Shown: one piece after another, positions 1 through 64,000 of the stretch
Position numbering within the stretch: position 1 is the stretch's first letter
Layout: each line of letters begins with the position of its first letter
NCBI RefSeq assembly: GCF_024713945.1
Contig: NC_134677.1
Coordinates: 7,586,001-7,650,000 of the forward strand
Direction: 5' to 3'
DNA length: 64,000 bases
DNA from: Dermatophagoides farinae
Taxonomy: Eukaryota > Arthropoda > Arachnida > Sarcoptiformes > Pyroglyphidae
Notes under the pieces: generated by a model
Told to the model about the DNA's origin: nothing
Database searches by the model: none
What the model saw: the letters and a program-made list of their open reading frames with translations, nothing else
Translations under genes and position numbers: made by a program

Positions 1-3000
1 TTCGCATCATTATTATTATTTTGTGTAAATTTGTTCAAATCATTTCTGTCGTTTGTTTGTTCTCTTTGGTTATATCGTCAATTTAACGATTGATTTTTTT
101 TTCATTCATTCATTCTTTTGAACCACTTAACTTTATCGACATCAAAAACACACGAACAAACAAAACAAGAGAAATAAAATGCGCTGAAAAAAACATACAA
201 ACACAAGCAAGTATACATATATGTACACCAAAAAAAAAAGAGAAAGATGTGAAGAGAGAGGTGCGGCCACACAGAATATTTGGATCAGATTAACTTTACA
301 AAGGAAAAGAAAAAGACTTGCAAAAAAAAAATAAAAACAATTGGCTACACACAAACACAGACACCAAAATAGTGAACATGAACAAATTGGCTGAGTGTGT
401 GTGTGTGTGTGTTTGTGTGTATTAACGACAACAACAAACATAAAATGATAATATAAGTGATGATTGCTGTTGATTTTCAATTTGTTTTTCATTCATTTTT
501 TGATGTGTAATATTCTCTCTGTGTGTGTGTGTGTGTGTATTTACCAAGGACAGCCCATTTAAGGCGTGTTAAGTAGCTTGATTGATTGAAAATAAGTATA
601 GTTAGCTAGACCAAATACACCAAATATATTACATGAATGCCGTACATACAATTCGTGGAAACAAGTACAACTTTTTTTTTCTCTTTCTCTTTTTTTTTTT
701 CTATTCTCAGTTTTTAACATTCATAAAAGTCTGTGTTTTTTTTTTCTTCTGTCGAAAACAATCCAATCGTCACATGCACTCTGAATATACAACATACACA
801 CACACACACATCTACATATCTTTTGCTTTGTTTGTGTGATTCTACAGAATCTTTTTTTTTTTTTGTTGTTGGAAATATTAGACAATTTCCAGCATTCATT
901 GGAACCAATTATTCATGATGATAGTACAGAATAATTGTTAGAATAATGATGATTGTCAATAAAGGTAATGTTCATATCGATAACCATAATAATAATAATA
1001 ATCATATATATGAGGATAAAACCAAAATGAACATTATTTTAAATGGGCAACCAATTAAAAAAAAAAATAGTAACGTTTGTGCAGCACACACACACACACA
1101 CATGATGATGATGAGAAATGAAATAAACATCAAAATGATGATGATGATAATTCCAACTACGACCATCATCATCATCATCATTCGATTTGTGCTAATTTTT
1201 CTGTATGTGTGTGTGTTTGGAAACTATCAGAAAAAAAAACGACAACGATGAAACATTTTTTGTTTTTTGGTGGAGTAAATTAAATGTAATTATAGTTGAG
1301 TACTACAACAAACACAGGTACAAACATAGAAAGATAGAGAGACAGAACATCATTTTGAAATATAAACATCATCATCATCATCATTGAGAACCTGGCGTCA
1401 TGCGTATACGTGTGCATTTTTCAAATAATTGTATTAAATGTAACAACACCAACATGACGACTAAATATCCGATTCCATTATATATGACTCTAGAATAATA
1501 AAAAAAAAGATACTCATGTTTAATTGTTATATAACATAAATGGATAGATACAGATGAACATTGATAGACTAAAAGAAAGAAGCAGAATATAAATTAGAAA
1601 CATTTTGAAAAGAAAAAAGGCAATAGAATAAATTGAAAATTAACCATTATAACCTGTGTGAAGAAGATGAAGAGAATTTTTCGACTTGACTTTCTTTGCT
1701 TGTTCAATATAATCGAACGATCTGTTCAATGTTTTTATTTTTTTTTTATTTTTTTCGGATGTTTTCGTGTTCATTTGTTCGATTAATCGATCAAGTTTAA
1801 TTAAAGTAACAAGCAAAAAAAAAAAAAAACAAAAAACAAAAACCTATACCAAAATGAAGCCAATTCACACAATGAGAGAATCACAAAGATGGATTGCCCA
1901 TCGGGTTTAATTTTCGAAATAAACAGAGAAAAAGAGAGAGAGAAAAAAAAGAACAGAAAATTCATTCTACGATCATAGAATAATTGTTTTTAATTAACTG
2001 AATGGTATTTTTGTTTCAGCTGAAAATTGAATAAAACCATTAATATTTCTATACCCAATGTTGGATGCAATGTCTGGAACCATCACTAGAAATGTGATTA
2101 TATTATTCATCTAATCATTCAGTGGAAAAAAAGCTTCAAAATTCGAATTGAAATTTTTTTTTTTTTTTAAACATTGATTATATCAGGTCTAGCCAATTAT
2201 TTTCAAAACAGAAAATCTTTCAGGTGTTTTTTTTTTTTTGCTAGCTTTAAATATATTATATAATTCATTACAGCATTGATGATTATATATTGTTTTTGTT
2301 CATTTCGATAATGTTGATGATAATTGGCAAAATGAATGATTTTGATTGAACCTTGAAGAAAAGGGGGCTAATTTTTTTTCAACCTTTCATCTACCTTTAT
2401 TTTTAAAAAAAAGGATGGCATCATTTAACCAGTCAATGGTTGTTTTTTTTCGAGCACAAATTAACGATCGATTGATGGAAAGAAAAACATTGCATTTTTC
2501 AAAAAGGATTAAAAAAACAACGACGAAATTTCACATCTTTCCTTCGATAATATTTCGACTTTTGTGAATTTTAATTCTTTTCTCTCTCTCTCTCTCCTTT
2601 AATCCTATTTATATATCAATTGGCTATTAACAAGAGAGAAAGAAAAAACCCCAATAATGATGATGATTTAACGATATTAACAATCAATCAATCAATTGAC
2701 TATTAAACGCGTATTGAAATTATCAAATTTTCTCTCTCTCTCTCTCCTTCTCTCTCTCTCATCAACAATTTCACAATTTATTCATTAAAGTTTTGAATTT
2801 TATAATGGAATTGTTTTTTCTCTCTTTCTCTCTGTCTTTTCTCCATTATCATAATCATCATTGTGATGCAATTTAATTTGGGATAAGATGTGAATCACAC
2901 ACACACACACACACACATTTAACATCGATGTTTTCATCATCAGTGGAAGGAAATAAAAGGAAACAAAAATTTAATAACGACCATTTGAATAAAGATTCAC

Positions 3001-4197
3001 TGGATTCATTTGATAGTCAACATCAATTGTGTAATAATAATAATAATTATTATTATTTCTGGAAAATTGCAAACTTGACGAAAAAAAAAAATACAAGCCA
3101 TGTTATAACATCAACAACAATAAAAATAATGACAACAGAATCTTTTTCCAGTACCAGATCCATGATATGATGGAACACGCGAACTGGGAAAACTAGGATT
3201 ACAAAACGAAACGAAAAACCGGGGGCTGATGGTATACACACGTATTTACATTATGAATTTTTCTTTCATTGTTATTGTTGTTGTTGTTGGATCTTTGAAA
3301 TCCCAAATGCACATTGCATACACACACACACACACACACACACGCTACAAAACAACTAAACTAAAATCAAAAATGTTAGTCTGTCTGTCAGTAATAATAA
3401 TTGTTAAACACACACACACACACACACACAATATCTACCTATTCTAATTCAGAATTAAATAGGAAATACCTTTGAGATTTCATCATTTTCTCATTCACAG
3501 TGTATGTGTGTGTGTGTGTGTGTGCAAAACGACAAAAACATTGGAACTTGTTGTTGTTGGAAAGATAAAATCGACATAGTTAACAACATGCAAGTAAAAT
3601 GAACGGGACCCAGGAAAAAAAAAGACTTGTGGGACCTAGAGAGAAAGATTGTTGTTTGGCATCATCATCATCATTCACATTAATGTAAACGTGTGCCACA
3701 CAAACACATCAACAACAACAACAAAAAATTCATTACATTTTCCCATTGTAATTGTGATGAATTTTGCTTGCTTGCTTGCTTGTTTTGTTGCAACACTACG
3801 AATTGGTCAATTCAAAATGAAAGATCTATCTATCTATTCTATATATTATATATAAAATGAATGGGAAATTTTTTTTTCTCTGTGTATGTGTGTGTTGTAT
3901 GTTTATATTTTAATTAACAATAAACATCAAAAATACAAAACCGTAAACGTGTCTGTAAATTAAATTATAAATAAATTAACTTTTCGAAAATTGATTATTG
4001 TTATTATTTTCAAGAAAATTTCCCATTTCAAAACCCAAACATCCAAATAATATAGATAATAATAACCGTAATACATCAAACGCCATTTTCATTTATGAAT
4101 TTTACATTTTCATTTTCGATAAATATATTGACGGTTGGCATCTGAACAAAGTGTTCCAACGAACAAAAAAACATTGAGAATTTAATTGAAATTATGG

Positions 4198-4200
<3 letters not shown>

Positions 4201-4243
<43 letters not shown>
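4201..4243. repeat. (CA)n microsatellite, 43 bp
   Basis: An uninterrupted CA dinucleotide run of about 21 units, the longest CA run noticed in the window. It lies in non-coding sequence. Confidence 0.95.
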
Positions 4244-4246
<3 letters not shown>

Positions 4247-5807
4247 AGACCAAAATAGATAAAAATGGAACAAATCGATAAAATGCACAAAATGATTTTT
4301 TTTGTACAAATCATTTTAGAATAAATGTTTTTTTTTTCGCTATTATCATCGATGATTATCATTATGATGATGATGATGATAATTCGTGATCAACCATGAT
4401 GATGATTATGATTGAAAAAAAAACGAAACAAACAAAGATTTGAAATGAAATTTTAGCTATTAAATGGTGATTAAGTAGTGGTAACAAGTAACCTTGATCA
4501 TGATCATGATCAATAAATGAATGAATGAATGAATGTATGGCTGTTGTTGTTGGTGATCATTTGCATATGGACATGAACAAGTATTTTAAATATCATCATC
4601 TTCATTTAAATTAACCTAGGATCCATCATATATATATATATCGAAATCATATACCATTAACCATGTTTGCGATTTGATGATGAATTTAAAAGAAAGAAAG
4701 AAAAAAAAATATTCATTTGAAAATCACGAACTTTTAATGTATATCATCTTGGATAGATATTATTTGTTTATTTATTTTTTGTTTGAAAAAAAAGTCACGA
4801 GTATCAAATTTTGTCTCTCTCTCTGTGTGTGTGTGTGTGTAAGTAGTTTTTTCATTCTATTCACTCATTCATTAAATGATCCATTTTTCTTGTTGACCAC
4901 AATGAACAAAATAATGACGACGACGACGACGACGATAATAATGATGACAATGGCAACAACAACAACAACAACAACTGGCTAGAAAATCGATCCAATCAAA
5001 TTGATGAAATGAAATTTGATTGACATGGCAATGCCAATTGTATAACTTACAAATGATAATAATAATAAACAAAACAGGACATGAACAAAGTTAACTTTGT
5101 AATTAAGCTAAATTGAATGGTAAAAGCCGACGAAATAAGACAACAACCACTGACAACTTTCAAAGACAACGACTGGTACACAGATTAGCTTGCGGCTATC
5201 TTTATATTTTAAATAATAATCAATGTATTTGGTTGTTGTTGATGATCATCATATCATCGTGATCATCAGACACATTTTACTAATTGAAACCATAACTTTT
5301 TTTTAGTGTTTGTGTCCTAATTAGTTGGGATTTTTCCCAGAAAATATAAATATTACGGAAAATTTCGTCGAAAAAAAAATTTCGTATCGATTGATTTGGA
5401 ACATATTTTGATATATATGAAACAAAAACAAAAAAACAATAAAACTCTATATCATCATCATAAAATAATCGATTTTGGCTGGCCAGGTGCCTATATTGTA
5501 AAATTTTTTAAAAAAAAGTAAGATATTTCTTCATTCAAACATACACATCTTACAATTATTTATGATTATCATCATTAAATATCAGCAGCAACCATGATTA
5601 TTTGAAAATTTTTTTTTGTTCAATGACTACAATAACAGAAAAAAAATGTTTGACCACGATCAATGGGCTGTTCAATGCACGATTTTTTTTTTGTTCTCTG
5701 TGTTCATCATTCATTCTGTTTATAATAATCGTAGAAAAATTGAAAACTCTGTTCAACATTATTAGGCTGATTTTATCCAATACAAAAAAAAATCAGTTTC
5801 AGAACAT

Positions 5808-5833
5808 ATGATGATGATGATCATCATCATCAT
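5808..5833. repeat. Perfect palindrome of ATG/CAT triplets
   Basis: Thirteen bases of ATG repeats (5808-5820) are followed at once by their exact reverse complement (5821-5833), giving a 26-bp palindrome with no spacer. It lies in non-coding DNA. Confidence 0.9.
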
Positions 5834-7439
5834 CAGAAAAAGAAATAAATGATTCAGATAGATAGCCAATCAACGTTGACCAGTGGCCAAAACATTTATA
5901 TTTAACTTTAACTTATGTTTGCACAATTGCCCCTTGTGTGTTTGTGGTATATTTTTTTGGGGTGCTTTATAGTTTAAAATTTATTATTATTATTACAGAC
6001 AACACCTCTTTTATTGTTATTTTGATGATGATTGGTAGTCATCATTTTATTCTCTCCCTGCTTCTGCTGCTGCTGCTGCTATTGTCTCAGAGCAAAACAT
6101 TATTAAAAGCATCAAACACATAATGTAGTCAATAAATGTAATGGTGTAATTTTTATTGTTGTTGTTGTATGATCGCTGCCAATTTTTTCATCAAACAAAA
6201 CAAAAAAAAATAATCGATGTTAAGTGTGGCAGTGTGGTGTTTGTGTGTTTTCAATCAATTTTTAATATGATAATGATCATCAACATTATCATCATAAATG
6301 ATTTCTAACTAAACAAACCAAAAAATAAAAATTCACAATTCAATTCAATTTAAACGATATTTTTTTAGGCTAAAAAAAAATAGAAAGAATCATTCGTCAT
6401 ACTATATACACATGAAACAACATTGGACAACTAAAGTTGACTAAGTGATTTTCATCATCATCATCATCATCATTTTTTTTCTCTTTCTTTTAAACAGTGT
6501 AGAATGTGTATAACCAATATGATCGACTATAATCAAGTAAATTGAAAATTATTTATCACGTGCCACACGTTTGTTTGTGTGTGAGGGTATATTCTGGATT
6601 CTTGACATGTAATATATGTGGTATAATAATAATAATAATAGCAAAAAGCAAAAAAAAACACCACTTCTCTTTATCTAAAAAATAATTTTGGGGAGGAGGG
6701 GGGTTGTTGGCGAAGGGAGAGTAGAAAAATAAAGTTTTTTTTTTATTTATTTATAAATATTTACCTCGTCCTCCTCTTTTTCATAGCATTTATGATTTTT
6801 GTTGTTGTTGTTGTTCTAAAATTATTTTCATCATTTATATTTTAGATTCGATAATAATAATAATAATAATAATAATTTTTTTTCAAGATAATCACTTACC
6901 ACACATGATAATAATGGGCCCATTTTATAAAACGAAAAATAATGATGAAGAAATGGAATATGTCTAAATGGAATTGTGATGTGTAGTAATAGTATAATAC
7001 ACACATAACATACACATTGAACATCATCATCACAAGTATATATTTTGTTTGGCTATATAATGATAATAATAATGATAATTGAATATGTCTTCAATGAGAA
7101 AAACAGAAAAAAATATACAGACAACAGACACTTATTTACAAAGTGTGTGTGTGTGTTTGTGTGTTTGTGTGATTGAATATGTCAGATGCCTGTCGTTTGT
7201 TTTTCGTTTTCAACAAACAATGTTTATTTGTCGGTCTATTGTCGGTTGGTTGATGATAATCATCATCTTGTTATGGCTGCTGCTGCTGCTGTTGTTGTTG
7301 CTGTTGATGACAGATCCCTTAATAGACACAAACAAACAATAAAGATGATCAAGAATGAAAGAAATGAAAAATTCAAATGTCAATTATGGCAAAAATCTCT
7401 ATTTTTTTCAAATTACATACTTAAGCGGCCATTATTGAA

Positions 7440-7441
<2 letters not shown>

Positions 7442-7472
<31 letters not shown>
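7442..7472. repeat. (GAT)n microsatellite, 31 bp
   Basis: About ten uninterrupted GAT units in non-coding DNA. The same triplet, in other frames, supplies many of the poly-Asp, poly-Ser and poly-His tracts in genes of this window. Confidence 0.95.
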
Positions 7473-9559
7473 TAGTATGAATGTTATGTAATGTTATTCA
7501 ATGTATTAAAATGGACTTGTAACTATCGATTTGAAACGATTCACGTTTGATTGATTGATTGATTGATAATGATTTGAATGTATATATCTGGGATAGTTTA
7601 ATGTGGATTTTTGAGAAAAAAAAATCAATTTTTTTTCTCCCATCTTTGTTTTGATTACATTTTGATCTTGTTTTTTTTTTGCCGAAAATTTCTTTGTATT
7701 TTGTTGGGGTAATTTAATGTTGCTGTTGTTGATCACATCAGTTTAAAAATTTTAAATTACTTAATACTGCTGATGATGATGATGATGATGATGAATCCAC
7801 GAAAAACACTGACATTGATGAGTCTTTTCGAATGATCAAAGATTCGAATCTTGAATTTTGGTGCAAAATAGCCGCCCATTCATGGTCAGATTGACATAAA
7901 CACGGTCTATTGATCGATGATTGGATTCTAATCAAACAAACAAATTTTGTTCTTCTCTCAATCAATACATGAATTCAATTTGAACGAGAAAAAAGAATTC
8001 AATCAATAATTGAAAATTGGCAATTATTCAACCGTATAAATTGTTTGTTTTTTTCAATATTTGTTTCGTTTGTCGCAAGTTTGCACCCAAAATTTTCGTT
8101 TATTTATTTTTTCATTGAAATTAAAATTTTCAAATCAATCGAATTCTTTTTTTTTTGCTACTTTATAACCATGACGATGATGATTGGTACAATCAATCGA
8201 CCGATCGATGCAATTCAAATAAACACCCGATTGACATTATCATCATCATCATCATCATCGATTGATCGGTTGAATTGTTGTTGATTGATTTGATTTGATT
8301 GCCAATTTTTTTCTTCTTTGATTTTTATTTATTTATTTGATCGTATTGCAAAACAAAAACGATAAGATAAATTACAAGATCATTTCGGCTGAATAATGAT
8401 GATAATGATTGAAGCAATGAGGCGTGGTTGAAACAACAACAAAATTCAAATTCAAATTCAAATTTCAATTAATCACAAACCAAAAACAAAGAATTTCCAA
8501 AATTTGTGAATTCGAAATTCCAACTGCCATCTTTTGAGTGAAAAATGTAAACATCAAATGTTTTGATTATCCACAACGATAGATGGCAGCCATTTTATGA
8601 TCAAAGTTTGTTAGTAATTTTTCAGACAAAAATCGATCAAAATCATATCGTTCACATTTTAGGCAAATCAACACATATGAATATGCTTTTTATCGAAATA
8701 AAAAAAATCCATCAAATTCTTGAATCGAAATATAATCGGATTTCACATTTACTTACTTTGTATACTCTCATGTAAGATTATCATTACCATTACTTTTACT
8801 TAGTTTGATTGCTTTTTTTGCACAAATACAATGAATGAATGATGAAATGGTTTTCCCATTATCATTATTATTCTTATGTAATATGGTCAATATTCGCTAA
8901 CAACACTTATACCTTACATTAATATAAGTTTTGTCACTGTGTGCTGATACTACTCACCCATCATCATCTGCATTAAGTAGTGTATTGCAAAATGGCAATT
9001 ATCGTAATTGTTCGATGACAAATCTTATTTCTTGAAGAGAAAGAGAAAAAGAGAGAGAGAGAAAAGGAAACGAAAATAATCGAATGTTTTTTTCTTTCAT
9101 TTGATTTGCAATGATAAATTTAGAATTGATTTGGACTGATATTCTTTTTTTCGGATTCAATCGAAGCTGGTCCGTGTGTGTGTATGTGTGTGCGTTTTGA
9201 TTCATTCAAATCGATTTTGAGCGTGACAATTGTGAATTGATTTGATTCAATCAAAACAACAACAACAACAACAACATATGACACGTGCCATAAAGATAGG
9301 AAATTTGTTGTTGTTGTTGTTGTCGTTGTGGTGGTGGAAAATCCAAAACACGAAAAAATTCCATTCAAACACACACATATAAAATCATATCTATTATTTT
9401 AATTGAAAAGTGAACAAAAATGAAAAAAAAACGATTTGCAAATTATCAATATAGAGTTGAATTGAATATTGATTGATTGATTGATCGAATGAATGAATGA
9501 ATGAAAGTGTGAGAAAAAAAAAGAATTTTTTCATATTCTGTTGTTGTGCTTCTTCTTTT

Positions 9560-11156
9560 TCACAGAAACCATTGCGAAAATAAACCTCTAGTGGTGAATC
9601 GTAATTGATTCACATCATCATCATCGTCATCGACTACATTATTACTACCACTATTATTATCATCATGGAAATCAGTGTTGATAATGTCGAAATGGCCACT
9701 TTTAATTCCAATTTGGCCATTTTCATCCACATGGTCCTCGTTAACATCGTCATCGTCATCATCATCATCATCATTATCATCGACATCGACATCGACATCA
9801 ATTAATAAATTTTGTGAATCATTTGAATCCGGATTCATTGATGATCTTTTTCCAATCATCATTGTCATTGCTGTTTGCGGTTGTATCGTTATTGTTGTTG
9901 TTGTTTCATCATTATTCAATGAATCATTTCGTAATCGTTGTTGATGGTGTTGCTGTTGCATGGACGATTGTTGTAATTTCCGTTTCGTTTTATATCGGCG
10001 ATTTTGGAACCTTTTTATTGAATGCAAAAATTAAATTCATTTGGACAAAAAAAAACAAAGACAAAAACTTTTTCGCTTACCATATTTTTACTTGTGTTTC
10101 AGTCAATTTTAATGTTCTCGCCAATTCCGAACGTTCCGGTCCGCTTAGATATTTTTGATGATTAAAACGTTTTTCCAATTCATAAACCTGTGCATGTGAA
10201 AATGCTGCCCTTGATCGTTTCTTTTTCGTTTTCGGTTTATTCAATTGATTATTTAGATTATTATTACTATTATGTGATTCTAACGATGGACGAATTTTAT
10301 TATTATTCATACAATGTCGGCCACTGGTCGATTGATTTCGATGATTAAAATCGGTGGTCATATCTATTGAAAATCGAATGGTAAAAAAAGAAATTTTCAT
10401 CATTTTAAGACAAATCTAACCTTTTATTGATAATGATGATGATGTTGTCGTCATATTCTCAGCTTTCAATTCCAACGATTGTTGCTGTGGTTGTTGTTGT
10501 TGTTGTGGTGAAGAATTTTGTTCATTGAAAATGTGAAATTTTCTCAATAAATTACAATTTTTTAATAATCGATTATCATTATTCATAAGGAATTTTTGAC
10601 TATTATACAATGACGATGACGATGATGATGATAACATGTATTGGTGATACATTTCCAAAAGATTTTGATGATGATCAACTATTGTTGTAGACGTTGGTGG
10701 TAATGTTTGTGTTTGATGATGATGATGATCGTTGTGATTTACCATTACCGGAATCGATGTTGTTGCCGTTGACCGATGATGAATCCATGAATGAAAATTT
10801 GAATAAAATTGTTCAGCAGCAGCTTGTATTGCAATGTTGAAATCATCATGAGATATAATTGATTGTAACTGATGATGATGATGATGAGAATGAACCGATA
10901 ATGTTCGATCGGATATGGCGATAGAATTCAATGATGATGTATTATCGTTAATTATTGTTTCATTTAACCCTGTCGTCGTTGTTGTTGATTCAATTAATCG
11001 AGCAATTGGAATTGGATTTAATTCATCATTACCACCTGGTTGTTGTTGAGATAATTCAAGTCTTGAATGATCACGATCATCATCTTTACGTTTTAATAAT
11101 GATGATATTGAAAATGGATTGGAATTCAAATTCTGTTGTTGCTGTTCATGCATCAT
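9560..11156 (-). CDS. bap: Bagpipe / NK3-type homeobox transcription factor
   Basis: Three exons on the minus strand, join(9560..10010, 10081..10363, 10421..11156), give a 489-residue protein in one frame with GT-AG introns of 70 and 57 bp. The homeodomain has the NK3 signature: an [16 protein letters not shown] helix 1, YLSGPER, then LTETQVKIW joined across the second intron to [11 protein letters not shown]. That intron splits the codon for Trp48 of the homeodomain. Near the N-terminus, PFSISSLL resembles the EH1/TN repressor motif (Groucho-binding in known NK proteins). The rest is rich in Gln, His and Ser runs, and the C-terminal part carries long Asp tracts made of GAT codons. Known bagpipe proteins are nuclear factors that specify visceral mesoderm in insects. 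The start is the first Met of the exon 1 frame; an upstream exon is possible. Identity is firm on the homeodomain; function in this animal is inferred. Confidence 0.92.
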
Positions 11157-12297
11157 ATTTCGAAGTGGAGAATTTTTTCAGAAATTTCAGAATTATCACT
11201 GACTTGTTTGTGTGTGTCACACACGCGCCACTTCAAATGGAAACTCAATTTTTTCTTGGAAAATTAAGTTTTTTTTTGTTTCATACAAAATTTCATTGAT
11301 TTTTTCTGGTAATCCATGTATGTAAATAAATTTCGTATTTTTCTTCTTATTATTCTTCTTCTTTTTCACAGTTCTCAATATCAATAACATCCCTCTTTAC
11401 ATAAACATACAAACAAACACATCTCTTTACTGTGTATTGAGATGTGATTGACTACTTTTATTTTGAATGTGAAACACACAACAGCCATTAAAAATATTAT
11501 TACACTGAAAAAAATAAAATTGTAGGCGGCTTTTACCATTGAACAAACTAAACTGTGATATTTACTCTAAATGTTAAACGATAAAAAAAGGGCGGGCGTC
11601 AATCAAATATGCGCCAATCATATACACTTACATAAACATCACAAATGTTTTTAACAACAGTAGTAGTAGTCTGAAACTTATTCTTCCTTGTTTGTTCAAT
11701 GTTAATATCGGATGTGTGTGTGTGTGTGTGTTTGTGACACATAAAGGGCGCTACTACTACTCGTCACCCAAAAATGAAAAACTTTATCTGAGTATTAAAT
11801 AGTTAAGTGCAAATGAAAAGCTTCCTTCATGATTTTAATGGATCCTAAAAGTTCACAATCATCCTAAAAATTTTTAAAAAAAAGGTTGAATTTTTTTTTA
11901 TCTTGGGAGAGTAAAATAAAAATAAAAAAAATTTAATTCGAGAAACAAGAATTCATCAATAAATCATTGAACAATCATGTTTGTATCGTTCGACTTTGTT
12001 TATTTTATCATCAATTTTATTCACTGATCTTATTTCGAATGAATTTTGAATTTAAATCTAACTAATTATTATTATTATCAGGTAAGGTAGCTCGATAGAT
12101 TGATCATGACCATGAATATGAGCCAAAAAAAAAAGATGGTGAACAATGATAATACGATGATGATGAAGATGACATCTTTATCGGAAAAAATATATAAGAA
12201 AATATGAAATATTAGAAGCGCGAGAAGAAATTGAAAATTATTAACTTGAAAAATAAAACATAACATTCATATCAAATGACAGCAAATGGTGGTGATA

Positions 12298-12300
<3 letters not shown>

Positions 12301-12329
<29 letters not shown>
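12301..12329. repeat. (ATG)n microsatellite
   Basis: A run of ATG units upstream of bagpipe, followed shortly by a second GAT run near 12354-12372. It forms poly-Asp in one open frame, which I regard as a repeat artefact. Confidence 0.9.
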
Positions 12330-12330
<1 letters not shown>

Positions 12331-14511
12331 ATGTGATTAGTGTGTTTTCTTATGATGATGATGATGATGATGAAGATTTACCATTGTGTTTGATTTGGAT
12401 TAGCTTAGTTTACCTTTTTGTTGTTCAATGCTTTAAAGGAAAAAAAAATCTTTCATCCAAACAAACAACCAAGAGAAACGATAAGGAGTGTCGTTCATTT
12501 TAAGACGATAAGATCGATGATCATCATCATTAGGAGGAAATTTTTTTATTCCAAAAAAAAAGAAAAAAAAATCTTAATCATTATCAATTGATTTGAAATG
12601 ACAAACATTTGTTGACAAAAAAATAAAAAAAATTAATAAATGCATGTTGTCGCCAAATAAATAAATAATTGATAATCATCATTAATTGCAAAGTATGTAT
12701 GTGTATATATATAAAGTAGTCTAGCTGATGAATAAATCATCAAATGTGAAGAGACGAAGAGAATTTATTTATTGAATACAAATCAGAGAGAGAGAGAGAG
12801 AGAGAACTCTGAAATCTGCTTATCATCATTATTGATCACCTGTGTGTGTGTGTGTGTGTGTGTGTTCTCGTAAATCAATGGATAAAAAAAATTTTCTCTC
12901 CCACTCCTTGTATTTATGAAAAGAGGCTTCAACAACTGTCAACAAGAAAAGAAAAAATTTGTAAATAATTGTTTCATAGTTGTATTTAGAAAAATTTTGG
13001 TTTATCATATTATCACATTATCGACTTTTTCACTCATATTGACTAGTCAAAAAAAAAATAAGTAATTAATTAACGATAAAACTATGCTTTTATTGTGATG
13101 ATGATCAACGAAAAAAAATGCTCATGTCGTTGTCGTTATTGTCGGCGTTTTAATGTTTTGATGTGTTGATGACATTTATATTTGACCATATTCGAAAATA
13201 TGTATTTTCCATCCTTATTATTTGGTATATGGTTAGTATGATAAGGTGAGGTTAATGTGCGTGTGTGTGTGTGTGTGTGCAGCGTCGATCCTTGATCATT
13301 GATGATTATTATATCCAGATATCCAAACTTTGAAGAAAATGAGATGATGACAGGTGGCTATAGTAAGCTTTTCATTTATATTTATATATGAAATGAAATG
13401 TAATTGATTTGTCAACATTGATCATTTTTGACTTGAAAATAGAAAAGAAAATTCATCAACCAAAAAAATCATCAACTAGGTGCGTTCTTTTTTTTCTATG
13501 ATGAAGAAAAATCAAAAATCCAGAATAATTTCAGATTTTAGAAATTGTCGATAGAAAAATACATGGTTAACATGATAATGATGGTGGTCCACATCACACG
13601 ATCTCTATAATCCGGTCTCTTTACGGATTTTTTTTCCGTTTAAAATGATTGACTTTAGTTGATGATGATGATGATGATGATGTTGACGATGATGACGACG
13701 ACATTGACATCAAACCAAGGCTTTTAAATTTATTTATGCTTACTTAATGTATACATATATTGATTGTATACAAATGGATTCGTGTCAAAAAAAAAATTGA
13801 AGAACTGCAAATTGGATCATGTTTCAAAAAAAAAGAAAAAAAAAATGTGTCGGAACTAATATTTACCCAGCCAGATATTTTAAATAGCTTAGTGTGCGGT
13901 ATTTGGAACTTTTCTTCTTATTTTGTCCATTTGTGACCAGAAATCGCGTTCCTTCAGACGGAAAATGCTGCTAAATGCTTGATGATGAATGTTTTTTTTT
14001 TTTTTTGTACACATTCTAATTTGTGTTTTATGGATTTTTCTTTTTTTCTCTCTGGATTGATGGTGTTTGTGTGTGGCATGTAAATTGATGTAAATAAATG
14101 TTTAAATAAAATACTACTACTATAGTTTGATGGGGTGACTTATATAGTTTGTTTCTTTCTTTCTTTCGCTCTTATGAACTGTAATTTAAGCCTTCGAATG
14201 AAGAAAAAAAAAATTCAAACAAATGATGAAAGGGAAAGTCCAATTATATTATTCTTATTATTCATTGACTGACAAACAGACTATGAATGCATTTGATGAA
14301 GAATAGAGACATATAATAATCGCGAATCGACTAAAAAAAAATGAGAAAATCAGTCCATTTTCAGTAGCTAATTTCCACTGTATTTGAGGCCACCATCATC
14401 AGATCTATCTATAACAAATGGAAAAAAGAAAAAAAAATAAATCGATCAAATATATACACACTTGTGACAGGCACATTTTTACTATTTAATGATGTTGATC
14501 AATGACAGGGA

Positions 14512-14555
14512 TTGTTGTTGTTGTTGTTGTGTTCATACAACAACAACAACAACAA
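14512..14555. repeat. Perfect inverted repeat of TTG and CAA triplets
   Basis: A 19-base arm of TTG repeats (14512-14530), a 6-base loop (GTTCAT) and a 19-base perfectly complementary arm of CAA repeats (14537-14555). The CAA run continues three bases past the arm. It could fold as a hairpin in RNA or single-stranded DNA. It lies in intergenic sequence. Confidence 0.9.
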
Positions 14556-16528
14556 CAAGGATGAATACATTTCGGAAAAGCTGCTATACGATTTATAATA
14601 TAGAAAAAAAAATTGGAAATTGAATACATCGTGATGACAAACAAGAAGCATTTTATCGTCTTCGTATTTTTTTTTCTATTTAGAAAAATAATTCGACACT
14701 AATTCGTCGCGACGTTCATCATAACCATAATCATCATCATCATCATCGTCAATCGAATATGGTTCGAATCGTTATTTTTTTTTTTTTTTTTTTTTTTGCA
14801 AACATTCGAATCTAATTCAACTCAACAATATATGAAACACACACACACAACTCTTCGATACAAGATGATGATAATTCTTGATGGTTTGAAAAAAATGGTT
14901 GTTAAAAAATGTTTTAAATTCAATTAATTTATTTTTTTTTTTTTGTTCGTTTTGAACGCTAATTTAAATATATCAATTATACAATGACACAATTGTGTTA
15001 ACATTGATGATGATGATGATTTGTTTATGCAATATTTGATTTGAATTTTTTTTTATTTATTAGTGACGACGAAAGAATTAGTGTTTTATCAAGAAAATCA
15101 AGAATTTCTTTTACATTGAAAAAATTTCCCGTTAAATAAAGATGAATTTTTTTTTTAATTACCCTAAAGAAAGGAAAAACAAAATTTCAATTCTAACACA
15201 AAAAAAGTAATGATGATGATGATGATGATGATGATGAAAATTCTTTGCCCGAAAACACCAGAAATTCACCAGAATTATTGCCCGATTTGGCGCGGCATTT
15301 TACTATTTCATGCGCGGTATCTGTTTCATCCATTGATGGTGATCATGATGATGATGATGATTTCAGAGCAATTAAATTTTTTTTTTTTTGTTCAACATCA
15401 AAGAACGGCTATGGAAAACGGTACCGATGACGACGACGACGACGACATTAGCTGTCGGTTTGATCAAAAACAAAACAAGAAAAATTTCGAAACAAGAGGT
15501 CATACAGAACGATTTGAGTCGAGCGGCATTTTTTTTCACACTATATTTTTGTAAAAATGCTCTTTGGTCATTGATGTGTTGAATATAAAATAAACAACTG
15601 CTGTTTTTTGTTGTTGTTGTGTTGACCGACACACGCACACATTCAAAGAAAGCAGACACATTAAACATCAATACAATATAATTATTCGGACCACACCATC
15701 ATCCGGATATTATTGTTGTTGTTGTTGTTAATTATTCCGGTTATTATTGTCATGACCAATGACAAGTACAAACACACATAGATGGATGAATGTGAAAATA
15801 CGAATACAAAGTGTGTTAATTAATTCACAATTCAATCGATCGAAAAAGAGAGAATTTCAATAACAAATCCAATTAAATCAATACGAATGGTGATCAAGAA
15901 AAAAAAGAGGTCAAAATCAGAATCATCACCATTTGTGTTCGTTCAATCGATTTTCGCTCCTTTTCACACATGAAAAGAGCTCTTATTCCACACACACACA
16001 CTCATCATTCGAACCAGAAACCGAAATTAAAGAAAAGGGAAAAAAACATTACTAACGAGAATGAGAAACTATTCAATTCGAATGTTAAACCAGCCACATA
16101 TACAATACACACACACACACACACACACACAAGAAAGTATTTGGAAATGATTTTCTGGTGAAAATTCAATTGAAATCAAATCAAATCAAATCATCTTCAT
16201 TTTACAAACAAAGAAAGTTTTTTTTTATTTCAATTTATATAAAGCAATTTTGATTACAACAATCAACAACAACAACAACAACAGAAAAACATTTAGTAAT
16301 CAACAAATCTCAATTGAATGAATGAATGAATGAGTGAATGCTAGACAATGATTGCCATTAATTGACAAATAGATTTTCTTTTTTCTTTGATCACGAGAAT
16401 CATTGAATTTTTTTTTTTTTTTTTGGTTCTTGTGGAATTTGTGTGTATATAATTTTGTTCTTTTTTTTTAAATAAAAAATTTTCCAAATCGTTTTTTTCG
16501 GGTTAACTGTGTGTGAAGAATTAACACT

Positions 16529-18433
16529 TTATTCAAATGTAGAACGATATGTTTTACATTGTATATGATATTGATAACCTAGATATAATGGTATTAATAA
16601 AAGAATACTTCCAATCGTATATGCTGTTTCGATTCCAAATCTCCAGAATACTTAAAATGGAATAAAAAAGTTATTTTAAAATTTAAAATAATCTATATTT
16701 ACGCTTACTGAACGACATTGTCATTGGTCCACATGCACGAGCTAATGCACCGATTGAACGAAATATACCTAATAGGACACCTTTTTGACTTGAATTACCG
16801 AATGATGAGAATGTAGTCGATAATGATGGTATAACGATTGCCGATGAATATGCATATGGTATTAATCCTAGATAAAGTCCGGTAATGGTTTGTGCATATC
16901 CAACAATGATAAATGCAGGTATGACCAATAATATTCCCTACAAAAAAATGATAATAATCATCGATTAATTTGAATATGAACAAAGTTTAATTTAAAGAGC
17001 TAACCGATAAAAGAAGATGATTGTAATAATTATGATTGATACGTCGTAATAAAACACCTTGTATCAGAAACATTTGAAAACCAACGTAGAAAAATAATTT
17101 TCCTTGATCCATACTATGACAAACAAGTGGTGTGGAAGGGACAGAAAAAAAGAAGAAAAACACAAATTAATTAAAAATTAATTAATTAGTTAGAAATTTT
17201 CAAATTACCTAGTAAAATTGAAACGAATAAATGTTAGAAATGCAAGTGTAAATTCTAATCCAGAATAGATGAATAAGAAGGAAAAATTGACAAATGCACC
17301 ATATCGGAGGATGGATTTTTCTGTATAAAGAAGACGAAATGTGTTAATTAACTTTTAATCTTTTCATTTGAATCAATTCATACCTTTGGTATTTAAATTT
17401 TTAACAATTTTAAATGAAAACAATGACCATGGATTAATATAATGGAATGCATCGACAAGACTGTTACAAAGTGATGTAGCCTATAGTAATTTTGGATTGA
17501 ATGTTTGTTAAATTAAAATTTACACCGTCCAAAAAAAATAAATTACTTACTCGTTTATGAGGCAATAATGTTTCAGGTAAATAATGATATGAAAAAATCA
17601 TATTAATCAAAGATAAAATAAATGCAAATATTGGTGGGAATAATTGAAAACAAAATGAACCGGTGCCATCTGGTGGTGACCAATGTAATTTGGATAATAT
17701 TGCACCAATCATAGGGCCAACCTGTTGATTGAAAAATCAAATTAATTATTTTGAATGAATTGAAATCAGTAGAATTGATTGAACATACAATAAATCCAAT
17801 GGAAAATGCAATGCCAATCGTTGCGAATCCTTTACCACGTTTATTTTCCGTAGTAACATCAGTTACAATTGCTGTACTAAGACTAACATTTCCTTTGCTT
17901 AAACCATTCAGGATACGAAATAATACAAATATTCCAAAATGATTGATAGAAATTGACCAAAAAAAATAAGATATTGAAATTCCAGTTAAACAAATAAGAT
18001 ATAATGGACGGCGGCCATAAATATCCGAAAGCATTCCAATGATTGGCATCGAAATGAATTGAAGAAATGAAAACAATGAACCCAATAGACCACCGAATAA
18101 AGCTTTTATTTAAACGAGGAATGAAAAAAAAAATTATTTAATTGAACAAACAAAAGAATAATGATAAATTATCCACATACATCTATTGAACATTTGTGGT
18201 CCACCGATCCATTGTTGAGTTGATTGTATAAAATTATCCACATAATTATAAAGGCCACTCTGTACAAAATAAAATTGAAATTTTAAAATCATCAAGAATC
18301 AAATGGAATCGGAAAAAAATACCGTATCTTGTTTAGCAAAACATTCCAATAATGATGGCAATAATGGTAATATCAAAGTGAATGCCAGTAGATCGATAAG
18401 TAATGAAATGAATATGAATCGATTGACATTCAT
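16529..18433 (-). CDS. Mfsd10: MFSD10-like major facilitator transporter
   Basis: Nine minus-strand exons, join(16529..16650, 16709..16937, 17005..17113, 17209..17320, 17384..17480, 17551..17721, 17789..18102, 18181..18259, 18323..18433), give a 447-residue protein that closes in frame; human MFSD10 (TETRAN) is about 455 residues. Introns are short (about 55-95 bp). Family marks seen are LFGGLLGS, the MFS loop motif SDIYGRRPLY, SKGNVSLSTAIV, LFIYSGLEFT and the late QKGVLLGIFRSIGALARACGP segment. The chain is strongly hydrophobic, as expected for a 12-helix major facilitator. MFSD10 relatives are organic-anion or tetracycline-type transporters; the natural substrate is unclear. An AATAAA signal overlaps the stop codon, so the 3' UTR is probably very short. 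The ATG chosen is the first in exon 1 and precedes a hydrophobic first helix. It lies between two homeobox genes without any evident functional link to them. Confidence 0.9.
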
Positions 18434-18809
18434 TTTGACTACAGACACACACACACACAAAAACCGATTGATTGATTGAAAATTAAATTAATCGAAGCTT
18501 TCACTATGATGAGAATGACCGAATAGAATCAAAGAATAATTTTTGTGTATTATTATCAAAGGATCATTGTGATTTTTTTTTTTTTTTTGATTGTCGAAAA
18601 TTATGATGAAAAATGTGCAATTACTGGAAAAAACTTGTCAAACAACAATTTCTATTCAGTTGTGTGTGCAAATGTGTGTGTGTGTGGCCACATCAGCAGT
18701 ATTTCTTTATTAGTTTGTTGTTGTTGTTGTTGATTGCATAACAAACAACGATGAAGATACAATTAAGCTAAAAAATAAAAATAAAAAAAAATGTAGAGCA
18801 AATCGAATT
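18434..18809. other. Short intergenic spacer between GTF3C6-like and MFSD10-like genes
   Basis: About 375 bp holding CA/TG and TTG runs and a T tract. It includes the 3' flank of the GTF3C6-like gene, with a minus-strand AATAAA at about 18706-18711, and the upstream region of the transporter gene. No other feature is seen. Confidence 0.6.
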
Positions 18810-19313
18810 TTAATCAATCTCAGATGACGTGTCCATTTTAATAATTGTTGGTTGTTGTTGATTTTTATCTTCTTTCGGTTTCAATATAACACGTTTCATA
18901 ATAATTTTTGAAAAACTTTTATGAATTTCTTGAATAAATTTATGATTCGGTTCATATGCAAACAGAACCGATGTTTGTTGACGATTATCTAGATGGCCAA
19001 AAAAGAATGAATCACCAATACGTATCAATAATTTTCCATCATGTATGCCCAATATTTTACAATCATCAACACTATAACGTAATAATGGATGTGAATCTTC
19101 ATCAAATTGTAGATGAATTAAAAATTCTTCATCATCGCCACCGAATTGAGGTTGTTGTGATGTTTGATGATTATTATTAGTATTGGAATTTTCATCATCA
19201 TCATCATCATCAACATAATTATTATTGACAATTGGATTATTTAAATTATTATTATTATTACTACTACTGCTACTACTACTTGTTGTTGGAAGTGAATTTT
19301 CCGTTGGATTCAT
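18810..19313 (-). CDS. TFIIIC subunit 6 (GTF3C6-like), intronless
   Basis: A single 167-residue open frame with no introns. Residues from about 60 onward resemble the small TFIIIC subunit (GTF3C6 / tau55-type domain): an acidic lead, EEFLIHLQFD, then CKILGIHDGKLLIRIGDSFF, then SVLFAYE, and a basic segment with VILKPKE. In other animals this subunit is part of the TFIIIC complex that binds internal promoters of tRNA genes for RNA polymerase III. The first 55 residues are low complexity (poly-Ser, poly-Asn, and a run of Asp from GAT repeats). The domain is short and variable, so the assignment is good but not certain. Confidence 0.7.
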   Translation of the reverse strand: MNPTENSLPTTSSSSSSSNNNNNLNNPIVNNNYVDDDDDDENSNTNNNHQTSQQPQFGGDDEEFLIHLQFDEDSHPLLRYSVDDCKILGIHDGKLLIRIGDSFFFGHLDNRQQTSVLFAYEPNHKFIQEIHKSFSKIIMKRVILKPKEDKNQQQPTIIKMDTSSEID

Positions 19314-19659
19314 GATGTGATTGAATTATTTTCGTTAGAAAAAAAAATAAAAAATACTTTCACACAATTCAGACACACACACACCTGATTCGAATCGAAT
19401 AAAAAACATTCAGGTCCGTTCATAAAGTACATGACAAAATGAAAAAATTCAAATAATGTATACATTGGTTTTTTTGGCAATGATTTTGTTTGTTTTTTTT
19501 TTGAGCAAAATTTTTTTTTGTTTCCCAAGAAAATTTAATTTAATCAATTTATTAGAAAACTATCTAAATAATAATAATATATAATACACACAAGGATTTA
19601 AAATGGATTGAACTTCATTTATGATTGGTCCAATACAATGGACATTCTGTTGTTCCGTT
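19314..19659. other. Spacer between msh and the GTF3C6-like gene
   Basis: About 345 bp with T tracts and a short CA run. A minus-strand AATAAA at about 19548-19553 is a plausible polyadenylation signal for msh. No gene is seen. Confidence 0.6.
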
Positions 19660-21875
19660 TCATGTATTATTAACGTGATTAACGGCTAAATTTTCTAAGT
19701 TGTTATTATTGCTGTTGTCTTTTTGAGTTGCGGTAGCCATCAAATGATTTGCATGATGATTGAATAATGCTAACTGTCTAATTAAATCGGTCGATGATGA
19801 TTGATGTTGTTGTGTGGATGATTCTGATGTTGTCAATGAATTCAACATTCTGGTATGAGCCAAATTGGCTATATTTGGAATAATCGATGGATGCATACCA
19901 CGATGATTGACCGATGATGATAAATGTAATAATGAACGTGAATTTAATCGCAATTTTTCAATCTCTGCTTCTTTTAGCCGTTTTTCTTTGGCTCTACGAT
20001 TCTATCAATTGTTTTTTTTATATATATAAATCATAATTGTTTTAATTTTTGAATTGCAAAAAAAAAATTTTCGTTTACCTGAAACCAAATTTTCACTTGT
20101 GTTTCGGTCAAATTCAATGAACTACAAACAATGACAACAAAAATTTTTGATTATCAAAGATATCATGTGTGTGTGTGTGGGTGTGTGCATGTTTATCATT
20201 GTATTCACATTACCTGGAAAATTCTGCACGTTCAGCAATGGATAGATATTGTTTATGATGAAATTTTTTCTCCAATGCCAATAACTGTTGTGTGGTGAAT
20301 GGTGTACGTGGTTTACGATTCGATTTATGACGTCTTAGTTGACATTTAACTGGACCTGTTTACAATTAAATTTTTTTTTCCAATGAATCAATCGGACAGA
20401 TTTTAAAAATGAAAATCAATTAAATAAAAAATGAGCAGCACATTATATGTACACATAAACACAAAATAAATTCATCAATAATTTATATTCTGGCAATAAT
20501 AATGATTTCATTGATTGCGTGCAATTAATCCATTGGTTATCCAATCAATAGAGAGTATAAATACTAGGTGAACACAATAATAATTAAGTTATTATCGCTA
20601 ATTACACCAAAAAAAAAAAAAATCAAAAATTAAAATGAAAACCTCAAATATATATGGTGAGATCTTTTTCTTTGTCCGCCTTTATATAGCTAAAATATTT
20701 CAATGATGATGATGATCATATATTGACTTATAGTATTAGTGTGTGTTTATCCGCTTGATCAATTATTATCTTTGATACATCTGCCCAATTTTGATGAAAT
20801 AATGATAAAATTACAGTGTTGAATCATAAGTTTTGGTGGTTATTTAGTGTTGTTGTTGTTCACAATTCAGCCAAATAACGACAAAAGTTGATCAAAAAGT
20901 CACGCGAATGGAATTATCAAACACACACACATACACACACTGTGTGTGTCTTGTGTTTAATCAGAAATCACCAAAATTTTGGTAATAAAAAAAAAATCTG
21001 CCGATTTTTTTTCCTATCCAATTGTTAATTCATTGATTTCTGTTTTGTTTAGATTTTATTATTATTATATATAGTCATCAGACACGAATCATCATCGAAT
21101 GTATTGTATTGTCAATGAAGATTCGGCAATGGCATGATTTAGGATGATGATGATGATAATTATCAATTTGGCTTCAAATTCCTCCCCTAATCATTATTTT
21201 CAAATTTGGTTACATTGATTTGATTTGATGGATAATTATTGCTTATTTGATAGAAAAATTTATTTTCTATTACAATTAAATTATCAATTGATAAAAATGA
21301 CACATAGAGAGAAAAGACAATAATTTAGCGACTTAGAACTAACGAAATTTTAAAAAAAAAGTGTTAACCGGTGATAACCGAATGTCATAAAGGCCATTTC
21401 AATTTGATTTTGGGAAATTTTTCCTTTTGATTTTTTTTTTGTTGAAAACTTACTATTTGGATTCATTGATGAATGCTGTTGCTGTTGTTGTTGTTGTTGT
21501 TTGATCAATTGTGTATTGAGCCATGTTAAAGATGATGCTGTTAGCTGTAATTGATTATGATGATTCAATTTGATCAATTGATTATTATTAATTTCATTCG
21601 ATAAATATGCTGGATGTCGATGATATATATGATGATGATGATGATGATGTTTGATTTTGTAAAAAATTTGTATCGAAAATTGTTCGTTGTTGTGGTAAAA
21701 ACAATTGATTAAAATTTGATTTCGGCAATGATGATTGATTTTGTTCCAATAAACGATCAATACTAAAAGGATGACCTATTTCACCGTTTACCTGTGTAGA
21801 TTCAGTTGATGTAGTGGATGATGATGATGATGATAATGCTGGTGAATGATGATGATGATGATTTTCAACGTTCAT
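19660..21875 (-). CDS. msh: Muscle segment homeobox (Msx/Drop) transcription factor, with apparent frameshift in exon 1
   Basis: Four minus-strand exons: 21454..21875, 20214..20355, 20079..20121 and 19660..20001. The homeodomain is clearly Msx class: [39 protein letters not shown] and [15 protein letters not shown], preceded by the Msx-type CQLRRHKS lead. The N-terminus carries HPFSIDRLL, an EH1-like repressor motif at the place where Msx proteins have PFSVEAL. Exon 1 does not read through in one frame. The start and the EH1 motif are in one frame; the part leading into the strong GTAAGT donor at 21453, which joins exon 2 in phase, is in another. The joined length has one base too many, and a six-T run near 21670 is the simplest place for it. 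This may be a sequencing error, an indel allele or an unusual splice. The homeobox is split by two introns, after Ser36 and after Gln50. Known Msx proteins pattern neuroectoderm and muscle. The family is firm; the exon 1 model is uncertain. Confidence 0.88.
20356..21453 (-). other. First intron of msh
   Basis: About 1.1 kb, long for this window. It begins with a GTAAGT donor at 21453 and ends with a TAAACAG acceptor before 20355. It contains AT-rich sequence, a short CA run near 20920-20940 and a GAT run near 21144. No exon is recognised inside it. Confidence 0.75.
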
Positions 21876-24715
21876 TTTTTGTTTTGTTTTTTTTTACAAG
21901 AAACAAATTTTTCGTTTAAACAAATTAATAATCATTTTATCTGATTATATTCAAGATTAAAATCAAAAATCAATTGAAGAAAAAAAAAGAAAAACGTAAA
22001 ACATCGTGTTTATCATCATCTCCATTGAACGGATGAAATCGGAAAAATTTTCGCAACAAGAAAAAACGATAAATAAAAAAAATAGAAAGAAAATTGGCCA
22101 CGCCTAAATGGGTGGTGCTTTGCTCATTGATAACATCATAATTCACACACACACACACACACAATGATATAGCAGTAGGAAAAGAAAGAAAAAAGCAGCC
22201 AATCAGCCATTGTAATTACCGATCGACACCAAAACAGACTTACCGTTAGTTGTAGATAATTTAATGAAAAAGAAACGCCTTTTCTTTGCGCTCATAGAAA
22301 TAAAATCAATTGAAATCTCAACACTTGCTATACACGTGTTTTTTTCATCATCATCATCATCAACATCATTATTATTATAAGCCTAATAAGCATCATGATT
22401 TGTCTGCATGATTAGCGTCATCATCATCAACAACAACAACAACAACATAAATAAAATACGAATTTTCTTTTACAAATAAAATTCAAATTAACTTATAGTT
22501 ATAATATTGAAAACATCGGGGGGTCGGCTAGAGGTGGGTGGAAATTTAACAAAAAAAAGAATTCAGCCAAAAATTCAATGGTGGTGACATGTCTTCATCA
22601 TCATCAACATTACACACGAATGTCGAGACAATGGTTGTTACACATATATTTGATCACATCACATCAGTGACATCACCACACCATAGATATCAAACATTGA
22701 TAATATAACCACTATATGAAATGGAAAATTTTCATTCTATCTTTGATGAATTAATGAGAGCATCATGAAATAAACCAAATTATGAATAATGGTTATTTTT
22801 GGGGTTTTGTTTTTTTTTTTTTTTTTTTTTTGGCTGATTTTCGGTGACAAACACATGATATTTTAATTGTTTGTTTTTCTATTTGAATTTGAATTCAAAT
22901 TGTTTTGAACAGAAAAAAAAACATTTTGTTTATCATTATGATCATATCAATCAAATAATAATGATAACAGTGTGTATATATATCATTATTATCATTCGGA
23001 TCATTCTTCATATTATTCTTGTGGTTTTGGATTCGTTTGTTTTTTTTTTCTTCACCGACACACACATACACACATTTACACAGAGTATCTGTAAAGTGTA
23101 TGGTGAACCAAAAATAGCCTGTTAATTTAAATTCATCTTTGTCAGCAAATTTTATCATTTCTTTCTATATAAAATAGAGATGATGTTCCGTTTGTTTTTC
23201 TGTTTTTCTTTGGTGTTGTAAAAAAAAATTTCCCCACATTTTTTTTCTCTCTTTGAATTATTGTTATTATTATTACAATGATAACGATGATGATGATGAT
23301 GATGATTGTTGTTTGATAATAATCACATTTAACAGATGAGGCGAGAATCCGGACGGAATTCACACGAATTTTCTGCTTTTCAAAAAAAAAATAAAATAAA
23401 AATATTTCACATTCTTTAAATCCAATTATCATCATCATCATCATCATCGATGACAGATCGAATTAATTTGAATTTGATACGAGCTGTAATTATTAATTGA
23501 ATTAGATTTTTTTTTCTAATTCATAATTAACACATTTAGCAATGAGTGACGGGAAAAAAATTTAAAATTTTTAAATACTACACACATGCATATATAGACA
23601 AGAAGACAAGACAAATGTTTGCTCATTATTAAAAATTGCAAATTGAAGAAACTGAGAATCTTTGCAACAAAAAAAAAAGAGAAAGAAAAAAAATATTTGA
23701 AATTTGATTTTCTGTTGTTTGTGTGACAACTTTGTTTACACGAAAGAATAGATGGAAAAAAAATGATAAATATTTTTGACAGTTTTTCTTTTTCTATCAT
23801 CTGACGGTCGGTCTGTGTTGTATTTGTCTTTATCTGTTTGGGGTTGGAAATTCGTTCAACACACACACACACACACAAACACACACATATGGCAGTTGAT
23901 TGTTTGGTTGGTGGAAAGAATTTTTCATTTCATCTCATCATCATATTTATTATTTGTTATGACAGATAAATAAATCAATAATAAACGGTGAGCAATAAAT
24001 TTTTTGTTTTCTTTTTTCGTTTTCGTTCCATACCAGTTTGTTATTCAAAATAAATTCTGTTGAATATATCGTTAATAATAAAAACGATGTGTGTGTGTGT
24101 GTGTGTGTGTTGTTGTTGTTGTTGCTAAACATTAATCAATTGACAAAATGATGATAATTATTATTGTACGAAAACGCACACACACACTTGGCTTTTATAA
24201 ATTAACATACTCAGTGATGGTAATGGTAGCTTCTTGAAATGACAGGTCATTTATGGTCAAACACATATGGATGGATCTTCATCATCATTGATCATAATTA
24301 TTGCTGACTTTGGCCGATTTTGAATTGGTTTGTTTCTAAGTTATTTGATATGTTTGCTCAAGAATAAATCCAAAGAGATGATAAATATCGGGTCAATTCA
24401 TTTCAATTTTTTTTTCTCTACTCATTTATGGGTCACATAAATCAATCGTCGATATCGGATAACAAATATTTTCAGCAAGAGTTCCGAGTTGTTGGTTTTC
24501 AAATTTGAATTTTTATTACAAAAAGCGCGAAATTTGATTCTGTTTTGTTTTGATACAGACACACACATTCGACTATTTAAACACTACAGTGTTTTTTGTG
24601 TTGCCTATTTCGTCATGTTTATATTGCATGCAAAGTTCAGTGTGTGTGTGTGACATTTTAAATGAATCATATCTTCTAATTTAAACTTTCTTTTCGTTTT
24701 TGCCCGGTCAAAATT
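21876..24715. other. Intergenic region between divergent msh and TTC1
   Basis: About 2.8 kb without a recognisable exon. It should contain the promoters of msh (leftward) and TTC1 (rightward). I see CA/TG runs (near 22145-22162, 23860-23883 and 24088-24110), a 22-base T tract (22810-22831) and GAT/ATC runs. No specific regulatory site can be supported. Confidence 0.6.
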
Positions 24716-24736
24716 TTGATATATGCTCGAACACAA

Positions 24737-25354
24737 ATGGCTAATCAAGAATCAACAGCTCATGAACAATTGACAACTGAAATTTCCAACGATGACACGG
24801 AAAGAAAACAGAAAATTATCGATTTGAAAATAGAAGGTAATCAACAGTTTAAATTGGGTAATTATGAAGAAGCGATTCGATTTTATCTAAATGGATTAGA
24901 TATCTGTTTGGCACACGATCAAGATGATGATGATAATCGGCAAACAATGGTAATTTTATATTCAAATTTGGCTGCAGCCAAAGATCATCTACAGCTATAT
25001 GATGAAGCAATCGAATATTGTGATAAAGCATTGGCAATAAATGATTCACATTCAAAAGCTCTAATACGACGTGCTCAACTTTATCGAAAAACCGATAAAC
25101 TTGATGAAAGTGTGGCCGATTATAATCGTTTCGTCGAATTGAATCCCAATGATAAAAGTATTCTGCCAATTATTCAAGAATTGAAATGTCAAATCGATGA
25201 ACGAAATGAAAAACTAAAAGCCGAAATGTTAACCAAACTAAAAGATCTTGGCAACGTTGTTCTCAAACCATTCGGTCTTTCAACGGATAACTTTAAACTT
25301 GTAAAAAATCCCGAAACCGGTGGTTATTCAGTTGATTTTCAAAAAAATCAATAA
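24737..25354 (+). CDS. Ttc1: Tetratricopeptide repeat protein 1 (TTC1)
   Basis: A single intronless frame of 205 residues from the ATG at 24737; an in-frame ATG 21 bases upstream (24716) would add seven residues but sits in a poorer context. Three TPR-like units fill roughly residues 30-150, with the patterns GNQQFKLGNYEEAI, YSNLAAAKDHLQLYDEAIEY and ALIRRAQLYRKTDKLDESV. The C-terminus matches TTC1 closely: LKDLGNVVLKPFGLS, then GGYSVDF. TTC1 in other animals is a cytosolic co-chaperone-like TPR protein reported to bind Hsp90 and G-alpha. Human TTC1 is longer (about 290 residues), mostly from an acidic N-terminal part missing here. An AATAAA signal follows at about 25368. The gene converges on Pgm3, with only about 50 bp between the stop codons. 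Confidence 0.9.
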   Translation: MANQESTAHEQLTTEISNDDTERKQKIIDLKIEGNQQFKLGNYEEAIRFYLNGLDICLAHDQDDDDNRQTMVILYSNLAAAKDHLQLYDEAIEYCDKALAINDSHSKALIRRAQLYRKTDKLDESVADYNRFVELNPNDKSILPIIQELKCQIDERNEKLKAEMLTKLKDLGNVVLKPFGLSTDNFKLVKNPETGGYSVDFQKNQ

Positions 25355-25404
25355 ATGACATTGAAAAAAAATAAATTGATTTTTTTTAATTGTAAATTTT
25401 CAAA

Positions 25405-27113
25405 TTAAAATTTTGATCCAATTCCATTGGCAAAATCATAGACTAAATTTCCAACTTTTCGAGCCAAATTATCGGCCATTTCTTTTGTTTGAGCTTCAGC
25501 ATAAATTCGAACAACATCTTCAGTACCGGATGGTCGTATGAATGATCGTGCCTGTGGACCAAATTCGGCCACCACCTTATCGATTGCCATTTGTAATCCT
25601 TCTGGTTTTACGCATTTACGTTCAGCATCAGTTGTCGTAATTACATTACGATCTTTAACAGCCACTTTCAGTAATTTATTCGGAAGATCCTGATAGAATG
25701 AATCCCATTCATCAATGGTTAGATTTAAATTATCTAAAATTGCTTCGACAATCAACATGTCGGATATTGCATCGCCAACAGTCTAATAATAATAATAATT
25801 AAAATGAGTCCGACAATTAAATCAATATACCTGATTAACTAAATCAATAAAATGTAAAAGTTTTTTGGCATTTTCATTCGAACATTTGGCAATCTGTTTT
25901 TGTACATTGTCCGAAAACAAAATCGTACCATGACCATTAGCTTCGAAATAGATACCAATTTCTGATTGTAATGCACGATGATGTAAATGTTTAACACCGG
26001 TAGGTACACAATCACTGATCAATTTAAGTGTATCACTAATATATTTAGTTGAATTTCCATTTGCATAAGCTGTTTGTACGACAATCATTTCTATGTTGTT
26101 TAGACCGGATTCATTCAATAATTGTTGCAAAAATTTAGCCACCAATGCGGAAATTTTATCACCATCTAATAGATGAAATTTACCATCTCGATCGTTTCGA
26201 TAATAGAAAACAATTCGATCAGCATCACCATCGAATGATACATAATGTTGATTAGATTTTAATTCGATTGAATCAGGTTGTCGTTGATTAACTTTGACAA
26301 AATCGGCACCACAGCCAAGATTAAGTGTACCATCACCAATGTTTATCAAATCGAATGTAATTTTTTCTATAAGATATGGAGCCATCAATTTCATTTTTTG
26401 GGCACCAACTCCATTAGCACAATCAACAATTAGATGAAGTTTTTGTTGTTTTGAATGTTCGGTTAATCGAAGAAATGCATGACTTAATTTTTCATAATAA
26501 CCTTTTTCACTTGGTTCACCATATTGACCATTGGAATTTGCACATCGTACAATATAATGTAATTGTGGTGTTGTAAGCAATCCAAAGTCCTGAAATTCAC
26601 CATGACAAGCTTTGATTCCATCCATTAATGCAATACTTAATGATGGGCTACTTTTTCTTGTATCACGTGCAAGATAGACTTTAGCCACGGTATCTTTAAG
26701 GTTTATGTTTAATTCTTTAACCATATCGGCAATGCATTGTTCAAGATTATCATCCGGAATATTAGCAATTTTTGTTGCTAATTTTTCCCATGATTGTTCC
26801 AACATTGATCCATCGGGTTCAATAATTTTAAGGCCATTATCTTCTTCAGGATTATGGGATGCCGTTATCATTACACCAATAATACCATTGGTAGATCGTG
26901 AACGTAACGTTGCCAGAATACCGGATCGAAATGTTACATGAAATAATGTATCAGCTCTGTGGATATAATTGTGTTTATTATATAATTATTAATAGAAAAA
27001 ATTTTCATAACAACATACTTGTTCCGAAAACCAGCCGTACCATATTGTTGAATAATATCCGGTCGTTTATTCGGATATTTTTTCATATAATCATCCAGAT
27101 TATTTAGTAACAT
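25405..27113 (-). CDS. Pgm3: Phosphoacetylglucosamine mutase (PGM3/AGM1)
   Basis: Three minus-strand exons, join(25405..25782, 25831..26956, 27019..27113), give 532 residues (human PGM3 is 542). The enzyme interconverts GlcNAc-6-phosphate and GlcNAc-1-phosphate on the way to UDP-GlcNAc, needed for chitin, N-glycans and GPI anchors; it is cytosolic. All catalytic marks of the alpha-D-phosphohexomutase family are visible. They are the phosphoserine loop TASHNPEEDNG with Ser65, the metal loop DGDADR (about residues 274-279), the sugar-binding EANGHG and the C-terminal phosphate-binding loop RPSGTEDVVR. QYGTAGFR near residue 27 also matches the family. Introns are short (48 and 62 bp). The start is the first ATG and aligns with the family N-terminus. 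Nothing looks broken. The 3' end faces TTC1 closely, so the two transcripts may overlap. Confidence 0.95.
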
Positions 27114-27957
27114 TTTTTTTTGCCTTTTGTTTCACTGTGAAAAATGAAAAAAAAATATCATAAATCACATATCTTGTCTAGTTTTTATTTCGTTTCATGA
27201 AATACAATAGGATTATATTTTGATAGATAGATACCAAGTTATTTGCAAAAAAATTGATATTATCACAGAGAAAAATCTATGGTTTTTTTCCAATGATAAG
27301 GATTATCTTATCATTATCGATGAAAAGCAAATCAATCAATTTGCACTTGATTGAAAGGTTGATTATAATAATAATTTTAAATGGAAAAAGTGAAAAAATT
27401 TTGAAAACATTAAATTTTGTAAATTCTCGCGGAATTCATGAGGGTAATGAATGAATGAATGAAAAAAAAATGGAATAACAATGATTAAAACATTGTAATT
27501 TTGTGTGTTATTCATGCGATTGTGCAAAAAAAAAAAAAAAGAATGTTAGAATCAGAATCGAAATGGCCCAAGACAAACATTTCATAGATATTCGTTGTTA
27601 TATATTTCGAACGCCAAGAAAAAGAATTCGATGAATACACAAACATTCGACATACACACACGCACACATCCTAGACACACTAGATATAGAGTGTTAGCGC
27701 CCAAATGCTAGGACCGAGAAAATTTTTTTTTCCCAACATTGATGATGATGATGATGATAATTATTATATAGAAAAATAGAGAGAGATATAGACCATCAAA
27801 TTGACATCATTGTTATTGTTGTATTTTATGGTTGATAAAGTCTACAACGAAAATTTATCTATCGCCTGATCTGATCTGAATATCATCATCATCATAGCTA
27901 AAAACCAAATGGATTAAGGAATCTAATTTAATTGAAATTCATTTACAATTAAACAAA
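27114..27957. other. Divergent intergenic region between Pgm3 and an unrecognised gene
   Basis: About 840 bp between two start codons pointing away from each other, so both promoters are expected here. It holds an A tract near 27526-27540, short GAT runs near 27740-27758 and CA-rich sequence. No exon is seen. Confidence 0.6.
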
Positions 27958-29016
27958 ATGTTACCAAAACAACAACAACAACAACCAAATAGCAATATAA
28001 ATCAATTGTCCACACCAACAACATCATCAACAAATGCCACAAGAATAACAAAATGTTCTCAATTACAGATACCTGGACAAGAATCGAAAAGAATTTCACC
28101 ATCACCATCATCATCGTCGTCTTTTATAATTACGACAACAACAACATCAAGTAATACGAATGATAATTATAACAATGAAAATCAAATAATAAAAACAATA
28201 ACAACAACAAAAGCCGGAAATTTAATTGATGTAAGAGATTTTTTCGATGATAATTATAATCAAGATAAATTGAAATGTTATACACAAATTATCGATGGTC
28301 ATCGATGGATTCGTATGAAAAGTTTTTCTACAGCCGATATAATGACAGCGAATAGTGGTGGTGGTGGTCAAATTTGGGATAATAATAATTTTATTATTAA
28401 TCATCATCATCATGGACCATCATCATCATCATGGTGTTCATCACCACCACCATTATCATCAATGATTAATAATAATAATAATAATAATCGAAAATATCTA
28501 TCCGATTGTAATCTAATCGATTATTATCGTTTCATCAATATGAATGATAAACAATGTATAAAAGACTATATAACATATTCATGTTCAACATTGGCTATTT
28601 GTGGTGATACGGTAAATTCATCACAATTACCATCACCACAGGCACAATCATTTCGGCAGCTAAATTCATCGTTGATATTTTCCGATCTAGATCTAGCCAA
28701 ATCAATGAATCGTAAAGTTATTAATGATGCTATCAAACGACGATTGAATGAATTTATCAAAGTGATTGGCAATCAACAAACATTGACTGAAACCGAGTTA
28801 ACAAATATTGATGAAATTAGTTCAGATATAATAATGAAACCGATTAAAATGATGAGCTATGATTATCCACCGGAAGAATATACAACCGGAGACATTCTAA
28901 TCAATGTTGTTAATTATGAACAAAATGAGGTTAAATTTACGAAAAAAGATAAAGAAAAATTCGTATTGAATTGGTTACAAACAGTCGAACCGACGGGTAT
29001 AATGGAACCAAATTGA
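27958..29016 (+). CDS. Unrecognised 352-residue protein, intronless
   Basis: A single open frame of 352 residues that I cannot assign to a family. The first 75 residues are low complexity (Gln, Ser, Thr, Asn). A conserved-looking, non-repetitive part follows at about 85-125, containing AGNLIDVRDFFDD, LKCYTQIIDGHRWIRMKSFS and TADIM. Next come His, Ser, Pro and Asn runs to about 180, then a longer non-repetitive segment to the end with SDLDLAKSMNRKVINDAIKR, RLNEFIKVIG and a lysine-rich KFTKKDKEKFVLNWLQTVEP tail. No signal peptide or membrane helix is evident. Evidence that it is a gene: the long frame continues through complex sequence, its codon use resembles its neighbours, the ATG is in a favourable AAAATG context, and the frame ends before a normal AT-rich 3' flank. 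Function is unknown. Confidence 0.7.
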   Translation: MLPKQQQQQPNSNINQLSTPTTSSTNATRITKCSQLQIPGQESKRISPSPSSSSSFIITTTTTSSNTNDNYNNENQIIKTITTTKAGNLIDVRDFFDDNYNQDKLKCYTQIIDGHRWIRMKSFSTADIMTANSGGGGQIWDNNNFIINHHHHGPSSSSWCSSPPPLSSMINNNNNNNRKYLSDCNLIDYYRFINMNDKQCIKDYITYSCSTLAICGDTVNSSQLPSPQAQSFRQLNSSLIFSDLDLAKSMNRKVINDAIKRRLNEFIKVIGNQQTLTETELTNIDEISSDIIMKPIKMMSYDYPPEEYTTGDILINVVNYEQNEVKFTKKDKEKFVLNWLQTVEPTGIMEPN

Positions 29017-29647
29017 ATTGTTTGTCTTTTTTTCTTGGATTTTTCACACACATACACTTTTCTTGAAACATTAACTGTTGTAAAATGAAATTATTCTTCA
29101 CTACTCTTCTCTCAATAATTTATCACCAAACCAAAAAAAAAATTGCATGACGTTTGTAAAGCCCAACCATCACCGCCACTAATTACCACAATTACCAAAT
29201 AATGATAATTTAATCAAACACAAAATATACAATTTGGTCCACAAATATTGAATGTTGTTGATGTTTTGATGATGAATTTTTTTTTCTTTTTTTTTCGTTT
29301 TTTGTATTTAATCTTCTCTATTTCTGTGTTTGTCTTTTGTGTGATTTTTTTGTCACTTGTTAAACATTGATTAATAATTATTTGAAAAAATCTTGTTTGC
29401 TGAATATTAATATGAAATAAAATAAAACTTTGTTGTTTGAAAGTGATTTGATTACTTGATTTATCACTGGTTGAAATGTGATGATTGAAACAATTTTTTC
29501 AAAAATTAAAATTCCAATTTGACAAGTTGGCAAACTCGACTATTTCGACTCGTTTCGGCTCTACCTCGTTGTTTGTTTATTTTTTTTTCTGGATGATCAT
29601 CGTTTTTTCGCTATTTTATTCTCCATTTGATTCAACGAAAAACAACA
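29017..29647. other. Spacer between the unrecognised gene and EMC3
   Basis: About 630 bp of AT-rich sequence with T tracts and AATAAA-like signals near 29416-29424 that could end the upstream transcript. It also holds the EMC3 promoter region. No further gene is seen. Confidence 0.6.
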
Positions 29648-30499
29648 ATGTCCGATGATCTTTTACTCGATCCCGATATTCGGGTATGGGTGTTTTTACC
29701 CATTGTTATTATTACATTTTTTGTTGGCATTCTACGTCATTATGTATCGATATTGCTTCATTCAAATAAAAAAATCGAATTACAGCAAGTAGTCGATAGT
29801 CAAGCTATGATTCGTAGTCGATTGCTAAGAGAAAATGGTAAATACATTCCCAAACAGGTAAGTTATTCGTGGGAAATTTTTTTACAAATATTATATTCTA
29901 ATTCTCCTTATTCTTAGTCATTTTTGATGCGAAAACATTTCTTCAATAATGAAGAGAATGGCTATTTTAAAGAAGGTCAAAAAAGGAATTCGACACCACC
30001 AAATCCAATGACCGATCCATCAATGATGACCGATATGTTGAAAGGAAACATAACGAACGTATTGCCCATGATATTGATTGGTGGTTGGATCAATTGGACA
30101 TTTTCTGGTTTCGTTACGACCAAAGTTCCTTTCCCGTTAACATTACGTTTTAAACCAATGTTACAGCGTGGTATTGAACTTTTGTCATTGGATGCATCAT
30201 GGGTATCTTCGGCATCATGGTATTTTCTAAATGTATTCGGTTTACGTTCAATTTATATGCTAGTCTTGGGTGAAAATAATGCTGCCGATCAAAGTCGTAT
30301 AATGCAAGATCAAATGTTTGGTGCCGCAATGTCAATGCCAGCCGATTCTAAACAGGCATTTAAAGCCGAATGGGAAGCATTAGAAATCTGTGAACATAAT
30401 TGGTTATTAAAAAATGTTGATAATGAACTCATTGCTTTTAATAATAATAATAATAATCATAATCTTCATAATAATCTTCAGTCAATCAATAATAATTGA
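29648..30499 (+). CDS. EMC3: ER membrane protein complex subunit 3 (EMC3/TMEM111)
   Basis: Two exons, join(29648..29857, 29918..30499), with a 60-bp intron and a consensus GTAAGT donor, give 263 residues (human EMC3 is 261). EMC3 is the YidC/Oxa1-like core of the EMC insertase that places transmembrane helices into the ER membrane. Matches include [15 protein letters not shown] at the start, the first membrane segment, the coiled region [25 protein letters not shown], the second segment with [40 protein letters not shown] and the third segment [12 protein letters not shown]. The C-terminal tail ends in a short Asn/His-rich run not typical of the family. An upstream in-frame ATG at 29627 exists, but the ATG at 29648 gives the family N-terminus. 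AATAAA lies at about 30611. It converges on Ir25a. Confidence 0.95.
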
Positions 30500-30667
30500 A
30501 TTGAATTTTAATAATTAACATTTCAAATTCATATATATCATTATCATTATTATGTATGATAATCTAATCTAATCTAGACCTAAAAACAGCAATTTATGTG
30601 AATTATTATTGAATAAATTGAATTTCAAATTTTAAAGTACATTTTTGATATATATTAATTGATTGCT

Positions 30668-33600
30668 TTAATAATGATGATGAACAAAATTGTTGAAATT
30701 ACGTGTCGAACGCAATTGTCTCATCATACGTTCTTGATTGATATTGAAATCGGCGCTTAGATCCGGTACGGCACTATTACCGAAATGTTTCGATTTTTTA
30801 CCTTCATTTATCGTGATAACTTTGGATTCTTTTTTCTTAAAATACCAATATTCAATGACTAATGTAATGCAAGCCAATATAACACCGATAAATATGACAA
30901 TGAATACGCCGCCAATATTTTTGATACTGATACCATCGCTTTGTCTTCGTGAACCTTGACATTCTTTTTTCACTGCATCATTATTATTCCACCAACTTTC
31001 TTTTAGGTTTTCCAATCGTCTTTGATTCAATAATTTTAATATGGCGCTACTTAGCTTATCTTTTAAATCTGAATTCTGTTGAACAGCCAATGCAATTGGT
31101 TTACGGCTAAATTCATTACCAACACTTTGTAGCTCACAATTGGTCATGACAGCATATTTTACCAATGTTGATTCAGCTTTTTTTCAAAAAAAAGAATTAA
31201 TTGATTTCCTTAATAAAGACAAGTGATGAAACTTACCTATGAAAGCAAATGATTCACCACCTGTATCAGTTTTTTTCACACGTTCAATTGCTTCGGCAAA
31301 TGTTGCTGGCATTCCAGCCTCAATTATCTGTGACCAAATTTTCGTATATTTATCGCTTACCGGATAATCCCATACGGCCAATTTTGCACGTTCATCATCG
31401 CTAAGGCTATCATTTAATGACATATCTTTCCATATTCTTATTGTATGATTTGAGGATCGGCGAAATAAACAAACAAGAAGGTAAGAAGTTTATCAATTTT
31501 CAATTTGTTTTTCATACATACTCATAAAATTTTTCCTCAATTCCGGCCATTCGTTCGAAATAAGTTGATGTGGCTGTGCCTGATTGTGGTGCATATTTAA
31601 TTTTATATTGTCTAGCTAAATCATCAAGATTTTCAATTGGTGAATCCAATCGAGATACGGTCAAAAAGGCAGCCAAATTAGCTGTATATGAAGCTATAAT
31701 GATAAATCCAAATAGCCACCAAGTGGCAGCAACTAATCGACCGGATAGATTTCTTGGTGCCTCACCACCACCTTGTGGTGTCAATGATGTCATACAAAAC
31801 CAAAGACATTCTTTCAACGTAAATTCTCGTTGTTCTTCATCATTTTTGTATTTTTCTCGGTTATTATGAAAACTGTATGGGCTAAGTCTGTCGAAAAGAT
31901 ACATTAAAAAACTATAAACAAAATAGGTGATAATTTTGATTTCTCTAGATTTAAACATTCAATTTTTTTTATGCTAACCTTGTAAAAAAATATGCGGCCA
32001 AGATGCATAACCAAACTTTGGTTTCGAGTACGGTTAAAAATTTAAATAAATGTGATTTCGTTGTAGTTTTCTTCATGAGTATAGTTATACCAACTAAATC
32101 ATAATATGGTACGGTAAAATCGACAACAATTTCTCGTTCAGCCATTACAGAAATCGGTGCCAATGCTATATCGGCTTTTTTTCGATGTAATTCACCAATC
32201 AAACCGGTCCATTCACCGTTTTCATTTTTATGGCCATACATTGCATCATCAACCACACGTAATGTATAATCAAATTTGAAATCACTACTATTGACAATTT
32301 CTTTCAATAAATCAATACAATAGCCATAGAATCTATCATTTCCTGTTGTTTGATTATCATCTTTTATCATTACAAATGGTGCTTCCTATACACGAAAATT
32401 GAAATAGATAATCATTAGTAGATCGATTACTAACTAATCGATTTGTTTGTCCATATAAAAACAATTTACCACTATTGTAATAATCTCATAATGAGGTAAT
32501 CCATCCTGTTCTTTTCGTTCTTGTGGTGATGTAAAATATAATCGACCAAATTGTCCTTCGAATTCCCATTCGGCAACTTTTTTCACCTGTTTCACTTTAC
32601 CCATTTGAAATTCAATTTCATTGATTCGCATACTTAATTCTTGATAATTAAGTTTAGCATTACGATCGAATATGAATTGTCCAAATAGGCCATACATAAA
32701 TCGTGTAGCTAATGTTTCATAAAGATTTAAATTTCGTCGTTCATTCAATTGTGGTTCATTCAGATGTTTACCACATGATGGATAGGTAATTTCATTCGAT
32801 AATAACTGCCTTGTACTCTGTAACATATGATCAATTGTTTCCGCATAGAAACGTGAAAGATCATAATAGAAATAATTATCTACAATATGATGAATATCCG
32901 ATGTTAGATTTTCCGGTGTATCATATTCATAATGATGTAGATGTGATTTTATTGGTTGTGAAAGGAACACCTTTACATCATTACAATTATCACATTGAAA
33001 TCGGCCTTTTTCCTGGTCAGGCAAAAAAAGAGAAAGATCATTTCATGAGAGTATTTCATTAATTGATTTTCATAATGAATCAATGAATTACCTTGGAAAT
33101 GAAATACCATTTTCGTTGTCCACGTAACATTGATCGATGATGAGCCTGTTATAGAAAATGAATTTGATTCTGTCTTTGAAATCTTCAGAACATACACCCA
33201 TACACACACACACACACATACCATTTGTACAAGTCGGTTTAACATTGAAATGGAACCTAAAATGAAAAATGTTTCCCCATATTGATAGTTATATTTTAAA
33301 TCATCCAATGTTTTTTCAATCGTTTTATTATTAATCATTGATGACCAATAGATTTCTTTATGTTTTAGATTTTTAAATACATGACCACCAATGGCTTTCT
33401 CTATATAACGAAACAAAACAAAATGACAAATGTTAATAAAAAATTGAACCAAATTTAAAATTCTCAATTTGCTTACTGAATGTTTGATCATAAATGATGA
33501 CAATATGTTTAAGTTGAAATTGTTCAGATAAATCTTTGATTAGCTGTAATATGGTTGCTTCTGGTGTGAGCACCGAAACATATAGATTTTCTTCAATTTC

Positions 33601-34062
33601 ATTCAAATTTTTCCATGCTAAATTATCCTGTTGTGCTTGTGCCCAGGTACCGGCTCGTAAACTTGGTATACCCATTTTTCGTGCCATAATCTTACCGGTA
33701 ATCGATTCACTTAAATCAAGACCAAATATCGGTAATCGATAATAGTACACAGATTGTGATTGTATCGATGTGGCGAACAATTTTTCACATAATTGACCAT
33801 CATTCATACCCGATGATAATTCAATGATTTCTGTATCAAAATTTCCATTTGCTGATTTTAATCCTTCAATACTTGAAACGAGTTCGATTATTTTGTATAT
33901 CATCACTAATGATAACTGATAATAGAAATTTTATTATAATTTTATCAGCACACACATAATAATACTTTTTGGCTTACCAATTTTAAATCGATTCGTTTTA
34001 GATGTATTAATCTTCAATATAAACACCAAAAGGATTAGAATCAATTTATAATTTGCAAACAT
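30668..34062 (-). CDS. Ir25a: Ionotropic receptor co-receptor IR25a
   Basis: Nine minus-strand exons, join(30668..31176, 31237..31436, 31522..31911, 31979..32385, 32470..33012, 33092..33145, 33222..33400, 33477..33905, 33978..34062), give 931 residues in frame (fly Ir25a is about 950). Order: hydrophobic signal peptide (1-20), a full amino-terminal domain (to about 420), ligand-binding half S1 (about 431-535), TM1, pore loop with TPQGGGE (about 610-616), TM3 with SYTANLAAFLTVSR, S2 (about 650-820) and TM4 with GGVFIVIFIGV. Blocks such as KECLWFCMTSLTPQGGGEAP, MSLNDSLSDDERAKLAVWDY and ISIKNIGGVF mark it as IR25a rather than a kainate receptor. Arg514 in AERE, and Glu764 in AEST, sit where glutamate-binding residues lie in iGluRs. 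IR25a is the broad co-receptor for smell, taste, temperature and humidity sensing in arthropods. A CA run lies in the intron at about 33203-33218. The next gene upstream is Ir93a, on the same strand. Confidence 0.95.
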
Positions 34063-34392
34063 TTTTGTCGCACCATTTCACAATAGCTGTGTTATGAATC
34101 GTACAATCTCCTAATGAAATTCTGATCACTATAACATTGAATTCATGTATTGACAATTGACAATCAATAAATCGTTCAAAGTTCCGTCCATGAATTCGAA
34201 TTACAACACACACACACATTCACACAATCGATTAATATAGATCGATTTAATCGATTCAATATATCTAACATTTTTAATCATATTTTTCTTGTAAATGGAA
34301 CATGCATTCATTATATTCAAATATTTTTTTTTCTTCAATTAATCAACATAAATGTATTTTTTTTTTTTTTTTTGCTATTTTGATAATATAAA
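34063..34392. other. Spacer between Ir93a and Ir25a
   Basis: About 330 bp separating the Ir93a stop from the Ir25a start on the minus strand. It must contain the Ir93a 3' end and the Ir25a promoter unless the two are co-transcribed. It holds a short CA run (34205-34218) and an 18-base T tract near 34356-34373. No other feature is seen. Confidence 0.6.
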
Positions 34393-37300
34393 TCAATATT
34401 TTTGTGTTGTTGGTTGTTTTCGTGAATATGACATTGGATTTCTTTTGGGAAGGTTATCTAGATTTTTCTGGAAATAATACAATTTCTGTTGACGACGAAA
34501 GGTTTTATTCCATTCTTTTCTATATGATGATGTTGAATCACTACTGTAATCATTTAGGTTACGATTAAATTGGTCACGAATGATATTATTGTAATAATTA
34601 GTATTGTAGGTAAAATATGCTGGCCGACCAATTGCTGCTGTTGGTTTGACCATCATCATCGATGTCATTGGATCATTGGCTGATAATTGTAGTGGTTGTT
34701 TTGGTCGATCCAGATCTTCATAGAATCCATTACGGAAACCATTTTGTATTTTATGAAATAATGAACGTAATTTATTCATATTCATCTTATTCATTAATGA
34801 TGTCGATTCTTTTGCTTTCGGATTATTTTTTATTGAAATTGGTAGCTGTCTTTGTTTGATCATTTCGACAATCAACACAGCGATACCGATGATCAAACCA
34901 CATCCAAGCAGAAAGAAACAATCGATCATATGTGATAATTGTATTTCTTTACCTTGCGAGTTTCGCATGACTAATGGATACAGGCAATTATTACCCTTAA
35001 CATTGTATTTACGATTCCATAAGGTAACCAATCCGGATTTAGCCATACGACCCATTCTAATTGATTTTAAACAAATTTTAAAAAATTGTGCGAAAAATAA
35101 ATCAAACTTACTCATGATTAAGACGAAGGACAAAATTTTCTTCCAGATTTTTTCGTAATAAAAATGAAACTGGTTTAGTTGTCAATGGTTCTTTTGCTAT
35201 GCGCAATTTACAATCCTGATAATTAGATTGTTGATATTCTTGTGATATTAGAAGTTTAGCCTCTTGATCCGGTGATAGTAGAACCAGTTTCAAATCTTTA
35301 ACCATATTGAATACTATTTGAGTTTCGGAATCTTCAAAATATTCCAGATTATCGGCCAACATTTGAATTCGATTTTCCGGTGAATCAAGTATCAGATCGG
35401 CTACACCACGTGATTTAAATACACCATATTTGATGCTGCCTTTCTGTGACAAAAGATCATCTAGATTTTCTATTGGATTAAATATCTTCGGAAACGTAAG
35501 CAAAGCAACGAGATTTCCACTATAAGTCGTATAGATTACGATTACAAATAGCCACCAGAATGCTACCAGAATTCTACCAGAAATAGCTAATGGTAGATAA
35601 TCACCACCTTGATTGACTAATGCACCATAACAATACCAAACACAATTTCCCAATTTGAAAAGACCACGACCATTTTTTAGTTTATAATATTCATAATAAC
35701 AACTTGAATGATGAACAAGCCAAAGTGTTGGTCCAATCATTATGACAATCATTAATAAACATAACCAAGCCTGCAACATTAACATTTCAAATTTTTAAAA
35801 TTAAAACTTATTAGATTAGATTTTAAAGAAAAACTTACATCCCATGCAAATGGTGCCAGAAATAGAAATCGATGATCTTCATCAGTTTTTCTCACTACAA
35901 TACTAATATCTTCCATATCGTATGGATAGGTGAAATCAGCAATTTTAAAACTAGCCATTGTTTTCCAATAACCATTTGCTCCTATTTCTACTTCACCTTC
36001 GCTTACTTTTTGAATTAAATTTTTCAAAGAATCATTCTGGGTTTGCAATGATCCCATTGTATCGTATACGGTATAAACAGGTGTAAAATTCATTTTTGCC
36101 GCAATCACAAGAATCATTTCATAATTTGTTCCTTTTATATCTTGTGTACCGTTCACCATTGTTATCTGTACATATGGTGGTTGATGTACGATACCGATTT
36201 TAAGTGGTCGATTTTTATAATCAACAACAGCCGGTATAAATGGGCCATCACGGCCATCAGTAAGTAAACCTTTGAATACATTCCATGTACCGTGTGTTTG
36301 TGTATGAATTTCATATTTAACACCTTTATTATTGATCTGTACGATGCCTTTTTGTTCATCCACCAGATCATTAGTACGATGACGAAATAAACTTTCCACC
36401 ACATATGTATGACAATCTTGACCAAAATCACTTGAATCTAATGAAATCTGTAAAAAAATAGGAAATTTGCCTTAAAATATGGTCGTATTAATTTGTTTGA
36501 GGTTTTACCTTTATATCGGACATTAATCGATTTTTTATCTGAATCCTTTTACTTGCTGTACCATTTATGAATGTATGTATAGTCTTTGGATCGAATACAT
36601 TTTGAATACTTTTGTTTATCACATGTAGTATATCGGTTTGAATATAATCATTCATACGTGAAAGAAAACATTGCCTATTTGATTGATTGTGTATGAGAAA
36701 TACATCGGAAACGCTAAGTTTTTCTCTTGTTTCCGATGACATATCGATGAATGTCGTATCCACATTATTACTATTATTTTTATCAACATCTTGATTATCG
36801 GTGATAATAAATGTCCATTTATTCTGACGATTACTCAATGATGATAATTTTAATGTTCGAATTATTTTTTCCAATAAAATCATTCGTCCAATAACAATGA
36901 AAAATGTTGGTGAATCAATATCGACGTTGAAACCGTTGATAATTTCTTCATTTGATCGTGTTAAACGTTCGTTAGTACCGATTTCTGGTTCCAACCTGTA
37001 TTCTAAAGTTTTCGTTGTCATTGATTTATGAAAATATCGATGAAAATCATATAAATCTATATTTGGTTAATAATAATAATAGAATCAGTTAATTGATCAT
37101 TCGAATCGAATCATACCTAGATTATTTTCATACAAAATGATAATTTGTTTCGATGATTCAGGCAATACTAGACCAACATCATAAATCAATGGTAAGATTT
37201 CATTTGCCGATCGAATATTCGGTATTCCAAATCCAATATCTTTTGGTGGTCGTTCACAGATTGATTCAAAGAATGTAAACAGGATTGATCCATAGCAATG

Positions 37301-37791
37301 AATTCGTAGATGACGATATAATTTGGAATTTTGTTCACATGATGCCATTGCCATTACGAATGAATATGGACAATCTATTTGCAATGAGAAAATCAACGAT
37401 CACATAACACATAACAAAAATCATTATCATCATCCAAAAACCTGTTTCAGTTTCATTAACAAATTCATCCAAACGATTATAGTAATCAAAATTGAATGAA
37501 ACCGTTTCATTGATTGGATTAAATTGTCGTAGTTGATGTTCAAATTCCACCATTGTTGATGAATTTGATTGATCAAATATGAATGCTATTTAAAAAAAAA
37601 TAAAAAATAAATAAAAATTCAAAAAAAATTATCAAAACAATTACCGTATAACAAAACATACCAATTCTCATTGTAAATGATGTTGAACCTGGTAGATCGA
37701 TCATTATAATTATTAACAATGATATAATGATAAATAATAAAGATGACGATGAATGACCCATACTGGCCGATGGCCAGTTTAAGGTTTTCAT
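34393..37791 (-). CDS. Ir93a: Ionotropic receptor IR93a-like
   Basis: Seven minus-strand exons, join(34393..35056, 35112..35770, 35839..36447, 36509..37056, 37117..37374, 37442..37585, 37662..37791), give 1003 residues in frame. Order: hydrophobic leader near residues 15-35, a large amino-terminal domain, S1 with [15 protein letters not shown] and [16 protein letters not shown]1, pore loop region with [11 protein letters not shown]3 with [20 protein letters not shown] then LTFPK, S2, TM4, and a long tail rich in Asn, Tyr and Lys. The [12 protein letters not shown] block and QGGDYLP pore are the marks I associate with IR93a. The S1 position that holds Arg in glutamate receptors is Ser here (about residue 526, in MASFKIADF). 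IR93a works with IR25a in temperature and humidity sensing in insects. The start chosen is the first ATG (37791), ahead of the hydrophobic leader; a second in-frame ATG lies ten codons downstream. Family call is strong, the exact subfamily a little less so. Confidence 0.87.
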
Positions 37792-38192
37792 TGCGAAACC
37801 CAACAAACAAAACGCTAGAACAGTTCTGTTTGAATCGAATATGTAAAATTTTTATTCAACATGCAATGTATTCACAAATAACTGTTATTGAATTTTCCTT
37901 CATTGGTCGATTGATTCTTATCGATTTTCTTTCCTGTTCTTAGGTGTCTAACATAGTTGATCCAAGAAAAAAACATTCATTCATTATGTAATCACAAAAT
38001 TGGAAACAACAACAACGACCCAAAAAACGAATCGTCGTGAGTTTTTATTGTCAAATCAATCGATTAATCAATAATTTTTCTTTTTTTTTATTAATAAAGG
38101 TCAATTGATCTAAAAAACCGAAAACAAAAATTTATTAAAAAGAACCAAAAAAAACCTCAATCGAATGATACGATGGGCGTTTTGCATGTCCT
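37792..38192. other. Spacer between ferritin and Ir93a
   Basis: About 400 bp holding the ferritin 3' flank and the Ir93a promoter region. Sequence is AT-rich with short A and T tracts; minus-strand AATAAA-like signals occur near 38088-38093. No other feature is seen. Confidence 0.55.
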
Positions 38193-39059
38193 TCAAAGTT
38201 CGTCTAAAGATAATTTGCCGTTGAAGAAATCACGATCAATAAGATATTCACCATAACCACCATCGTTACCGCCAACCGATCGTAATAATGTTGCCAATTT
38301 CATTAATTTATTAATCGATGAAATTTGTTCTTCAATGAAATCATTTTCCAGAAAATTCATCAGCTAAATTTGAATTATTGAAAAAAATAGATTAATTAAT
38401 TGTACCCAAAAAAAAAACAACAAATCAATAGCAATTTACATGAACATCTTTGCAGGTTTTTTCGGCAATACGATGTATACGGATAATTTCATTTGTAACA
38501 AAATGTTCCAATTCGATTGCATCTTCAACCGCTTCCAATGCTTTAGACCATGATGTTTTATGTGGCATCTATTTCGGTAGATTCGATAAATTGTTGATAA
38601 TTTACGATCATGAATCATCAAATATTACCGTTATATTAAAACTTCCGATTGTAGCGCCACGTAAATCAATATATTTGATGAATTTATTCGAATGTTCATG
38701 TTCTTCAGTGGAATGATGTTCAAAAATTTTTGAAAATCCAGGTCTGGCCATTTTTACGCTACCAAAATGAAATGCCATCTGTTTATAGACAAGACTAGCA
38801 TGTTTTTCAAGATTCATCTGTTTTCGTAGTTCAATTAAACATGAATCATGAAGTTCATAATTATTAACACTACGTGGTAATGAATATCCTCCAAGATCCA
38901 AACCATCTGTGAATGCATCTATGATCATTGGGAAAAAAAATAAAAATTCATTCATAAACCAGATATGGAAAAATTAAAAAAAAAATACATACCAAGAATG
39001 GCCAAACAGGAACCAGAAAATATGAGCAAAAATATCGACGAAAGCAAAATGGAACGCAT
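38193..39059 (-). CDS. Secreted ferritin with intact ferroxidase centre
   Basis: Four minus-strand exons, join(38193..38363, 38440..38568, 38629..38918, 38993..39059), give 218 residues. Exon 1 encodes a signal peptide (ILLSSIFLLIFSGSCLA), so this is a secretory-pathway ferritin of the arthropod type, not the cytosolic form. All residues of the heavy-chain ferroxidase centre can be placed: Glu60 and Tyr67 (in NLEKHASLVY), Glu94, Glu95 and His98 (in STEEHEH), Glu140 (in IELEH) and Gln175 (in IEEQI). It should therefore oxidise Fe(II) and store iron in a 24-mer shell, probably in haemolymph or secretory compartments. Ferritin is also listed as a mite allergen family (group 30); whether this paralogue is the allergen cannot be told here. 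I looked for a CAGTG-loop iron-responsive element upstream and found none with a convincing stem. Confidence 0.92.
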
Positions 39060-40010
39060 TGTATTTTTTGAGGCTGGCTAGATTCGAAAAACTAAAAACT
39101 AAAAAAAAATTATGAGAAAAAGAAAAAATTATTTTTTTTTTGTTCAATTTGGCAGCGTTATAGCGACTGTGAAATGAAAAATGATTCGAATCGATAATAA
39201 TGGATGTAGAAGCCAAGAAAAAAAAACCGAAACATTATCATTGAAGACAAACAAACGCCATTACCAACAATAAAATGGATATGGTTTCCAATCAATCAAT
39301 TAAACATAATCAATTTTAAATTGATCAACTATCACCATCATACTACATAGATTATCATGTTAATTTTTTTTTTTCGATGAAATGTTATCATCATCATGTT
39401 CGACGAATAGACACGAACAACACTGACAATTTAATTTGATAATAACAACTAAAACATGTTGTTCATCACATCAATTCAATTCGATCAGCGATAAAAAAAA
39501 ATTGCCACATTTTTTTTTCTTCAATTGGCTTGATCGATTGATTCGATTAGATTAGTTGATCTCATCATCATAATTTCGTTTCTGCTGATGCGGTCAATAT
39601 AACTTATTATTTTATTTTTATTTTTTTTTTTTTTTTTTGCTTACGTGATTCAAAGTTCAAAGTTCAAATGTTTGAAAATGGGAGAAAAAAATTTTCTCTC
39701 ACAAAAAATGTATCACACATTGAAGCATGCTTCACATAAAGAGATGTGAAACTTGAAAATGTTTATTTTTTACTTTTCTTTGTTCTAGATTTTTTAATTA
39801 CGCATTAATTTTTCAAAAAAAAAGAAAAAAAATCATTGTTTTTTGAATCATGGCCAAATCTTAATTCTAAATCGGATCAAAATTGTGTTGTGTCATTATG
39901 TTTGTGTTATGCTGACGCTTTTTTTTTCGTTCGAATTATGCATTTTGAAACCAGAAAAAAAAGAAAATAAAGATTATATTAATATAATTAAAATTGAAAT
40001 TAAATTTTAT
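39060..40010. other. Intergenic region between DOK-like gene and ferritin
   Basis: About 950 bp with no exon. It includes an 18-base T tract near 39621-39638 and several shorter ones, and a minus-strand AATAAA directly after the stop of the DOK-like gene (near 40003-40010). The ferritin promoter is expected near 39060-39300. Confidence 0.6.
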
Positions 40011-40724
40011 TCAAAAAATTTTTCCTCGATCATTTTTAATGACCTGTGCATATGGACAATCATTAATCAATAGATGAGGTATTTGTTGTTGTTGTTGTTG
40101 TTGTTGTTGCTGCTGTTCAATTAGATTTGATTTTTGCCGATCGTTTTCATCATCATCATCATCATCATCATTGATGATTGTTGACGATTCGCAGACTATC
40201 GGTTTATTCTTGTCTTGGCGTTGTTGCCGACACAGCAAAAGATGGTTTGATAATGATGATGATGATGATGAACATTGTTGTTGTCGTTTTGCATTATTAT
40301 TATTATTATTATCATCATCATTGACAACAACAATCAAATCATCATCGGCAATCATCGACGATGATTTCTTTTGTCGTTTTATCCTATCAATATTGTTGGT
40401 AATCTGATTGTATAAAATTTTTGATTTTTTATTACGAAATATAAATAATCCTTCACCAGTCTGACATTTAGATCCGGCTTCAAATGATATACTATTACTT
40501 GTATAACCATAACGTCTTACATATTTATAAGGCCATTCAAACAATACATTCAATCGATCATCATCCTTATTATTATGATCAGCTTTCAATTGTAATTGAT
40601 TTGATCCAATAATTAAACGATATATGGTGAATGGTTTAAGGCCACAACGGATCGATGCATCTGTTTCAATAACTTGAACATGATATATTTGGCTTGTAAT
40701 TGTTTCTTGGTTGTTATTTGACAT
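40011..40724 (-). CDS. DOK-type PTB-domain adaptor protein
   Basis: A 237-residue frame from the ATG at 40724. Residues about 10-110 form an IRS/DOK-type phosphotyrosine-binding domain: ETDASIRCGLKPFTIYRL, LFEWPYKYVRRYGY, SISFEAGSKCQTGEGLFIF. The paired RR and the FEAG-C-GEG-F pattern are typical of DOK proteins, which bind NPXpY on activated receptor tyrosine kinases and dampen or relay Ras signalling. The rest is low complexity (Asp, Ser, Gln runs from GAT, TCA and CAA repeats). No PH domain is present, although DOK proteins usually have one N-terminally. The frame stays open upstream to a plausible acceptor (TTTGTTGCAG before 40785), so a further 5' exon is possible but was not found in the 240 bp before the next gene. 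The stop codon overlaps an AATAAA signal. FRS2-like adaptors have a related PTB domain and are the main alternative. Confidence 0.75.
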   Translation of the reverse strand: MSNNNQETITSQIYHVQVIETDASIRCGLKPFTIYRLIIGSNQLQLKADHNNKDDDRLNVLFEWPYKYVRRYGYTSNSISFEAGSKCQTGEGLFIFRNKKSKILYNQITNNIDRIKRQKKSSSMIADDDLIVVVNDDDNNNNNNAKRQQQCSSSSSSLSNHLLLCRQQRQDKNKPIVCESSTIINDDDDDDDENDRQKSNLIEQQQQQQQQQQQIPHLLINDCPYAQVIKNDRGKIF

Positions 40725-41019
40725 CTTTGATTTCTTCGAATATTTGTTCACATCTTTAATTATGATGGGATTATTAAATAATGCACTGCAACAAATTGGG
40801 TTGGATGTACTAAACTTTGTTGTTGCTTAGTATATATTTTTTTTTAAAAAGGAAATTGAATATATAGCAAATGTGAATATAAATTGTCGTCATTAATGCT
40901 CATGATGATGATGATATACAATTGTCAAATGAAATTTTATCATTTCGTCGTCCATGATCATAATTACATGCATGCATGTACAGCGGAAACGATGAATGTA
41001 TAGTGTATTATAGCGTATG

Positions 41020-42444
41020 TTATTGGTAACCAAATGGCATCGAGATCAATGTAGTTTTGCCAGCAATCATTCCTGATATATCATTAATTGAAAACAATGA
41101 ATTGAATTAGAGAATGAATAGAAAGAAAGATAGAATGATCATTACCTCTTGATGTTAAATAAATTGGCTCATGATAATGATGTTCAATTAAATCGGCTAT
41201 CGTTCGAAATGTCTAAATAATTATTATATTATTAATATAATGGATAATTGATGAAATGGAAATTTTTTTTCTTACCTTTTCTTTTAGTTTTTCAGTTCCT
41301 AATGCGAATTGTTGATCAGGCCGTATACGAATATTTAAATGAAATATACGATGATTAAAATATAATGTCAATGTGTATGGCATACAAATGCCGGCACGTT
41401 TACTTTTTCGTACCAGAAATCCACCATTAATATTACATCTACGTAATAGGATTTCTGATTCATCACGTTCAATATCCAGAAACCATGGATGATTTTTAAA
41501 TATATCATCATTTTGAATGTATTGATATCTCGGTATCGGTGGTAATGGACGATCTGTCACTAATTAATAAATTATTATTAATATATTAATTTTTAAAATG
41601 ATTATTCAACATTTTACCCGATGTAATATTTGGACTAGAACGAAAACCAGGTTTAATCTTATCACTTGATCTTAATGGAATGTTTGGCATTAGATAATCA
41701 CTATTGTCAATGATTTGTGAACAATTGTCCATCTTTGCCGATAATGTTTCATAGAAATTATCTTTTGAACTTGTAGCTGAATTCAATAGTATGGCCTCTT
41801 CCAATAAATCTGGAGGTGGGCATTTTGGTAATGGTGGTGGTGGAGGATCCGAAATTGGTCGTCTTGTATGTCTAATTGATTAAATTATTTTCATTTTGAC
41901 AAATTAACCATCATAATCAATCGTATATATATGATACCTTGAAATGGGTGATGTTTTGAACATTTCTTTGTCATTTTGTTCATTGAATTGTAAATCATCC
42001 TACAAACACATTCAAGACATGGGTATGAATCATTGTCAAAAATCAATGTTCGCTTTACCTGATTCGAATTTGTTAATTTTTCGATTTCATACACTCCTTC
42101 ATCATCCACAATTTCATCGTCAAAATCATCATCATTATCATCGTCATCAAAATCGGAACCCCAACCAAATTCATAATCACTTTCGGAATGTTTGGTAAGA
42201 GTTTTCGATGATGAATAACCACCGGTCATCAATGATCGTTTCATCATACGATTAATTGTTGGAATTTTACATTTAGCTATTCTTCTGTTGTAAAAAAAAA
42301 TTTTTTTATTTTTTTTCAGAAAAAAACATCTGACTTGACTTACTTTTGTATAAACTGTTTCATTTGTGGTAGGCTAGTCGATTTTATATTATCCAATTGT
42401 TCATGAAAACTATTGGTCAATGTACGATGGCGATTCATCATCAT
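41020..42444 (-). CDS. SLP-76/BLNK-like SH2 adaptor protein
   Basis: Seven minus-strand exons, join(41020..41072, 41146..41212, 41276..41559, 41618..41871, 41938..41999, 42059..42284, 42344..42444), give 348 residues in frame. The layout follows the SLP-76/BLNK/CLNK adaptors: an N-terminal part with tyrosines in acidic context (DYEFGW, EGVYEIEKL, DNFYETL, DYLMPNI), proline-rich stretches (SDPPPPPLPKCPPP and RPLPPIPRY) and a C-terminal SH2 domain from about residue 238. The SH2 has HPWFLDIERDESEILLRR, GGFLVRKS with the phosphotyrosine-binding Arg265, PYTLTLYFNHRIFHLNIRIR, the class-typical FALGTEKLKEK, and IADLIEHHYHEPI near the end. In vertebrates these adaptors couple Syk/Zap70-type kinases to PLC-gamma and Vav; an equivalent role with an arthropod Syk-like kinase is inference. 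The first of three consecutive ATG codons is used as the start. A DOK-like adaptor gene follows about 300 bp downstream on the same strand. Confidence 0.82.
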
Positions 42445-43926
42445 ATGGGTCGATTTTTTTCAAATTATTGTCTTTGTTGAAATGCAAATGTAGTATTAGT
42501 TGACCAGATATTAAAATGATTGATATTTACATTTACTATCCTTTTATAACAAAAAAGGATGATTTTCGGTCATTCATCATCATCATCATCATCTGGTTAA
42601 ATAACTGTCGGTTAGATAACTATATAAAGACGGAAAAAATTCAAAAAAAAAACTAAAGTCAATCAATGAAATCAAACAAATAGAAAGATAGACATACTTG
42701 GTGTAGAATGAATGAAAGAAACAAAAAACACAATCCATTCGTATACGAAACAATAAATGTGAAAAGAGATGGATGATAATAATAGTTGTGTGTGTGTTTG
42801 AATATGAAAGAAAAATTAAATGATGAGAAAAAAAATGTCAAAAATTACAAATAAAATAAAGTTTACTGGTGACAACAATATTCGGTCTTACTTTGGCTTA
42901 TTATTGATGATGACGATGAACAGATATCAACAACAACAACAACAACAAAGACGATGAAGATGACGATAAAAATGGCTCAAATGAAATCAAACACGAAATG
43001 CTATGACATTATTTTAATGTGAGAAAAAATTATCAAAGAGAAAGTGATTCACAACAAAAAGAGAGAGAGAGATCTCCTGAAATTTAAGAAATGAGAAAAA
43101 ATAAATGTTTCACATTTTCTCATGGTCCATGATAAATGAAAATCAAATCCATGTTACTTACGTGCGTGTCTGTCTGTTTTTCTTTTCACGATCCAATAAT
43201 TTCGATGAAAATCCACAACTTGTTTGTTTGATACGTCGTCTCTTTTTTTTCGTATTGAAAATAATTGTTGTTTTCGTGATTGATGCGAAAAAAAGACTTT
43301 TTTCTTCATTTTATTAGGTGTTCAATTACAGACTTTTCTTATCATCATCAGAATAAAATAAAATGGAATGGTCAAGTGAAAGTGAGCCATTCGCGACGAA
43401 AGGGAAATGGGATTTTTATTGAGCAAAATGCGATTTTTTTTTTATTTTGAAAACATAATTAAACTGACCCCATTTATTCATCATCATGATGATTATGGTG
43501 GCGGTATTTATAATCGTATTCATTTTAATGATCATTAAAAAAGACTGAATTTAGAAATTAATCAAGACAAAATTAAAAAAAAAGATGTGATGCCAAAAAT
43601 ATATTGCAATTAAAAGGTTGCGAATTTTTTTTTATTGATTAATTGATGGCGCCAATATATGAATCATGATAAACAGATAGACAAACATTCGATCAGAACC
43701 GTGTGTTGTAAATGCATGCATAAAAACACACACCCTGTTAATTATGTTATGGCCAATCGCGATAGAATCGATATTTTTTTGCCATGAGAGTGAAACATAT
43801 TCTATTTTTAGCGATTTTTTTTAAGATTATTTCCTTGTTTTTACAAGAATTCTTAAACAACGCCTTTCTGTTTCGTTTCGGTGTGAACACATTTTTATTC
43901 GTTCATTTCTTAAATTCTTAAATAAA
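42445..43926. other. Divergent intergenic region between the SH2 adaptor and viaf
   Basis: About 1.5 kb with no exon recognised. It should hold both promoters. There are short CAA, GA and GAT runs (for example CAA at 42928-42948) and no larger repeat. Confidence 0.6.
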
Positions 43927-44777
43927 ATGGTATGCAAAATTCTGTTGTTGGAAAATTTGATTGAATTTGTTTTGTTTTTATTTTAATATCCATAGGAAGA
44001 TACTGAATGGACTGATGCATTGAAAAAATATGGTATTATTAAAGATGAACCAAAAGTAGAAGAAATTGAACCGGAACCAATTGTTGAAACGAAAAAATAT
44101 GAACCATCCAATAGTGATGATGAATTAGAATGGCTTGATGAACATGAAGATGATGATGATTTTATACGAAATTATCGTAATAAACGTGTTATGGAAATGC
44201 AACTACAAGCATCGAAAAAATGTTTTGGTGAAGTTTTGGAAATAACCGGTGCTGATTATATTCAAGAAGTGAATAAAGCTGGTGATGGTATATGGGTTGT
44301 ACTTTTATTATATCGTCAAGGGTATTTTTTCACTACTATATCATTCATCGAATTCAGCATTTAATTACAACCAATTTTATTTATTTGATAGGCATCCATT
44401 ATGTCGACAACTACAAGATATATTCAAAGAATTGGCATCAAAATTTATCGAAACAAAATTTCTAAAAAGTATAGCCACACAATGTATACCAAATTTTCCG
44501 GATGATAATTTACCAGCCGTTTTTGTCTACTTAAATGGTCAACTAGTCAAACAATTAATTGGACCGATTGTATTTGGCATGGAATCGATCACCAAAGAAG
44601 GTAAATGAATTTTTTAATGATGAATCAATTGATTTGATTTTTTCCAACATTACAGAAGTTGAATGGATTGTAGCCAAAACTGGTGCTATAAAAACAACAT
44701 TAGAAGAAGATCCCCGTAAACAAATGTATGCATCAAGAAAATTTTATCAAAAATATGATTCAGAAGATTCGGATTAG
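43927..44777 (+). CDS. viaf: Viral IAP-associated factor / phosducin-like 3 (PDCL3)
   Basis: Four exons, join(43927..43929, 43996..44321, 44392..44600, 44656..44777), give 219 residues (human PDCL3 is 239). The first coding exon is only the ATG: the next bases are a GTATGC donor, and the acceptor at 43995 restores M-EDTEWTDALKKYGI, which matches the family N-terminus (DTEW-D-L-K-GI). The phosducin-like thioredoxin fold follows: FGEVLEITGADYIQEVNKAG, IWVVLLLYRQG, HPLCRQLQ, IATQCIPNFPDDNLPAVFVY, LIGPIVFG, then EVEWIVAKTGAI. The C-terminus ends in acidic DSEDSD, as in PDCL3. Known members are cytosolic co-chaperones of the CCT chaperonin that help fold actin and tubulin and also affect caspase regulation. 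The gene converges on Cul3 with about 107 bp between stop codons. Confidence 0.93.
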
Positions 44778-44884
44778 AAAAAAAAAATACAATTGAAATT
44801 TTTTTTATTTATTTTTTCCTTTAAAAAATGATAAAAATACAAATTGATTTTCTAAATTTTATCAATCAATTAAAAATATAATAT

Positions 44885-47868
44885 TCACGCCACATATGTG
44901 TATACTCTTCTGTTTAAGAACAAAAAAAAGATGAAATTAAAGACACGTGATTATAATATAAATTCGATATACGTACTTATCATCTGGTGTTTTGGCCAAA
45001 TATTCACGATCTATTAAGCCATCGATTCGTTTCCTAATTGATTGTGGATCTGGAATGAATCGTGATTTCAATTGTTCAGTTACTTCGGCAACAATATTAG
45101 CAAAACATAATTTCTTTCTAGCTTTCATTATACGGACGATAGCAGCCTCAATTTCGTGTTTACGATCTTCATCAATTTTTGATCGTGTTTCACGTCGTTC
45201 TGGTTCGGATTCACCTTTCGCCAATACTGTACAATAATGTGGATACAAAATTTATATAAATCAATTTTATACAAGTAAACAGATAACCCTCTTACTTGAA
45301 TGAATTCTGACTCGGAAAAATTTCGATGTAAATGAATCATTCACTTCAAATTCATGATTGGGCTCTACATGATCATAATTATTGATTAATAAGAAAAATT
45401 CATTTAAATTAGTTATCGCGATATAATTACCAATTTCTTTTGTCTTTGGATTTTTCAACAGGACACGTTGCGATGATTTACCAACTGCCAATGATTGTAG
45501 AGCACGAATAAGATCTTTTGGTGGAATTTCAGTTTCATTTTTAATATCTTCATATGTTAATTTACGACGATTATTAAATAACATTAAAACGGCCATCTGA
45601 TAGGTTGATACATTCAGTATATGTTTTCGTGGCTTTATTGTACATTGTGTCGATGATGATGATGATGATGATAATCCATTGTTTACATTTGCATTTGGTG
45701 CCGATGATGAAACAGTATTGTCCAATTTGGCCACAACATTCTTATTCATTTCATCATTATTGTTAGATTTTTTCACTGATGTATAGAATTCGGCATTCAA
45801 ATCAACCCAACCAAGTTGTGGTTGTAATGTCAATTTTCTTCCATTATGTTTGTTCAGATAGAAATTATCAAAATGTTTAAAAGCTTGTCGAGGAATCATA
45901 GGAATATTGCATTGGAAAAAATTTGATTGTGTTGGCCAGAAACCAGTGGTCAAAACACGTACAGTAAGGTCAACACCTTGAAGATTGAGCTAGTGAATGG
46001 AAATGGAAAGAGAAAAAAAATTACAACATTGAATAGTTAAAATAAGTCAAGTTAAAAATTGCTTACTCTATGATTGAGAACATGATTTTTGAATTCATCA
46101 TTCAATGAATTTGATAATGATATATCTTTAAACATTCCTTCCAATTTCGATGTAAATTGGCAGCCACATTCGGTTTTAAGTTTCGAAATCATACTTTTTT
46201 CCAGATCATCCGATGAACTTTTGTTCAATAATAATCGTTTAGCCAAATGTTGTTTATAATAACGTTCAAAGATATCCTTATCCTGTATATATCGAAATAG
46301 TACCATTGTTTTGTCAAGAATTTGTTCAATTTCATGATCGGCCATTCCTTTAACAACTTTTTTCAATTTATCATCAATAAATAATGACAGATATTCCGGT
46401 GATTTAGGATTTAGATTCAAAAAATGTTCAAAATCTTTGCCAATCATCTTAAGAAATTCTTTGTCATTGAAAAATGAACAATTTAAAAATATGTCATATT
46501 TATCCTTTAGATCGAGAAGAGCCTAAACCAAAGAAAAAAAAGAAAAATTAATCTCAAAAAGTAAAATTTAAATTTTTTTTTCAAAAATTACAGTAACAAA
46601 TGCAATAGGATCTTCTTTGTTTCCATCATCAGTGACCGATGATTTTCCCTCTTGACGTAGATGATTACTGACAGCCGCAATTATTGTGGTAAGACCATTA
46701 TCAACACGGCTAAAAAGTTTATACATTCGTGCTAAATCTTCAACTTTTTGATTTTCCAACATATGTACCACACCAGAATGTTCCATTTCAACAATGTTTT
46801 TCATATGTCGGCTAATCAATTCTTGTTCCACAACTTTAACAATGACACTTTCGGTTGATGCATCCAGATAATGACGTGCACGTTCAGCTTCTTCGTTGAT
46901 ACGTTGTTCAACTTTACGTATATATACTGATGCACTATTTTCAGCTAAAAATTTTTGACTTTCAACTTTATAAAATTCTGCAGATTGTTGTAGGAAATGT
47001 TTTTCAAAATCTTCCTCATAAACCGTACGATGTGAAATACCCAAATGTATCAACATATTACAGGTATTTTTTACGGCCAATCGATCGATCAATTCACCAT
47101 TACGTTCTTTCATAACTAGATCCAATAATGTTTCACGTATCTGATCACGAATAGGTCCATAACGAACAACATTATCTCGAAATAATATCAAACCTAAATT
47201 ATATACATTGTCAACATTATTCTGATTGACATAGACACGATCCTAAATAATGATAAAAAAGAATTAAATTTGAATTTTAATGATGATGATCATGATTTCA
47301 ACATATCCAACAACAGCCACTTACCATATACATGAGTATATCGCGTATCATGGTCATCGATATTTGATGGTCATTCCACTTTTGATTTAAAACTTGTAGA
47401 AAATTATTATTTGGAAGTGCATTAAGAACATCCACTCTAATCTATATAAATTTCAAATAATAATAAATAAAAATATATAATTCATTTATGGTAAAAAAAA
47501 ATTCCAATGTTAAAACAAAACAAAAAACCGAACCTGGCTAACCAAATGTTCTTTGACTACATCACGAAGACCAGTGTAAAGACGTTCACCATATTTATGT
47601 AGAACCAATGTATATGCATTACGATATAATTCTTCAAAACTTAATCCACTGTTATTCTTTTTCTGTATCTCTTGTATGGCCGTCTTTAATCGTATCCAAA
47701 TAGTGTTGACAAATTTTTCGTCCATAGTTGTCTATCATCATATTTATTATTGTTTCAAAGAGAAAAAAGTAATTAATTAATTAAATTTTAGATCAAAAAT
47801 TCCAAAATACATACAGGAAAAGATCGAATTCTCATTTTTACGTCTTTTTGTTGCTTAAAGCTCATCAT
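44885..47868 (-). CDS. Cul3: Cullin-3
   Basis: Eight minus-strand exons, join(44885..44909, 44977..45226, 45296..45989, 46067..46522, 46592..47242, 47325..47441, 47534..47731, 47815..47868), give 814 residues (human CUL3 is 768). Cullin-3 is the scaffold of CRL3 ubiquitin ligases, binding BTB adaptors with its N-terminal repeats and RBX1 with its C-terminal domain. Matches run the whole length: KMRIRSFP and FVNTIW at the start, [79 protein letters not shown], and the neddylation block [13 protein letters not shown] with Lys758, 56 residues from the end as in human. The C-terminus is KRVYTYVA. The extra length is mostly a Ser/Asn-rich insert near residues 590-625, ahead of [11 protein letters not shown], part of it a TCA (GAT on the plus strand) repeat. 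Two adjacent ATGs at 47868 and 47865 could start translation. Confidence 0.96.
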
Positions 47869-48046
47869 ACGAATCAATCATCAAAAGAATATAAATATGA
47901 TAGAAAAAAAAACGCAAACAGAAGAAAAGCTAAACTAAATTCAATCAATCACCAAAATGATAATCGATGTGACCAAATATCAGAATCAGATGATGAATCA
48001 AACCAAAACAAAAAAAAAACACACACCAAAAAAACGAAAGTACAAA

Positions 48047-48120
48047 TTGGTGTCCAAAATACAATCTAATTATAATCGAGAATTTGGTGTCCAAAATACA
48101 ATCTAATTATAATCGAGAAT
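48047..48120. repeat. Perfect tandem duplication of a 37-bp unit
   Basis: Two identical adjacent 37-base copies, 48047-48083 and 48084-48120. Each begins TTGGTGTCCAAAAT and ends AATCGAGAAT. The unit is not a simple-sequence repeat and sits just upstream of Cul3. It appears to be a recent local duplication. Confidence 0.95.
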
Positions 48121-49906
48121 TGTTATAAAAAAAAAATTATCATCGATTATCACATTTAAAAGTAGCAAAAAAAAAGATGACAGAAAAACCCGGAGACAAA
48201 AAAAAAATGAGTGCTCGGGTAAAGTAAAAAACAAAACAAACGAAGGAAAAAAATAACAACAATGCAAAAAACGAAAAAAAGGAATTACAGACGGCTGTAT
48301 TTGGACACACACACACACACACACATACATACATACATACTACTACCTCGTTTGTTAGTGGATATGAGAATAATTTCCAAAAGGTAGTAGCAACAAAAAT
48401 TGAAATTAAAAAAAAAAAAATCTCAAGAACATTGACGACGGAAAAACGAAAAGATTGACATTCAATTCAATATCGTGCATGATGCATGCATGCATGCATG
48501 AGAGTTATGATAAAGGCCAACAACATTGAGCTTGTTTCACGCAATCGCAGTGCAGTTGTTGGTCATCATTATAAATGTGACGTTGTCATTCGGTCTGGGC
48601 AAAAAAAAAAATACAAGATTCACTCTAATCTCTATCAACAGATGGCGATCATGACTTCATTGGGTTTTTATTTGTTCGAAATTAATAATTTTTTTTTTGT
48701 TTCGAACCAATGGATATGATCTGCATCTGATGATGGTGGTATTCAAGAATTTGTCCACCATCCGCCATTCACGTTTATTCGTTTGTTTTGATTGAATTTG
48801 GATAAAAACAATCATTATGGAAATGAACGAATTTTACTGTTATTTTATCGCTTGGTGGTTGGTAAATAATTTAATTGAATGATGAATGTGATTAAGTGCT
48901 AAATCATGTATTGATTCTTCGGCTATAAACATGTAATATTGAATTATCGATTACTTTTTTTTGACCATTAAATCGAAATGAATTGTAATGTACAAAAACT
49001 TAATGTCCTTTTCTCTCACTCACTCACTCACTAATTAAATTGATCTTAAAAAAAATTTGGATTTATTCAATTTTACGCCGCCTTCGTATTCATCCATCAA
49101 TCGACATGAAAGGAAAATATTCCAATTACGAATGGCCAAGAATTGGACACACTTGCACAGGATAACTTTATAATCACAATACAATGAATTAATAATGATG
49201 ATGACAATCGAATCATATCTCGAAGGAAGAGAGAGAGAAAGAAAGATAGGAATTCGAATGTTAAGGGCAAGAAATTGGAAAAATATAAATCAATCATATG
49301 GTTGTCGAAATAGTAATAATCATCAAGTGAACAACAATGAAATTACCCATGATACCCAATCGATCGATCGATCGATCGCGTTTTATTTCACCTTCGAATT
49401 ATCATCAACTATACAACAAAAGTAAAAGGTAAAAAAAGTTATAAATTATCATTATGATCCCCCCCATTGAATTTAGTGTTTTCCTGGACCATTACTGGAA
49501 CAGTGATGATAATGAAGAAACAGAAGACCAAAAAAAAAAAAAAAAAAAAAATGGAAATTAATAAAACCGTCAACCACCATTCTGCCTGGTCCTGATTATT
49601 CATGACTAATTTTCATTTCGTCTTTTTTTTCTCTTTTGTTTCATTCATTCATTCATTCATTTATTTTCATTCATACATAAGCCAATGGTCTCTTCATTTT
49701 CTTGATGATTGTTTAGCGTTCATTCATTCATTCATTCATTTATTTTTTTTAATTCATTTCATTTTTAAATCATTTTTCTCATTTCTCTTGTTTAAAAATA
49801 TTGTTTAGCACAATTGTCTTTTTTTTCCACACACACACACACACGCTTCTATAGTTATTTTTTGATTTTTTTTTTTGTTTCTTTCTTCAACCAACAACCA
49901 AACCGA

Positions 49907-49937
<31 letters not shown>

Positions 49938-50558
49938 CGAATAATAATATTCTCCATGTAGATATATATGACTTTGTGAAGCTTGATCCTCATCAATCAT
50001 TTTTGTTTTCATTTCATTTCATTTCGTTTCGTTTCGTTTCGTTTCATTCATATTCTCTCTCTCTCTCTCCCACAAAAAAAAATTTGCAATTTTGAAAGTC
50101 ACTGTGTATGTGTGTGTGTGTGTGTGTGTGTGTTTATATGCATGAAGATGATATATAGCAACATTTTTTTTTTTTTAAATTTTGTTTTTCATTTGACTGA
50201 ATGATGGTGGTTGGCTTTTGTTTTTGGCTGCAAATGGTTTTTTTTCCTGTTGTTGTTGCATTTCATTGTCTAATATTTTTGCCTATTATTTTTTTTTATT
50301 TTGGTAACAAAAAAAAGTTGTTCATGTGGGTGGAGAATGAGAAAGAAAAAAACCATAGTGATATTTTATTAAAGCTTTGGTGTTATGTGAGAATTTCTTT
50401 TTTTTTTTGTTTTGTTTTGGTTTTCATTCAAGAATTGATATTCTATAAAAAAAATGAATAGAGAAATGAGATTCTGGTGTCGAAATAGTCAATGGTCTTT
50501 TTTTTTTTGATTCTAAACAATTTTCTTTCTGGAAATAAAACTGATATATATATGGTGG

Positions 50559-50560
<2 letters not shown>

Positions 50561-50590
<30 letters not shown>
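50561..50590. repeat. (GT)n microsatellite, 30 bp
   Basis: Fifteen uninterrupted GT units in the gene-free region left of the Zic gene. Confidence 0.95.
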
Positions 50591-50592
<2 letters not shown>

Positions 50593-53040
50593 CAATTGTT
50601 TACCACAAATCGACTAATCAACTAAAATTTATTGGTCCGTTTGTATATATTTGTTTATATCATCAATATTATCCATTTTGTGTACTGGATACATTTATAT
50701 ATATCATTCAAATATATAATCAAATGGATCAATGTCGATTTTAGACCACTTACTGTGTGTATTGTCCGTTGTTGTTGTTGTTGTTGATTAACACCAAAAT
50801 TTCAATCCATCACATCATCATATCACACATTTTGGCTACATTATACATTTCATTTCATTTATTAACACAATGGACATTTGTACATTTCATAGTTTCAATA
50901 CAGAATGGGAGAGAGAGAGAGAGATTTGACATTAGATCCGGCTTTTTAGATTTTTTTTTTTTCGTTAATATAAATAGACTATATTGTAAGCACGGTACGT
51001 GTCCATTTTTATTTTTATTTACGATTCAATCACCCATCATCATCATCATCATCATCATCCATATTCCATACTATATCGAGTCATCATCATCATCATCATC
51101 ATCATGTGTATATAGAATGAGAATTTATAAAATAAAATAAAAAAAAATTTTCTGTTGTTTGAAAAATCAATTCAATGGATGAATGAATTTCGATTTTGAT
51201 GAACAAAGGCGATGACCATTTTTTTTTTACATTCACTCAAAACAGGATGCAAAAAATTTACTTTTCTATCCATCCATATTCTATCTGATGACTAATAAAC
51301 AGATATACACACAGATATCAAAATGAAATTATTTGAGGATTAGTTAACAAATAAAAAGGTGAAATGAAATGAGTAAATATTGAAAAAAAGCTACATTCTA
51401 TCTATTAATATATATATAGTGGCTATAACCATTTGATTTTTTTCCCAATTTTTTTCCCGCCAACATCCAATCTATGATGTGTTTGTGATTATAAATATTA
51501 AAACGGTACGGTTATTATTTTTTTTGATTTCTAATTTGTCGACGACAACAACAAAAAAAAAATCTCTAGAATCTCTTGTTGTTTGATATTTATTAAATAA
51601 ACAATCAATCCTGTGTTGATTATAACGGATCTACGCTGTTATTTTTAAATTGATTGTCAAATTGTGTGTGTGTGTGTGTGCACGACTAGTGTGTTGATTG
51701 CAATAAAGTCAAATTTACATTTTATTAAATTCTATCTACTTATATCCCAATAGATTATTCATTCATTCATTCATTGATGTCATTTATGAATGTTTTATTG
51801 GATTTTTTTTTCTCGCTTTCTTTCAACATCCAGAAAACAGATTGATTCAAATGACTTGTGTGTGTGTGTGTGTGTGATGTGGTGAGATATTAAAAAGTTG
51901 CCAATTTGATCGTTTTCGTCATTTTGGGTTTGATTTTTGTATTTCCCGTTTTTTTTCCGCTGATCTTATAAATTCAACTGAACGAGTCACTATATTTTTT
52001 TTTTTTGATTCTGATTTCGGTTCTATTCAATAACCGATACGACCTTCTCTCTCTCTCTCTCTCTCTTCTTTCTGGTACGGAAATGAGATTAAAATGTGTT
52101 TCGTTTGTGTGTGTGTGTGTGTGTTTGAGAACAACATCATCACTGAAAATGAGCATCAAGAATCAATGTTTATATACATTCATATATAATCCATCCATTG
52201 GTGGGTCTAATATTTGATTTTTTGGGTCTATTTCATTCATGAACTTTTTTTTTTTTCCAAGGATCGTTGAGCATCAGTATTCCAGCAATATTAACTTCAA
52301 CTAACCTATTACTATACTACTAAAAAGGCTAGTCTGTCATTGGCACTTTTGTTGTTGTTTGGTATTATTAATATATGTAGCTAATATATTTATTTATCTT
52401 AAATGTGCTGGATCGAGACACACACACACACATCGAGAGAAAGAACGATCGATGACAGCGTTTTTCAGTTATAAATTACAACCAAACAACCAACAGCAAC
52501 AATCCAAGTCACGAAATATGACTGTGATGGTCGCTTGGCATGTAAATCGCGTTTGGTATATATTATAATAATAATTTCGTATATATAACTTGATTAAATG
52601 GAGAGAACAAAACTAAAAAAAAAAAGACACGTGCAACACAAACACACAAAAGAAGAAAAAAAAACCACCAGCACAAAAGTAATCAAAAGTCAAAATCCTC
52701 GATCAGCTTATTGTTTCACAGTCAAATAGTAAAAATTATCATCCTGAAATCCATTTAGAGAAAGAGGATTTATCATCAAAGATTTTTATATTAAAAAAAA
52801 AAAATTAAAACTTTATTCGCTAATTGAATATAAATAGGAGCCATGCACACGTACACACGTACCCACACACACACACACACACACACACAGACATTTGCCC
52901 AAATTCATAATGATAATGATTTTGAAAACATAGAAATTATTAATATATTTGTGAGGGGTTACTCTCCCTTCCCCCTCCAACAACAACAACAAAAAAAACA
53001 AAGCAAACAAAATGAATTTGTGTCAAATATTTGATGCCCT

Positions 53041-53069
<29 letters not shown>
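53041..53069. repeat. (TG)n microsatellite, 29 bp
   Basis: About fourteen uninterrupted TG units. A complementary CA run (52864-52889) lies about 150 bp to the left, so the pair could in principle form an inverted repeat. Confidence 0.95.
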
Positions 53070-53076
<7 letters not shown>

Positions 53077-56000
53077 GTTAATGTCATCATCAATCTTGTT
53101 GTTTGGTTAGTTATAGTTGATTAATCACTGTGATTTTACATTTTCGATTATTAAATATGTCGTTAGTTGTTTGGTTGACAATTTTTTTTTATTATTGACA
53201 ATACAATGGATCAATTAATAAATAATTTTTTGAATGAATCAAATTGATTGAAATTCGATGAAAATTTTTTCCTATATTCCATCATCATTATGTGAATGAA
53301 TTTTTGTTGTTGTTGAAATATATTTTTCTTTTTGTTTTATTGTAATGAATTGTAACGTTTTCGCCTCCCCCCCACTCCCGAAAAAAATGGATGCATATAA
53401 TCGACATATATTTTTTTTTTTTTTAGAGACTGAAAAATCTATTATATTTCACAAAGTTTAATTTTCCGGACATCATGCTGTGTCATCATCATCATCATCT
53501 TCGTCATAATCCTCAATGATGATGACGAAGAAGACACAAATTCATAAAAGATGAAGACGAGGATGTATATTGTAAATTGATGATGATGAGATACATACAT
53601 ACATTTTTGGATGTATGAAAATGAAAATTCAAAATTATTCCATTTATTTATCGTATCTAGATTTAGATTCAAAATTTCGATCGAATAATACAACAACACA
53701 ACACACAAACAACGTACATGAATTTTAATTGAAGAATATCATCATCATTAATATAAAATCACACACGCACACACACCCACTTGCCTTAAGCTTCGTTTAT
53801 TTTTTTTTCTGGAGAGAAAAAAAAATCAATTTCATTCAAAAGAATTTGAAAAAAAAAAATTTCTCTTTCTCTTTCGTTGATCATTCATTCATACATTTCA
53901 TTATGATTGGTTTGAATAAATTACACATTGACGTTGTTTGTATGTCAATGTTTTAGCTTATTTTCATTTTCATTTTCGTTCTTTCAATTTCATTTCACAT
54001 CTCAACATCTTGTATGGATGCATTTATCATCACATATGTAACGACGACCATCGAAATATTCTGCATTGGGCTAGGCCTGTACACTGAGAACCAGTAATGA
54101 GAATGAAAATGAATGAATTAATGATCATTCCTTGAATTTTAGGCAATTTTTATTTTTTTTATTCATTCATTCATTCACATTTTAATTTCTATATTTCAAA
54201 CCAGAATTTTTTTCACTCTCCCACAAACCACACATATTGTATATACTAGTCAATAATTTGTTTCAATTATGGCAGGAAAAAAAAACAGAATTGAATTGAA
54301 AATCTGGATCATTTTGTTGTTGAAAATTACGATGTGTGCTGTATGCATGCATCCATGTGACAATAGAATCATCAGACAATAATAATAATAATGATGTGAT
54401 GTGATGTGAATTGAATCGAAATTGATGCACGCACGCGCCTCGTAAATGTTTATGATTTTTGATTCAATTTTTTTTTCTTTTTTCTTTAGAATTTCGTTTT
54501 GATAAAATAATAATAATGTTGTTGTTGTTGTTGTTGTCGTGGATCATTGTGGTTTGATTTGGTTTGGTTTTATTTTGAAAAGAAAAAAAATTCTGTATAT
54601 TAAAACCACCACCGCCACCACCAGCAGCAGCAATATTGCAACGAAAAGGAAAATTGTAATTGTTTTTGTTGCCTTTTTTTTGTCTGATGATAAATGATCT
54701 TGGATTCGGTCTGATCCATGGATTGTTGTTGCCATTATAATGATGATGATGATGATGATGATCGACCCATTTTAAACACACACACACACACACACACACA
54801 CCACACATAATAAAGTCAGAATTGTCACTCACACGACACACATATTTTTGTTTTTTTTTTCTTTTGTCGCTGGTGACAACAAAATCATTCAACCAAAACA
54901 AAAACCAAACTAATATCGATATAACTAAGCTGTATGATTATTTATTAGTGAAGGCACTTGTGTGATTTACTGTGAAAATCATTCACATCTTCATTGTGCG
55001 TGTGTGTGTGTGTGTGAAAAGTTAACAAAAAAAAAATCCTTAAGACATTCGCATGACATTTACAATGATTCTGGCGATGATCATCATTCTCAGAATTCGA
55101 AAAATTCTTTACAATTAATGAGATGAATATAATACTCAAAAACTCATTATTTCCATTATTCTTTGTATGAATAAAATGACAAGTCACAGAAAATATATTG
55201 CGATCCAACCGAAATAATAATTGTTCAGTTTTCTTTTGTTTCAAACAAAACCATTTTCATTTTTTTTTGATGAATATAAATCGAATACATTATACTCGAT
55301 TATTCCAACCGAAAGTAATTAGTCTGATTTGACATTTTTCGTTTCCAAATGTAAATTTTTTTTTTTGTTTCGTTTAATAATGATTATTAAAATGATGATG
55401 ATGATGATTTGGACCACATAAGAGGTCCATGATGGAAAAAAAATTGGATCGCATGGTTTCTGGAACCTTGCTGTGTTTTGTGTTTTGTTTTTGTTTTTGG
55501 TTTGCCATGAAATGTACAATCCAAAAACAATATACAAGTTGCTATGGTTGACCATTATATAATGAGATGAGAGATCCATTAACACAATAGAATTCATTCC
55601 GAGAATGTATCCCATTTGTGGTGTGTTTTTTTTTCTTCATTGTTTATGTAATCAAATACATTTTCTAGTGTCAAAATATTGATTTGTATAATGTAATTTT
55701 ATAGATTGATGTGTTTTGGGTTCACCAATCATCATCATCAGCATTAAGTTCTAACCATACTAAATGGAAAACTGTCATCTGCTGTTGTTTAATGGACATA
55801 TTTTTAAAAAATTTTTTTCGACAATCATTTTGGATTGGCATAACGAAAAATGATTTTTTTTTTCGCTCATCAAAGTTTTTTTCATCATCATTATTATCAA
55901 TATATGGAGCTTTAATCCTCCACAAATAAAGCTTCTTCACACTTAAACATACACACACACACACATCATATATATAATGATGATGATGATAATAACGCCC

Positions 56001-58141
56001 ACAGTTTTTACTTTTTTTTTCATACGCACGCTCCATCAATGATCCATGATAGTTGAAACATGTTCTTTTACTTTCACCATTCACCACCATATGGATATGG
56101 AAATGATCCATTTGAACAATTTGGATGAACAAAAAAAAAAATAGTTTAGTTTTTTTTATAGAGAATCCTATTAACCGAATAGAATATAGAATATATATGG
56201 GTATAAATAAATGGTTCCAGATGAAAAAAAAATCTCTGGTTTCTGCGCAGAATGAAAAAAAAACTAGTTCATTTATCAACCAGCAAAAAAAAAAATCAAA
56301 CCAAACTCAAACCAAAAAGTAGTGGTGGGTTGTACAATACAGTGAAAAAAATAGGAGGTACCAGTTAGAACTCAATCAGAATAATCTACATGCAAGTGAA
56401 TGGGATTAGGCCACACCTGTTTTTTTGTTTGTTCTTATGTATGTACTGATGAATAGAGTATAGAACACAAAAGGTAGACTGTAAAAAAAAAATTGTAAAG
56501 AACAAATGAATATTTCAACTTGGTGGAATCAACAAAAAAAAAAAAAAAAAAGATAAAAACACGCCTTTTCAATAGAACAGAAACAGACGTGAAAGAAAAA
56601 AAAATGCAATAAAGAGGATTATACTTTTGAACATTTTATATACGCATTGCATACACACACACACACACACACAAAGAGAATTGAATTTTTTTTTCCTTTT
56701 TTTGCTTCTGCTTCTTCATCTTTCAATTTCTCGAATTTATTATCCTCATTCGTTCGTTCGTTTGTTCGTTTGTTCATTGCTCAGCTACACAACAACAACA
56801 CAGACACACACACACACCACGAATCATATATATATACGTTAATAACGTAAACGTGGCCATCACCAAAATACCAATAACAAAAAAAAAAAAAAAAAACGCT
56901 ACCACACCATCACAACTACAACAACGAAAATAATAAAAACGAAACAAAAAAAAAACAAAAGTTCATATTGGCCCCACTCTCATATAATCATCATCATCAT
57001 CAATATATATTCAGATCAGATCATCCAGATTCACAGTGGGTTACCTATACTCTTTCTTCTCTCTCTCTCTCTCTCTCGCTCTAACACTCTTTTTCTCTCG
57101 ATGTATTCGTTTGTTTTGGTATGGTGTGGTCAGTTTTTGTAACCAGCAATCATCAAAAAAAAAAAAACAACAACAAAACAAAACCAAAACAAAAATACGA
57201 TACTTATATCATCATCATCATCATCAAACTCAGTTCAAAGATTCAAAATTACAGAAAATTTTTTTATTTTTTTTTTGAAATCGAAACCTGGGTGGACAAT
57301 CGAATAATCAATGTGTGTGTGTGTCGGTGTCGATGTAAGTGAAAACACAGCAAGATAGATAGTGAGAAAGAGAAAAAAAAACTGTTATAATTTGTGCTGT
57401 TTAATAATAATGATCATCATCATCATCATGATGATTTCAATTTGATAATAATATTCACAGCGTGTGCGCCTAAAATCATCAAAAAAAAAATGATTGTTTA
57501 TCCGTTTTTTTTTCTTTGTTAATATTCTTTAAATTCTTCTGTCTTTAACTCACTCAGTGTTTGTGTATATGGATCTGTGTTTTTTTTTTCATAATAAATC
57601 CTTTGAATGATCTTGAATGGATCATCCGATGATGAATCTGGTTGTTTAATGAAAAAAAAATGAATATTCATTTATTCCATCCAACTCCATTTGTGTCTTC
57701 AAGAGCTTAAAAATAATTTTCATCTTTTTTTTCTGGAGCTTTTCTGCTTCTTTGTCATAATTTGAATCAACGAACGAAAAAAAAAAATGAAATTCTGACC
57801 TTTGAAATTTTAATTTGTCAATTTTCTTCGTTTTCTGTTATATTGATCTAATTCTTATCATCATCATCATCATCATCATTATAAATGTGTGTGCAGAAAC
57901 GTGTTCAAGTATCGATTACAATTTTCACACGCACTAAACACTAACGATACACACATGTACACTAATTACATTTACGGCCAATATTGATAAGTGAAATTTA
58001 TAATTTTTGCACCGTAGCTGATTAATCAAGTTCATCATCATTCATTCATTTACTCACTTTGTTTATTTGTAAAACTGAATTTATTTTTTTTTTGTCGATG
58101 AAATTATTGTTTTTTTTTCTTGCTTCTGATCATGATGAAAG

Positions 58142-59528
58142 ATGCTTAATCCTTTTGTTCAAAATATTTTAATAACATCATCATCATCAGCATCATCACC
58201 ACCGCCACCACTACTACCACCATCTGCATCATCGTTTCATCATCATCATCATCAACAATATCAATATGAACGACAACAGCAACAACAATTGAGAATGAAT
58301 TATTTTAATCAAGAATCATTTCGAATTAAACGTGAAATATTTGATCAATCAGATTCAATGTCAACAGCAACAACAACAACAACCACATCAATATCACCAT
58401 TTTCATCATCATCGTCATCTTCGTCGATAATTAAACAAGAAACACAAACAAATACCGGCGATATTGTATTACAACAGCAACAACAATCAACAATTGATCG
58501 TACAATGTTTTTACAATCAATTTCTGTTCATCAACAAAATTTAAAAGCAGAAAATTCAACAATGATATTCTCATCACCATCTACACAAAATTCGACAACA
58601 ACAACAACAACATTCGATGAACAACATTCACATGGTATGGATGATCTTTTACAACAACACCAACAACAACAACAACAAACATCATCATCGGAATCATCAT
58701 CAACGATAACAAAAACAACGACTACATCGACACCATCGATAGTTAGTGCGGCTACTGTAACATCAATGTATCATCGTGCTGCGGCAGCAGCAGCGGCCGC
58801 TGCGGCTGCTGCCGCTTCTGTAAATGTTGGTGGTGGTGGTGGTGGTGATCATCATCATCATCATCATAGTCATCATCAACATTTAAATCATTTAAATACA
58901 AATTATTCTTCATCACATCATCCTCATCATATTGCACATCCACCACATCATCATCAAACAATTGATTTTAATAATACAACAGCAACAGCAACAACTGTTG
59001 TTGGATCAGCAATGGCTGCTGCTGCTGCAGCACATGCTGTAAATCATCATTATGGACATTTAACAGCAATGAATCCAATACATCATCAAAGTGCTGCATT
59101 ATTTCGTTATATGTGCCATAATAATAATAACAACAACAACAATTCATCATCAACATCATCATCACCGACAACTATGACAACGATAATCAATAATAATACT
59201 AATAATAATAACAATAAACAAGAATTGATTTGTTTATGGATTGATCCTGATCAGCTATTGAAAAAACCATGTAATAAAACATTTCATTCAATGCATGAAA
59301 TTGTATCACATATTAGTATTGAACATGTTGGTGGTCCTGAATGTTCCAATCATACTTGTTTCTGGATCGATTGTCCAAGAAATGGAAGACCATTTAAAGC
59401 AAAATATAAATTAGTCAATCATATACGTGTACATACTGGTGAAAAACCATTTCCATGTCCATTTCCAGGATGTGGTAAAGTATTTGCACGTAGTGAAAAT
59501 CTTAAAATACATAAACGAACACATACAG
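58142..59528 (+). CDS. opa: Zic / odd-paired zinc-finger transcription factor, 5' coding exon only
   Basis: One long exon encodes 462 residues and ends at a GTAAGT donor after 59528, inside the TGEKP linker that follows finger 3. The zinc fingers identify the Zic family: atypical finger 1 starting at Cys364 ([25 protein letters not shown]), then [38 protein letters not shown], and [20 protein letters not shown]. Zic proteins have five fingers; fingers 4 and 5 must be in later exons and are not found before the right edge. The N-terminal 360 residues are low complexity: Ser, Gln, Thr, His runs, about 13 alanines in mixed GCN codons, and six glycines. Odd-paired in insects controls pair-rule segmentation and midgut development. 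The start is the first ATG in the frame, but an upstream coding exon cannot be excluded. A partial gene in this window. Confidence 0.9.
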
Positions 59529-59745
59529 GTAAGTTATTCTATACCAAAAAAAAACATTTAAAACAAAACAAAAAAAAACTTTTGCCATAATTTAAAAAGA
59601 AAATTTGTTCGTGTTTGATACCAATTTTGAGGTTAGGAAAGCAAAAAAATTTTTTAGACCATTTCTTATATTTATTTGTTTTATTTGTGTGTGTGTGTGT
59701 GTGTGAAACCAGAAACAACAAAATGAAACTCATAAATTAACTAGC

Positions 59746-59771
59746 AAAAAAAAAAAAAAAAAAAAAAAAAA
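59746..59771. repeat. Poly(A) tract, 26 bases
   Basis: An uninterrupted run of 26 A on the plus strand inside the presumed Zic intron. No retroelement-like sequence is seen next to it, so it is taken as a simple homopolymer. Confidence 0.85.
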
Positions 59772-61181
59772 TGGAATAAAAACACACACCAGACATTGGA
59801 CTACATTTGAATTTTTCATTTCATTATGGCTACTACTTTGAAAGGATCATATCATATCACATATCTCAGCATCGACTAATAACATGTGTGTGTGTGTGTA
59901 TGTTTTTCTAGCTTCTTTACTTTTACTATCGATTTGTATTTTTTTTTCTCTTTCGTTTTATAAATGCCTTTAGGGGTGAATAAATATTTACGAATTTTTT
60001 TTTCTTTTCAATTCTTTTTTTTTTTTTTTGATCATATTGAAATTTTTTTCTGTTGTTGTTGTTGTCTTGAAGAAAAGAAACACAAAAAAAAAATGATGAT
60101 GATGATGATTATGGTTCTTGAGGGAAACAAATTTCATTTCTGTAAGTTTTTTTTTTTAGTTGAAATTAATACATCTGATGATTGTGTGTGTGTGTAAGTG
60201 TGTGCGAGCAGCATATATTAGGTACATCTTTTTTTTAGGTCCATCATAATATAATGATGATGATGATGATGATGGAAAAAAACGAGAAAGAGAAATGAAA
60301 AATTCAAGTTTTCACTTGAAATGATGATCAATGTTTTGTCGTTGTCGTTGTTGTTGCTGTTTTGTGTTATTTTTATTATTAAAGCAATGTTGATGATTGC
60401 TTCATTGCTATAAAGCTAAAACCATGGATGAATGAATGAATGAATGAATGAATGCCAAGGATATATATGACTTTAAGCATAAAGATTTTTTCTTGATTTT
60501 TTTTTCTTAGAAACGAATTTTTTTTCCCCATAAAGAATCTCTATAGTAGAAAGAAAGTTATATGACCACTGTGTGTGTGTGTGTGTGTATTTGGAATTTC
60601 ATCTGTTTTTTTTTTCGTGAATAATTATTGTATCGACAATTGGTCCGAAAATTTTTCGTTTACAGGCCACTGCCCATCTGTTTTTTTTTTGTTTTTGTTT
60701 TATATTATCATTGTTTTCCGTATGCTATATAGATCATTGTTGATTTTTTTTTTTTTTTGTTGTTGAATACTTTTATTATAGTTTATTTTATTTTATTTGT
60801 TTGTTTCACCCACCTTTATGATGATGTGATGAATCATTCGAAAAAAAAGACCAAAAAAAAAAAAAAACTGTTCATCAAATGATTCAGGATTCATTCATTT
60901 ACACAGTCTTTTTTTTCCCCCCATTACAAATATCCAATCCATTTTTCATCAACAATCTTTCATGATTATACATCTTGTAGTTTCTTTCTTTCTTTATTTT
61001 TCCAAGTATGTTTGATGGATTGTTTGATATATGTAATGTAATGTAGTTTTTTTTTTTTTTTTTGAAAAAAAAATTTTCAATTGTCTGTCTATGTGTGTGT
61101 GTGTGTGTTTGCATAACATGTGTATGAATAATGATTATTCATATCCGATTTTTTTTTCTTTTTTTTCATTCCATAATTGTC

Positions 61182-61213
<32 letters not shown>

Positions 61214-62157
61214 GTTTGTTTGTTTTGTTTCATTTTTTTTCATCATCATCATCATCATTATTATCTACTAGTTATTGTTTATTATACAAGATTTTTTTTT
61301 TTGCCATAAATATGTGTGGACACCATGTATATTAGCAAAAGCAACCAAGCAAAAGTCAACCTGTAATTGATATATTGTAAAGATGATATACATACATACA
61401 ACATAATATCATCGTTTTTTTTTCTCTGAATTTCAAAAAAAAAAATCTGTATATATGTTGTATGTCCACCACTACACAACCGAAACAACATAGCCGAATG
61501 ACAATGATTTATGATTTATAATGTAGTTTTAGTTTTTTGAATTTTTTTTTTGTTTTGTTTTGTTTTTTGTTCGACCAAAAGAGAGAGAGAGAGAGACAAT
61601 ATATGTTATTGGGCGCGACTTGATTATTGATAGCCGTCGTTGCCGTTGTTGTTGTTGTTGTTGTTGTTGTCAAGCATTGTTAAGAAGGTCCAAGAACACA
61701 CACACACACACACAGATATACAAAGAGAGAAACGTAAACAAAATATGGGACATAATTTTTTTTTCTAACAGAATGTCCAGAGAAAAAAAAAACAATAGCC
61801 CAACTTTAACTTTAGTTCATCAATCAGTCGTTTTTGGTTGTTGTTGTTGTTGTTGTTGTTGTCGTTGAATTGATGAATTTATATTGGTTTTTGTTTCTTA
61901 GTAGAAAAAAAAAAAATAAATAAATGACCACATTCTGAACAACATGTTCGTACACAAAGACAATACAAAGGAAATAAATAGAAAAAAACTTAAACTAAAC
62001 TAAATGAAATGAATCACTTACAATTTGGTTTGGTCATCATATACAAAAAAAAAAAATTCAATCCACTGGTGTCACACCTGAAATTATTATCATTATTATT
62101 GCCAGGGAAGGTCATACAATTCATTTTATTGATTATTGTCAAATGAATGATTATACC

Positions 62158-62181
62158 TGATGATGATGATCATCATCATCA
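62158..62181. repeat. Perfect GAT/ATC palindrome, 24 bp
   Basis: Twelve bases of TGA/GAT triplets meet their exact reverse complement at a central GATC, with no spacer. It is the same arrangement as at 5808-5833. Confidence 0.9.
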
Positions 62182-64000
62182 TAAGTGACACCAATGACCA
62201 CCAATCATAGTCACATGATAGGTAGCTAGGCAAAACAAAAAAAAATACTAATTGAAAATTTTGTGAACCTTATCGACCAGAAGAACAACAGATTCATGAG
62301 ACAAGAAAATTCGTAAAATTGATTCGATATGGTTAGTTTTTTTTTGTTGTAGAAGAAAATTTTTCATTCATTATCAAATTCATTTTGAAACACATGCACA
62401 CACACACACACACACACAAACAGAATATAGTGCATGACAAACTAAAGAATTCTCTCACCCCGATTACTTTTACCTTGAACCTATGAACATTATCATTGTC
62501 TATGTAAAATTTTCATATACATTGTATACACACACACACACACAGGAAATTCTTCCTATTTTTACATTATTCTGTTTGACATTTTTGTTTATTTATTTGT
62601 CATCATGTCCACTTGTAATTTAATATAATTTTGAGCTTTCATCTTCTTATAATTGTTTATTTATTTTTTTTTATTAGTTGAAAAATTAATTGACTTTTAT
62701 TTCTGGCTACCTTTTCGTCTCAATGTTTTGTTTGGTTTGGTTTGGTTTGGCTATAGCCACACTTTCTCATTCTTTTAAGGTTTTACGTTGTACGTTTATT
62801 TATGATTTGCAGAAATGATTAGTCCAATTTCAATTACCTTACTTTTACTTTGAATGGTCTCGTTTTACTCTAAAGATACCCTCAGTTTTTTTTTTGGTGG
62901 AAAATCCACTTCATCTTCATCAACTTGATGATGATTGGCCACAATTTACTTCTTTGATACACACACACACAAACACAAACACAAACACTTACCACAAAAG
63001 TAGGCAATTAATTCGTGACTAGCTAATATTTTTCTTTTCGTTTAATTGTTTTTCTTCCATTTTGGTTGCTGTTGCTGTGATTTTATATTCAAACATCTGC
63101 ATTTGGCTTTCATCATTTTTTTTTTTTACAAACAAAATTTTGTCCACTCTCATTTAATGATGGTGTGATGATAACTCTCATCATCATCATCATCATCATT
63201 GAGTATCAATTTTTGTGTTGAAATTTTTGTATTTGAAAACAGAGAAAAAAAATCTCATGTTTTGATTTCCTTATTACTCAAAAAAAAAAAAAAAAAAACA
63301 AAATTTTTTTTTCTAGGGCAAATCTAATTCGTTTCTAATTGAATGTGTGTGTGTGTGTGTGTTGATGATAGTATGATGCCATCATCATATTATTAAAATG
63401 GTAACTCGTTTTTTTTACTTTTTGAAATAAACAATTCCTGAACAAGAACATAACCATATTTCACCAAATAACATCTCTCTTCACACATACACAATTAATC
63501 GATTTAGTCATTATCATCATCATCATCATCATCAAATTCTGAAAACTTTTACAAGTTTTTCATCATTCATCCATCGTTGATTTCATTATTGCCCATCCAC
63601 ACACACACACACACACAGAGAGAAACACAAAACACACCCATCTTCATCAAATGATTTTCAGAAAATCAAAAAAAAAAATGAAACGCTGAACAAATATAAA
63701 AAAAAACATTTGTGAAAAAGAATATATATATATACTACACATAGGAAAGTGAATAGCAAAAAAAAAAAACGTTTCAAATGCAGAACAAAGTTTCATCATC
63801 ATCATCATTGATTGAATGAATGAATGAATGGTAAAAAAAAATACATGAAAACTGTCATAAACAGAGCAATATATATATATACAATCCACACATATTTACT
63901 ATTGAATTTTCAATTGAAATTATTGTATTTCTGTGTGTGTGTGTGTTTCTAAATTGTGGCAAAATAAAAAAAAAAAAAATGCGACCGACCGCATGCCGTG

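Follow-up and report, generated by a model that had tools for sequence, protein, structure and literature searches.

Are msh/Drop (Msx) and bagpipe (bap, NK3), neighbours in the genome of the mite Dermatophagoides farinae, a remnant of the ancestral NK homeobox cluster, and what has become of tinman (tin, NK4), whose usual place is between them? We addressed this question in a window of 64,000 nucleotides and in the sequence around it. Position 1 of the window is position 7586001 of the contig that carries it (C1:7586001). The genome contains Der f 21, identical over 111 residues, whereas the best match for the group 2 allergen family is related to Der p 2/Der f 2 but clearly not identical, although PMC11074847 assigns Der f 2 to chromosome 1. 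The original prediction placed bap and msh about 8.5 kb apart on the same strand, and this is what we found: both lie on the minus strand, with 8,486 bp between the ORF ends.

Table. Features of the msh-bap locus of D. farinae (window positions unless marked C1)
Feature	Position	Strand	Remarks
msh/Drop (Msx), coding span	19660..21875	-	homeodomain typing and tree; at least 4 exons
msh exons	~21875-21454, 20355-20214, 20121-20079, 20001-19660	-	frame of exon 1 provisional
GTF3C6-like gene (TFIIIC triple barrel)	18810..19313	-	Pfam and weak PDB match; 1 match genome-wide
MFSD10-like transporter gene	16683..18109	-	match carried by ORF 17606-18109; 1 match genome-wide
bagpipe (NK3), coding span	~9560..11149	-	homeodomain typing and tree
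Stretch without scored coding ORFs, bap 3' end to C15 5' end	1..9550	none
C15 coding ORFs	C1:7580584-7585698		directly left of the window, 0.3 kb outside

The msh-bap interval is occupied by the two genes that had been predicted there, an MFSD10-like transporter gene and a GTF3C6-like gene. The first name is backed by one ORF that matches PDB entry 6s4m (E 9.5e-29) and Pfam MFS_1 (6.4e-20). ORFs 16683-16937 and 17464-17736 gave no match in a Pfam search and would be further exons of the same gene. NCBIfam offered bacterial efflux models for the transporter at scores far under their cut-offs, and these names were discarded. The second name is weaker, as Pfam TFIIIC_sub6 scored 22.4 bits (E 1.2e-4), under its cut-off of 22.7, and the top PDB match, GTF3C6 itself, reached only E 0.089.

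The identity of the two homeobox genes was examined with a homeodomain tree and identity counts that used 43 reference homeodomains. The spliced msh homeodomain, which is interrupted by two introns, is identical to fly msh at 54 of 60 positions and to solved Msx-1, its top PDB match (E 5.2e-29), at 52 of 58; it falls in the Msx clade with support of 97.3/99. The bap homeodomain is split between an exon ending at 10081 and another starting at 10010. Its spliced form is identical to fly bap at 50 of 60 positions, to the solved Nkx-3.1 chain, its closest solved relative, at 41 of 52, and to NKX2-5 at 40 of 59. In the tree bap lies outside the NK2+NK4 clade (90.8/99) and adjoins NK3, the NK3 clade that includes it being weakly supported (27.3/56). 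The assignments to Msx and NK3 that had been proposed thus stand, since neither gene was displaced from its family by the phylogeny, with the low support of the NK3 grouping to be kept in mind.

Further NK genes were sought nearby and found. C15/Tlx lies about 10 kb beyond bap, its homeobox 3.2 kb outside the window, and ladybird/Lbx follows 93 kb past C15, about 105 kb beyond bap (bap, C1:7596080; C15, C1:7582698; Lbx, C1:7489964). Because C15 and Lbx sit past the window edge on the same strand, the row msh-bap-C15-lbx spans about 118 kb in total, all of it on the minus strand. The earlier reading of a partly preserved NK cluster is therefore supported, and the cluster is larger than first thought: four of the five core members (Msx, NK4, NK3, Lbx and Tlx) are present within this span, and Tlx lies between NK3 and Lbx, the chelicerate form of the cluster. 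There are 32 scored coding ORFs between Lbx and C15, so that close packing is confined to msh, bap and C15. The top solved relative of C15 was chain 3a01 (labelled homeodomain-containing protein), followed by TLX2, and the Tlx and Lbx clades were supported at 97.6/97 and 92.9/100. A PDB search with the Lbx homeodomain returned no Lbx chain, the top matches being an engrailed construct and BarH-like 2; the identity of Lbx therefore rests on fly lbe (55 of 60 positions identical). For four random points in the 62.4 Mb genome to fall within 116 kb, the chance by formula is ~2.6e-8, and none of 2 million simulated random placements came that close.

The remaining NK genes show a looser linkage. 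All eight typed NK-core genes (two Msx, NK3, Tlx, Lbx, NK1, NK5 and NK6) are on C1, in the order NK1, NK6, Msx2, NK5, Lbx, Tlx, NK3, Msx1. This contig holds 23 of the 82 homeobox loci, giving a chance of ~1.4e-5 for eight out of eight. NK1, NK5, NK6 and the second Msx are dispersed along it, slou being 6.9 Mb away from the cluster. Clade support was 96.8/99 for NK1, 98.3/99 for NK5, 100/100 for NK6 and 97.9/100 for NK2. NK7.1 and Hhex queries against the genome matched only sites typed to other families.

NK4 between Msx and NK3 is usual, not defining, for a core cluster, and here it is absent from both the gap and the genome matches. In the 8.5-kb msh-bap gap the top NK2/NK4 profile score was 5.3 bits, inside the range of 20 shuffles (3.4-7.9); this agrees with the earlier claim that the gap holds no NK4 gene, and a cryptic tin remnant there was rejected on the same score. 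The bap-C15 gap, scored unshuffled, gave at most 8.4 bits from a ten-position match, just over the msh-bap shuffle range. Searches of the whole 62.4 Mb assembly with NKX2-5 and fly tin did not find tin either. The three best NKX2-5 matches were bap and two sites that were rejected as tin, C1:1969988, which reads as vnd/NK2.2 (NHRYKTKRA), and C2:182031, which reads as scro/NK2.1 (NHRYKCKRQAKEKAM). The 22 matches of the fly tin query were all at sites already read, the top one being the second Msx and not an NK2/NK4 gene.

Taken together, the results suggest that D. farinae very probably retains a core NK cluster inherited from the bilaterian NK cluster, msh-bap-C15-Lbx, from which tin has been lost at its place between Msx and NK3. 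The four genes encode homeodomain transcription factors. The ancestral tin place is now filled by the MFSD10-like and GTF3C6-like genes. Tlx beside NK3, with Lbx beyond, represents the chelicerate inversion. The linkage may most simply reflect inheritance, together with a degree of constraint imposed by regulatory DNA that the genes share or interleave. Core NK linkage persists in this small genome even though tin was not found, and the two genes in the tin slot offer a concrete marker for the timing of the loss. The loss of tin fits the heartlessness of mites, a published idea. A single rearrangement could have removed tin and brought in the MFSD10-GTF3C6 block, leaving a datable scar of heart-gene loss in heartless mites with msh, bap and C15 staying together around the block, although we regard this more specific scenario as rather unlikely.

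It is quite improbable that tin is present but was missed, being too diverged, split by introns or located in unassembled sequence. Eight of the 92 homeobox matches were left unread, all of them weak and none among the tin or NKX2-5 matches. The reference nominally closest to a diverged homeobox at C8:3427757 is fly tin (25/43; 55% over 47 residues), but this homeobox carries QIKTWYQNRR where NKX2-5 has QVKIWFQNRR, and the tree places it with BarH (67.3/78). PMC11074847 gives a BUSCO completeness of 92.1% for the assembly, and the absence of tin is therefore not absolute; according to PMC13088399, however, mites lack NK4.

The neighbourhood itself could be secondary or artefactual. In Drosophila, dispersed NK genes do come together again (Chan et al. 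2015, cited by PMC10726417), and the four genes might likewise have been scattered in an ancestor and rejoined by rearrangement. Yet their order and content equal the chelicerate core order minus tin, as in the description of Sarcoptes, all four are on one strand, and the other NK-core genes found remain on the same contig, making a reunion very improbable. Least likely, to the point of being negligible, is a misjoin between 11 and 19 kb that falsely made msh and bap neighbours. No sign of one was found: the 260 kb joined around the cluster contain no N, the assembly has a scaffold total 100 bp apart from its contig total (PMC11074847, Table 1), and the gene order equals that given for Sarcoptes in PMC13088399. 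Sizes are slightly off, without explanation (C1, 9,170,000 against 9,172,953; genome, 62,435,336 against 62,428,314 in PMC11074847). Inheritance of the core cluster, with loss of tin, remains the preferred reading.

No published report on a Dermatophagoides NK cluster was among the matches listed, and the present case extends the comparison of NK clusters to a second astigmatan mite, at chromosome scale. The Drosophila 93D-E cluster likewise links bap, C15 and ladybird; unlike in D. farinae, it has kept tin and slou, msh has moved away, and Lbx precedes Tlx. In spiders, core NK cluster A also groups Msx1, NK3, Tlx and Lbx, with Tlx adjoining NK3, but NK4 and NK7 are kept and there is a second, duplicated cluster (Aase-Remedios et al. 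2023; excerpts of PMC10726417). The closest likeness is to Sarcoptes scabiei (Klementz et al. 2025), compared here by its description in PMC13088399. It shares the core order, the chelicerate Tlx/Lbx inversion, the loss of NK4, the lack of NK7 and the two Emx/ems genes, and it differs in that NK1 and NK5 follow NK6, against NK1, NK6, Msx2, NK5 on C1. The arrangement is thus a further example of one already reported for S. scabiei. What is new is the D. farinae case, the presence of two housekeeping genes where tin ancestrally lay, and a mite NK2.1 gene (scro, C2:182031), which is at odds with a published claim that mites lack NK2.1.

Three of the cluster genes also carry what we take to be an EH1-like motif, as HPFSIDRLL in msh exon 1, as NPFSISSLL near the start of bap, and in C15. 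Judged by this motif, msh, bap and C15 probably repress their targets via Groucho.

The original prediction that msh and bap are neighbours was confirmed, and its reading of them as a partly preserved NK cluster is supported and can be extended. Both are homeobox genes on the minus strand, separated by an 8.5 kb gap containing an MFSD10 gene and a GTF3C6-like gene in the same orientation, and C15 and Lbx are linked to them on the same strand. Along the direction of transcription the order is msh, bap, C15, lbx. C15 is the nearest homeobox leftward of bap, its homeodomain lying 3.2 kb beyond the window edge, and 91 kb with 32 scored ORFs separate it from Lbx. Fourteen of these 32 were searched against Pfam, entirely or in part, and the matches obtained included UTP15, cullin, a proteasome subunit, Paf67, NKAP, W2, Spaetzle, TPR and importin repeats.

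Locations of homeobox features (bare coordinates, window positions; C1, the contig carrying the window at C1:7586001-7650000; C2 and C3, other contigs)
Feature	Location	Strand	Remark
bap/NK3	about 9560-11149	minus	
msh/Msx	19660-21875	minus	
C15/Tlx	homeodomain C1:7582698; coding ORFs C1:7580584-7585698	minus	
Lbx	C1:7489964	minus	55/60 vs fly lbe
Lbx, C15, bap, msh together	C1, 7.49-7.61 Mb		
slou/NK1	C1, 0.67 Mb		
HGTX/NK6	C1, 1.60 Mb		
vnd/NK2.2	C1, 1.97 Mb		
Diverged homeobox pieces	C1:1993663-1998267 (1.99 Mb)		about 24 kb from vnd
Second Msx	C1:5918707-5918874 (5.92 Mb)		175 kb from Hmx/NK5
Hmx/NK5	C1, 6.09 Mb		
Dbx	C1, 6.61 Mb		
ems- or Noto-like gene	C1, 8.67 Mb		
scro/NK2.1	C2:181600-182300 (C2:182031)		
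H2.0	C2		
Two ems	C3		

Homeodomain identities to fly sequences and solved structures were 54/60 (msh) and 52/58 (Msx-1) for msh, 50/60 (bap) and 41/52 (Nkx-3.1) for bap, and 54/60 (C15) and 42/52 (TLX2) for C15. The top PDB matches for C15 were chain 3a01, labelled only as a homeodomain-containing protein, and then TLX2; a PDB search with Lbx returned no solved Lbx. In a maximum-likelihood homeodomain tree with 36 references, the Msx clade was supported at 97.3/99, and bap fell outside an NK2+NK4 clade (90.8/99) and adjoined the NK3 references in a weak grouping (27.3/56). Close to their N ends msh, bap and C15 carry an EH1-like motif; EH1 motifs have a Groucho role. The ATG frame of msh exon 1 (21454-21875), which includes this motif, meets stops, and the splice into the homeodomain exon fits a different frame; a short intron that escaped notice, a different exon 1, or a discrepancy of the assembly at single bases could each be responsible.

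The observation that the msh-bap gap lacks NK4 was also borne out: a profile of NK2/NK4 homeodomains detected nothing there, its best score being 5.3 bits where 20 shuffled versions of the gap gave 3.4-7.9. The MFSD10 gene matches PDB 6s4m (E 9.5e-29); its GTF3C6-like neighbour scores 22.4 bits against Pfam TFIIIC_sub6, under the 22.7 cut-off, and matches PDB GTF3C6 weakly (E 0.089). Each has a single genome match. No N occurs in 260 kb of joined sequence around and including the window, and the assembly (GCA_024713945.1) is described in PMC11074847 as built from PacBio, Illumina and Hi-C data, with scaffold and contig totals differing by 100 bp.

A homeodomain search of the genome (62.4 Mb, 22 contigs) gave 92 matches, of which 84 were read, the other eight being weak; typing used the nearest reference and the tree. 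All eight NK-core genes found (two Msx, NK3, Tlx, Lbx, NK1, NK5, NK6) lie on C1, which holds 23 of the 82 homeobox loci (matches merged at 2.5 kb), other classes included; our own arithmetic puts eight of eight at about 1.4e-5. Genome-wide, NK4 was not found with NKX2-5 and fly tin (the latter's top match being the second Msx), and queries with NK7.1 and Hhex found neither of those genes. In the second Msx, 57 residues of the homeodomain were read and form one open frame, while the window msh homeodomain has two introns. The diverged gene near vnd is perhaps Msxlx of the NK2 cluster.

The four homeobox genes stand in the reported chelicerate order, tin was not found, and two unrelated genes fill its ancestral place between Msx and NK3. 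PMC13088399, citing Klementz et al. 2025, reports that Sarcoptes scabiei keeps the core NK order with NK4 lost and without NK7, and that chelicerates have an inversion of Tlx and Lbx; it also states that mites lack NK4, a loss it ties to that of the heart. D. farinae matches this description in NK4, NK7, core order and two Emx/ems, and is a further case of an already reported arrangement. The spider core cluster, as given in PMC10726417 and PMC6107062, shares the Tlx-Lbx order and additionally has NK4 and NK7. That the arrival of MFSD10 and GTF3C6 coincided with the departure of tin is a possible but rather unlikely reading.

By analogy with other arthropods, the four proteins would be repressors of the homeodomain type that help to pattern mesoderm, limbs and nerves, and inheritance with some regulatory constraint may keep them linked. 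The 9.9 kb between the bap 3' end and the upstream end of C15, free of scored coding ORFs, offers only a hint of such constraint.

D. farinae differs from the mite description in NK2.1, stated in PMC13088399 to be absent in mites. C2:182031 reads VYELERRF...TQVKIWFQ, an intron, then NHRYKCKRQAKEKAM, a scro/NK2.1 reading with 46/48 identity to fly scro; judged by its sequence, scro/NK2.1 is present, contrary to that statement.

Elsewhere, a diverged homeobox at C8:3427757-3427888 lacks a close reference and is placed with BarH by the tree. Hox homeoboxes at C10:2.12-2.93 Mb have lab, pb, Dfd, Scr, Antp, Ubx and AbdB as nearest references, plus two unplaced; two are Antp-nearest, one ftz-like by eye, and abd-A was not recognised among the sites read with a reference set lacking it. 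The genome's best group 2 allergen-type match (C1:5872227-5872556) is not Der f 2 itself, which the assembly paper places on chromosome 1 (PMC11074847). A gene on contig C4 shows full identity with solved Der f 21 across 111 residues. Within the window, a minus-strand ligand-gated ion channel ORF (35111-35794; Pfam Lig_chan, E 3.7e-31) lies near an ORF without a Pfam match (32437-33042), and the plus strand carries a Zic-type zinc finger gene at 58139-59587 (Pfam zf_ZIC, E 1.8e-22).
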